DNA of 43,457 nucleotides from Rhodospirillales bacterium (lineage in GTDB: Bacteria; Pseudomonadota; Alphaproteobacteria; BOG-932; Roseiterribacteraceae): the NCBI GenBank assembly GCA_028291345.1, contig JAQGIF010000064.1, positions 1 to 43,457 on the forward strand, in the 5' to 3' direction. The translations under genes were made by a program, and so were the position numbers. The notes beneath the pieces were generated by a model. It was not told the origin of the DNA. It searched no databases and worked only from the letters and a program-made list of their open reading frames with translations. Below, one piece after another: positions 1 through 43,457 of the stretch (the stretch's first letter is position 1; each line of letters begins with the position of its first letter).

Positions 1-299
1 AGCAAATGGCCGCCGATTCCGGCACCGACATCGCCGGGTTCGATCGGCAGCTTACCACGACCCGGATGTTCTATGACCCAACGGAGGCGGCCGGCTTCGC
101 CGATGGTGCGGATTTGCCCAAAACCATGGATCTGGTGCGCAAGTTCTCCTTCGATCACGGTCTACTGGGGCAGGGTGCGCCGTCGATGGACGTGGTCGGC
201 ATCCAATTTCCGGGCGGGGAGATTCTGGGGGACAAGGGCAACGTCAAATTGCGGTTCGACGATGAGTTCATGAAGCTCGCCGCGGCGCACAAGCTTTGA
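1..299 (+). CDS. Urea-type ABC transporter substrate-binding protein, C-terminal part
   Basis: The reading frame is open from the left edge and stops at 299, so only about the last 98 residues of a periplasmic binding protein are present. The text (AGFDRQL, FYDPTEA, KFSFDHGLLG, the ending FMKLAAAHKL) matches the tail of NitT/TauT-type proteins annotated as putative urea ABC transporter binding subunits, often linked to urea carboxylase. The protein would deliver its ligand to the permease that starts 8 bp downstream. The in-frame ATG at 6 is internal, because the frame continues upstream of it. Binding protein, permease and ATPase in this order support the assignment. The ligand itself (urea or a similar amide) is inferred from the family and not shown by these residues. 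Confidence 0.8.
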   Translation, partial: QMAADSGTDIAGFDRQLTTTRMFYDPTEAAGFADGADLPKTMDLVRKFSFDHGLLGQGAPSMDVVGIQFPGGEILGDKGNVKLRFDDEFMKLAAAHKL

Positions 300-306
300 C
301 GGGTTC

Positions 307-1128
307 ATGAGCCGCCGCCTCATCAACCGGCGTCCGGATCGCGGCGGACGCATCGCCTGGGGTGCGTTTCCGTTTATCGTCGCGATAGTGGCCTATTTCG
401 TCTTTTCCGCACTGCGCCTGGCCGACAATCCCAACGACAAGCTGCTGCCCGGGCTTGCGAGTTTTGGCGCCGCCATTCATCGCATGGCCTTTGCCCAGGA
501 TGTGCGGACGGGCGAGATATTGCTGTGGATGGATACGCTGGCCAGCCTTCGCCGGCTCGCCATGGGACTTGCTGTCGCGACCGTGCTGGGGCTGATCTTC
601 GGCATCGCCACCGGTGTGATCCCTTATGTACAGGCCGGCTTGTCGCCGTTCATCGCCGTGCTGTCGATGGTGCCGCCAATGGCGATCCTGCCGATATTGT
701 TTATCGTCTTCGGGCTGGATGAGCTATCGAAAGTTGTGCTGATCGTCGTCGGTATCACGCCATTTCTGATCAGAGACCTGGCCATGCGGGTAGGCGACAT
801 GCCGGGCGAGTTGCTGATCAAAGCGCAGACATTGGGCGCATCGACCTGGCAGATCATCCTGCGCGTTGTGCTTCCTCAGATCACGCCCAGGTTGGCCGAC
901 GCCATCCGGTTATCGCTCGGCCCTGCTTGGCTATTCCTGATCTCGGCCGAGGCGATCGCCGCGACCGATGGGCTGGGCTATCGGATATTCCTGATGCGCC
1001 GCTACCTCGCGATGGATGTCATCCTGCCTTATGTCGCTTGGATTACTCTGCTGGCCTTTCTGATGGATTGGGTGCTGCGCCTGTTTAACCGGCGTTTTTT
1101 CCCCTGGCTGAAGAACGAGGGGTCATGA
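307..1128 (+). CDS. ABC transporter permease (NitT/TauT, urea-type)
   Basis: Inner-membrane permease of 273 residues, the normal size for this family. It has an N-terminal hydrophobic helix (about residues 16-36) and further helices around 75-105, 115-150 and 195-215. A typical EAA loop (IKAQTLGASTWQIILRVVLP, about 172-192) contacts the ATPase. The start is the ATG at 307, 7 bp after the stop of the binding-protein gene, and the end overlaps the ATPase start by 4 bp (ATGA), so the three genes are translationally coupled. By homology it forms the channel for the urea/amide transporter. No damage is visible. Confidence 0.88.
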   Translation: MSRRLINRRPDRGGRIAWGAFPFIVAIVAYFVFSALRLADNPNDKLLPGLASFGAAIHRMAFAQDVRTGEILLWMDTLASLRRLAMGLAVATVLGLIFGIATGVIPYVQAGLSPFIAVLSMVPPMAILPILFIVFGLDELSKVVLIVVGITPFLIRDLAMRVGDMPGELLIKAQTLGASTWQIILRVVLPQITPRLADAIRLSLGPAWLFLISAEAIAATDGLGYRIFLMRRYLAMDVILPYVAWITLLAFLMDWVLRLFNRRFFPWLKNEGS

Positions 1129-1865
1129 GCCGAATTTCGGTTCGCAATCTATGGATGGAGTATCCCGGCCAGATCGTGCTGGAGCGAATCAATCTGGAGG
1201 TTGCTCCAGGGGAATTTTGTGTCCTGATTGGCCCGTCCGGGTGCGGTAAGACGACATTCCTGCGCCTACTACTGTCGATGGAAGTGCCGACGCGGGGCGA
1301 AATCCTCTTGGACGGCGAAAGGCTGCCGGCGGAACCCGGCCCCGATCGTGGTGTCGTCTTCCAGCGCTATTCGGTCTTTCCCCACCTCACGGTCATTCAG
1401 AATGTCATCTTGGGCCTCGAATTCGCCGGCTCGCGGATGCTGGGTAAGCTATATGGTGCCGCCCGGCGGCGAGCGATCGAAGACGCCGACCAAGTGATTG
1501 AGGCGGTTGGGCTCAACGCGTCGCGCGACAAATATCCAGCCCAGCTATCGGGCGGCATGCAGCAACGGCTGGCGATTGCGCAAGCCCTGATCCGCAAGCC
1601 GAAATTGCTGCTGCTCGACGAGCCGTTCGGTGCGCTCGACCCTGGGACTAAGCATCAAATGCACGACTTGATCATCCGATTGTGGCAGGAGCAGCAGATC
1701 ACAATCTTCATGGTGACCCACGATTTGAAAGAAGGTTTTACGCTCGCCACCCGCGTCCTGACTTTCGATAAAGTGCGAACCGATCCTGACGCACCGGGTG
1801 CTTATGGTGCGACCATAACGTTTGACCTGCCGCTGGAACGACGGCCTAGCGACGGATCCCGCTAA
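1125..1865 (+). CDS. ABC transporter ATP-binding protein (urea-type); C-terminus possibly altered
   Basis: Cytoplasmic ATPase of 246 residues that powers the upstream permease. It shows Walker A GPSGCGKTT (36-44), the signature LSGGMQQR (about 141-148), Walker B LLLLDEPF (about 160-167) and the switch histidine in MVTHD (about 197). The stretch KVRTDPDAPGAYGATITFDLPL near the end is typical of the urea-carboxylase-linked subgroup. The last residues (about RRPSDGSR) coincide with the point where a SoxC-like reading begins in another frame (about 1850), so the native tail may have been replaced at a deletion junction. The urea carboxylase and associated genes that usually follow this ATPase are absent. 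Confidence 0.88.
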   Translation: MSRISVRNLWMEYPGQIVLERINLEVAPGEFCVLIGPSGCGKTTFLRLLLSMEVPTRGEILLDGERLPAEPGPDRGVVFQRYSVFPHLTVIQNVILGLEFAGSRMLGKLYGAARRRAIEDADQVIEAVGLNASRDKYPAQLSGGMQQRLAIAQALIRKPKLLLLDEPFGALDPGTKHQMHDLIIRLWQEQQITIFMVTHDLKEGFTLATRVLTFDKVRTDPDAPGAYGATITFDLPLERRPSDGSR

Positions 1866-2245
1866 ACACCGACTTTTGATCCCTGGCATGAACGGGGAGC
1901 CGCTGGTCCTGACCGTCAACGGCCTCAAGGCCATGCCTCGGTCTCTCGCATCCACTTCATCGAGTGCACGGGCAACGATGGGAGAATTGAAAGAAGGCCG
2001 ACGAGAACCTCACGGTGCAGAACACCCATGGACTGATCAGCACAAGCGAATGGACGGGGGGCCGCTCAAATTCCTGATTGATCTTGTCGAGACGGATCGC
2101 GGATCCATCTGGATGGTGGTGGAGGGTGGCGACGGGGCTGCCGTTGCGCGGACCCTCCGCTCACGGACGAGATCATCAGCGAGGCGATCGTCTATGGGCA
2201 GAATGCCGAATCTTGAGTGTCCCGGACGCCTGAAAGCAGGCCTCG
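1850..2245 (+). pseudogene. Remnant of SoxC / sulfite oxidase-like molybdopterin protein
   Basis: No single frame is open, but consecutive short segments in shifting frames read as the middle part of a SoxC/sulfite-oxidase-family protein. They are DPAKHRLLIPGM (frame of 1855, to about 1936), SVSRIHFIECTGN (from 1938, frame +0), TVQNTHGLISTSEWTG (about 2012-2057), GPLKFLIDLVETDRGSIWMV (about 2060-2120) and LTDEIISEAIVYGQNAES (from 2160). Intact SoxC has the same blocks in the same order; the Cys in FIEC corresponds to the molybdenum-ligand region. At least four frame changes make it nonfunctional. It begins exactly where the ABC ATPase ends, which suggests a deletion fused two unrelated operons. 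A sulfite oxidase outside SoxC is possible. Confidence 0.72.
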
Positions 2246-2312
2246 CAGGCGCAGCGCTGCGATGGGTCCGCGTCGCGCCCTTTCTCACACCCGAGGCAGG
2301 AGGGAAGACATC

Positions 2313-3725
2313 ATGGACGCAAGCGAACGCGTCGAGAACCTAATCCTCGGCGGCGGCGAGCCAGGCAAGTACATCGCATGGGAGCTCGCGCGGGAGGGCC
2401 GCCGGAGCGTCGTAGTCGAGCGCGCCCTGATCGGCGGATCGTGCCCGAACATCGCGTGCCTACCGAGCAAAAATGAGATCCGCAGCGCCAAGGTCGCGGA
2501 CCTTCTCCGCCACGCGCAGGCCTACGGCTTACGGACCGGGCCGGTGACCACGGATATGAAGGGGGTGCGCCAGCGCAAGCGGGAGATGGTCGACGGCCTG
2601 GTCGAGATCCATCGCAAGCGGTTCGCGGCCAATGGCCTCGAATTCCTCCTCGGGGAGGGCCGCTTCGTTGCTTCCCGGACCGTTGAGGTTCGCTTGGCAG
2701 CGGGCGGGATTCGGCGGATCGAGGCGGAGCGTGTCTTTCTCGATCTCGGCACGAAGGCGACAATTCCCGGCATTCCGGGCTTAGCCGATGCTGGTCCCCT
2801 GACCCACGTCGAGGCCCTCGAACTCGATCGGCTGCCCGAGCACCTGATCGTGCTCGGCGGCGGCTATGTCGGCGTGGAATTCGCGCAGACCTTCCGCCGC
2901 TTCGGCAGCCGGGTGACCGTGGTCGAATTCGGGCGGCAGCTCATGAGTCGCGAGGATCCGGAGGTCGCCGAAGCGGTCCGTGCGATCTTTGAGGAGGACG
3001 GCATCGACGTCGTCCTCGCCGCCGAGACGCGGGCCGTCGAGGGCCGCTCCGGCGACCGGGTGCACTTCCATGTCGGCACGGCGGCGGGCGAGCGGGTGAT
3101 CGATGGTTCGGACGTGCTCGTCGCGGCCGGCCGCACGCCGAACACGAAAGGGATCGGACTCGAACTCGCGGGGGTAGAATGCGGCCCGCACGGCTACGTG
3201 ACGGTCAACGAGCGCCTCGAAACGACCGCGCCCGGCATCTGGGCGATGGGCGAATGCGCCGGAAGTCCGCAGTTCACCCATGCGGCCTTCGACGACTTCC
3301 GGGTCGTGCGCGACACACTCGCGGGAGGCGAGCGGACGACGCACGGGCGCTTGGTCCCCTACTGCGTGTTCATTGACCCCGAACTAGCCCGGGTCGGACT
3401 GAACGAGTCCGAGGCCAAGCAGAAGCGAATGGACGTGCGGGTCGTCACGCTGCCCATGGCCTCTGTCCTGCGCGCCCGCTCTCTCGGCGAGATGCGCGGT
3501 TTCATGAAGGCGCTCCTCGATGCACACAGCGACCGGATTCTCGGCTTCACGATGCTCGGGCCCGAGGCCGGCGAAGTGGGGGCCGTCGTGCAAACCGCGA
3601 TGCTGGCGGGGCTGCCGTACACGGGACTGCGCGATGCGATCTTCACGCACCCGACGATGGCCGAGGGCCTCAACGTCCTGTTTGCGAACGTACCAGCCCC
3701 GAGAGGTCATGGAGAGAAATCATGA
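2313..3725 (+). CDS. FAD-dependent pyridine nucleotide-disulfide oxidoreductase (mercuric/lipoamide reductase-like)
   Basis: Flavoprotein of 470 residues in the dihydrolipoamide dehydrogenase/mercuric reductase superfamily. It has an N-terminal FAD-binding GGGEPG (13-18), a redox-active pair Cys44/Cys49 in CPNIAC, an NAD(P)-binding GGGYVG (182-187), a second FAD segment around GIWAMGECAG, and a C-terminal dimerisation domain ending with HPTMAEG, where the family's catalytic His lies. The frame is open further upstream, but ATG 2313 has a strong Shine-Dalgarno (AGGAGGG, about 2299-2305) and begins right before the FAD fold. No N-terminal heavy-metal domain and no C-terminal vicinal cysteines are seen, so true mercuric reductase activity is unlikely. 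The substrate is unknown. It is intact amid degraded genes. Confidence 0.85.
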   Translation: MDASERVENLILGGGEPGKYIAWELAREGRRSVVVERALIGGSCPNIACLPSKNEIRSAKVADLLRHAQAYGLRTGPVTTDMKGVRQRKREMVDGLVEIHRKRFAANGLEFLLGEGRFVASRTVEVRLAAGGIRRIEAERVFLDLGTKATIPGIPGLADAGPLTHVEALELDRLPEHLIVLGGGYVGVEFAQTFRRFGSRVTVVEFGRQLMSREDPEVAEAVRAIFEEDGIDVVLAAETRAVEGRSGDRVHFHVGTAAGERVIDGSDVLVAAGRTPNTKGIGLELAGVECGPHGYVTVNERLETTAPGIWAMGECAGSPQFTHAAFDDFRVVRDTLAGGERTTHGRLVPYCVFIDPELARVGLNESEAKQKRMDVRVVTLPMASVLRARSLGEMRGFMKALLDAHSDRILGFTMLGPEAGEVGAVVQTAMLAGLPYTGLRDAIFTHPTMAEGLNVLFANVPAPRGHGEKS

Positions 3726-3856
3726 CGTTTGACGAGTGCGAGAGAGTGGCCAAGCACCCGGTATTATTGGGTTATATCGTAGGCACGGCGGAACAGTCGG
3801 GCGCGCTTTTCGCCGATAATGGAACGCTGAACTTCTCTATCTGCCTCGTACACTAA
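3722..3856 (+). CDS. Small hypothetical ORF coupled to the oxidoreductase
   Basis: Forty-four codons starting with an ATG that overlaps the upstream stop (ATGA). Reading: MTFDECERVAKHP, LLGYIVGTAEQSG, then ADNGTLNFSICLVH and stop. The overlap and the upstream GAGAGAAATC suggest it can be translated by coupling. I recognise no family. It may be the start of a longer gene cut off by a rearrangement, since nothing recognisable follows for 280 bp. Confidence 0.3.
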   Translation: MTFDECERVAKHPVLLGYIVGTAEQSGALFADNGTLNFSICLVH

Positions 3857-4137
3857 AGCTCCGAACGCGGGGACGGGGCCATATCCCCTAGCACTCCAGC
3901 CATCATCTGTAGTCAGCAGACGACCAAGGGGGCGATCATTCGCGCAGGTTGGTCGTAGTGAGAAACGTCAGCAGAGAGCGGGCGACCCGCGCCTTCTGAA
4001 CAGGCCTGCGCGGTAGGACCGACGACGATCCCACTCACGTCGAACCTTGCCGGCGGAAACCGGGTCGCTCGGCCGAAGTGGTCCTGTACTCAAAAGCTGC
4101 CGCTGACACTCACATTCGAATGAACAAGGGAAGCACT
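3857..4137. other. Region without recognisable genes
   Basis: Between the small ORF and the next pseudogene I see no convincing reading frame, RNA gene or clear hairpin terminator. Its right end carries the ribosome binding site (AAGGGAAGC) of the following broken gene. Probably decayed or non-coding island sequence. Confidence 0.4.
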
Positions 4138-4674
4138 ATGAACGACAAGGCACAAGATCCAAGGGTCACGAGAGCGCGTCTCTCTGGGCCTGAACAAGTG
4201 ACGAAAGACGCTACCATCGCCGAGCTGAAGCGCGACGGCTTCATGACTGTCCTGGTTTAAGGGGACCAACGAGTGGGTTTGTGTCCCTGGCGACGAAAAC
4301 AATATCGGCGACCCGCCGATATGCATGAACCCCATGAGCATGCGTGGGATGATGGACGCCATGCAGGGAGAGCCGATACCGACCAATGCGGCCCCAGGAA
4401 TGATCTACATGTTGTGCGGCGCGACGCAGAGAAGCAATACCGACCGGTCCGATAGAACCAGCGCCGCCATTCCAATTGGACCCCATTGGATGATCACGTG
4501 GCCCTTCGATGCGGCGGAGAACGGTCTTCCGACTACAGTTCGCGACATGGGAGCCTGGGTGATGTTTGCAGGACCCCGTACGCATACTTGCATGTCTGCG
4601 GCACTCTCTGGGACGGCAACGAATACCATGAGGGTAACAGAGCAGTTTGGAGCACGGCCTACGCTCGGCCGTGA
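4138..4674 (+). pseudogene. Frameshifted conserved hypothetical protein (methionine-rich MNPM family)
   Basis: Three pieces in two frames rebuild one protein of about 178 residues. Frame of 4138 gives MNDKAQDPRVTRARLSGPEQ to MTVLV and then stops at 4260. A second frame takes over at about 4262 with GTNEWVCVPGDEN, DPPICMNPMSM, MIYMLCGATQRSNTD, PIGPHWMITWPFD and GAWVMFAG. At about 4572 the original frame returns with PYAYLHVCGTLWDGNEY and ends YARP at 4674. I recall this text as a conserved hypothetical protein, usually exported, in soil and methylotrophic bacteria; function unknown. No signal peptide remains ahead of MNDK, so the N-terminus may also be missing. A good ribosome binding site precedes ATG 4138. 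Two frameshifts make it a pseudogene unless they are sequencing errors. Confidence 0.75.
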
Positions 4675-4983
4675 CTATATCAGGTTTCCAAGTGGCCTGA
4701 GCCCTGTGGGGGTGATCCGGTTTCAATGTTAGTGCATGGGGTTTTCTGACGCCACTGTTTGGGCGCGCGCGCCCGATAGCAGGCGCGCTCCCCCCATGGC
4801 GCGATTCATGATATGGAGTCGCCGTCCTGTCTAGCGACTGGGACGATGCGGAAAATACGGAGCAATGCGTCGGGTCGCGGCTGAACCCTTTGCTATCAGT
4901 TGGATCGGGCTGGCGCAGCGCCTGGCCAAAACCTTCCGCTCGATCGGCGCGCGGCCGGGCCGTGCGAGGCGGGAGGCCGCAAC
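4675..4983. other. Intergenic stretch without recognisable genes
   Basis: About 300 bp between two broken genes. It contains a GC-alternating tract (GGGCGCGCGCGCCC, about 4758-4771) that is self-complementary and could form a hairpin or Z-DNA-prone segment. The possible frame from 4865 has no family resemblance that I recognise. Confidence 0.35.
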
Positions 4984-5263
4984 GTGGTTAGGTACAGGGG
5001 CGCGCGCACGAACAAGCAGCGCGACGCGGAGCATCCCTATGCGGTCGATATCCCCATAAGCAACGGGGCGGCTTGGGTCAGAACCTCAATCGAATCCACG
5101 ATGCTGCGAAAGCCCGCGTCGGTGGCGCCGAAGTCTGGGGACATCGCGAGTGCCTGGCGGAAGCGCGCCGGTCTATTGGCCGCGTATAGGCACGAAAGAA
5201 GCCGCCGATGCCGATGCGCTGGTCGACCTATTCTCGGCCCTCGTCGCGCATTGCGCGAGGTGA
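4984..5263 (+). pseudogene. Frameshifted small hypothetical protein (about 90 residues)
   Basis: Three adjacent segments in three frames read as one coherent small protein. They are VRYRGARTNKQRDAEHPYA to VDIPISNG (frame of 4984), GLGQNLNRIHDAAKARVGG and AEVWGHRECLAE (frame of 5076), then PVYWPRIGTKEAADADALVD and LFSALVAHCAR, stop at 5261-5263 (frame of 5168). The frame changes fall near 5066 and 5160. The composition is protein-like throughout (periodic leucines, a W-G-H core, a helical tail), which random frames rarely give, but I cannot name the family. The start could be GTG 4984. It fits the general decay of this island. Confidence 0.45.
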
Positions 5264-5392
5264 CCTGTCAATGGGCGCCTGCAACTCCGATATGGGCGAT
5301 AGCCGACGATGAGTGCCCACTGGGCCGATCGGGAGTTCCCCCTCATGCCCATATATCGGGTGGCTTTCCGGCAGGAGACAGGTTAGCGCACG

Positions 5393-5617
5393 ATGTATTT
5401 CTTCCAATTTCGATTGATCACGATGGCGCCGACGTCAGTTGGCGAATCTCCGCTGAGAGCCACACTTCCGGAGGTCATAAAATTAGCCCTTGAAGCAACT
5501 GACCCGGGTTTAAAGGTGCTGGCGATCTGTGAGATGTCGGGTGCGGAAGGGCGGGTAATCTTCGAAGGCGACGTTCTCAGCAAGGTTCTCGATCGTTTCC
5601 GAACCCTGATCTGGTAG
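5393..5617 (+). CDS. Hypothetical protein, 74 residues
   Basis: Short frame starting at ATG 5393, with purine-rich GGAGACAGG about 8-16 bp upstream. The text includes MYFFQFRLITMAP, LPEVIKLALEATDPG and CEMSGAEGRVIFEG. The acidic C-terminal part looks like folded protein. I do not recognise a family. It could be real, or a remnant like its neighbours. Confidence 0.3.
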   Translation: MYFFQFRLITMAPTSVGESPLRATLPEVIKLALEATDPGLKVLAICEMSGAEGRVIFEGDVLSKVLDRFRTLIW

Positions 5618-5737
5618 AGTTCGGCGCAGTGAGGCAACTATCGAGAGCAGCCTCCCAGAAAAGTGGGTCGGATTCGCGGGCGCGCTCAACACCACCGTTC
5701 CATTCGCGTGGGCGACCTAATATCGCCAGCCGGCTTG

Positions 5738-5974
5738 TCGGGAGAAAGGTCAGTTATGTGCATAGCCACCCGAGGTGGCGCCAATTCGGGTGGCGTCCCT
5801 ACCAACCTCGGCCATGGATTTACGGCATCAATCCCATTTGCGCAGGTGATCAACCCGGTTACCGGCGGTAACTGGGAGGGGGGCGGCGTGAGGCCCGACG
5901 TTCCGGTTTCGGCCGACCAAGCTTTAGCGAAGGCCGTTCGGTGCGCCCAACGTTGGCTGTCAGGTAACCACTGA
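5738..5974 (+). pseudogene. C-terminal remnant of a peptidase S41 (tail-specific protease-like)
   Basis: The segment TRGGANSGGVPTNLGHGF, then ASIPFAQVINPVTGGNWEG, GGVRPDVPVSADQALAKA and stop at 5974 matches the C-terminus of S41-family serine peptidases, where G-E-R/T-T-x-G-G-A precedes a beta segment and an N-W-E-G-x-G-V-x-P-D motif. The catalytic Ser/Lys part, the PDZ domain and the N-terminus are missing; the upstream sequence in this frame is not recognisable as S41. It is a truncated fragment without expected activity. Confidence 0.7.
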
Positions 5975-6040
5975 CGGCTGTTGGTGTTTGAATTCAGTTG
6001 ACGCTTTACCGCCGTGCAATCTCAGGATATCTGGAACATG

Positions 6041-6187
6041 ATGGCCGCCGGCGAACGGAGTTTCGACGAATCTGTCAGCTTTGACGAATATCTCTATTTG
6101 AACCCTGCGCGTAACTGGCGATTCAGATGGAACAACCCATCGGGAAGCGCGCAAGCAATAGGTCGCTCGCCTGGGCCGTTCACCTGA
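6041..6187 (+). CDS. Possible 48-residue ORF before the DJ-1 gene
   Basis: An ATG at 6041 opens a frame of 48 codons (MAAGERSFDESVSFDEY to GPFT) ending 4 bp before the DJ-1/PfpI start. There is no clear ribosome binding site and no family resemblance. The close spacing is the only argument for a real leader or coupled gene. Confidence 0.15.
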   Translation: MAAGERSFDESVSFDEYLYLNPARNWRFRWNNPSGSAQAIGRSPGPFT

Positions 6188-6191
6188 AGCA

Positions 6192-6833
6192 ATGGCCATG
6201 AAAATTACAATCTTTCTTTTCGACGGCATTACCGCACTCGATGCCATCGGACCCTATGAGTCATTGGCGAGGCTGCCTAATTCGACAATCGAATTTGTCG
6301 GCAAGGTGAAGGGGGCGGTACGAACGGGAGATGGTTTCCTCGCCTTGCATGCGGATGCCGATATTTCATCCGTGCGGGAAACCGATATTCTGGTCGTTCC
6401 TGGTGGCCACAGACGGGGACTTGCAGCGACCATTCCCGACCTGGAAGTGCAGGACTGGATTAGGCGCATCGATGCCGGCAGTCGGTGGACCACGTCGGTA
6501 TGCACCGGCTCTCTCATTCTCGGGTCGGCGGGACTCTTGGCGGGACGCAGGGCATCGACACACTGGCGCGCGAAAGTCGCGCTTGCACAGTTCGGCATCG
6601 AATATTCGGCGGACCGGGTCACGATCGATGGAAAATATATGACAAGTGCCGGCGTTTCCGCAGGCCTCGATATGGGTCTGAAACTGTGTGCCGAGCTTGC
6701 GGGCCGCGATGTTGCCGAAGCCATCCAACTCAGCATGCAATACGATCCCCAGCCGCCCTTCGACGCCGGTGATCCTGCCACTGCTGCTACGGCAGACCGA
6801 GTCAATTTGATCGAGAATGTCCTACGGCAGTGA
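6192..6833 (+). CDS. DJ-1/PfpI family protein, isonitrile hydratase-like
   Basis: Cytoplasmic protein of 213 residues with a complete DJ-1/PfpI fold. The nucleophile-elbow cysteine is Cys104 in SVCTGSL, followed by Thr105, and Asp17 sits in ALDAIGP. This Asp/Cys/Thr set and the C-terminal block IQLSMQYDPQPPFDAG are hallmarks of isonitrile hydratase (InhA), which hydrates isonitriles to N-substituted formamides. The start is ATG 6192; ATG 6198 (MKITIFLFDG) is an equally good alternative. Isolated among broken genes, it appears intact. The substrate is inferred from the subgroup; glyoxalase-type or other DJ-1 activities cannot be excluded. Confidence 0.8.
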   Translation: MAMKITIFLFDGITALDAIGPYESLARLPNSTIEFVGKVKGAVRTGDGFLALHADADISSVRETDILVVPGGHRRGLAATIPDLEVQDWIRRIDAGSRWTTSVCTGSLILGSAGLLAGRRASTHWRAKVALAQFGIEYSADRVTIDGKYMTSAGVSAGLDMGLKLCAELAGRDVAEAIQLSMQYDPQPPFDAGDPATAATADRVNLIENVLRQ

Positions 6834-6930
6834 AAGCCCCCGCGGCCGAGCGAGAGCTGAGGATGTTGCTCTTGGAGCGCCCAATCCCTGGCGCACGTGT
6901 CACTTTCAAGATCGGTTGTGTCAGCCCAGG

Positions 6931-7311
6931 TTATTGCGGCATCTCTGGTGTATGTGGGGTGCGTTCGGAATTTGAGGATGACTTACCAGAGCAAGTGCCC
7001 GCTTTGGATCGAGCATCCCGTTCGAGGGTATCGGCCAGTGTTTCATATTCCAAGGCTCGCTGTTCAAGCCTCGCCAAAGTAGCGCTATCGATCATTGCTA
7101 ATGTCAGTTCACGAGTCTGCTTTGCTCGCGCCCGCCATTTATATTCCTCCCGATGGCCCGCATACCGAACGAAGTGGAGAGCTCGCGGTTCCTTCCGGCG
7201 TCGGAACCCTTGGTAGCGTGCGATCTTAGGCTCGTAAATCATGGTCGCCTTGATGCTGGGCGATAATGCCATCGTTGCGCCTGCAACTGCCCATAGCGCT
7301 AGGAACTTCAT
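6931..7311 (-). CDS. Small putative exported protein, 126 residues
   Basis: Minus-strand frame beginning MKFLALWAVAGATMALSPS, a plausible signal peptide with a hydrophobic core. A very basic middle region (QGFRRRKEPRALHFVRY) and a helical, charge-alternating segment (LARLEQRALEYETLADTLER) follow. The frame extends to a TTG at 7314, but ATG 7311 is the better start. An overlapping plus-strand frame (6830-7216) lacks protein-like features. No family recognised. The response regulator on the other strand starts about 60 bp away, so they are divergent. Confidence 0.4.
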   Translation of the reverse strand: MKFLALWAVAGATMALSPSIKATMIYEPKIARYQGFRRRKEPRALHFVRYAGHREEYKWRARAKQTRELTLAMIDSATLARLEQRALEYETLADTLERDARSKAGTCSGKSSSNSERTPHTPEMPQ

Positions 7312-7373
7312 CAAGGAACCGTAACGCCCTTCTGACCATTAGAGTGGCACCTCAAAACACGGGGGGCAACACT

Positions 7374-7757
7374 ATGGTTGAGAAAGAGGCAGAATCAATC
7401 GTTGTTATTGTCGTTGAAGACGAGGCGATCATTCGTAAGGTAGTTGCGGAGGCGTTTGTGGATGAGGGCTTTGATGTACTTTCTGCCATCCACGCTCAAG
7501 ATGCTATAGCGATCCTGGAATTTGAAGCAACCCGCGTTCATGTTCTTTTTACTGACATCCATATGCCGGGAGACATGGACGGCATTATGCTGGCTCATCA
7601 TGCGCGGCTTCATTGGCCTTGGATTTCGCTGCTAATAACGTCCGGACGCGGTTATCCGAAAACCGCTCAAATGCCTGATGGAGCGAGGTTCATCTCTAAG
7701 CCATACGAAGTTGATCATGTCGTAAGGCACATTCGTGAAATGGCGAAGCCTGCCTGA
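7374..7757 (+). CDS. Single-domain response regulator (CheY-like receiver)
   Basis: Receiver domain of 127 residues without an output domain. The acidic pair is in VVEDEA, the phosphoacceptor Asp in FTDIHMPG, the switch Thr/Ser in LITSGRG and the conserved Lys in ISKPYE, so it should be phosphorylatable. I chose ATG 7374 because it follows a GGGGGGC ribosome-binding region and begins the domain directly; the frame is open upstream. It would relay phosphate from a histidine kinase, and a kinase remnant follows 170 bp downstream (7925-8285), probably its lost partner or an unrelated fragment. This group is common in alphaproteobacteria next to HWE/HisKA_2 or PAS kinases. Confidence 0.85.
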   Translation: MVEKEAESIVVIVVEDEAIIRKVVAEAFVDEGFDVLSAIHAQDAIAILEFEATRVHVLFTDIHMPGDMDGIMLAHHARLHWPWISLLITSGRGYPKTAQMPDGARFISKPYEVDHVVRHIREMAKPA

Positions 7758-7924
7758 TTTACGATCACTCGGCCACTTTATTATTTGCGACGACACATCA
7801 CGCGTTGCAGGAGTAGCCGACGCCTATGACGTTTTGCCCGCCAAGGCGACTATTCATCGAACCACCATGGCTGATCAAACAGACAATGCTTAGGGTTCAA
7901 CAGGCTGGAGCCCTTCCAACGGAG

Positions 7925-8285
7925 ATCGCAAGATTGAGGGGCGAGGCTATGACGGCGTTAGCTCATGCCATGAACTCAACCGAACGCCGGTCGATCTTGG
8001 CGAGCTCACGCGCCTTTCGCTGAGCCTTTGTCCGGCATGGCGCGCAATGGCGGGATCACCCTGTCGGCTGATATTCCTGCTGAGTGCCCGGAAATTGAAG
8101 GTGGCTACCTCAAACTGAAGCAGGTGCTTCTCGACATCATCTCCAATGCGATCAAATTCACGCCGGTCGGCCGGACCGCCAATGTGGCGCTGCAAGTTGA
8201 GAACTCTCTGTCCCGCAAATTCGAAGGGAGCGGCCTCGGCCTCTCGATTGCGCGGAGATTGTGTGGTCTGCCTGGCGAAATCTGA
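7925..8285 (+). pseudogene. Histidine kinase remnant with internal deletion
   Basis: The text reads as the end of a dimerisation domain plus an ATPase domain, in two frames. First come RKIEG and NRTPVDLGELTRLSLSL (about 7930-8025). After a frame change, SGMARNGGITLSADIPAEC, LKLKQVLLDIISNAIKFTP (N box) and then directly LSRKFEGSGLGLSIARRL (G2 box). In intact kinases about 60 residues, including the G1 box (D-x-G-x-G), separate these two blocks; here they are deleted. The fragment ends at about 8285, where the truncated integrase begins on the other strand. It cannot be an active kinase. Confidence 0.75.
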
Positions 8286-8529
8286 ACCGTCGTGCCTTCG
8301 CCTTCGACACTGTACTGCGGCCCCTATCGTACCACTCGAGGCCGCGCGTTAATGTGGTCTCACGAGCCAGACTTCGACCGATGATCTCCTCGCCAGTGAG
8401 CTTCCCTTCGGTCAGGCGAGCCCAATCCTGGGCCGCGGTCCGCGTCTCGAAAGTCTTGGTCTCGGCGACGCCGTTCCTCCGAATACGAGCGCAAAATTGA
8501 TAGGGCCCGCGCTTCCAAATCGTAGCCAT
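8286..8529 (-). pseudogene. Truncated tyrosine recombinase (phage/ICE integrase), N-terminal part
   Basis: Starting at ATG 8529 (GAGG ribosome binding site 8 bp upstream) the protein begins MATIWKRGPYQFCARIRRNG and continues TKTFETRTAAQDWARLTEG and ETTLTRGLEWYDRG. This is the typical N-terminal arm-binding and core-binding start of tyrosine recombinases of genomic islands. At about 8285 the resemblance stops and the frame runs into the antisense of the kinase remnant, so the catalytic domain (R-H-R-Y) is gone. Its position 90 bp from the 3' end of a tRNA-Gly gene marks it as the integrase of an element inserted at that tRNA, now inactive. Confidence 0.78.
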
Positions 8530-8575
8530 GTGACACACCTCATCATGAGCGAAGTGTCACATTTTGTCACAAAAA
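8526..8575. repeat. Repeated TGTCAC boxes upstream of the integrase
   Basis: The 5' region of the integrase contains GTGACA at about 8531-8536, TGTCAC at about 8555-8560 and again about 8565-8570, in both orientations. Short spaced repeats here could bind the integrase arm domain or an excisionase. This is inferred from position only. Confidence 0.3.
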
Positions 8576-8619
8576 CCGTCTGCCCGGAATTCCGCCTTTA
8601 GCTAAGGCGTTGTAAACAT

Positions 8620-8693
8620 TGGAGCGGGTGAAGGGAATCGAACCCTCGTCGTAAGCTTGGAAGGCTTCTGCTCTACCATTGAGCTACACCCGC
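8620..8693 (-). tRNA. tRNA-Gly (anticodon TCC)
   Basis: On the minus strand the sequence folds as a cloverleaf. Acceptor stem GCGGGTG pairs with CACCCGC; the D arm contains TAGCTCAATGGTAGAGC; the anticodon loop CTTCCAA gives anticodon TCC; the T arm is GAGGGTTCGATTCCCTT. Discriminator T is followed by an encoded CCA (8620-8622). Length is 74 nt with CCA. The 3' end points towards the truncated integrase, so it is the likely attachment site. Confidence 0.95.
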
Positions 8694-8723
8694 GTCGGGC
8701 CGCGTCGACCTTAGGCACCTTTG

Positions 8724-10133
8724 TTACCCCAATTTCCGGTGGCCGTACAAGAAGGCGTGCGCGGATCGCCGCGCCAGGGCGCGGCGATCCGGCAGGGTCA
8801 GTCTGGTGTCGATGCTGAGATAGCGGTTGCCGTCGGTGCTGAGTGTGACGAATTGCATTGCCAGCCAGTCCCGTTGGCCCGGAGTCAGGTCCCGGCCGGC
8901 GGGATGCTCGGCCAGCAGTTCGGTGATTAGCCCTGTCGCACGCATGCGGGTCAGGTCATGGACCGTACGGGCCAGGGCAGGAAACTGGTTGGCCTCGGCG
9001 ATGGCCATGCGATAGAGCTCGGTTCCGGTACGGCACATGAGTGAAGAGGACAGGGCTAGGGCGATGTCCGTCAGCGCGTGTTCAATCGGCGTGCCGGATT
9101 TGATGCCGGGCAGGCGTGCCGCGCCAATCTCGGCCGCCGCGTGCAGCATGGTGACCTTGAACAGCCCCTCCTTGGTGCCGAACCAGCGATAGAGCGTGCC
9201 GCGACCGATCCGCGCCGATGCGCCGATATCGTCCAGGCTGGTTTCGGAATAGCCGGCCCGGAAGAATTTCCTGCGCGACACTGCCAGCAGGCGTTGTAGG
9301 TCTTCCTCCGACAGGCGGAATTCCGACGCGTCGGGAAAATACGGTCGGATCGATGTGTGGAGCGCCGCGGTTGCGGCATCGACCGGTTCGAATGGATCAA
9401 GGCTGGGAAGACCGGCGTCGTGGCGGGTGAAACCGTTCAGATAAAGGTCGGCGATTGCCGTATTGTAGAGGCCGAACGACGTCGGCGCGGGGGCTGGCTG
9501 GCCCATTAGATAGCGTGAACCTTCGACCGCCAGCCCTCCCAGCTGCGCGGCGGCGCTCAAAGGATCGTCGATCTCGATCATGCCGCCCTGCGCCAGCCTT
9601 GCCATCCGGTCAGAGATGGGCGCCAGCGAGGCGGCGAACTGACGGTTCAACGCCGCCGACAGTTCCTGGAATTGTCCCGCAAGCGAGATACCGAGGCGAA
9701 AGAGGCCGATCGCCTCACCATCCAGGAACGAAGCGCGGACTGGGGCTGCGCACGACGCGATGGCCTCCAGCGCGTCATGTGCGGTCGGCGGAATGGCGGC
9801 GGTATCCATGAACATCGAACTGACCTGCTCGACGATGGCTCGTAGGATCTCGGATTTGTCGCTGAAATGGCGGTAGATCGTCTGCTTGCTGACGCCGGCC
9901 GCCTTGCCGATCCCCTCGACGCTGGTGCGCTGATAGCCATGCGCCAGGAATTCCCGCCGGCCGACCGCGAGCAGATGATCGAGCCGGCTGGGCAGCGGCT
10001 CGCCCTGTGTCGCGATTGATCCGGGGCGGACGGGGATGCTCAAAGGAACCTTGCTGGTCAAGTCTGTATTGGTGAATGAGACCTGCCCGTCCGGTCGCGC
10101 GGGCGCAAGCGATTTGTATGGCTTGCAAACCAT
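8724..10133 (-). CDS. Double TetR-family regulator (two TetR units fused)
   Basis: Protein of 469 residues, about twice the usual TetR length. The first helix-turn-helix is at about 55-100 (TSVEGIGKAAGVSKQTIYRH), the second at about 280-325 (SLDDIGASARIGRGTLYRWF), and each is followed by an alpha-helical ligand-binding region. The start is ATG 10133 (TTG 10136 also possible), preceded by a roughly 50-residue non-conserved extension; no Shine-Dalgarno is seen because an operator-like palindrome (10136-10152) occupies that place. It diverges from the Coq4-like/amidohydrolase operon and probably represses both directions. The ligand is unknown, perhaps a pathway substrate or CoA ester. Confidence 0.85.
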   Translation of the reverse strand: MVCKPYKSLAPARPDGQVSFTNTDLTSKVPLSIPVRPGSIATQGEPLPSRLDHLLAVGRREFLAHGYQRTSVEGIGKAAGVSKQTIYRHFSDKSEILRAIVEQVSSMFMDTAAIPPTAHDALEAIASCAAPVRASFLDGEAIGLFRLGISLAGQFQELSAALNRQFAASLAPISDRMARLAQGGMIEIDDPLSAAAQLGGLAVEGSRYLMGQPAPAPTSFGLYNTAIADLYLNGFTRHDAGLPSLDPFEPVDAATAALHTSIRPYFPDASEFRLSEEDLQRLLAVSRRKFFRAGYSETSLDDIGASARIGRGTLYRWFGTKEGLFKVTMLHAAAEIGAARLPGIKSGTPIEHALTDIALALSSSLMCRTGTELYRMAIAEANQFPALARTVHDLTRMRATGLITELLAEHPAGRDLTPGQRDWLAMQFVTLSTDGNRYLSIDTRLTLPDRRALARRSAHAFLYGHRKLG

Positions 10134-10135
10134 CA

Positions 10136-10152
10136 AACGGTACGATACCGTT
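10136..10152. promoter_or_regulatory. TetR-type operator palindrome
   Basis: Perfect inverted repeat AACGGTA-CGA-TACCGTT, placed directly at the start codon of the double TetR gene and 55 bp before the divergent Coq4-like gene. Length, symmetry and position fit an autoregulatory TetR operator. Binding is inferred. Confidence 0.65.
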
Positions 10153-10206
10153 CGATCTGAAGTTTACAATGACCGTGCTGTGGTCGGCGACTGAGGAGAA
10201 GCACAG

Positions 10207-11031
10207 ATGACTGATGTTCCTTATCTTTTGCGTGGCGTTGTTCCGGTTGCGACCGATAGCTCGGTGCTGGTTTCGTCGTCCAAATATCTGAACCATCCAC
10301 GCCTGCGCGAATGGGTGGCGATGATATTGCTGCGCAAGAACGGCCCGGATTTCCCGGCCCAGGCCGAGATGCACGAGATCATCGGTATCATGGATGAGCT
10401 GCGCGATCACGACCGGATCGAATGGCTGTTCACGGAGGAGCGGAAGACCAATCGGCAGTTAGACGACTGGTTCAAGGAAGGCCACATCTCCAACTACAAA
10501 CTCGACGATTTCAAGGATTACGCGCCTGACACGGTGGGCGGGAAATATTACCGCTATCTGTTCGACGGTGGATTTGAGGCGCAGATCGTGCCGTGGCGCA
10601 AGCCGGAGACTCAGCTGCAATTCTATAATCTTCGGTCCGGCCAGACGCATGATTTTGAGCATATTTTGTGCGGCGGCGGCTTCAACTATATGGGCGAGCT
10701 GATCCCGTACTGGTATCGCCTGACCAACGTCTTCAAGTTCATCAACAATAAAGAACTGGCGGGTGAACTCAGCGTCATGCAGGTGCTTGGATCGCTACGC
10801 TATACGATCCGCACCATGCTGCACTATCCCGAAGTGTGGGAGACGGCGGTCGCCTGCATCCAGCGCGGCATGAAGGTTGGGCAGCAGTCGGACGCCCTGT
10901 TCCTGCAAAAGATCGAGCCGGTCTTCGGCATGAAAATGGACGAGGCGCGCAAGACCTTAGGCGTACGCGGCGTAGTCGATGTCGATACCAGCCGCGAAGG
11001 TAACATCTGGTCCGGCAAGCTAGCGGCCTGA
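10207..11031 (+). CDS. Coq4-like protein
   Basis: Protein of 274 residues carrying the Coq4 signature HDxxH-x11-E exactly: His148, Asp149, His152, Glu164 (HDFEHILCGGGFNYMGE). In ubiquinone synthesis Coq4 binds a divalent metal through this motif and takes part in C1 oxidative decarboxylation of the ring precursor. Here the gene is the first of an operon with an amidohydrolase (2-bp gap) under a TetR-type operator, not near ubi genes, so a catabolic role on a quinone-like, aromatic or carboxylic substrate is plausible but inferred. The start ATG has GGAG 8-11 bp upstream. No signal peptide. Confidence 0.75.
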   Translation: MTDVPYLLRGVVPVATDSSVLVSSSKYLNHPRLREWVAMILLRKNGPDFPAQAEMHEIIGIMDELRDHDRIEWLFTEERKTNRQLDDWFKEGHISNYKLDDFKDYAPDTVGGKYYRYLFDGGFEAQIVPWRKPETQLQFYNLRSGQTHDFEHILCGGGFNYMGELIPYWYRLTNVFKFINNKELAGELSVMQVLGSLRYTIRTMLHYPEVWETAVACIQRGMKVGQQSDALFLQKIEPVFGMKMDEARKTLGVRGVVDVDTSREGNIWSGKLAA

Positions 11032-11033
11032 TC

Positions 11034-12761
11034 ATGACCGTCTCATTCGATCTGGTGGTGCGCGACGGCCTTATCGTCGATGGCAGTGGCGGTGAGCCAT
11101 TCCGGGCCGATGTCGCGGTCAAGGATGGCCGCATCGTCGCGGTCGGTGAAGTTAACGGCGCGGGCGACGAGGAGATCGACGCGACGGGCAGACTGGTCAC
11201 GCCGGGCTTCGTCGATATCCACACTCATTATGACGGCCAGGCGATCTGGTCGAATCAGCTGAACCCGTCATCGTCGCATGGCGTGACGACGGTGGTGGTC
11301 GGCAATTGTGGCGTCGGCTTCGCGCCCTGCCGGCCCGCCGATCGCGATCTGCTGATCAAGGTGATGGAAGGAGTCGAGGATATTCCCGGCGCCGTCATGG
11401 CCGAAGGCCTGCCGTGGAACTGGGAGACCTTCCCAGAATATCTCGACGCGCTCGAAGCCCATCCACGCGATATCGACGTCGCGGCCTATCTGCCGCATTC
11501 ACCGTTGCGGGTTTATGCGATGGGTGCCCGCGGGGCAGCCCGCGAACCTGCAACGGCAGCCGATCTGAAGAAGATGCGTGCCTTGGCGCGCGAAGCCATC
11601 GAAGCCGGCGCGGTAGGCTTCGCCTCCTCCCGCCAGTTCATCCACCGCACCAAGGCGGGCGAGCAGATTCCGAGTTTCGACGCGGCGGGCGCGGAGCTGG
11701 AGGCCATCGCCAAGGGGCTGGCCGATGCCGGAAACGGCGTCGTGCAGGTGGTGCTGAACACGCCGTTCCAAACATGGGAAAGCGAACTCGTCCAGCTGCG
11801 TAGGGTCGTCCATAAATCCGGGCGGCCTGCGACCTTCACGCTCGGAGTCGGCAACAACGGTCCGGACTCGGTCTGGAAGGAGGCGCTGGCCTTGGTTGAC
11901 AGCGCCAACGCAGCGGGCGACCCGATCACCGCCCAGGTCTTTCCCCGCCCGATCGGCATGGTGACCGGGCATGAGCTGACGGTGAACCCGTTCTGCCTCT
12001 GCCCGTCCTATCAGGCTCTCAGCGGCCTCGACTTCGACGTCAGGATTGCGGAATTGAGCAAACGGAATGTGCGGGCGCAGATCATCGCGGAAAAGCCTAC
12101 GGACGGTCACCCGCTGGCGGTGATCGGCCGGTCTTGGGATTGGATGTTCCCGTTCGGCGACCCGCCCAATTACGAGCCGCCGCTGGACACCAGCATCGCG
12201 GCGCAGGCGCGCGCCAAGGGCGTCATGCCGGAGGAGGTCGCCTATGACTATCTGCTGAGGAACGGTGGCAGGGCCAAGCTCTATGTCGCGCTGGGCAATT
12301 ACCAGCATGGCCGGCTGGATGCGGTGCTCGACATGATGAACCACCAGCATACCGTCGTTGGACTGGGTGACGGCGGCGCTCATTACGGTGTCATCTGCGA
12401 CGCCAGCTATCCAACCTTCATGCTGACCTACTGGACCCGCGACCGGCAGGGCGAACGCTTGTCGCTGGCGAATGCCGTCAGGGCATTGGCGTTCGAGCCG
12501 GCGCAGGTGCTGGGGCTGAAGGACCGGGGGCTGATAGGGGTTGGATATAAGGCCGATCTTAACGTTATCGATTACGACCGGCTGGCGCTGCATGCGCCGG
12601 AAATTAAGTTCGACCTGCCCGCCGGCGGGCGACGACTGGATCAGGGCGCGACAGGATATGACGCGACGATCGTGTCGGGGCGGGTGATCCGCAGGCGCGA
12701 TCAGGCGACCGGGTTTTTGCCGGGGCAGCTGGTAAGGGGATCGCAGGCGGCGCCGGTTTAA
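11034..12761 (+). CDS. N-acyl-D-amino-acid deacylase-like amidohydrolase
   Basis: Protein of 575 residues of the amidohydrolase superfamily (D-aminoacylase/dihydroorotase-like). A small beta domain with TPGFVDIHTHYDGQ holds the metal-binding pair His63/His65. A TIM barrel follows, with a late metal Asp in LGDGGAHYG, and the chain returns to the beta domain near the end (DLNVIDYDRL). It would hydrolyse an amide or cyclic amide bond. ATG 11034 is 2 bp after the Coq4-like gene, so the two are coupled. The pairing suggests the amidohydrolase acts in the same pathway, but the true substrate may be far from D-amino acids. A strong hairpin terminator follows. Confidence 0.8.
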   Translation: MTVSFDLVVRDGLIVDGSGGEPFRADVAVKDGRIVAVGEVNGAGDEEIDATGRLVTPGFVDIHTHYDGQAIWSNQLNPSSSHGVTTVVVGNCGVGFAPCRPADRDLLIKVMEGVEDIPGAVMAEGLPWNWETFPEYLDALEAHPRDIDVAAYLPHSPLRVYAMGARGAAREPATAADLKKMRALAREAIEAGAVGFASSRQFIHRTKAGEQIPSFDAAGAELEAIAKGLADAGNGVVQVVLNTPFQTWESELVQLRRVVHKSGRPATFTLGVGNNGPDSVWKEALALVDSANAAGDPITAQVFPRPIGMVTGHELTVNPFCLCPSYQALSGLDFDVRIAELSKRNVRAQIIAEKPTDGHPLAVIGRSWDWMFPFGDPPNYEPPLDTSIAAQARAKGVMPEEVAYDYLLRNGGRAKLYVALGNYQHGRLDAVLDMMNHQHTVVGLGDGGAHYGVICDASYPTFMLTYWTRDRQGERLSLANAVRALAFEPAQVLGLKDRGLIGVGYKADLNVIDYDRLALHAPEIKFDLPAGGRRLDQGATGYDATIVSGRVIRRRDQATGFLPGQLVRGSQAAPV

Positions 12762-12762
12762 A

Positions 12763-12794
12763 CCCCTCTCCCACTTTGTGGGCGAGGGGCTTTT
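12763..12794. terminator. Bidirectional intrinsic terminator
   Basis: CCCCTCTCCCAC-TTT-GTGGGCGAGGGG (12763-12789; one T/C mismatch) is followed by CTTTT. It lies between the converging amidohydrolase operon and the minus-strand ACAD operon and can serve both. Confidence 0.75.
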
Positions 12795-12798
12795 CGTC

Positions 12799-13347
12799 CT
12801 ACTGCTTGTTGTACTTGTCCACGACCGTATAGGTCAGGTCCTTGCGGCCGTGGTCCGCGAGATAGTGCGCGGTTAAGGGCGGGCGGTCGGGGGTGTCGGC
12901 AACGCACTCATAGACGCGGTAATAGTTGGTATCGGAGATTTGCCACTTGCCGTCGGTCTTCAGGTACTTGTCAGTATAGATCGACGAGCCGGTGGTCGTG
13001 ACCTTGCGGCGGAAATCCATGGCGATGTCCTGAAGGTACCAAGTGCCGGTCGCCTCGGTCTCGCTCAAGATTTCGATTTCGGGATGGTGCCCGTGATGCA
13101 TGCCGACGAATTCTGAATTGAAGGAATTCGCCACCATCTCGATATATTCGTCGCGGGTGTTGAACTCGATGCTGTAAGTGCCGCCAACCAGCTTGGCATG
13201 GACATTGGGGTGCAGCAGCTCCCTGAGTTCGGTGAGGTTGGCCGTGTCGATGCAGCGGAAATAGGCGTGCTTCACCTTCTTTACCGCCTCGGTATCCTTG
13301 AGTAGCTGTATGTCGCGCTTGAGTTGCTGCAGTTCCGAATCGGTCAT
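12799..13347 (-). CDS. SnoaL-like (NTF2-fold) protein, LinA/scytalone dehydratase-type
   Basis: Protein of 182 residues with an NTF2-like fold of the SnoaL_4 type. A helical N-terminus (LKDTEAVKKVKHAYFRCID) is followed by the barrel. Asp34 in RCID and His84/His85 in GMHHGHH occupy the places of the LinA Asp25/His73 catalytic dyad, so a dehydratase/lyase or isomerase role is plausible. GGAGGA precedes the ATG. It is the last gene of the minus-strand operon beginning with the acyl-CoA dehydrogenase, 36 bp after the ketosteroid-isomerase-like gene. The substrate is unknown. Confidence 0.75.
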   Translation of the reverse strand: MTDSELQQLKRDIQLLKDTEAVKKVKHAYFRCIDTANLTELRELLHPNVHAKLVGGTYSIEFNTRDEYIEMVANSFNSEFVGMHHGHHPEIEILSETEATGTWYLQDIAMDFRRKVTTTGSSIYTDKYLKTDGKWQISDTNYYRVYECVADTPDRPPLTAHYLADHGRKDLTYTVVDKYNKQ

Positions 13348-13383
13348 GTTTTCCTCCGGTATGACTGTTGTTGGCTAGCTAAG

Positions 13384-13836
13384 TTACCTGCCCAGCGACT
13401 TCAGGAAATCCTGGGCCTTGCCGGTTGCCTCTGCTCCGGTCTTGGCATCGCCGGTTAAGGACCGCATGTTGGCCGGCCCCCAATAAGCTTTCATGTCCAC
13501 GATTTTCCCGGCCTCGTTGAAGGTCATCACGTCGAGCGTCTCCAGCCGAAAGGGCGGGTCGGCCTTGTCGCAAGTGGCGATCGCTGCGCAAGCGGCGTGC
13601 TTGCCGGCGATGCGGACCGCGCCCTCAGGCTCGAAACTATAGCCGCCGCCGACATAATCGAATCCGCCGCCGAAAAACTTGCGCAGGGCACCGATGCCTT
13701 CCATTCGGGCGCCGTCGACCGGGTCTTCAAGGACCGCGTCGTCGGCAAACAGCCCGACGATGGCATCGAGATCGGCAGTAGCGAAGCTGGCGAAATATTT
13801 CAGAACGGCCTCACGCATATCTTCGGGTGTTGGCAT
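13384..13836 (-). CDS. Ketosteroid isomerase-like protein (steroid delta-isomerase family)
   Basis: Protein of 150 residues. It aligns without gaps over the first 40 residues to bacterial delta5-3-ketosteroid isomerase: Tyr14 (VLKYFA) and Asp38 (LEDPVD) are at the same numbers as in the Comamonas enzyme, and Asp102 (TLDVMTFN) matches its Asp99. The family end MKAYWGPANM (MRALFGEKNI in KSI) is also kept, followed by a 25-residue extension. It should shift a double bond in a beta,gamma-unsaturated ketone, or a similar enolisable substrate. GAGGA ribosome binding site. It sits between the PaaY-like and SnoaL-like genes in a CoA-dependent catabolic operon, which makes a steroid or other polycyclic substrate plausible. 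Confidence 0.82.
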   Translation of the reverse strand: MPTPEDMREAVLKYFASFATADLDAIVGLFADDAVLEDPVDGARMEGIGALRKFFGGGFDYVGGGYSFEPEGAVRIAGKHAACAAIATCDKADPPFRLETLDVMTFNEAGKIVDMKAYWGPANMRSLTGDAKTGAEATGKAQDFLKSLGR

Positions 13837-13845
13837 AGTCCTCTT

Positions 13846-14451
13846 CTATTCCGCCGCTTTGAGCTTATGGAGCGGGATCGCGACAATCGCCTTGGCGTGG
13901 GGCCGGTCGGCCTCAATGGCGGTCAGTGGCTCGCAGGGCCGCAGCGTGTCCAGGCTGCGCCGCGCCAGGTCCTGATATTGCCGCGTGCCATTGGCCTTCC
14001 AGTCGATCTCCTTATCCTGCAATTCCCGCACGATCTTGGCGGGGACGCCGGCGACTAGGGTGCGCGGCGGCACTATCATGCCGGCGCGCACGAAGCTCAT
14101 CGCCCCGACGAAGCAGGCCTCGCCGATCTGCGCGCCGTCCATGATGACCGCATTCATGCCGATCAGCGCGTCGCGGCCGACGACGCAGCCGTGCAGGATC
14201 GCGCCGTGGCCGACATGGCCGTTCTCCTCGATAACCGCATCCTGACCGGGAAAGCTGTGCATGACACAATTATCCTGCAGGTTCGATCCGGGTTTCAGGA
14301 TAATCCGCCCGAAATCGCCGCGGAGCGACGCGCCTGGCCCGATATAGCAGCCTGCGCCGACGATCACGTCGCCGATCAGGACCGCCGTCGGGTGAACGAA
14401 CGCGGCCGGATCGACCACCGGGATCATGTCTTCGAAGCGATAAAACGGCAT
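13846..14451 (-). CDS. PaaY-like hexapeptide-repeat thioesterase / gamma-carbonic anhydrase family
   Basis: Left-handed beta-helix protein of 201 residues built of hexapeptide repeats ([20 protein letters not shown]). Metal-site histidines are at about His65 (MHSFPG), His82 and His87 (GHGAILHG). Overall text and length, including the tail [15 protein letters not shown], match PaaY, which hydrolyses dead-end CoA thioesters in phenylacetate breakdown. No other paa genes are visible, so here it probably rescues CoA from stalled intermediates of the pathway encoded around it. It is 9 bp upstream of the isomerase gene in the same operon. CaiE or a true gamma-carbonic anhydrase are alternatives. 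Confidence 0.82.
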
Positions 14452-14477
14452 CAGGCTGCTTTCGGTTTAGCGAAAGA

Positions 14478-15257
14478 TCAAGGGGACATATACTCGCCGC
14501 CATTAACGTTCAAAGCGGCGCCGGTGACGACATTGGAATAATCGGACAGGAAGAACACAACCGACTTGGCGCAATCGTCGTCTGTCGGTATTTCGCCAAG
14601 CGGAATCTGGGTGACGACGCCGTCGATGATGGTCTGCAGCGGTGTACCGCTTTGCTCAGCGAAGCCTTTCAGCGCATTCTCCACCGGCACGCCCCACATC
14701 CAGCCCATGAGTGTGCTGTTGACGCGGATCTTATATTTGCCGAGCTCGAATGCCATCTGGCGGGTCGCCATTTCCAGGGCCGCCTTGGGGATCGCATAGG
14801 CGCCTTCACCGGCGCGGTTCTTGCGCGTCTCCATGGTGCTGACATTGACGATCGAGCCGCCGCCGGCCTTCTTCAGATGCGGGATGGCGGCTTGGGCCAT
14901 TCTGAGGGCTCCAAAGCAGGTCACGTCCATGGTCGCCGACCAAGTCGTGAGATCGGCATCCTCGAACTGCGCGGGCGCATACTGATAGGCGCTGTTGACC
15001 AACCCGTCGATCCGGCCGAAAGCCTTCGCTGCGGCCTCGACCAGCGTCTTGCACTGGGCGACATCCTTGACGTCGGTGGGCGAGGAGACGACTTCGCCGC
15101 CGATCGCCTTGACGTCGGCAACCAGGCTGTCGAGGAAGGCGGTATTGCGGCAGCCGATGGCAACCTTCGCGCCCTCGTTCACGCACAACAGCGTCAGCTT
15201 GCGACCTAAGCCCGGTCCGACACCGGAAATCACGATGACCTTGTCTTTCAGCAACAT
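14478..15257 (-). CDS. SDR family oxidoreductase
   Basis: Classical short-chain dehydrogenase of 259 residues. The cofactor loop is GVGPGLG (12-18), Asp/Thr in PTDV, and the catalytic Tyr154/Lys158 in YAIPK with Ser140 upstream. The usual N-N-A-G is changed to NSAY. The C-terminus ends GGEYMSP. It probably oxidises or reduces a hydroxyl/keto group of a CoA ester or alicyclic intermediate. AAGGAAG precedes the ATG. It is the fourth gene of the ACAD operon, 30 bp after the other SDR. The exact substrate cannot be told. Confidence 0.83.
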   Translation of the reverse strand: MLLKDKVIVISGVGPGLGRKLTLLCVNEGAKVAIGCRNTAFLDSLVADVKAIGGEVVSSPTDVKDVAQCKTLVEAAAKAFGRIDGLVNSAYQYAPAQFEDADLTTWSATMDVTCFGALRMAQAAIPHLKKAGGGSIVNVSTMETRKNRAGEGAYAIPKAALEMATRQMAFELGKYKIRVNSTLMGWMWGVPVENALKGFAEQSGTPLQTIIDGVVTQIPLGEIPTDDDCAKSVVFFLSDYSNVVTGAALNVNGGEYMSP

Positions 15258-15287
15258 GTTTCTTCCTTCAGGTTATTCTTCAGTGGA

Positions 15288-16148
15288 TCAGCGCACGATG
15301 GCTGGGTGGGCGACCCTCGGGTCGCCCAGGAACGGGCGGTGCGAAATCGGTTTTTTGCCGCCGGCATCGGTGAGCCCGTAGCGGTCGGCCAATTCGGCGC
15401 CGATCAGGGTCTGGCCGGTCAACGACATCAGGTCGGGGTCGCTGTGGAGCGCCGCGATCAGGTGGCCGGTGAATTCCGGCGTTTCGGCCATTTCGGCCAG
15501 CTGGCCATAGGTCTCGGGATGCTCGGCGATCGCCTTCTTGCTGCGCTCGGTCATCAGCATGCCCATCCAGATCGAGACGGCGGCGACATTATAATCCTTG
15601 AGGTCGACGGCCATGTCGGCGGCGAACTTGTCGACGCCGGCCTTCTGCGCGCCATAGGCGGCCCCATGCATGTAGCAGACCGAGCCGAAGGACGAGGTGA
15701 AGACCATCAGCCCGCTTTTCTGCCGCACCATCATCGGCGCGGCATACCAGCTGGCGACATATTGGCTGCGCAGCCCGACATCGAGGATCTTGGCGAGGTC
15801 GAGCGTCTTTTCCCAGAATCCGCCGGGCAGAATCAGCTGGTCGTCAATATAGCAGACATTATTGACCAGTATGTCGAGCCGGCCCTGTTCAGCTTCCACT
15901 TGCTCGAACAGCGCCTTGACCTGCGTGTCGTCGGCATGGTCGACCCGGACCGGGATGGCGGTGCCGCCGGCGGCCTTAACCGCTTCGGCGGTCTCATAGA
16001 TCGTGCCGGGCAGGGCGGCCTCGCCCGGTTTTTCGGTGCGGCCGGTGATATAGACGGTGCCGCCGCCTTCGGCCAAGGCGATTGCAATGCCCCGGCCCGC
16101 GCCCCGGCTGGCGCCTGTGACGATCGAGACTCGGCTTTTGTTGCTCAT
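15288..16148 (-). CDS. SDR family NAD(P)-dependent oxidoreductase (DHRS1-like)
   Basis: Protein of 286 residues with TGASRGAGRG at 11-20, NNVCY in place of NNAG, a serine in VFTSSFGS and catalytic YGAQK. Insertions after the cofactor loop (TEKPGEAALPG) and a longer C-terminal part (PETYGQLAEMAETPEFTG) resemble the DHRS1-like subgroup. It probably acts on a carbonyl or hydroxyl group in the pathway. The ribosome binding site AAGGAA lies before ATG. Third gene in the operon, 33 bp behind the ligase. Confidence 0.82.
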   Translation of the reverse strand: MSNKSRVSIVTGASRGAGRGIAIALAEGGGTVYITGRTEKPGEAALPGTIYETAEAVKAAGGTAIPVRVDHADDTQVKALFEQVEAEQGRLDILVNNVCYIDDQLILPGGFWEKTLDLAKILDVGLRSQYVASWYAAPMMVRQKSGLMVFTSSFGSVCYMHGAAYGAQKAGVDKFAADMAVDLKDYNVAAVSIWMGMLMTERSKKAIAEHPETYGQLAEMAETPEFTGHLIAALHSDPDLMSLTGQTLIGAELADRYGLTDAGGKKPISHRPFLGDPRVAHPAIVR

Positions 16149-16181
16149 CGCGTTGTTCCTTCCCCGTTAATCCATGCCCGA

Positions 16182-17774
16182 CTAATTGACGCTTGTTCGC
16201 AGTATTCGCTTTAAAATCTTGCCGTTCGCGTTACGCGGCAGCGGTTGATCTACGAAAGTGACAAAGTCAGGCACCTTATAGTCCGAGAGACGCTCCCGAC
16301 AAAAGGCCTTGATTTCATCGACCGTGAGAGGCCCGTTTTTGGTCAGGACAAAAGCGTGGGTCTTTTCGCCCAGAACCGGGTCGGGCTCGGCCACCACGGC
16401 CGCTTCGCCAATATTCGGGTGATGGGCTAGCACATCCTCGACCTCGGCTGAATAGACCTTATATCCGGCGCGGTTGATCATGTCCTTCTTACGGTCGAGG
16501 ATCTTGAGATACCCGTCTTCGGTCATTGCGCCGATATCGCCGGAACGCCAATAGCCGGCGGTGAAGTTCGCTTGCGTCGCCACCGGGTTGTTCCAATAGC
16601 CGCAGCCGACATGGCCGCCGGCGATCCAGACCTCGCCGGTTTCGCCCCGCGGCACCTCGACGCCGTCATCATCGACGATCTTGATGTCGCAGCACGGGAC
16701 CGGCGTGCCGACCGTGTCGATCTTCGCCTCGACCTGACCCAGGGGAGTGATGGTCGAGGGTGATGTGGTCTCGGTCGAGCCATAGACATTGGACAGCTGC
16801 AGATTGGGCAGCTTCTCGGCCAGCTTTCTCAGCGTTGCGATCGGCATCGGCGAACCGCCGTAGGCGCCGATCCGCCAAGCCGACAGGTCGTAATCGTCGA
16901 ACGAGGCCTGCAGCATGCAGAGATTATACATCGCCGGGACCATCAGCGTGTAGGTCGCCTTTTCCTTCGCCGCAAGGGCCAGGAAATCCGCCGCCTTGAA
17001 CACGGTCTGAAAGATCGTCGCGCCGCCGACGCGCACCATCGAGAGCAGGATCGCCACCAGCCCGGTCACATGAGTGGATGGCACCGCCATCAAGGCGCGG
17101 TCGTCGCCTCGCAGCCCCAGGCAGAACTCATAATGCAGCGCCGACGTGACCATCGACATCTGGGTCAGCATCGCTCCTTTGGGCTTACCAGTGGTACCAG
17201 ATGTATAGAGGATGACCGCCGTCGCTTCCTGGTCGAACTCGGGCGTGGCGACCGGGGCGGCAGGCGCTGTCAACGCGTCGAACGGTTCCGCCCCCGCCAC
17301 TGCATCTCCCACCGCGAAACGGTGGGTTAAAGTCGGGACGGTCGCCGCATCGGGGATGCGCTCGGAGAGGTTGCCCTCGAAGAACAATATCTTCGCGCCG
17401 CTATCCTGAACGTTGAACACGATCTCGGGCTTCTGTTCGCGGGTATTGAGCGGCACGATCGCGGCACCCGCGCGCATCGCTCCGAACAGGGCAAAGGCGA
17501 ACTCAGCCCGGTTGCCGAGCAACAGCGCGATCCGGTCGCCCGGCACGACACCGCGCGCAACCAGCCCGGCCGCGACGGAATCGACGATCCGATCCATTTC
17601 CGCATAGGTGAAGCGCCGCCCGTTATCGACCAGCGCCTCGCCGTCGGGCTTTGCCGCCACGGCCTCACGCAAGATTTGATCGACACCCTTGGGGCGATCG
17701 CTGAAACACCGCACCACGCGGTCACCGTAATGCGCCTCGTAACGCATTGCCGGGCTATTCTGCCAGTTAGACAT
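16182..17774 (-). CDS. AMP-forming acyl-CoA synthetase
   Basis: Adenylate-forming ligase of 530 residues, full family length. The P-loop motif YTSGTTGKPKG lies at about 188-198, with YGSTETTSP (A5 region), GYWNN and YWRSGDIG (A7), DRKKDMINRAGYKVYSAEVE (A8 hinge) and the catalytic lysine near the end in NANGKILKR (A10). It activates a carboxylic acid to its CoA ester, the entry step for the downstream dehydrogenase, which is encoded immediately before it (5-bp gap). Cytoplasmic. The acid could be a fatty, aromatic or terpenoid/steroid side-chain acid. Confidence 0.88.
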   Translation of the reverse strand: MSNWQNSPAMRYEAHYGDRVVRCFSDRPKGVDQILREAVAAKPDGEALVDNGRRFTYAEMDRIVDSVAAGLVARGVVPGDRIALLLGNRAEFAFALFGAMRAGAAIVPLNTREQKPEIVFNVQDSGAKILFFEGNLSERIPDAATVPTLTHRFAVGDAVAGAEPFDALTAPAAPVATPEFDQEATAVILYTSGTTGKPKGAMLTQMSMVTSALHYEFCLGLRGDDRALMAVPSTHVTGLVAILLSMVRVGGATIFQTVFKAADFLALAAKEKATYTLMVPAMYNLCMLQASFDDYDLSAWRIGAYGGSPMPIATLRKLAEKLPNLQLSNVYGSTETTSPSTITPLGQVEAKIDTVGTPVPCCDIKIVDDDGVEVPRGETGEVWIAGGHVGCGYWNNPVATQANFTAGYWRSGDIGAMTEDGYLKILDRKKDMINRAGYKVYSAEVEDVLAHHPNIGEAAVVAEPDPVLGEKTHAFVLTKNGPLTVDEIKAFCRERLSDYKVPDFVTFVDQPLPRNANGKILKRILRTSVN

Positions 17775-17779
17775 CTGCC

Positions 17780-19054
17780 TCAGCCCTCACGCGTCGGGTC
17801 GCCGTGAACGGCGTGATAGGGGGTGAGATAGCGGGCGGCCTGGCCGTTCATCGCCTTGATTCGGCCAAGCTCGGCCTTGCCCAGACCGCGCATATGCACC
17901 TCGTCCGGCCCGTCGCCCAGCTGCAGCGAACGGCCCCAGGTCCAGAAATTGGCCAACGGCGTATCAGGGCTCAAGCCCGCCGCGCCGAACACCTGGATGG
18001 CGCGGTTCATCACATTCACCTGCAGTTTGGGCACGACGATCTTGATCATCGAAACGTCGTTGCGGGCGGCCTTGTTGCCGTGCTGATCGATGATCCAGGC
18101 AGTGCGCAGCACAAGCAGGCGGGCCTGGTCGATCTCCATGCGGGTCAAAGCCAGCCAGTCGCGGATGGTTTCGCGCTCCGACAAGGGCTGGCCGAAGGCG
18201 ACGCGGCTTAAGGCGCGCTCGCCCATCAGTTCTAGCGCCAGTTCGCACTGGCCGATGAAGCGCATGCAGTGATGGATGCGGCCGGGGCCGAGGCGCGCCT
18301 GCGCGAGCCCGAAGCCGGCGCCTTCCTCCTTCAACAGGTTGGCGGCCGGGACCCGGACATCCTTGAACACCAGCTCGCAATGGCCCTCGATCTCGTTCAG
18401 ATTCATGAAGGGGATGTTGCGTACGATGGTGAGGCCCGGCGCATCCATCGGTACAAGGATCATCGACTGACGGGTATGGACAGGATTTTCCGGGTTGGTG
18501 ATGCCCATCACGATCGCGATCTTGCAGTTCGGATGGGTGGCGCCGGTAATGAACCATTTGCGGCCGTTGATCAAATATTCGTCGCCCTGGCGCTCGATCC
18601 GCGTCGCGATATTGGTCGCGTCGGACGACGCGACATCTGGCTCGGTCATCGCGAAGCAGGAGCGGATTTCGCCGCGCAGCAGCGGGTTAAGCCACTGCTC
18701 GCGCTGGGCCGGGGTGGCGGCGAGTTGGAGCAGCTCCATATTGCCGGTGTCGGGCGGCCCGCAATTGAAGACTTCCGGCGCCCAGAACAGCCGGCCCATG
18801 ATTTCGGCCAGTGGGGCATATTCCATATTGGTGAGACCGGTACCGGGAATCCCTATGGGCAGATGTGGCATGAACATGTTCCAAAGGCCGGCGGCCTTGG
18901 CCTTTTCCTTCAGCGGCTCAAGGATTTCCAGTGGATAGCTGCCACCCGAATATTGCCGGTGCCACGGGATGTTGGCCGGGACGACATGGTCGTCCATGAA
19001 GGCCTTCATCGTGTCGCGCAACGCCTCGACCTTAGGGGAATAACTGAAATCCAT
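17780..19054 (-). CDS. Acyl-CoA dehydrogenase, ACAD10/11-like
   Basis: Flavoprotein of 424 residues. The FAD-binding CFAMTEPDVASSD and WFITGATHP motifs are in the middle domain. The C-terminal text (GNKAARNDVSMIKIVVPKL, NRAIQVFGAAGLS, LGDGPDEVHM) is typical of the ACAD10/11 branch. At the position of the usual catalytic Glu (E-G-T in other ACADs) there is an Asp (DGPDEVH), as in that branch. Such enzymes, with a kinase of the APH family, remove hydroxyl groups from 4-hydroxyacyl-CoA (LvaC/ACAD11), and an APH-like kinase is encoded at 27567. First gene of the minus-strand operon; GGGAG ribosome binding site. Confidence 0.87.
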   Translation of the reverse strand: MDFSYSPKVEALRDTMKAFMDDHVVPANIPWHRQYSGGSYPLEILEPLKEKAKAAGLWNMFMPHLPIGIPGTGLTNMEYAPLAEIMGRLFWAPEVFNCGPPDTGNMELLQLAATPAQREQWLNPLLRGEIRSCFAMTEPDVASSDATNIATRIERQGDEYLINGRKWFITGATHPNCKIAIVMGITNPENPVHTRQSMILVPMDAPGLTIVRNIPFMNLNEIEGHCELVFKDVRVPAANLLKEEGAGFGLAQARLGPGRIHHCMRFIGQCELALELMGERALSRVAFGQPLSERETIRDWLALTRMEIDQARLLVLRTAWIIDQHGNKAARNDVSMIKIVVPKLQVNVMNRAIQVFGAAGLSPDTPLANFWTWGRSLQLGDGPDEVHMRGLGKAELGRIKAMNGQAARYLTPYHAVHGDPTREG

Positions 19055-19149
19055 CTATCTGCTCCCGAGCATTTCTTCGTACCTATTCAGATTTTCATCG
19101 CCCCGGATTTCCGCATCGCATCACCGATGTCTCACAATTTGGGTGATTC

Positions 19150-19175
19150 GCGAAATTCCGCTCTGTGAATTTCGC
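19150..19175. promoter_or_regulatory. Inverted repeat in divergent promoter region
   Basis: GCGAAATTC-(8 nt)-GAATTTCGC is a perfect 9-bp dyad with centre near 19162. It lies in the 181-bp region between the divergent ACAD operon (minus) and the SnoaL/SDR operon (plus). It is a good candidate operator for a dimeric regulator controlling both. No regulator gene lies next to it, and its sequence differs from the TetR palindrome at 10136. Confidence 0.55.
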
Positions 19176-19235
19176 TGCAAATACCTTACGGTCGGGCAAA
19201 GCGCGACGGCAAAGTAGCCACCAGGGAGACGAACA

Positions 19236-19763
19236 GTGACCGAGCCGGGGAATGACCTAGCAGCCTTGTACCAGCGTATTCAGCGACTGGAAGATATAGA
19301 AGCTATCCGACGCTTAAAAGCGCGCTATCTGAATGCCTGTGACCAGCAGGACCCGCCGGCCGTACGCGCCTGTTTCGCCGACGACGACAAGGTGTCGATC
19401 GAGGTCGCCCATCTGGGCACCTACGAGTCCGCCTCGGGGTTTTGCGCCATGTTCCAGCAGGCCGCCTGTCATCCTTTCGTGCTGGACAAGCATCAGGGCG
19501 GCAATGCCGAAATCGACATCATCGACGACACCCACGCCAAGGCGTTGTGGTGCCTGGATTACCGCTGCATCAACACGCGCGACGAAACGCTGACCATGCT
19601 ATCGCTGCTCTATCATGACGAATACGAGAAGATCGGCGGCGCCTGGAAAATCAGGCGCACGCGCAGCGAGTTCAAGGCGGCGTTCCACGGCACCTACGCC
19701 TCGGGCACGCTGAAGGCGCTGGTCGCCGGTCACTCGGTGGCAGACGCGCCGTTGAACAAATAA
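19236..19763 (+). CDS. SnoaL-like (NTF2-fold) protein
   Basis: Protein of 175 residues starting with GTG 19236 (AGGGAG about 10 bp upstream). The helix LYQRIQRLEDIEAIRRLKAR is followed by an NTF2-like barrel. Asp36 (NACDQQD) and His86 (LDKHQGG) match the positions of the LinA-type Asp/His dyad, as in the other two SnoaL_4 proteins of this window. It could be a dehydratase or isomerase. First gene of a SnoaL-SDR-SnoaL operon, divergent from the ACAD operon. The substrate is unknown. Confidence 0.75.
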   Translation: MTEPGNDLAALYQRIQRLEDIEAIRRLKARYLNACDQQDPPAVRACFADDDKVSIEVAHLGTYESASGFCAMFQQAACHPFVLDKHQGGNAEIDIIDDTHAKALWCLDYRCINTRDETLTMLSLLYHDEYEKIGGAWKIRRTRSEFKAAFHGTYASGTLKALVAGHSVADAPLNK

Positions 19764-19784
19764 TCTGATCTGGAGGATAATGTT

Positions 19785-20558
19785 ATGAGCGATAAACTTT
19801 TCCCTGAGGGCGCGGCCTTGATCGTCGGCGGATCCGGCGGCATCGGGCGCTATGTCTGCACCGAATTCGCCAATGCCGGCAGCGACGTGGCGATCACCTA
19901 TCACAACAACCAGGCCCCGGCCGAGGAAGCCGCCGAGAAGATCCGGGCGACCGGGCGCAAGGCAACGACCCATAAGCTCAGTACCAGCGACGCCGACCAG
20001 GTGGCGCAGGTTATGGCCGATGTGGCCAAAGAACATGGCCGCATCCACACCGTGGTCTACGGCGCCGCGCCGCTGACCGAACAGCTCTATATCTCGGAAT
20101 ACACGCTGGAGCGCTGGCAGAAATCGATCGACCAGGAGGTCAACGGCTTCTTCCGCGTCGTTCATGCCACCCTGCCTTTGATGAAGGCGGCGGGCGGTGG
20201 GTCCTATGTGCATCTGGGCTCGGCGGGCGACAGCTGGTGGCCGGAAAAGGACGGGTTGTCGGTCATTCCGAAGGCGGCGAACGAGGCGCTGATCCAGGGC
20301 CTCGCCAAGGAAGAGGGCAAGAACAATATCCGCGCCAACACGGTGCTCGTCGGCGTCATCAAGGCCGGCATGTTCCTGGAGCTGACCAAGCAGGGCGTGT
20401 TCGACCAGAAATGGATTGACGAGACTCACAAGCTGCTGGCGCTGAAGCGCTGGGGTGAGCCGGAGGAGATCGGTTATGCTGCAGTATTCCTCGCCTCCAA
20501 TAAGGCGCTGTATGTCACCGGCCAGAAGATCTCGGTCTCCGGCGGGTTCGGCGTTTAA
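19785..20558 (+). CDS. SDR-fold protein lacking the catalytic tyrosine
   Basis: Protein of 257 residues with an intact cofactor loop (GGSGGIG, 15-21), Ser146 (HLGSAG) and the C-terminal VTGQKISVSGGFGV of SDRs. In the active-site motif Y-x-x-x-K the tyrosine is replaced: Ser159-V-I-P-Lys163, 13 residues after Ser146. N-N-A-G is also changed (YGAAP). The protein may therefore bind NAD(P)H without normal SDR chemistry, or use another acid. GGAGG ribosome binding site. It lies between two NTF2-fold genes (21-bp and 2-bp gaps), suggesting a functional unit with them. Confidence 0.8.
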   Translation: MSDKLFPEGAALIVGGSGGIGRYVCTEFANAGSDVAITYHNNQAPAEEAAEKIRATGRKATTHKLSTSDADQVAQVMADVAKEHGRIHTVVYGAAPLTEQLYISEYTLERWQKSIDQEVNGFFRVVHATLPLMKAAGGGSYVHLGSAGDSWWPEKDGLSVIPKAANEALIQGLAKEEGKNNIRANTVLVGVIKAGMFLELTKQGVFDQKWIDETHKLLALKRWGEPEEIGYAAVFLASNKALYVTGQKISVSGGFGV

Positions 20559-20560
20559 CT

Positions 20561-21106
20561 GTGACGTCCAGCAGCGATGTTGGTGACCGTACGCAGCTCA
20601 TGCTCGACAAGCATGAGCTGCGGGAGCTGGGACTGACCTATTGCCGGGGCATCGACCGGCAGGATTTCCCGCTGGTCCGCAGCCTCTATCACGACGACGC
20701 GATCGACGATCACGGCGACATGTTCAAAGGCGGACCGGACGATTATGTCGCCTGGCTGCCCTCGATCATGGCAATGTGGGACGCGACGGTGCACAGCATT
20801 TCCAACGCGCTGTATGAGGTCGACGGCGACAAGGCGGAGGGCGAACTCTATGTCGTCGCCTATCACCGCACCCACGGACCGGACGCCAAGGAAGTCATCG
20901 TCGGGGGCCGCTATCTCGACAAGTACGAGAAGCGCGACGGCGCGTGGAAATTCAGCCACCGCTCGCTCGCGATGGATTGGTGCAACGTCCAGGACGTGCG
21001 GCCCGAGGATTACGACACCTTCGCCGCCGGCGCGGTGCGCGGCCGACACGACGCGGGGGATGCGTCCTATGCGGAACTGACGCTGTTCGGGCGGATGGGG
21101 AAGTAA
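20561..21106 (+). CDS. SnoaL-like (NTF2-fold) protein, LinA-type dyad
   Basis: Protein of 181 residues; the GTG start lies 2 bp after the SDR stop, so translation is probably coupled. After a helix (HELRELGLTYCRGID) the barrel carries Asp32 and His78 (TVHSISN), aligned with Asp25/His73 of LinA (VDK, TIHYGTN), and the strand YLDKYEKRDGAWKFSHRS is typical of SnoaL_4. A dehydratase, dehydrohalogenase or isomerase function is possible; no real LinA identity is claimed. The gene is followed by 214 bp without genes before the flavin oxidoreductase. Confidence 0.75.
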   Translation: MTSSSDVGDRTQLMLDKHELRELGLTYCRGIDRQDFPLVRSLYHDDAIDDHGDMFKGGPDDYVAWLPSIMAMWDATVHSISNALYEVDGDKAEGELYVVAYHRTHGPDAKEVIVGGRYLDKYEKRDGAWKFSHRSLAMDWCNVQDVRPEDYDTFAAGAVRGRHDAGDASYAELTLFGRMGK

Positions 21107-21320
21107 AGGCGGTACCACCATTCATATTGCGCGAATGGCGGATTTCCATATACAAACGCCGACAACCACGTCGATCCAAGGCATGTGGACTACGAAAATC
21201 AACATGGGCAACGCTCGTCCGCTTAGACGATGTGTTGGGCGCGGTTCCCTGGCAAGATGTGCCACCGGTCACGCCGGACTTTGAAATTTGGGGCTCGTCG
21301 ATCGGGCGAAGGGGAAGCAG

Positions 21321-22463
21321 ATGAAATTTTCGATCATTTACGAAGCGCAGATGGTGGACACCTCGCGCGCCAACGAGGCCCAGGTCTTCCAAGATATGGT
21401 CGAGCAGTCGGTGCTCGCCGAGGAGATGGGATTCGATTGCATTTGGTCCGTCGAGCATCACTGCCTGACCCAGTATGCGCACCTGTCGGCGCCGGAGAGC
21501 TTCCTCGCCTTCATCGCCGGACGCACGACCCGCATCCATGTCGGCCACGGCGTGGTCTGCCTGCCCTTCAAGATGAACCATCCGATCAAAGTCGCCGAGC
21601 GCGTCGCGACATTGGATCTGCTGTCGCGCGGCCGTCTGCACTTCGGCGTCGGCAAGGGTGGCACGGTCCAGGAGACCGGGGCGTTCGACACAAAACTTGA
21701 GGACGTCACGCCCCAGGTCGACGAGTCGATGTATATGATCCCCAAGATGTGGATGCAGGAGGTGTTCGAGCATCACAGCGACATCATCAACATCCCGCCG
21801 CGCCCGATCCATCCCAAGCCGTTCCAGGACCCGCATCCGCTGATGTATATGGCCTGCACGCGTGAGGAAGCCCTGGAGATCGCCGGCTCGCGTGGGCTCG
21901 GCGCCCTGGTGCTGGGCTTCAGCGGCCCGGATGAAATCGCCAAGAAGAACGGTATCTACCGCAAGGCTTATGCCGCGCGTAAAGCCGAAGATCAGGTGGG
22001 GTACCGCCCGCATTCGCATCTGGCGGCGCTGTGCCCCGCGGTCATCCTCGGGGACAAGGAAAAGGCCAAGCGCATCGGCGTGCGTGGCCAGCGCTTCTTC
22101 GCGGAATCGATCCGCTACTGGTATGCCGGCGGCGACAAGCCGAGTGTCGAAGACCTAGATGCTGATGTTCAGATAGCCAAGCTTGAGCAATCGAAGGAGC
22201 AGATCGTCGCCTATCTCGGCCAGGAGAAGATCCCGGTCACCGACGCGTCGACCAGCAACTATCATGTCGAGGAAGACGCCTATGGTTCGGTCGATCAGGC
22301 AATCCGCTATGTCGAGCGGCTGATTGCATCGGGCGCCGACGAAATCCTGTTCCTGGTGCAGATGGGAACCATCCCGCACGAGGTTACGATGGAAACCATC
22401 CGCAATATCGGCGAACATCTGATACCGCATTTCAAGGCGAAGCTCGCCGCCGCCGCGGAATAA
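21321..22463 (+). CDS. LLM class flavin-dependent oxidoreductase (luciferase-like)
   Basis: Protein of 380 residues with the bacterial-luciferase TIM-barrel pattern: N-terminal MKFSIIYEAQM, FDCIWSVEHHC, HVGHGVVCLPF, and LSRGRLHFGVGKGG near residue 110. Enzymes of this family are FMN- or F420-dependent monooxygenases or reductases. I chose ATG 21321 because AGGGGAAG lies just upstream and the family N-terminus starts here; the frame is open to a TTG at 21288. Separated from the SnoaL operon by 214 bp and closed by a strong terminator, so it may be a single unit. It may carry out an oxygen-insertion (Baeyer-Villiger-like or hydroxylating) step. Confidence 0.85.
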   Translation: MKFSIIYEAQMVDTSRANEAQVFQDMVEQSVLAEEMGFDCIWSVEHHCLTQYAHLSAPESFLAFIAGRTTRIHVGHGVVCLPFKMNHPIKVAERVATLDLLSRGRLHFGVGKGGTVQETGAFDTKLEDVTPQVDESMYMIPKMWMQEVFEHHSDIINIPPRPIHPKPFQDPHPLMYMACTREEALEIAGSRGLGALVLGFSGPDEIAKKNGIYRKAYAARKAEDQVGYRPHSHLAALCPAVILGDKEKAKRIGVRGQRFFAESIRYWYAGGDKPSVEDLDADVQIAKLEQSKEQIVAYLGQEKIPVTDASTSNYHVEEDAYGSVDQAIRYVERLIASGADEILFLVQMGTIPHEVTMETIRNIGEHLIPHFKAKLAAAAE

Positions 22464-22480
22464 AAGACACGATCGCATGA

Positions 22481-22511
22481 ACGGCGCCGACCACAAATCG
22501 GCGCCGTTTCT
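22481..22511 (+). terminator. Intrinsic terminator after the LLM gene
   Basis: ACGGCGCCGA-CCACAAA-TCGGCGCCGT (22481-22507) is a perfect 10-bp stem followed by TTCTTT. Confidence 0.8.
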
Positions 22512-22563
22512 TTGACTGAGGCCAACGGGTAGACTGAGGCCCGAGAGCCATTTGGGGGAAGTT

Positions 22564-23346
22564 ATGAAGAGAGAGTTCGAAGGCAAATCGGTCATCATCA
22601 CCGGCGCCGCATCGGGCATCGGCAAGGCCGCTGCCCACCGTTTCTCCAATGAGGGTGCGAAGGTCTGCATCGCAGACATGGATATCGAACGTGCCGAAAA
22701 GGTCTCCCAGGAGATCAACGCCAATGGCGGCACGACATTCGCCACAAAAGTTGATGTCGCTGCCCAAGCCGACAATGACCGGATGGTCGCCGAGACAGTC
22801 AAGAAATTCGGTAAGCTGGACATCGCCTATCTGAATGCCGGCTATTACGGGCCGGGCACGGATATTTTCAGTGACGACATCACGGCCTTTGACCGGATCA
22901 TCGCGATCAACCTGCGCGGCGTGTTCCTAGGCATCCACAGCGTTGCCAAGGCAATCACCGAGGGCGGCGCGATCGTCGTTACCGGTTCCACGGGCGGTAT
23001 ATTAGGGCTGGCGAACAACCCGGCCTATAGCGCGTCCAAGCACGGGCTGATCGGACTGATCCGCTCCTCGGTCGAGCCGCTGTCGACGAAGCGCGTTCGC
23101 ATCAATGCGATCCTACCGGGTGGCGTGAACACGCCGCTGAATTTCGGCGAAATGGTCGACACCTATTACCCGCCGGACGAACTTAAGCCGGTGCCGTTCC
23201 GCGGATACGGCGAGTCGCAGCATATCGCCGAATTTGCCTTGTTTCTCGCAAGTCCTCGCGCTGCTTTCATCAATGGCGGCGCGCATGTCATCGATGGCGG
23301 TCTGACCTCCAGCTTCGCCGCCGTCCGCTACGAGAAGGCGGACTGA
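22564..23346 (+). CDS. SDR family oxidoreductase
   Basis: Classical SDR of 260 residues: TGAASGIG cofactor loop, Asp in VDVAAQ, NAGYYG, Ser in TGSTGG and catalytic YSASK; the end is VIDGGLTSS. ATG 22564 is preferred over the upstream TTG 22552 because GGGGGAAG lies directly before it. It probably oxidises a secondary alcohol of a pathway intermediate. The stop overlaps the apparent start of the ApbE gene, so the two are coupled, an unusual partner for an SDR. Confidence 0.85.
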   Translation: MKREFEGKSVIITGAASGIGKAAAHRFSNEGAKVCIADMDIERAEKVSQEINANGGTTFATKVDVAAQADNDRMVAETVKKFGKLDIAYLNAGYYGPGTDIFSDDITAFDRIIAINLRGVFLGIHSVAKAITEGGAIVVTGSTGGILGLANNPAYSASKHGLIGLIRSSVEPLSTKRVRINAILPGGVNTPLNFGEMVDTYYPPDELKPVPFRGYGESQHIAEFALFLASPRAAFINGGAHVIDGGLTSSFAAVRYEKAD

Positions 23347-24218
23347 CCGAGCCTGCAAAGACCATCAAGCGGCCCGTCATCAAGAGATCCCGGCCGCTTC
23401 TTGGAACCTATGTCGCGATCGGCATTGGCGGCCTCGCCGATGCCGAGGCGATTGGGGCCATCGAAAGCGGCTTCGCGACGATCGCAGACATCCACCGGCT
23501 GATGAGCTTTCACGAACCGGACAGCGATATTGGCCGTGTGAACCGCGCCGGCGTTGGCGAAGACATCGTGGTCGATCCGCGGACATTCGCCGTGCTGGAG
23601 CAAGCGGGCCGCCTGGCCGCCGAGAGCGACGGGATATTCGATATTACCGTCGCCGCCGAGCTGGTGGCGCTGGACCTGCTGCCAAGGCCGACCTGCCCCC
23701 ATGAGCCCGATCCGGGTGCATCATGGCGCGATATCGAATTGATCGCACCGCATGCAGTGCGTTTAAACCGCCCGCTCTGGATCGATCTTGGCGGTATCGC
23801 CAAAGGCTACGCCGTCGATCGAGCGATGCGCGCTATGAAGCTGCCGTCCGACATCCAATGCTTGGTGAGTGCCGGCGGCGACCTGCGCGTATCCGGCCCG
23901 GCGGCCGAGCGCGTCCTGCTGCGTGTATCCTCGACGGACAAGGCGGTGCCGGTTCTGGAAATCGAGAATGCCAGTCTCGCCAGCAGCGAAGCCATGGGTG
24001 GTCCGGTCGGTCCGCATCTCGACGGCGTCAGCCGGCGCGGTATCGGCACCCGAAGATTCGTGTCGGTGGTGGCGCGGGATTGTATAATCGCAGATGCGCT
24101 GACCAAGATCGTGATAGCCCGGGGCAAAGACGCGGGCGAGATATTGAAACGCCACGGCGCAACCGCCTACCTCAACGAAGGCAACGCGGGTTGGGAAACG
24201 ATCGGAGCCGTGAATTGA
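23343..24218 (+). CDS. FAD:protein FMN transferase (ApbE-like)
   Basis: ApbE transfers FMN from FAD to a Ser/Thr of a target flavoprotein. The frame contains family blocks RPLLGTYVAI, IHRLMSFHEPDSDI, WIDLGGIAKGYAVDRA (about 140-155), SAGGDLRVSG and the metal-site Asp in IADALTKIV. The conserved N-terminus lies before the first ATG (23502), and no ATG, GTG or TTG occurs in frame between the SDR end and that block. I therefore place the start at CTG 23343, overlapping the SDR stop, after GAGAAGGCGGA. This gives 291 residues, normal for the family. ATG 23502 would remove about 53 residues. No signal peptide. The cytochrome b-like gene overlaps its end. Confidence 0.75.
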   Translation: MTEPAKTIKRPVIKRSRPLLGTYVAIGIGGLADAEAIGAIESGFATIADIHRLMSFHEPDSDIGRVNRAGVGEDIVVDPRTFAVLEQAGRLAAESDGIFDITVAAELVALDLLPRPTCPHEPDPGASWRDIELIAPHAVRLNRPLWIDLGGIAKGYAVDRAMRAMKLPSDIQCLVSAGGDLRVSGPAAERVLLRVSSTDKAVPVLEIENASLASSEAMGGPVGPHLDGVSRRGIGTRRFVSVVARDCIIADALTKIVIARGKDAGEILKRHGATAYLNEGNAGWETIGAVN

Positions 24219-24691
24219 CCGCTACGCGCGCCACAGGGACAAGAACCGTGTTGAAGCCGCCGATGAGGATCGCCCGGCAATATCGCATTCTGCTCTACGT
24301 CACCGGCTGGGGAGTGTGGCTGACCGGCGTGCTCTGGGTGCTGTTCCATTATTTCATGCGAGTGAAGGGCCCGTTCGGCTTCAAGACCAACCCGCTGGAG
24401 GAATGGTGGCTGATCACCCATGGCGGCTTCGCAGTTCTGAGCACGTTCCTGTTTGGCTGGATGTGGAGCCAGCATATTGTCATCGGCTGGGATATGCGCT
24501 GGCGGCGCCGATCCGGCGGCACGATGGCCGGCGTGACGATCTTTCTGATCCTCAGCGGCTACGCGATCTATTATATCGGCGATCCGGACTGGCTGAACTG
24601 GACAGCGATCGCCCATTGGGGGATCGGCGTTGCCGCGCTCGCGATCTTCTTCATCCATTGGCTGTCGAAATCCCGGCCGCGCAGGGCGTAA
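24215..24691 (+). CDS. Small four-helix membrane protein, cytochrome b-like
   Basis: About 158 residues with four hydrophobic helices: LLYVTGWGVWLTGVLWVLF, GGFAVLSTFLFGWMWSQHI, GVTIFLILSGYAIYYIG and GIGVAALAIFFIHWL. Histidines in or near helices 1, 2 and 4 (FHYF, THGG, SQHI, AHWG, IHWL) could ligate heme b, as in DUF4405/cytochrome b561-like proteins. It overlaps ApbE by 4 bp with TTG 24215 (GGAG upstream); GTG 24248 with AGGGA upstream is an alternative start. Next to an ApbE gene it suggests a membrane redox unit that carries electrons to or from a flavinylated partner, but no FMN-binding domain gene is seen in the window. Confidence 0.65.
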   Translation: MTATRATGTRTVLKPPMRIARQYRILLYVTGWGVWLTGVLWVLFHYFMRVKGPFGFKTNPLEEWWLITHGGFAVLSTFLFGWMWSQHIVIGWDMRWRRRSGGTMAGVTIFLILSGYAIYYIGDPDWLNWTAIAHWGIGVAALAIFFIHWLSKSRPRRA

Positions 24692-24695
24692 CCCG

Positions 24696-25370
24696 CTACC
24701 AGATCGATTGGATCAGACGGTAGAGGACGCGCCGCGTGTAGTCTTCATAGCCGGCAGATGGGCGCGCAGCAGGCGTTCCTCAGCGACGATCCTATAGGCG
24801 ATGATCAATTCCAGCAGCATGCCGGCCGCCAACCCCCACCAGGAGCCCAGCGTCAGGACTGTGCCGGCGAATATGAAGATTGCCCCGGCATACATCGGAT
24901 GGCGCACGACCGCATAAGGGCCGGTTGAAATCACCCGGTGGCCGCGGTCGGATTGAATGCGCACGACGGGCGCCAGGAAGGTGTTTTCGCGAAAGGTCAG
25001 GCGCACGATCCAGAAGCCGGCGATCAGGCTGGCAACCCCAAGCCATTTCAGCCAACCCGGCATCGTCGACCAACCGAAGCGTGCGTCCAGCCCCATCATC
25101 AGCAGCCAGCCGAACCAGACGACCTGCAGCATGCCGGTGAGAAATCTTATCCCACAGCGGCTGTCCGGCTTGGTCCAAGCCCTTCATGCGCTCGGCCAGC
25201 AGGGCAGGGTCTTTCCTGGCGACGGCCCAGGTCACCGCGACAACGCAGATGAAGAAGGTGACGAGAAAAATCAAGCCTGCCGGCCAGCGCATGGTTCCCG
25301 TGCCGCCGAACAGGCAAATGGCCTGGAGCGCGAACATCCCGCCCAGCATGAGCCATAGGCTCGCGGTCAT
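24696..25370 (-). pseudogene. Frameshifted isoprenylcysteine/phospholipid methyltransferase-like membrane protein
   Basis: From ATG 25370 the frame gives MTASLWLMLGGMFALQ, then LLAERMKGLDQAGQPLWDKI and loses the family text at about 25140. A second frame continues MLQVVWFGWLLMMGLDARFG, FRENTFLAPVVRIQSDRGH and STGPYAVVRHPMYAGAIFIF, the hallmark of ICMT/PEMT-type methyltransferases. At about 24760 a third change gives YEDYTRRVLYRLIQSIW and stop at 24696-24698, the normal family end. Two single-base frameshifts interrupt an otherwise complete gene of about 224 codons. The neighbouring genes are intact, so a sequencing error or recent mutation is possible. Four base pairs separate it from the upstream gene of the same strand. 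Confidence 0.78.
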
Positions 25371-25374
25371 GCTG

Positions 25375-26154
25375 TCAGCCGGCTTGGTCTTCCGCGCGCT
25401 TCAACTCGTCGATCAGCGCCGGCATGCCGAAGGTCACGGTATGGATGCCGAGCACGGAGGTCAACTGATAGACCTCCATGATCTCCTGCATCGTTGCGCC
25501 ATAGCGTAGCGCATTCTGGATATGGACGCGCAGGCCCGGTTCATAGAGATGGGTCGTGGCGGAATCGATCGCGATATAGATCAGTTCGCGGACCTTGGGT
25601 TCCAGCGTCCCGGTCGTCCACGGGATCGACGAGAAATTCATGTAGGCTTCGAAAAATTCCGGCGACAGGCGGATCAGCCCGTCCCATAGCGGGCTCCAAT
25701 AGCCGCGATTTTCGGTGAAGGTTTTCTTCAACTGCTCTTGATGCGGTGTCAGCGGATTTTGCTCGATCTCCGCGCCGCGTCCGGCCTTCGCCATTTCGTC
25801 GAACAGGATCGGCAGGCCGGTGGTCACGGTGTGGATGCCCAGCACGGAGGTCAGCTGATAGACCTCCATGATCTCAGCCTTGGTCGCGCCATAGCGCAGC
25901 GCATTGCGGATATGGACCTTGAGGCCCGGCTCATACATATGGGTCGTCGAGGAATCGATCGCGATATAGATCAGTTCGCGAACTTTCGGCTCCAGCGTTC
26001 CAGTCTTCCACGGGACCGACGAGAAATTCATATAGGCTTCGAAGAATTCGGGCGTCAGATCGAGGATGTCGTCCCAGATCGGGCTCCAGTAACCGCGAGC
26101 AGCGGTGAATTCTTCCCTAAGCCTCTGCTTTTTTTCGTCCAATTTATCGGTCAT
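25375..26154 (-). CDS. Duplicated carboxymuconolactone decarboxylase-like protein
   Basis: Protein of 259 residues made of two copies of one CMD/AhpD-like domain (about residues 8-126 and 138-256), period 130 residues. Both copies have YWSPxWD, FFEAYMNFSS, TGTLEPKVRELIYIAID, ALRYGAT and EIMEVYQLTSVLGIHTVT. The CxxC of AhpD-like enzymes is absent: the region reads SSTTHMYEPG and SATTHLYEPG, and no cysteine exists in the protein. Activity is therefore unlike alkylhydroperoxidase; a decarboxylase or lyase role using the His is possible. In an operon with the ferredoxin reductase (7-bp gap) and the methyltransferase-like pseudogene. Confidence 0.82.
   Translation of the reverse strand: MTDKLDEKKQRLREEFTAARGYWSPIWDDILDLTPEFFEAYMNFSSVPWKTGTLEPKVRELIYIAIDSSTTHMYEPGLKVHIRNALRYGATKAEIMEVYQLTSVLGIHTVTTGLPILFDEMAKAGRGAEIEQNPLTPHQEQLKKTFTENRGYWSPLWDGLIRLSPEFFEAYMNFSSIPWTTGTLEPKVRELIYIAIDSATTHLYEPGLRVHIQNALRYGATMQEIMEVYQLTSVLGIHTVTFGMPALIDELKRAEDQAG
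25432..26097 (-). repeat. 390-bp tandem duplication inside the CMD-like gene
   Basis: Blocks 25432-25707 and 25822-26097 match closely at DNA level with an exact 390-bp offset; for example GGTCACGGT recurs at 25432 and 25822, and GACCTCCATGATCTC occurs in both. It reflects an in-frame duplication of one domain. Confidence 0.8.
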
Positions 26155-26161
26155 GATTTTC

Positions 26162-27385
26162 TCAGACCTCAGCCAGCGGCACGTCCAAATTCACTAACCG
26201 CATCAAATCCGGCTTGCGGCCTTCTGTGATCAGTTTCTTGCCGCTCATGAAATCCTTCGCGGAGTTGACCGCGTTCACCGCCACGATTGCGCCATTGCGC
26301 AGATAATACGCGGCGAAGCGGCGGGTGGAGGGGTCGCCGCGGAGGACAACGCGGTCGCCGATTTCCGACATGCCGGCGATCTGCAGCTTCAGGTCATACT
26401 GGTCAGACCAGAACCAGGGCAATTCATGGAACGGTTTGGGGTTGCCGGTGATGGCGCTGGCAGCTGCCCGGGCTTGACCCATCGCGGCGGGCACGGATTC
26501 CAGGCGCAGGCGCTTGCCGAGTATGTCGTTCGGATGGTTGGTGGCGTCCCCGATGGCGAAGATTGCCGGGTCGGCGGTGCGGCCGCATTCGTCGACGACG
26601 ATGCCGTTTTCGACCGCGAGGCCCGCCGCTGCCGCCAGTTCGGTGTTGGGGATCGCACCGACACCGACAACGACTACATCCGCCGCGACCTCGGTGCCGT
26701 CCGTGAGCCGCACGGACCTGACCGCGCCATCGCCGGTGAAGGCTTCGATGACCACGCCAAAATGAAGATCGACCCCGGCTTCGCGGTGCGCGCTCTCATA
26801 GAACTGGGCGATCTCGGTTCCCGCTACCCGCGCCAGCAGACGCTCCAGCATTTCGATCACTGTGACCTTGCAGCCGAGTTTCGTAGCGCTGGCCGCGACC
26901 TCCAGCCCGACATAGCCGCCGCCGACGATCGCCAGCCGCTTGCCGGGTCCCAGCCGCGCGCCGATCGCACGGGAATCGGCGAGGGTGCGCAGGTAGAAGA
27001 CTCCATCGAGATCGGCACCGGGAACCTGCAGCTTGCGCGCCCGCGCGCCGGTCGCGATCACCAGTTTGTTGTAGGCGAGCGTCTCGCCGGTCGAAAGCGT
27101 GATCCGGTGCGCCGTCCTGTCGATGGCAGTGACAGTCAGCCCCAGCCGTACATCAATGTTCTTATCGGTGTAGAACTGGTCGCGTTTCAGGAACACGCGC
27201 TCGAGTTCCATTGCGCCGCTGAGCAATTCCTTCGAGGTCGCGGGCCGGTCATAGGGCCGATACGCCTCGTCCCCGATCAGGATCAGTTTGCCATCGAACC
27301 CGCCGGACCGTAGCGATTCGACGATTTGCGCGCCGCCATGTCCGGCGCCGATGATAATAATCGTTTCGGGGTTTGTTTCAGCCAT
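26162..27385 (-). CDS. FAD-dependent ferredoxin/rubredoxin reductase
   Basis: Protein of 407 residues of the putidaredoxin reductase type (class I oxygenase reductases). FAD motif GAGHGG (13-18), YRPYDRPATSKELL (typical R-P-x-L-S-K region), ATGARARK, NAD motif GGGYVG (about residue 155), second FAD part IFAIGDAT, and a C-terminal domain with LPWFWSDQYDLKLQI. It passes electrons from NAD(P)H to a ferredoxin feeding a P450 or Rieske oxygenase; none of these is present in the window. No strong ribosome binding site is seen. First gene of the minus-strand operon with the CMD-like gene. Confidence 0.87.
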   Translation of the reverse strand: MAETNPETIIIIGAGHGGAQIVESLRSGGFDGKLILIGDEAYRPYDRPATSKELLSGAMELERVFLKRDQFYTDKNIDVRLGLTVTAIDRTAHRITLSTGETLAYNKLVIATGARARKLQVPGADLDGVFYLRTLADSRAIGARLGPGKRLAIVGGGYVGLEVAASATKLGCKVTVIEMLERLLARVAGTEIAQFYESAHREAGVDLHFGVVIEAFTGDGAVRSVRLTDGTEVAADVVVVGVGAIPNTELAAAAGLAVENGIVVDECGRTADPAIFAIGDATNHPNDILGKRLRLESVPAAMGQARAAASAITGNPKPFHELPWFWSDQYDLKLQIAGMSEIGDRVVLRGDPSTRRFAAYYLRNGAIVAVNAVNSAKDFMSGKKLITEGRKPDLMRLVNLDVPLAEV

Positions 27386-27427
27386 TTACGATTTCGGTCC
27401 AAAAATTCAGGCGGGCGGAAATTTATG

Positions 27428-27444
27428 GCGGTATCATACACCGC
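27428..27444. promoter_or_regulatory. Imperfect dyad in divergent promoter
   Basis: GCGGTATCATACACCGC has 5-bp arms (GCGGT/ACCGC) plus two inner symmetric positions. It lies between the ferredoxin reductase and the APH-kinase gene. The core CGGTA...TAC..CCG resembles the palindrome at 10136-10152, so the same TetR-type protein might bind, but the match is weak. Confidence 0.3.
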
Positions 27445-27566
27445 GCGTCCTCCCACATGCGCGATTGCAACACATCAGATGCCGTACACCGATGCAACCC
27501 TGAAGACTGAACGGCGTTTCTCTCCGGCTTGCTGGAGGGCGCGGCTGGGTTATAAGTTCGGCCGCC

Positions 27567-28589
27567 ATGACAACGCATCAGAAAAATTCCCAAACCACCG
27601 CACCTGACCCGTACGACGATGTCCGCAAGGCAGTCCGCCGCAGATTCGGCACGGCGGCCAGCATCGGCAATATCGTGCAGCCGACTCTGGGCGGGTCGAA
27701 CCGCACGGTGGTCTTCGACCTGGTCGAGGGCAACGCCAGGCGGAGGCTGGTGTCGCGGCAGGAAACATACAGCGCGGAAGACAGCCCGTTCCTGTCGCCG
27801 TCGGACCAGTTCAAGGTGATGGGCGCCGCCTATCGCCACGGCTTGCCGGTGCCGGAGCCGGTGTTCGAATATGATGCTGACGACGTGATGGGGCACGGTT
27901 TCGTCACCGGTTTCGTCGGAGGCGAGACGATGCCCAAGCGAATCATTTCCGATCCAGCCTTCGCCGGCGCGCGCGGACGGTTGCCGGGGCAGCTTGCGGA
28001 ATTCGAGGCGCGGCTGAATGCGATCCCGCTGGAGGAGATCGCGTTCCTGGAGCAGATCGCGGACAGCACCGACCCGATCCAGGCCCAGCGGGCGCGATAC
28101 GATTTCTATGACGAGCCGCACCCGGGCATCGAGCTCGGCCTGCGCTGGCTGGAAACCCACCGGCCCCCGCCGCAAAAGCGGGTTCTGGTGCATGGCGATT
28201 TCCGCAACGGCAATTTCATGGTGGGTCCGAATGGGCTAAGCGCCGTTCTGGATTGGGAATGCAGCCATATCGGTAGCGGGCTTGAGGATTTCGGCTGGCT
28301 CTGCACCCGGTCCTGGCGGTTCGGGCGCAATGATCTGCCGGTCGGCGGTTTTGCCCAGCGCCAGGCGCTTTTCGAAGGCTTCGTGGCGGCGGGCGGTACG
28401 CAGGTCGATCCCGAGGCGGTGCGCTATTGGGAGATATTCGGGCTGGTCCGCTGGGGGATCATCAATATCATGCAGGCACATGGCCATGTGTTCGGCGGCC
28501 GGCGTAGCGTCGTGTTCGCGGCATGCGGGCGCAATACCAGTCAGATCGAATATGATCTACTGATGACCGTCGCGGGGCATTATCAATAA
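27567..28589 (+). CDS. APH-family phosphotransferase, LvaA/ACAD10-type kinase-like
   Basis: Protein of 340 residues of the aminoglycoside phosphotransferase fold. N-lobe with TLGGSNRTVVFDLV (nucleotide loop), catalytic loop HGDFRNGNFM (His209, Asp211, Asn216) and metal-binding DWE (Asp229). In CoA catabolism such proteins phosphorylate hydroxyacyl-CoAs (LvaA, the APH domain of ACAD10/11) ahead of elimination by an ACAD11-like dehydrogenase, which is present at 17780. The next gene is an acyl-CoA ligase (8-20 bp away), supporting a role in CoA-ester metabolism and not in antibiotic resistance. Divergent from the ferredoxin reductase operon. Confidence 0.82.
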   Translation: MTTHQKNSQTTAPDPYDDVRKAVRRRFGTAASIGNIVQPTLGGSNRTVVFDLVEGNARRRLVSRQETYSAEDSPFLSPSDQFKVMGAAYRHGLPVPEPVFEYDADDVMGHGFVTGFVGGETMPKRIISDPAFAGARGRLPGQLAEFEARLNAIPLEEIAFLEQIADSTDPIQAQRARYDFYDEPHPGIELGLRWLETHRPPPQKRVLVHGDFRNGNFMVGPNGLSAVLDWECSHIGSGLEDFGWLCTRSWRFGRNDLPVGGFAQRQALFEGFVAAGGTQVDPEAVRYWEIFGLVRWGIINIMQAHGHVFGGRRSVVFAACGRNTSQIEYDLLMTVAGHYQ

Positions 28590-28609
28590 ATAGAGACATG
28601 GGAACGATT

Positions 28610-30250
28610 ATGACAGGGACCGATCACCCATTCACGAGCGCCTTTGCGGCGTTCGAGGCCACCGCGAAGGCCCATCCCGACAATGCCTTCCTGGCGGTGC
28701 CGGCGCGCGCTGATCGCGACTATTATCCGGCCGGCGTCGAGTTCACCTATCGCGCCGCGCTCGATCATATTCTGGAGCTGCGCAGCCTGTATGAACGCTC
28801 CGGCATCGGGCATGGCCACCGCGTCGCGCTGCTGCTGGGTAATCAGCCGGAGCATTTCTTCCATCTGTTCGCGCTGAACGCGCTGGGTGCCAGCGTCGTG
28901 CCGCTGAACCCGGACAACCGGCCGGAGGAGATGCTGTATGCGATCACCCATTCCGAGTCCGATCTGGCATTCGCCGCGAATGCGCGCCTGGCCGAACTGA
29001 CCGGCATCGCGGCGCGGCGCGAAACCCCGTTGCCGGTCTATTCCGTCCAGAATTTGCCGGATCGTCTGGCGACGCCGGTTAAGCCAATGCGGACCGACGC
29101 GCCCGGCCTCTCCGCCGAGGCGGCGCTGCTCTACACGTCGGGCACAACTGGCAGCCCCAAGGGTTGCATGATTTCGAACGATTATTTCCTGACCTCCGGC
29201 AGCTGGTACGTGACGCGGGGCGGGCGACTGTCCTTCACCTTCGGGCAGGAGCGGCTGTTCAACCCGTTCCCTGTCTTCCACATGAACGCCGGTGTCATGA
29301 GCCTGATGGCCGTGACCTTGACGGCGAGCTGCCTGATCTCCGCAGACCGATTCCATCCAAAAAGCTGGTGGCGCGACCTGGTCGATACCGGCGCGACCGC
29401 GGTCCATTACATGGGCGTCATCCCGCCGATCCTGTTCAAGCAGGAGGCGATGCCGGAAGAAAGATTGCATAAGGTTAAGTTCGGGCTGGGCGCCTCGGTC
29501 GATCCGACCTTGCATACGGCGTTCGAGGAGCGGTTCGGCTTCGCCATGGTCGAGGTCTGGGGCATGACGGAGACCGGGCGCGTGTTCTGCGACAACATCG
29601 AGCCGCGCCAAGTGACCACCCGCGCCATCGGCGCGCCGCGCGACGGGCTTGAAGTCAAGATTGCCGATGATAATGATAACGCCGTGCCACAGGGCCGGGA
29701 CGGGCAATTGCTGGTGCGCTTCGCCGGGCCAGACCCGCGCAAGGGATTCTTTTCCGGCTATCTCAAGGAAACGGAAGCGACCGAGGAAGCCTGGCGCGGC
29801 GGCTGGTTCCATACCGGAGATGTCGTTCGGCAGGGGACGGACGGCATGCTCTATTTCGTCGATCGCCGGAAGAATATCGTTCGGCGCAGCGGGGAGAATA
29901 TCTCAGCCGCTGAGGTCGAAGAGTCGATCATCACCCATCCGAGCGTCAATACCTGCGCGGTCCTGCCGATCGAGGACGAGCTGCGCGAGGAGGAGGTGAT
30001 GGCCTGCGTCGTGCTGAGCGAGGGCGTTACCCCAGACCGTGAAACCGCTACTGCGATCTTCAGCCATTGCCGGGACCAGCTCGCCTATTACAAGACGCCC
30101 GGCTGGATCGTCTTTCGCGACAAGCTGCCCACGACTACGACTACCAAGATCCAGAAGGGGCTGATTTTCGCCGCGCATGAGGACCCTAGGACCATCCCCG
30201 GATCGCATGATTTCCGGGGCGAGAAGCGCCGCCACCCGGCTGCGGCCTGA
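28610..30250 (+). CDS. AMP-forming acyl-CoA ligase (second copy)
   Basis: Adenylate-forming enzyme of 546 residues. P-loop YTSGTTGSPKGCM near residue 174, VWGMTETGRV (A5), GWFHTGDVV (A7), DRRKNIVRRSGENISAAEVE (A8) and a C-terminal lysine in TTTTKIQKG (A10). It activates an acid to its CoA ester. It differs clearly from the ligase at 16182, so the two probably serve different steps. ATG 28610 is preceded by GGGAA at good distance; ATG 28598 is an alternative. In an operon with the APH kinase and the LpxD-like gene (3-bp gap). Confidence 0.87.
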   Translation: MTGTDHPFTSAFAAFEATAKAHPDNAFLAVPARADRDYYPAGVEFTYRAALDHILELRSLYERSGIGHGHRVALLLGNQPEHFFHLFALNALGASVVPLNPDNRPEEMLYAITHSESDLAFAANARLAELTGIAARRETPLPVYSVQNLPDRLATPVKPMRTDAPGLSAEAALLYTSGTTGSPKGCMISNDYFLTSGSWYVTRGGRLSFTFGQERLFNPFPVFHMNAGVMSLMAVTLTASCLISADRFHPKSWWRDLVDTGATAVHYMGVIPPILFKQEAMPEERLHKVKFGLGASVDPTLHTAFEERFGFAMVEVWGMTETGRVFCDNIEPRQVTTRAIGAPRDGLEVKIADDNDNAVPQGRDGQLLVRFAGPDPRKGFFSGYLKETEATEEAWRGGWFHTGDVVRQGTDGMLYFVDRRKNIVRRSGENISAAEVEESIITHPSVNTCAVLPIEDELREEEVMACVVLSEGVTPDRETATAIFSHCRDQLAYYKTPGWIVFRDKLPTTTTTKIQKGLIFAAHEDPRTIPGSHDFRGEKRRHPAAA

Positions 30251-30253
30251 CCG

Positions 30254-31282
30254 ATGATCGATCCGCGCTTCTTCGCCAATGCAGGTCCTTTCACCCTGGG
30301 TGATCTCGCCGACAGGCTGGGCGGGTCGCTGGCGGACGACGCGCCGCGCGATTTCGCGATCACCGATCTGGCGATGCTGGACGAGGCGCATGCGTCGGAG
30401 ATCGCGCTGTTTGCCGATAGCCGCTATCGGGCTGCCTTCGCGGCCACGAAAGCGGGTGTGGTAATCACCCGCCCCGACCTGATGCGCAATGGGCCGGTGA
30501 CGGGCGGGCCTCATCTCATCCATGTGCCGATGCCGCGCCAAGCCCTCGCCGAAATCGCCTGGCTGTTCTATCCCTTGGTCGAGGAAGCGCTTGGCCTGAC
30601 CGACGAGCGCGAAGCCGCGATCATCGGCGAGGGGTGCCGGATCGCCACTAGCGCCATAGTCGGCAAAGGGGTGCAAATCGGCGCGCGCACTCTGATTGGC
30701 GCCAATGCCGTCATCGGGAACGGCGTTGTTATCGGTGCCGACTGCAAAATCGGTCCGAACACTACGATCAGCCAGTCCATTATCGGCGATCGCGTCCATA
30801 TCTATTCCGGCGCGGTCGTGGGCGCGCAGGGCTTCGGTTTCGTGCCCGGCGCGCGGGGCTTGCGACGCGTGCCGCAGCTTGGCCGAGTCCTGATCGGCAA
30901 CGATGTCGAGTTCGGCGCCAACTCGACCGCCGATCGCGGCGCCTTAGGCGATACGGTTATCGGCGACGGAACCGTTATCGATAACCAGATCCAGATCGGC
31001 CATAACTGCCGCATTGGTCGCCATTGCATTTTGTGCGGACAGACCGGCATCGCCGGCAGCGTCACGATCGAGGACGGCGCGGTGATCGGCGGCGCTTCGC
31101 GAATCGCGGACCATGTCACGATCGGCGCGGGTGCGAAGCTAGCGGGCGGCAGCGGCGTGACTCGCGATATCGGGCCCGGCGAAGTCGTCGCCGGCTATCC
31201 CGCCATCCCCGTCCGGGACTGGCATCGCCAGGCGGCAGGGTTGGAGAAGCTGTTCAGCCGCCCCAGGAAGAGGCCGGACTAG
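30254..31282 (+). CDS. LpxD-like acyltransferase (UDP-3-O-acylglucosamine N-acyltransferase family)
   Basis: Protein of 342 residues. It has an N-terminal substrate-binding domain with the LpxD start FTLGDLADRLGG, about ten left-handed beta-helix hexapeptide turns (IGARTLIGANAVIGNG, VIGADCKIG) and a C-terminal helix. The LpxD block NSTADRGALGDTVIG and the likely catalytic His in IQIGHNCRIG are present. LpxD adds 3-hydroxyacyl chains to lipid A precursors. Here it lies outside any lpx/fab cluster, 3 bp after a CoA ligase, so it is likely a paralogue using an acyl donor for another amine or a modified lipid A. Whether it is the only lpxD of the genome is unknown. Confidence 0.78.
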   Translation: MIDPRFFANAGPFTLGDLADRLGGSLADDAPRDFAITDLAMLDEAHASEIALFADSRYRAAFAATKAGVVITRPDLMRNGPVTGGPHLIHVPMPRQALAEIAWLFYPLVEEALGLTDEREAAIIGEGCRIATSAIVGKGVQIGARTLIGANAVIGNGVVIGADCKIGPNTTISQSIIGDRVHIYSGAVVGAQGFGFVPGARGLRRVPQLGRVLIGNDVEFGANSTADRGALGDTVIGDGTVIDNQIQIGHNCRIGRHCILCGQTGIAGSVTIEDGAVIGGASRIADHVTIGAGAKLAGGSGVTRDIGPGEVVAGYPAIPVRDWHRQAAGLEKLFSRPRKRPD

Positions 31283-31289
31283 GCAGCGG

Positions 31290-32069
31290 TCAGGCCGAGA
31301 TCTTCAGCGGCTCGATTTTCCGGTTCGCCTGATAGTCCGGCCGGGGGTTGGGCACAGGCCCCAACACGTTAGATACCGCATTATAGACGAGATAGGCCTG
31401 CCATCGAGCGCGCGGCGACATGTTATGGCCGGAGCCGTGGATCATATTGGCGTGGAAGAACACCACGCTGCCGGGCTCTCCGGTCACTGCCACTGGGTCG
31501 CCGAATTCTGCTGTGATCTCGATCATCTTCTGCTTGCCGACTGTCCACAGTGCATAAGACGTGCTGGTATCGTCCCAGTCGGGTTCGACGATCCCCAGCC
31601 GGTGGGACCCGGGAACGAAATAGAGGCAGCCGCTCATCTCTGTCGCATGGTCGAGCATGACCAGAGCGGTCAGCAGGCGCGGCTCGGGCGCGGCGTCGTT
31701 GGCGCTCCAATTGGCGTAATCCTGGTGCCATTGCCAATAGCCGCCATCGATCGCTTCCTTGAAGTTGCATTTGATGTGATAGAGATGGACGTCTTCCCGC
31801 AGGAGATCGACGACCGGCTGCAATATTCGCGCGTCTCGGGCCAAGTCGTAATAGGCCTGCGAGAAGGTCGGGCCGCCCACGTCCGGCAGACCATAGATGA
31901 TCCGGGGCGCGTCGCTGCCCTTTTCCCGCATGATGCGCTCGTCGACCACGGTCGAAACGCGGGCGAGTTCACCGTGGAGCATCGCCACCTCGTTGGCCGA
32001 GAGCAGGTTCGGGAAAACCATAAACCCATCGCGCTCGAACGTCTTGATCTGCTCCGCTGTCAGCTTCAT
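31290..32069 (-). CDS. Phytanoyl-CoA dioxygenase (PhyH) family protein
   Basis: Fe(II)/2-oxoglutarate-type dioxygenase of 259 residues. The start RDGFMVFPNLLS is typical; the iron-binding H-x-D is in WHQDY (about 114-116), the distal His in MIHGSGHN (about 210), and an Arg for 2-oxoglutarate in SPRARW. It probably hydroxylates an acyl-CoA or a hydrophobic acid. GAGGAG lies before the ATG. Converges with the LpxD-like gene (7-bp gap) and is the last of a minus-strand trio SDR-EthD-PhyH. Confidence 0.85.
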   Translation of the reverse strand: MKLTAEQIKTFERDGFMVFPNLLSANEVAMLHGELARVSTVVDERIMREKGSDAPRIIYGLPDVGGPTFSQAYYDLARDARILQPVVDLLREDVHLYHIKCNFKEAIDGGYWQWHQDYANWSANDAAPEPRLLTALVMLDHATEMSGCLYFVPGSHRLGIVEPDWDDTSTSYALWTVGKQKMIEITAEFGDPVAVTGEPGSVVFFHANMIHGSGHNMSPRARWQAYLVYNAVSNVLGPVPNPRPDYQANRKIEPLKISA

Positions 32070-32083
32070 TGCGTGCTCCTCGA

Positions 32084-32836
32084 TCAGATGATTATAGCCC
32101 CTCGGGCACTCTCATAGGCAGGCTGTTTGTAGTCGTCGGCCCAGCCGCCGAAGCGGAATTCGCTGGTGATCAAGACGTCGATCTTGTCAACATCGATGAA
32201 GCGGCCGCAGCTGTTCATCATCCTGGCGAAACGCTCCTGATATTTCTCCTCGTTGCCGGCCGCGTCATAGAAGGCCTGAGGGTCGGTCATCGCCTCCAGT
32301 GGGAAACATTCCTCGACGATCGACGCCCACAGCGGCGAACCTGCCGTCAACACCCGGTTCACGATGTTCTGGCAGTAATAAAAATTCGACTGCGTCTCGA
32401 CGCCCACCTGGGTATGCGAGCCCAGCCAGGTATCGAGATATTCTTCATACGTAACGCGCGGCGGCCGCTGGATCAGTGCGATCTGGGAAAAGCCCTGGGT
32501 CCGTGTGCCGTCTTTGTGGACCTTGGTGATCGGCAGGACCGTCGATTCGGTAACGGCATAGCCAGCGATGCGCGGGGCTTCGGCTTCCAGAAGCTTCTCA
32601 AACGGCTTGCGAATATGAGAGGAATTCAGCCAGAACGACACCAGGGCGGCGGGGCCGGGTCTGAGCTTCTCTTGGCACAATGCCGCTCCGGGAGCGACGG
32701 TGTCGTCCACGACATTGATTTGCAGCCGATCGGCGCCGAGCTTGGAGAGCTTTTTCCTGAGCGGCCCGAGCAAGCGTTTATTGAACTCGGCGTAATCTTC
32801 CGGGCCCTTCCATAGGGCATAAACCAGCTTTTCCAT
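32084..32836 (-). CDS. EthD-like dimeric alpha-beta barrel protein
   Basis: Protein of 250 residues with two ferredoxin-like halves. The first begins MEKLVYALWKGPEDYAEFNK, the second contains QIALIQRPPRVTYEEYLDTW and LGSHTQVGVETQ, the pattern of EthD-type proteins (a repeated alpha-beta barrel unit). The frame is open further upstream to 32980, but ATG 32836 has GAGGG 8 bp upstream and starts the conserved text. EthD proteins assist P450/oxygenase or degradation systems in an unclear way. In the trio with PhyH (14-bp gap) and an SDR (37 bp). Confidence 0.72.
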   Translation of the reverse strand: MEKLVYALWKGPEDYAEFNKRLLGPLRKKLSKLGADRLQINVVDDTVAPGAALCQEKLRPGPAALVSFWLNSSHIRKPFEKLLEAEAPRIAGYAVTESTVLPITKVHKDGTRTQGFSQIALIQRPPRVTYEEYLDTWLGSHTQVGVETQSNFYYCQNIVNRVLTAGSPLWASIVEECFPLEAMTDPQAFYDAAGNEEKYQERFARMMNSCGRFIDVDKIDVLITSEFRFGGWADDYKQPAYESARGAIII

Positions 32837-32873
32837 TTCGGCATCCCTCATTCGAGTTTCGTTGTTCGGGCGG

Positions 32874-33629
32874 TCAGCCCAGATAGGCCTGCCCGCCGTC
32901 GAGCGCGATCGTCTGGCCGGTGATGTAGCGCGAATCCGGGCCGCATAGCGCAACGACAGCCCGGCCGATATCGCTTTCACAATCGCCCGCGCGGCGTAGC
33001 GGTACAGTGTTCAGGAAGGCCGTGGATTCCTCCGGCCGCTCGGCTATCCAGCCCTCCAGCCCCTTCGACAGGGCGAACGGGATGACCACGTTCACGCGGA
33101 TATTGTCGGCGCCCCATTCGCAGGCCGCGGCGCGACTCAGTGCCCGGATCGCTTCCTTGACGGCGGCATATGCGCCGTAGCGGCCACTATCCTGGCGATA
33201 GGCCGCGCCGGTGCCCAGATTGATAACCACGCCGTCACCCTTGAGATAGGGATAGCAGAGCCGCATCAGCCGCAGCGACGCCAGAGGCCCGGAATCGAAA
33301 CCCTCGACGAAGGCCTCGTCGGTCACTTCCATCAGGCTGCCGAGCGGAACCAGTTGGGCGTTGTTGACCAGGATATTGATGCCACCGAAGGCCGCGACGA
33401 CTTCGCGCACACAACGTTCCAGATCGCTCTTCGCGGTCACCTCACAGGCGAAGGCCTGGGCGGTTCCGCCACGGCGACGGATTTCGGCGACCGTGTCGTC
33501 GAGCTTGGACACTGTGCGGCCGGTCACGGCGATCTTCGCGCCTTCCGACGCCATCGCATAAGCGATCCCCTGGCCGACTCCCTGTCCGGCGCCTGTGATC
33601 AGCACGATCTTTCCGTCGAGAATACCCAT
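32874..33629 (-). CDS. SDR family oxidoreductase
   Basis: Protein of 251 residues: TGAGQGVG (12-19), NNAQ (89-92), Tyr154/Lys158 in YAAVK, and the end TIALDGGQAYLG. The upstream catalytic Ser is replaced by Thr140 (NLGTGAAY), which may still work. GGGAGG precedes the ATG. First gene of the minus-strand trio. It probably converts an alcohol/ketone made by the PhyH dioxygenase. Confidence 0.83.
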   Translation of the reverse strand: MGILDGKIVLITGAGQGVGQGIAYAMASEGAKIAVTGRTVSKLDDTVAEIRRRGGTAQAFACEVTAKSDLERCVREVVAAFGGINILVNNAQLVPLGSLMEVTDEAFVEGFDSGPLASLRLMRLCYPYLKGDGVVINLGTGAAYRQDSGRYGAYAAVKEAIRALSRAAACEWGADNIRVNVVIPFALSKGLEGWIAERPEESTAFLNTVPLRRAGDCESDIGRAVVALCGPDSRYITGQTIALDGGQAYLG

Positions 33630-33897
33630 GAAATACCTCCCTATCCGCAGCTTAATTCACAGGCGTTGCGGAACAAAACAGCCCGATAATCGATTGGCGC
33701 GACAATGCCCGTTAACCCATGCTTAGCCAACACGATTTCGCCATGGATCCCCTGCATCATCGCAGGAAGGTTGGGCGCGAGACGTTGTAGGGAGGGCTGA
33801 TCCCCTACGATATATATTGTCTGTGCGTCATAGCGTCGGATACGGCGTGCTGGTATGTGAACCCGTCCGGTCAAATGGCGAGCGAGAATAGTCCCGA
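33630..33897. promoter_or_regulatory. Divergent intergenic region with AT-rich palindrome
   Basis: The 268 bp between the SDR trio and the efflux operon contain no gene. ACGATATATATTGT (33807-33820) is a near-perfect palindrome (one symmetric mismatch pair) about 80 bp before the adaptor gene and may be an operator or promoter core for the efflux operon. Confidence 0.35.
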
Positions 33898-35262
33898 ATG
33901 GCAAGTACCCATGAAACCACGGTAGGCGACTCGCGCTTCGGGCCCCGTCGGCGAATCCGGCCCTGGGTTTGGATTAAGCGCAATAAATGGGCGCTTTTGA
34001 TCGGCCTCGTTGTCATTGGAGCGCTGATTTGGATTATCTGGCCCAAGAGCGTGGAGACCCCGCTCGGCGGCCGCGGCGCGGGTGCACCGATCGCGGTCAA
34101 CACCGCGAAAGTGGAGACGGGTGACGTTCAGGTTATCCTGAACGCGCTGGGTACAGTCACGCCGTTGGCGACCGTCACCGTCAGAACGCAGATCAGCGGT
34201 CAACTGCAACAGATCGCCTTCACCGAAGGCCAGACCGTCAAGAAGGGCGATTTCCTGGCCGAGGTCGATCCGCGCCCTTATCAGGCGGCACTGGAACAGG
34301 CGCAGGGCACCCTGGCCAAGGACCAGGCACTGCTGACGAACGCGCAGCTGGACGCAGAGCGCTATAAAAAGCTGGTTGCCGAGGATTCGATCGCGCATCA
34401 GCAACTGGACACGCAGCTGGCATTGGTCCGCCAATATCAGGGCACGGTGCTCACCGATCAGGCGGCGGTCGATAACGCCACGCTGAATCTCAACTACTGC
34501 CATATCGTTTCCCCAGTCACCGGCCGGGTCGGCTTGCGGCAGGTCGATCAGGGCAATTACGTCACGCCGGGTGATACCAACGGCATCGTCGTCGTCACCC
34601 AGCTTCAGCCGATCTCGGCTTTATTCACTCTGCCCGAGGATAATGTGCTGAAGGTCAGCAAACCGCTGCATGACGGGCAGACGCTGACGGTGACCGCGAT
34701 GGATCGTGGCAACACGACGAAGCTGGCGACGGGCGCGCTGACCAATATCGATAATCAGATCGACACCACGACGGGCACATTCAAATTGCGCGCCCAGTTC
34801 ACCAATGCCGACGAAAGTCTGTTTCCGAACCAGTTCGTCAATGTCCAGCTTTTGGTCGAGACATTACGTGACCAGATGGTGGTGCCGACAGCAGCGATCC
34901 AGCGCGGCGCACCCGGCACCTTCGTCTATGCCGTCAATCCGGACAGCACCGTGTCGGTCAGGCCGGTCAAGTTGGGCATCGCCCAGGGCGAGCGTCAGGC
35001 GATCCTGACCGGGATCGATGCAGGCGAGACGATCGTGACCGACGGTGTCGATCGTCTGCGAGATGGCGCGAAGGTTGTGCTGCCAGGGGCGCAGCCACCG
35101 GCACCCGGCGCAGCCAGCGCGGAGGGCGGTCGCCGACACAGGCGCAACGGCGCTAATGGAAGTGGCCAGGGCGGGACCGACGACGGGAAAGCCAGTGGCG
35201 ATGCCAAGCCGAGCGGCGGCCCGAACGGCAATTCGGCGGGTGGGCGTCCGGCGACGCAATGA
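33898..35262 (+). CDS. RND efflux periplasmic adaptor subunit (MdtA-like)
   Basis: Membrane fusion protein of 454 residues. An N-terminal cytoplasmic stretch is followed by one transmembrane anchor (WALLIGLVVIGALIWIIW, about 24-41), then the lipoyl/barrel parts (TVTVRTQISGQLQQIAFTEG, PVTGRVGLRQVDQGNYV) with a helical hairpin between them (EQAQGTLAKDQALLTNAQLD). A C-terminal Gly/Ser/Lys-rich tail of about 55 residues is low-complexity. It links the inner-membrane pumps to the outer-membrane channel. First gene of the efflux operon. Confidence 0.88.
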   Translation: MASTHETTVGDSRFGPRRRIRPWVWIKRNKWALLIGLVVIGALIWIIWPKSVETPLGGRGAGAPIAVNTAKVETGDVQVILNALGTVTPLATVTVRTQISGQLQQIAFTEGQTVKKGDFLAEVDPRPYQAALEQAQGTLAKDQALLTNAQLDAERYKKLVAEDSIAHQQLDTQLALVRQYQGTVLTDQAAVDNATLNLNYCHIVSPVTGRVGLRQVDQGNYVTPGDTNGIVVVTQLQPISALFTLPEDNVLKVSKPLHDGQTLTVTAMDRGNTTKLATGALTNIDNQIDTTTGTFKLRAQFTNADESLFPNQFVNVQLLVETLRDQMVVPTAAIQRGAPGTFVYAVNPDSTVSVRPVKLGIAQGERQAILTGIDAGETIVTDGVDRLRDGAKVVLPGAQPPAPGAASAEGGRRHRRNGANGSGQGGTDDGKASGDAKPSGGPNGNSAGGRPATQ

Positions 35263-35311
35263 TGCCGATGCCATCGGCCGCGTGTGACGCCATGCCAGGG
35301 CACGGCTTCGT

Positions 35312-38300
35312 ATGAACCCCTCACGCATCTTCATCCTGCGACCAGTGGCGACCACGCTACTGATGATCGCAATTTTGCTGGCCGGCCTGATGGGCTTCCA
35401 GTTCCTCCCGCTGTCGGCGCTCCCCGAGGTCGCCTATCCGACAATCCAGGTGCAGACATTCTATCCGGGCGCGAGCCCCGAGGTAATGACCTCGTCCGTC
35501 ACTGCGCCGCTGGAGCGGCAGTTCGGGCAGATGCCGAGCCTGAATCAGATGTCGTCGACCAGTTCGGCCGGGGCCTCTATCCTGACGCTCCAATTCAGTC
35601 TCGACCTGACATTGGACATCGCCGAGCAGGAGGTTCAGGCCGCGATCAACGCCGCAGGCAATCTGCTGCCCCAGGATCTGCCCGCGCCGCCGATCTATGC
35701 CAAGGTCAACCCGGCCGACGCGCCGGTGCTGACATTGGGTATCACTTCGGCGGTTATGCCGCTGACTAAGGTCCAGGACCTCGCCGACACGCGAATCGCC
35801 CAGAAGATATCGCAGTTGGCCGGCGTCGGCGTCGTCAGTATCAGCGGCGGCCAGCGCCCTGCCGTGCGCGTACGCGCCAACCCGCAGGCGCTCGCGGCCT
35901 ACGGCCTCAATATTGACGATCTGCGCACGACGATCAGCAATGCCAACGTCAATACGCCTAAGGGCAGCTTCGATGGGCCGACCCGCGCCTATACGATCAA
36001 TTCCAACGACCAGCTGAAAAGCGCGGACGAATATAAGAATATTGTCGTCGCCTATAAGAACGGCGCGCCGGTCCGCTTGTCCGACGTCGCCGAGCTGATC
36101 GACGGGGCCGAGAACACCAAGCTGGGCGCTTGGATGGGCGACACCCCGGCGCTGATCCTGAACGTGCAGCGCCAGCCGGGCGCGAATGTCATCGGCGTGG
36201 TCGATGCGATCAAGAACCTGCTGCCCGATATCAAAGCCTCGCTGCCCGCGGGGGTCGAGGTCAGCGTGCTGACCGATCGCACCAACACGATCCGTGCATC
36301 GGTCAACGATGTCGAGTTCGAGCTGGTGCTGGCGGTCGCGCTTGTGGTGCTGGTCATCTATCTGTTCCTGCGCAATATCCGCGCTACCATCATCCCCAGC
36401 CTGTCCGTCCCGGTTTCGTTGGTCGGCACCTTCGCGGCCATGTATTTGCTGGGTTTCAGCCTTAACAACCTGTCGCTGATGGCGTTGACGATCGCCACCG
36501 GTTTCGTCGTCGACGATGCGATCGTGATGATCGAGAACATTTCCCGCTTCATTGAAAAAGGCGATCCTCCGCTGGAGGCAGCGCTCAAAGGTTCGGCGCA
36601 GATCGGCTTCACCATCATTTCGCTGACTGTGTCGCTGATCGCCGTGCTGATCCCGCTGCTGTTCATGGGCGACGTGGTTGGCCGTCTGTTCCGCGAGTTC
36701 GCCATAACGCTGGCCGTCACCATCCTGATTTCAGCCGTCGTCTCGCTGACCCTGGTGCCGATGCTGTGCGCTCTGCTGCTGAAGCAGAAGCAGGAGGAGA
36801 AGAAGCCGTCCGAGTTCGGCCGAAGGATCCAGGCCGTTTTCGACGGCGTCATGGACAAATATGGCCGTCTGCTGAACTGGGTGCTGGACCGGCAGGCGCT
36901 GACCCTGGCGGTCGCCGTCAGCACGCTACTATTCACCGCACTGTTGTATATCGTAATCCCAAAGGGATTCTTCCCGGTCCAGGATACCGGACTGATCCAG
37001 GGCATATCGGAGGCTGGCGGCACCGTGTCCTACGCCGCGATGGCCGAACGCCAGCAGGCGCTGGCTGCGGCGATCCTCAAGGATCCGGATGTCGACAGCC
37101 TATCATCCTTCATCGGTGTGGACGGCAGCAACACGACGCTGAATAGCGGACGCTTCCTGATCAACCTGAAACCGGTCGATGCGCGCAGCGCGAGTGCGAC
37201 CCAGGTGATCGCCCGGCTGCAGTCCGAGGTCGCCTCAGTGTCCGGCATTTCACTCTATATGCAGCCGGTCCAGGATTTGACTCTGGCCGACACGATCAGC
37301 CGGACCCAGTACCAATTCATCATGGAGGACGCCAATCTCGACGAGCTGAATCAATGGACGCCCAAACTGGTCGATAAATTGCATCAGCTGCCGGAAGTGC
37401 AGGACGTGTCCAGCGATCAGGCAGGGATGGGCATCGCAGCCTATATCACCGTCGACCGCGATAGCGCCGGCCGGTTCGGGATCACGGTGGGCACGGTCGA
37501 CAACGCGCTATACGACGCGTTCGGCCAGCGCATCGTTTCGACCATCTTCACTCAATCGACCCAGTACCGGGTCATTCTCGAAGCCGATCCGGCCCTGCAG
37601 AACTCGCTCGATTCGCTGTCATCGATCTATCTGCCCTCGGCCGGCGGCGGGCAGGTGCCGCTGACCGCGATCGCGAAGGTGACGCAGGTCGCGTCCCCGT
37701 TGGTGATCGGCCACCTGGGGCAGTTCCCGGCCGCGACCATCTCGTTCAATCTCAGCCCGAACACGTCGCTGGGCGCGGGTGTCGACGCGATCCAAAAGGC
37801 GGAAAAGGATATCGGCATGCCGCCAAGTGTGCTGACCAGCTTCCAGGGCGCGGCCCTGGCGTTTCAAAAAAACCTGTCGAGCGAGCTGCTGCTGATCCTG
37901 GCTGCGATCGTCACGATGTATATCGTGCTGGGCGTTCTCTACGAGAGCTTCATCCATCCGATCACGATCCTGTCCACCCTGCCTTCCGCCGGCATTGGCG
38001 CGCTGCTGGCGCTGATTCTGGTCGGCAGCGACCTGACAATCATCGCGCTTATCGGCATCATTCTGTTGATCGGCATCGTGAAGAAGAATGCGATCCTGAT
38101 GATCGACTTCGCATTGCATGCCGAGCGCAATGAGGGCAAGGAGCCGCGCGACGCGATTTTTCAGGCCTGCATGCTGCGCTTCCGTCCGATCCTGATGACC
38201 ACGGTCGCGGCGCTGTTCGGCGCGTTACCGCTGATGCTGGGAACAGGCACGGGATCTGAGCTGCGCCATCCGCTTGGCGTCAGCATCGTCGGCGGGCTGA

Positions 38301-38440
38301 TCGTCAGCCAGGTCCTGACCCTGTTCACTACACCGGTGATCTATCTGGCGTTCGACCGGTTGGCCACGCGGCTGGGCCGCAAGACGGGCGCGCCTCGGAT
38401 GATGCGCGAAACCGAAATCGCGCCGGACGCGGTGACATGA
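35312..38440 (+). CDS. RND efflux permease (MdtB-like)
   Basis: Inner-membrane proton/drug antiporter of 1042 residues, full length: N-terminal helix after [36 protein letters not shown], the proton-relay Asp pair in [13 protein letters not shown] (about 404-416), and the second half with [14 protein letters not shown]. Pumps of the MdtB/MdtC type work as a heteromer of two permeases; the second is the next gene (4-bp overlap ATGA). Starts 49 bp after the adaptor. Confidence 0.92.
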
Positions 38441-41400
38441 GCCTGTCCTCGCCCTTCATCGCGCGGCCGGTTGCCACCACGCTGTTGACCATCGGTATCG
38501 CGCTGGCGGGCATTATGGCCTTCCGCCTGCTGCCGGTGGCGCCATTGCCGCCGATCGAATTCCCTGCGATTTCGGTCAATGCCTCCATGCCGGGCGCCAG
38601 TCCCGAAGTGATGGCGACTAGCGTCGCCACCCCGCTCGAGCGCCATCTGGGCACCATCGCCGACGTCACCGAAATGACGTCGACCAGTTCGCAGAACACC
38701 ACCAATATCCAGCTGATCTTCGGGCTGGACCGCGACATCGATGGAGCCGCCCGCGACGTGCAGGCTGCCATCGTCGCCGCGCGCGTCGACTTGCCGACCA
38801 GCCTCAGAAGCAATCCGACCTACAGGAAGTTCAACGGCGCCTCGGCCCCGGTCATCATCCTGTCGCTGACCTCGGATACGCTCAGCCAGGGCCAGATCTA
38901 CGATGCGGCGGCGACAATCATGCAGCAGAAGCTGTCGCAGATCGAAGGTGTGGGCAATGTCGGCGTTCAGGGGAGCGCCCTGCCGGCCGTGCGGGTCGAG
39001 CTGAATCCGACCGCCTTGTTCCGGTACGGAATCGGGCTGGAAGACGTCCGTGCGGCCCTGTCGGCCGCCAACGCCAACGCGCCCAAGGGCGCCATCGAGA
39101 ACGATCGGCTGCATTTCCAGATCTATACGAACGACCAGGCCAACTTGGCCGCCCAATATAAACCGCTCATCGTCGCCTATCGCGACAGCTCGGCGGTGCG
39201 CCTGCAGGACATCGCGACCGTCACGGATAAGGAGGACGGCGCGGTCGAGAATATCCGCAATTACGGGCTCTACAACGGCAAGCCTGCGGTGTCGGTGATC
39301 GTGACGCAGCAGCCCGGCGCCAATATCATCGAGACAGTCGATCGGGTGCGGGCGCTGATGCCGGAACTGAAGGCCTCGATCCCCAGCACGATCGACCTTC
39401 AGGTGGCGAACGACAGATCGGTGACGATCCGCGCCTCGCTGAAGCAGGTCGAGCGCACGCTGGTCATGGCGGTCTTCCTGGTCATCCTGGTGGTGTTCAT
39501 CTTCCTGCGCGATTTGCGCGCGACATTGATCCCTGCGGTGGCGGTGCCCGTCTCGCTGATCGGCACGTTCGGTGCGATGTATTTGCTGGGCTTCAGCCTC
39601 GACAACTTCTCGCTGATGTCGCTGACCATCGCGACCGGCTTCGTGGTCGACGACGCGATCGTGGTGATGGAGAACACGACCCGCCATATCGAGGCGGGGA
39701 TGCCTCGAATGAAAGCCGCCTTTGTCGGCGCGAGGGAGGTCGGCTTCACCGTCCTGTCGATGAGCCTGTCGTTGGTGGCGGTGTTCTTGCCGCTGCAACT
39801 GATGGGCGGCATCGTCGGTAGGCTGTTCCATGAATTCACCATCACCTTGACGGTCGCCATTCTGATCTCGCTGGTCATCTCGCTGACCACGACGCCGATG
39901 ATGTGCGCGCGCCTCCTCGGCCGCACCGGTGACAAAAAGCCGACCTCCGGGCTTTTCCGGATGAGCGAAGCCGGGTTCGGATGGATGCGCGGATGCTATG
40001 AGCGGTCGTTGGTCTGGGCGGTCGATCGCGGCCCGCTGATGATGCTGATCCTGTTCGCGACCATCGTGCTCAATGTCTATCTGTTCATCGCCATCCCCAA
40101 AGGGTTCTTCCCGCAGCAGGATACCGGCCATATGCGCGGCGCGGTGCGCGCTGACCAGAGTACCTCGTTCCAGGCGATGAAGCAGAAGATGATCCAGGCC
40201 GCGGCGATCGTTCAGGCCGACCCGGCGGTATCGACGGTGGTCGCCAATATCGGCGGCGGCGGTGGCGGACCGGGGGGCGGCAATGGCGGCTCGTCCTCCG
40301 CGAATATGAACATCACCCTGAAGCCTCTGACGGAACGCAAGATATCGGTCGACGAGGTGATTGCCCGGCTGCGCCCCAAATTCCTCGCGATCAAAGGCGG
40401 ACAGGTGTTCCTGCAGGCCGACCAGGATATTCCCAGTGGTGGGCGGGTCGGCAATGCGCAATATCAATATACGCTGCAGGGCGACGACCTGACGGAACTC
40501 AGGACCTGGTCCGACAAGCTCCGCCGCGCCTTGCAGAACGTGCCCGAAGTCGTGGATGTCGATTCCGACCAGCAGATCGGCGGGCTGGAAACCGAAGTTA
40601 TCGTGGATCGCGATGTCGCCTCGCGGCTTGGGCTGACGCAAAGCCAGATCGATGCCACGCTGTACGACGCTTTCGGCCAGCGGCAGGTTTCGACCATCTA
40701 TAATCCGCTAAATCAGTATCACGTGATCATGGAGGTTTCGCCCGAATATTGGCAGAATCCGGAAACGCTGCGGGACATTTATGTCAGCACCTCGGGCGGG
40801 GCGGTCAGCGGTTCGCAATCGACCAACGCTGTCGCCGGCACCACCAGTCTGGGCAAGACCGGAGCGCCGAGCGCCACGTCGGTGGCGAACGACACGGCGC
40901 GCAACGCGGCCGCGAATGCGCTCGCCAACACAGCGCGCGGTGGCACATCCACGGGGGCGGCGGTCAGTACTGCGCGGGAAAATATGATCCCCCTCGCGAC
41001 CATCGCACATTTCGGCAACGGCACGACCCCGACTCAGGTCAACCACCAGGGCACGTTCGTCGCGACCACCATCGCCTTCAACCTGCCGCCAAACGAATCG
41101 CTATCGGTCGCTGTCGCGGCCATCGACCGCAGCACGGCCCAGCTCGGCATGCCGACCAGCATCCATGGCGGGTTCGAGGGGGCGGCGAAGAACTTCAGGC
41201 AGTATCAGGGCCAGATGCCGCTGATGCTCGTGGCCGGTCTCGCTGCGGTCTATATCGTGCTGGGCATGCTGTATGAGAGCTATTTCCACCCGATCACGAT
41301 TCTGTCGACTTTGCCCTCGGCGGGCATCGGTGCGCTGCTGGCGCTGCTGGCGACCGGCAACCAGCTGACCCTTATCGCCTTCATCGGCATTCTCCTGCTG

Positions 41401-41772
41401 GTCGGAATCGTCAAGAAGAACGCCATCATGATGGTCGATTTCGCGCTGGAGGCGGAGCGGGTCGATGGGTTGGCTCCCCGCGAGGCGATATTGAAGGCCT
41501 GCGCGCTCAGATTCCGGCCGATTATGATGACCACATTGGCCGCGATATTCGGCGCGCTCCCGTTGGCGGTCGCTTCGGGCGACGGGACCGAGATGCGCCG
41601 CCCGCTCGGTATCGCCATCGTCGGCGGGCTGATGGTCAGCCAGATGCTGACCCTCTACACCACCCCCGTCGTCTATCTCTATATCGAACGGTTCCGCCAG
41701 TGGCGAAAGCGCAAAACCGGCCGCAAGACCCAGATCCCGCTAAGGGGCCGCCCCATGGAAGTCGGCGTATGA
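38437..41772 (+). CDS. RND efflux permease (MdtC-like) with low-complexity inserts
   Basis: Second permease, 1111 residues, about 70 longer than its partner. It has the same RND features ([46 protein letters not shown]). Two inserts explain the extra length: a Gly-rich one at about 604-622 ([17 protein letters not shown] about 40246-40302) and an Ala/Thr/Ser-rich one at about 784-850 (DNA 40788-40985), both in periplasmic parts. Overlaps both neighbours by 4 bp, so MdtB, MdtC and the channel are coupled. Confidence 0.92.
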
Positions 41773-43313
41773 CACAAACACCAATAAAAGCACTGCTCGC
41801 TCTTCTCCTGACGACCCTGGCCGGCTGCTCCGTCGGTCCCAACTATGAGAAGCCCAGCGCGCCGACGGCCTCAGCCTTCAAGGAGCAAGTCGGCTGGAAG
41901 GCGAGCGATCCCCAGGATGAGATAGATCGCGGGGCCTGGTGGTCGATCTATAAAGATCCCGTGCTCGACGCGCTGGAGAAGAAGGTCGAGGTTAACAATC
42001 AGACCCTGAAGGCGTCGGAAGCAGCCTACCGCCAAGCCCGTGCGATCGTGGATCAGGCGCGTGCGAGTTTCTTACCCACCATCGGTGGGGATTTCGGCGG
42101 CACGCGGTCGCATAGCGGTGGGGGAAACAGTTCGCGCGGCGGCGGTTTCAGCAGCGGCGGCGGCATCATCAATTTGGGGGGGCGCAGCAGCACCCAGAAT
42201 TCGTTCAGCGCCTCGGTCGGCACAACCTGGGACATCGACGTCTGGGGCCGCATTCGGCGCACGGTTGAGGGCGATGTCGCGACGGCCCAGGCCAGCGCCG
42301 CCGACCTCGCCTCCGCCCGCCTGTCGGCGCAGAGCACGCTGGCGATCGATTATTTCCAGCTGCGCTATCAGGAGGAGCTGAAGCGCCTTCTGGACAGGAC
42401 GGCGGCCAGTTTCACCCGCTCGCTGCAGATCACTCAGAACCAGTATAATGTCGGCGTCGCGGCCAAGGCGGACGTGCTGTCGGCCCGTACGCAGCTGTTG
42501 AACGCACAATCCTCGGCGGTCAATTCCGGGGTGCTGCGCGCAACATTGGAACATGCCATCGCCGTGCTGGTCGGCGAGCCAGCCGGCGATTTCTCGATCG
42601 CGCGGACCGGCCTGCCCGCAGGCGTGCCGGTCGCGCCCGTTGGATTGCCGTCAACCCTGCTGGAGCGCCGGCCCGACATCGCCGCCACCGAGCGCCGCAT
42701 GGCAGCGGCCAACGCGCAGATCGGCGTCGCTATCGCCGCCTACTTCCCCGACCTGACCTTGTCACCATCCTATGGCTTTTCCGGCTCCCATCTCGGCCAT
42801 CTGATCGGCTCCGCCACTAATGTCTGGTCGCTGGGCGCGACATTGACCGAGACGATCTTCGATGCCGGCGCGCGCAGCGCCCAGGTCGAAGAGGCACGCG
42901 CGAGTTTCGACCTGGCCGTGGCGCAATATCGCGAGACTGTGCTGGGAGGCTTTCAACAGGTCGAGGATCAGCTGGCGGCGCTGCGCATTCTGGAACAGCA
43001 GAGCGCGATTGAGGACGAGACCGTGAAGACGGCCGAGGAGGCGGCCCGCCTGACCTTGAACCAGTACAAGGCCGGCACGGTGCCCTATAGCAGCGTGATC
43101 ACCGCCCAGGCGACCGCGCTCAGTACCGAACAGAACGCGCTCAACATCGTCCAGAACCGGCTGACTGCAAGCGTCTCCCTGATCGAAGCCATCGGCGGCG
43201 GCTGGGATGCCGCCGAACTGCCGGGCATCGACCAGGTAGAGGACGACAGCGCGTTCCTGCACCTGGTGCCGATCACGAGCGAGCATCCGACGAGTTCGGA
43301 CGGGAAGCCGTAA
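41769..43313 (+). CDS. Outer-membrane efflux lipoprotein (NodT/OprM-type TolC)
   Basis: Protein of 514 residues with a lipoprotein signal peptide [20 protein letters not shown]; the lipobox is LAGC with Cys20 and the mature protein starts CSVGPNYEKP, typical of NodT-family channels. The coiled helices follow (VLSARTQLLNAQSSAVN, LERRPDIAATERRMAAANAQ). A Gly/Ser-rich insert lies at about 114-145 (DNA 42109-42204). ATG 41769 overlaps the permease stop. The frame is open upstream but the signal peptide fixes the start. It closes the tripartite pump. Confidence 0.9.
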   Translation: MTQTPIKALLALLLTTLAGCSVGPNYEKPSAPTASAFKEQVGWKASDPQDEIDRGAWWSIYKDPVLDALEKKVEVNNQTLKASEAAYRQARAIVDQARASFLPTIGGDFGGTRSHSGGGNSSRGGGFSSGGGIINLGGRSSTQNSFSASVGTTWDIDVWGRIRRTVEGDVATAQASAADLASARLSAQSTLAIDYFQLRYQEELKRLLDRTAASFTRSLQITQNQYNVGVAAKADVLSARTQLLNAQSSAVNSGVLRATLEHAIAVLVGEPAGDFSIARTGLPAGVPVAPVGLPSTLLERRPDIAATERRMAAANAQIGVAIAAYFPDLTLSPSYGFSGSHLGHLIGSATNVWSLGATLTETIFDAGARSAQVEEARASFDLAVAQYRETVLGGFQQVEDQLAALRILEQQSAIEDETVKTAEEAARLTLNQYKAGTVPYSSVITAQATALSTEQNALNIVQNRLTASVSLIEAIGGGWDAAELPGIDQVEDDSAFLHLVPITSEHPTSSDGKP

Positions 43314-43389
43314 GTCCGCGGCGATAACGAACACATAAAGTGCTTCGTCCCCTCGCTCCCGAAATCTCGCTATTCCTCGGCATACTACA

Positions 43390-43410
43390 ATTTTACCTTA
43401 ATGGTAAAAT
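43390..43410. promoter_or_regulatory. AT-rich palindrome downstream of the efflux operon
   Basis: ATTTTACC-TTAAT-GGTAAAAT is a perfect 8-bp inverted repeat, about 75 bp after the efflux operon. It is not followed by a T run, so it is more operator-like than a terminator and may belong to a gene beyond the right edge. Confidence 0.45.
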
Positions 43411-43457
43411 AACATCTCGGGATCGGTGAGAGCCGGATAGATCGCTCATTCGTGCCC

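Follow-up and report, generated by a model that had tools for sequence, protein, structure and literature searches.

An ACAD10/11-type enzyme and a DUF6285-clade kinase as a possible pair for phosphorylation-dependent dehydroxylation of an acyl-CoA in a Roseiterribacteraceae genome

We studied a 43,457-nucleotide stretch of DNA (here referred to as the window; contig JAQGIF010000064.1 of a Rhodospirillales bacterium) in which genes for an acyl-CoA dehydrogenase-like protein (ACAD) and an APH-fold kinase (APH) lie in the same cluster. Phosphorylation-dependent dehydroxylation is a well-supported prediction for the window ACAD, while the same role for the ACAD and APH as a pair is plausible but unproven. 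Human ACAD10/11 remove a hydroxyl from fatty-acid-like molecules once it carries a phosphate. At the level of sequence, what is apparent is the family and residues of the ACAD, the clade of the kinase and the repeated occurrence of kinases of that clade near such ACADs.

Gene organization and conservation

The ACAD matched the Pfam domains Acyl-CoA_dh_N, _M, and _1 over the cut-off, and the APH matched PF01636 with 92.2 bits (cut-off, 23.2). The two genes are separated by 8.5 kb, on opposite strands and in two separate gene runs, so that the first-pass annotation was right in placing them in one cluster but in separate operons. The motifs it had singled out are also present where it put them: DGPDEVH in the ACAD (within LGDGPDEVHM, near the C-terminus) and HGDFRNGN and DWE (within LDWE) in the kinase. 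The genes of the region are listed below.

12799..13347, minus strand: BaiE-like SnoaL_4 protein (bile acid 7-alpha-dehydratase family), last in the ACAD gene run (PF13577; PDB 4l8p, E=3.2e-29)
13384..13836, minus strand: SnoaL-like protein, ACAD gene run (PF12680)
13846..14451, minus strand: PaaY/CaiE-like hexapeptide protein, ACAD gene run (TIGR02287, 305.5 bits, slightly below the cut-off of 319.6)
14478..15257, minus strand: SDR oxidoreductase, ACAD gene run (PF13561)
15288..16148, minus strand: SDR oxidoreductase, ACAD gene run (PF00106)
16182..17774, minus strand: ligA, AMP-forming acyl-CoA ligase, 5 bp after the ACAD (PF00501)
17780..19054, minus strand: ACAD, 424 aa, predicted ACAD10/11/LvaC-type acyl-CoA dehydrogenase-like phosphate lyase (PDB matches, RLGPGRIHHCMR and DGPDEV, tree)
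19236..19763, plus strand: SnoaL_4 protein with weak similarity to BaiE, opens the divergent run (PF13577; 4l8p, E=7.8e-9)
19785..20558, plus strand: SDR oxidoreductase (PF13561)
20561..21106, plus strand: SnoaL_4 protein (PF13577)
21321..22463, plus strand: luciferase-like monooxygenase (PF00296; start codon chosen in this analysis; no NCBIfam family above cut-off among the matches listed)
22564..23346, plus strand: SDR oxidoreductase (PF13561; start codon chosen in this analysis)
25375..26154, minus strand: carboxymuconolactone-decarboxylase-like protein with two domains (PF02627, two stretches)
26162..27385, minus strand: dioxygenase-type ferredoxin reductase, divergent from the APH (PF07992, PF14759)
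27567..28589, plus strand: APH, 340 aa, APH-fold kinase; belongs to the DUF6285-associated clade, although no DUF6285 gene was found in the window (PF01636, kinase trees)
28598..30250, plus strand: ligB, AMP-forming acyl-CoA ligase, 8 bp after the APH (PF00501; top NCBIfam match PRK06155, below its cut-off)
30254..31282, plus strand: LpxD-like acyltransferase, after ligB (TIGR01853, 308 bits; cut-off, 242.5)
31290..32069, minus strand: PhyH-family dioxygenase (PF05721)

The arrangement recurs in a second genome of the same genus (G001), where the ACAD (90% identity) and the APH (80%) are 9.5 kb apart with the intervening genes kept; the synteny evidence thus comes from two genomes of one genus. 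In a third, 65% complete member of the genus (G002), the APH match (71% identity) sits on a 4-kb contig, and the search for the ACAD gave no match at the threshold used. Neither gene was matched at those thresholds in two further genomes of the family (G003 and G004). The 5.63-Mb source genome contains two ACAD10/11-type ACADs and two APHs of the subfamily of the window APH, from which we estimate a chance of ca. 1% that one such pair would fall within ca. 9.5 kb. Its canonical side-by-side pair of ACAD10/11-type ACAD and kinase is outside the window, on contig C189; ACAD11-type kinases are found elsewhere in this genome on C189 and C274.

Family and residues of the ACAD

Among PDB sequences, the nearest solved relative of the window ACAD is ACAD11 (8v3u, 381.9 bits; also 4hr3 and 2wbi), versus 122.9 bits for the best ordinary ACAD, and in the ACAD tree its place within the ACAD10/11 clade is highly supported. 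All five positions tested (R626, R631, H634, R637, and D753) are kept. The equivalents of the phosphate-binding R626, H634, and R637 are found in RLGPGRIHHCMR (HCMR motif plus the upstream Arg; alignment), residues that passages of PMC12440821 name as phosphate handling, and DGPDEV aligns with mouse D753, that is, with the catalytic Asp instead of Glu. The ordinary ACADs in the alignment (three distinct sequences, two of them from the source genome) keep only the general R631. Phosphate elimination by ACAD10/11 is described mechanistically in passages of PMC12440821 and PMC11342911, and the latter gives Pro463 of human ACAD11 as a helix-breaking proline.

Since the ACAD belongs to this clade and keeps the phosphate-handling residues, its assignment to the ACAD10/11 type in the first-pass annotation stands, and the grouping with ordinary acyl-CoA dehydrogenases that was named there as refuting was seen neither in the tree nor in the residues. 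An ordinary ETF-linked acyl-CoA dehydrogenase with a functionally meaningless motif would be in line with the domain searches, in which Pfam gave general ACAD domains only and no NCBIfam family reached its cut-off, but the same residues and tree position led us to reject this reading as very improbable. A Gly ahead of the catalytic Asp is shared by the window ACAD, that of G001, and six of seven ACADs from DUF6285 cassettes (see below), which first led us to suspect a common cluster; this was also rejected, as the tree puts the cassette ACADs on other branches of the ACAD10/11 clade.

Phylogenetic position of the kinase

The catalytic Asp/Asn and the metal-binding Asp of kinases are present in the APH (HGDFRNGN and VLDWEC). 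However, it has 19% identity to the ACAD11 kinase domain and falls outside the ACAD11-kinase clade, within a DUF6285-associated clade of 23 rows (support, 100/98); in the kinase tree, the two clades separate at 100/100 and 100/98. In a sequence alignment at ca. 20% identity, the APH lacks equivalents of R86 and R176 (SDQ for DRE and a deletion at R176), to which a CoA-holding role has been assigned in ACAD11 by modeling, while both arginines are kept in 20/20 rows of the ACAD11 kinase clade. On the grounds of clade, identity, and missing arginines, we abandoned the initial identification of the window APH as a kinase of the ACAD10/11 kind. A profile search with alignment A1 against PDB sequences gave 3dxp, 9o56, 3ats, and ACAD11 as the nearest matches.

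A DUF6285 gene (116 to 132 aa in five examples) was found near 58 of the 60 APH relatives outside the genus. None was found beside the APH or in the window, so that the window APH is without this mark of its clade; the only DUF6285 gene of the source genome is on C316, beside an APH paralogue. The closest relative found outside the genus (G191, 51% identity) is sister to the kinases of the genus at 100/100.

Co-occurrence of kinases and ACADs

Judging from gene neighborhoods, the DUF6285-associated clade is recurrently linked to phosphate-signature ACADs, above chance. Such an ACAD neighbors 15 of the 60 out-of-genus relatives of the APH: an ACAD10/11-type gene lies within 1 kb in 7 of the 60, including G191, with ca. 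0.45 expected within 10 kb, and a second phosphate-signature subfamily abuts 8. This repeated adjacency suggests that the clade may be a second way to run the same chemistry. From the ACAD side, for the 150 ACAD10/11-type genes and the kinases among the matches listed, and up to a distance of 10 kb, 47 genes had an ACAD11-type kinase, 9 (window and G001 included) had one of the DUF6285 type, and none had both. Both cassettes are present in Azoarcus sp. KH32C pAZKH, each with an SDR, an ACAD, and a histidine phosphatase. The LvaA/LvaC-like pairing originally proposed holds as to the family of the ACAD, but not as to a kinase of the ACAD11 clade; given the linkage of the kinase clade to such ACADs, joint working is still plausible.

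It might be argued that the APH and the ACAD serve two unrelated pathways and are chance neighbors in a large catabolic island. They are indeed in separate gene runs with an 8.5-kb gap, none of the stretches read around the APH paralogues of the genus (C316, C47 of G001, and C219 of G002) contains an ACAD10/11-type gene, and 45 of the 60 relatives elsewhere are without a phosphate-signature ACAD in the stretch read (35 with no ACAD and 10 with ordinary ACADs only). Nevertheless, given the ca. 1% estimate, the conservation of the pair and its intervening genes in G001, and the ACAD10/11-type gene adjoining the nearest out-of-genus APH found, we consider chance neighborhood unlikely. Also against the pairing, AMP ligases were found in only 8 of 57 loci of APH relatives.

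The neighborhoods of close relatives of the window ACAD bear on a different alternative, namely, that this lyase obtains its phosphorylated substrate from the ACAD11-type kinase on C274 or C189. An ACAD11-type kinase is directly beside such relatives in G015, G068, G178, G266, Ruegeria, and Alteromonas, and with an SDR in between in Caballeronia and Azoarcus. Homologues of ligA directly follow related ACADs in G068 (56%) and Thalassovita (47%), and one lies ca. 2 kb after in Lutimaribacter (51%); since the order in G068 is kinase-ACAD-ligA, the window ACAD-ligA looks like that unit minus its kinase. No ACAD match was found near the C274 kinase (19 kb read), and the missing CoA-contact arginines of the APH would fit as well. 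On the other hand, G001 has the ACAD, yet a single ACAD11-type kinase (E<=1e-55), already beside its own ACAD; the tree leaves the C274 kinase and those adjoining the relatives of the window ACAD in a polytomy; and such ACADs occur near DUF6285-clade kinases more often than expected by chance. A supply from C274 or C189 is a real possibility that we are inclined to doubt. The idea of the C274 kinase as a lost co-orthologous partner was dropped as a reading of its own in view of the polytomy and kept only within this alternative, under which the window APH would have another job, e.g., phosphorylating a hydroxyl on something other than a CoA ester.

Proposed reaction and substrate

Our preferred reading, to which we give only just less than an even chance, is a two-enzyme dehydroxylation of an acyl-CoA by phosphorylation and then elimination, with the window APH as its kinase; this DUF6285-clade member would then have taken the place that an ACAD11-type kinase has elsewhere. 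One or both of the AMP ligases (ligA and ligB) would form the CoA thioester, and the kinase would transfer phosphate onto a hydroxyl of the acyl-CoA, the gamma carbon being the most likely position. The Arg/His/Arg cluster of the ACAD would hold this phosphate while its Asp takes the alpha proton beside FAD, and expulsion of the phosphate, without net redox change, would yield a 2-enoyl-CoA that can enter beta-oxidation. We infer the reaction, the gamma position, and a common substrate for the two enzymes. An acyl-CoA ligase directly after each gene and the arrangement kept in G001 speak for the pairing, while the distance, opposite strands, separate runs, absence of DUF6285 beside the APH, and missing arginines speak against it; the repeated linkage of the kinase clade to such ACADs keeps joint working plausible.

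The ACAD gene run encodes a BaiE-like protein, a hint that the substrate may be steroid-like. This homologue lends mild support to the bulky acyl-CoA suggested at first, and a steroid-like or other polycyclic acid would be our inferred substrate. Homologues of the PhyH-family dioxygenase are found near related ACADs in G015 (40%, ca. 1 kb away) and G182 (39%, ca. 6 kb away).

Comparison with known systems

The genes behind ATP-driven hydroxyl removal via a phosphate ester were reportedly identified only recently, with the Pseudomonas putida lva operon dating from 2017 and mammalian ACAD10/11 from 2024-2025. The window ACAD shares with ACAD10/ACAD11 of mammals the family and the equivalents of R626/R631/H634/R637 and D753, but there the kinase is fused, whereas in the window it is separate, of another clade, and without R86/R176 equivalents. 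As in LvaA-LvaB/LvaC of levulinate catabolism, likened here by description and not by P. putida sequences, kinase and ACAD are separate, with SDR and CoA ligase nearby; unlike that system, the window has no small partner gene, and its two genes are 8.5 kb apart. LvaB is given as a 12-kDa partner of LvaA in passages of PMC6692424, and by analogy, DUF6285 may be the small partner of its kinase clade. The ACAD-SDR-APH-DUF6285 cassettes (e.g., Azoarcus sp. KH32C pAZKH, L199, L201, L202, and L204) have in common with the window the kinase clade, a phosphate-signature ACAD, and an SDR, but the window is without DUF6285, and its ACAD belongs to another branch. 25-Hydroxysteroid kinase (25-HSK; accession A0A7Z7HU23) of Sterolibacterium denitrificans (PMC8449060), again likened by description, is a kinase of the phosphotransferase type through which a hydroxyl becomes a leaving group, although it acts on a tertiary alcohol and not on a CoA ester; its abstract reports little similarity to known phosphotransferases, and the gene of the corresponding 25-phosphosteroid lyase is unknown (PMC8449060).

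In the open-access library searched, we found no paper on DUF6285, no mention of it in work on ACAD10/11-type chemistry among the matches listed, and nothing on a phosphotransferase family protein in steroid degradation gene clusters. Tentatively, and with somewhat more doubt than belief, we propose that DUF6285-associated APHs may be a second, unrecognized family of dehydroxylation kinases, working with two phosphate-signature ACAD subfamilies and replacing the ACAD10/11-type kinase (or being true kin of LvaA, in which case DUF6285 would correspond to LvaB). In the window, the substrate of this chemistry would be a steroid-like acid, and the chemistry might also take in hydroxysteroid kinases that still lack a known lyase. 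If so, two kinase lineages would serve one lyase family, extending the known range of this chemistry, DUF6285 would gain a role, and candidate kinase-lyase pairs would become available where the lyase is missing, as in oxygen-independent sterol side-chain degradation.

The P. putida lva operon was looked for and not found in the samples searched, including a phylum sample of 299 genomes. In one family of that sample (12 genomes), 1 of 14 ACAD10/11-type loci had a kinase in the flanks read. A query with 9o56 against the same 299 genomes retrieved 30 loci, with DUF6285 in none, an ACAD10/11-type ACAD in the flank of 6, and an SDR or histidine phosphatase beside the kinase in many.

A probable phosphate-eliminating, ACAD10/11-type enzyme in the window

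The source genome comprises 5.63 Mb in 401 contigs, of which the window is one (C213). It is alphaproteobacterial, and its partial 16S rRNA shares 79.6% identity with that of E. coli over 637 of 801 bases. The two genes compared here were confirmed at the following positions:

17780-19054 (-): acyl-CoA dehydrogenase (ACAD)
27567-28589 (+): APH kinase

The first-pass annotation had assigned the dehydrogenase to the ACAD10/11 type, the phosphate-eliminating relatives that include ACAD10, ACAD11 and LvaC, and this assignment proved right. Among solved structures, its top matches were mouse ACAD11 (8v3u, 381.9 bits), then 4hr3 and human ACAD11 (2wbi), versus only 122.9 bits for the top ordinary, electron-transferring ACAD. 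R626, H634 and R637 (HCMR motif) are described as binding phosphate and Asp753 as acting as the base, a set that distinguishes ACAD10/11 and LvaC (PMC12440821, PMC11342911). The window ACAD keeps the equivalents of all four (RLGPGRIHHCMR and DGPDEV). In our alignment, where the PDB row is shifted by one relative to the numbering of PMC12440821, R626, R631, H634, R637 and D753 were all present in 54 of 58 rows; the other four, representing three distinct ordinary ACADs, kept only the general R631. In the tree, the window ACAD belonged to the ACAD10/11 clade; its ten-row sub-branch (100/98), shared with proteins of Rhodobacteraceae and other Alphaproteobacteria, was separate from the rows of mouse ACAD11 and of most bacterial enzymes that are paired with a kinase. 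In a quick tree, 19 added relatives, including Burkholderia, Caballeronia, Azoarcus, Ruegeria and Alteromonas plasmid proteins, fell on its side (SH-aLRT, 86).

The window kinase belongs to another APH clade

The kinase is indeed an APH kinase and retains the catalytic HGD....N and DWE motifs, but its proposed kinship to the kinase of ACAD11 did not hold, as far as this was testable in a 45-row tree without P. putida LvaA. There, a 20-row clade (100/100) contained the ACAD11 kinase domain, 3dxp, 9o56 and two kinases of the source genome, on contigs C189 and C274, while the window APH fell in a separate 23-row clade (100/98); two further kinases of the same genome lay outside both. The window APH shared 19% identity with the ACAD11 kinase domain (25 bits), compared with 42% (267 bits) for the C189 kinase, which adjoins the second ACAD10/11-type gene of the genome in a canonical side-by-side pair (C189:23110-25402).

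R86 and R176 are reported to touch CoA in an ACAD11 model (PMC12440821). Their aligned equivalents, an Arg preceding the alpha-C Glu and an RQ motif, occurred in 20/20 rows of the ACAD11-kinase clade. In the window-APH clade, the RQ motif was found in none of 23 rows and the first Arg in one (G042), and the alpha-C Glu was replaced by Gln in seven, namely, the kinases of the genus and that of G191, a genome outside it. Because these alignments are at ca. 20% identity, the arginine loss rests on sequence rather than structure.

Do the two genes work together?

Pairing of the window ACAD with the window APH is plausible, although unproven, and we consider the APH as its partner kinase only tentatively, as a nearly even call. 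In favor of this, the pair is retained in G001, the second near-complete genome of the genus, and an acyl-CoA ligase lies directly 3′ of each gene. Outside the genus, the closest APH found, 51% identical and sister at 100/100, was that of G191, and an ACAD10/11-type gene lies 368 bp away from it. Against it stand the distance between the genes, their separate runs, the missing DUF6285 gene and the missing CoA-contact arginines. In the congeneric G002 (65% complete), the APH was present with no ACAD match.

It is somewhat less probable that the window ACAD is served by a kinase in trans. Close relatives have an ACAD11-type kinase directly beside them (G015, G068, G178, G266, Ruegeria and Alteromonas), with SDR genes in between (Caballeronia, Azoarcus and Burkholderia) or ca. 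4 kb away (Lutimaribacter). The order in G068 is kinase-ACAD-ligase, and therefore the window ACAD and its ligase resemble that unit minus the kinase. The source genome itself encodes two ACAD11-type kinases, of which that on C189 has its own ACAD and that on C274 showed no ACAD match in the 19 kb read around it. However, no ACAD11-type kinase was seen at 16 other related ACAD loci, some of them on short contigs. Among the kinase matches listed, none of this type lay closer than 10 kb to the window ACAD, which again favors its pairing with the window APH.

A DUF6285-marked kinase clade linked to phosphate-signature ACADs

The wider pattern, in which a kinase clade marked by DUF6285 is tied to ACADs with the phosphate signature, is a more interesting result than the window pair itself. 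Relatives of the window APH (E ≤ 1e-45) occurred at 64 places in 56 of the 289 genomes of the class sample. We read up to ca. 9 kb per side around the 60 that lie outside the genus, which make up 57 loci; since some contigs were only 3 to 5 kb, neighbor counts are lower bounds. A DUF6285 gene, detected with a profile built here and confirmed as PF19802 on four proteins, was within 200 bp of the kinase or fused to it in 58/60 (L152, L176 and L186 to L240), and the two exceptions were first copies of tandem kinases. DUF6285 is a possible partner protein of these kinases; one search of open-access literature found no paper on it. An AMP-forming ligase was present at only 8 of the 57 loci.

Phosphate-signature ACADs were near at least 15 of the 60 kinases. 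Seven were of the ACAD10/11 type, all within 0.9 kb; by chance, ca. 0.45 of the listed ACAD10/11-type genes would be expected within 10 kb of the 60 kinases, assuming genomes of 4.3 Mb. The other eight, abutting or overlapping the kinase frame (L213, L225, L228, L233 and L236 to L239), formed a second subfamily, 36 to 39% identical to the window ACAD (34 to 39% when the source genome's own copy is included), with RLGxARLTHCMR or similar (R....R..HCMR) and the catalytic Asp. Ordinary ACADs alone were near 10 kinases, and the stretches read around 35 held no ACAD. The ACAD10/11-linked kinases made up four separate groups in the kinase tree, interspersed with kinases lacking such a neighbor, while their ACAD partners made up three groups within an unresolved fork of the ACAD tree, so a single origin of these partners is conceivable.

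The source genome also carries a copy of the second ACAD subfamily (C16:16442-17572). At C316:46501-66500, a paralogue 60% identical to the window APH adjoins a DUF6285 gene (C316:55802-56071), with DUF7064/DUF7065 and biotin-dependent carboxylase genes; this kinase and its DUF6285 are present in G001 and G002 too.

ACAD10/11-type genes occur near either type of kinase

ACAD10/11-type matches were found in 103 of the 289 class genomes. Of the best 150 such genes listed, at least 47 had an ACAD11-type kinase within 10 kb and 9, including those of the window and G001, a DUF6285-clade kinase; among these genes and the kinase matches listed, none had both. Plasmid pAZKH of Azoarcus sp. KH32C holds both arrangements, one with a histidine phosphatase, an ACAD11-type kinase, an SDR and an ACAD (61% identical to the window ACAD), and the other with an ACAD (THCMR type, 38%), an SDR, a DUF6285-clade kinase, DUF6285 and a histidine phosphatase. 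The order ACAD-SDR-APH, with DUF6285 adjoining the APH, recurred at four loci (L199, L201, L202 and L204). These arrangements recall the gene makeup described for the P. putida lva operon (LvaA kinase, LvaB 12-kDa partner, LvaC ACAD, LvaD SDR and LvaE ligase) and for the P. citronellolis cluster, given there as having a histidine phosphatase and no lvaB (PMC6692424).

Substrate hints and other features of the window

The last gene of the window ACAD run encodes a clearly BaiE-like SnoaL_4 protein (PDB 4l8p; E = 3.2e-29; 144 residues aligned). Another, encoded in the divergent run, shows weak similarity to BaiE, and a third has only weak similarity to Rv3472, LinA and a putative scytalone dehydratase. 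SteC, a member of this family, is described as dehydrating a ring hydroxyl during steroid degradation (PMC13101464). The cluster further encodes several SDRs, a luciferase-like monooxygenase, a PhyH dioxygenase and a ferredoxin reductase. Taken with the BaiE-like proteins, these suggest that the substrate is a hydroxylated polycyclic acid and possibly a steroid, and the cluster may include ATP-free dehydratases that act on other hydroxyls. By description, the 25-hydroxysteroid kinase from Sterolibacterium denitrificans offers a known parallel: it has been identified as a phosphotransferase, although it bears little resemblance to known ones, and its partner lyase is given as unknown (PMC8449060).

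Other features of the window were as follows:

8724-10136 (-): two TetR_N domains in one frame, tandem or fused repressors
23502-24723 (+): ApbE-family flavin transferase gene, then a membrane-protein-like frame that matches no Pfam family; possibly a flavinylated unit for membrane electron transfer
24713-25370 (-): PEMT/ICMT-type methyltransferase, apparently split across two frames by a frameshift or assembly error
30254-31282 (+): LpxD-family acyltransferase, above the curated cutoff, after the kinase and ligase in a catabolic cluster
33898-43313 (+): RND efflux system next to the cluster, made up of HlyD, one OEP and two AcrB-type genes and therefore with two pump subunits
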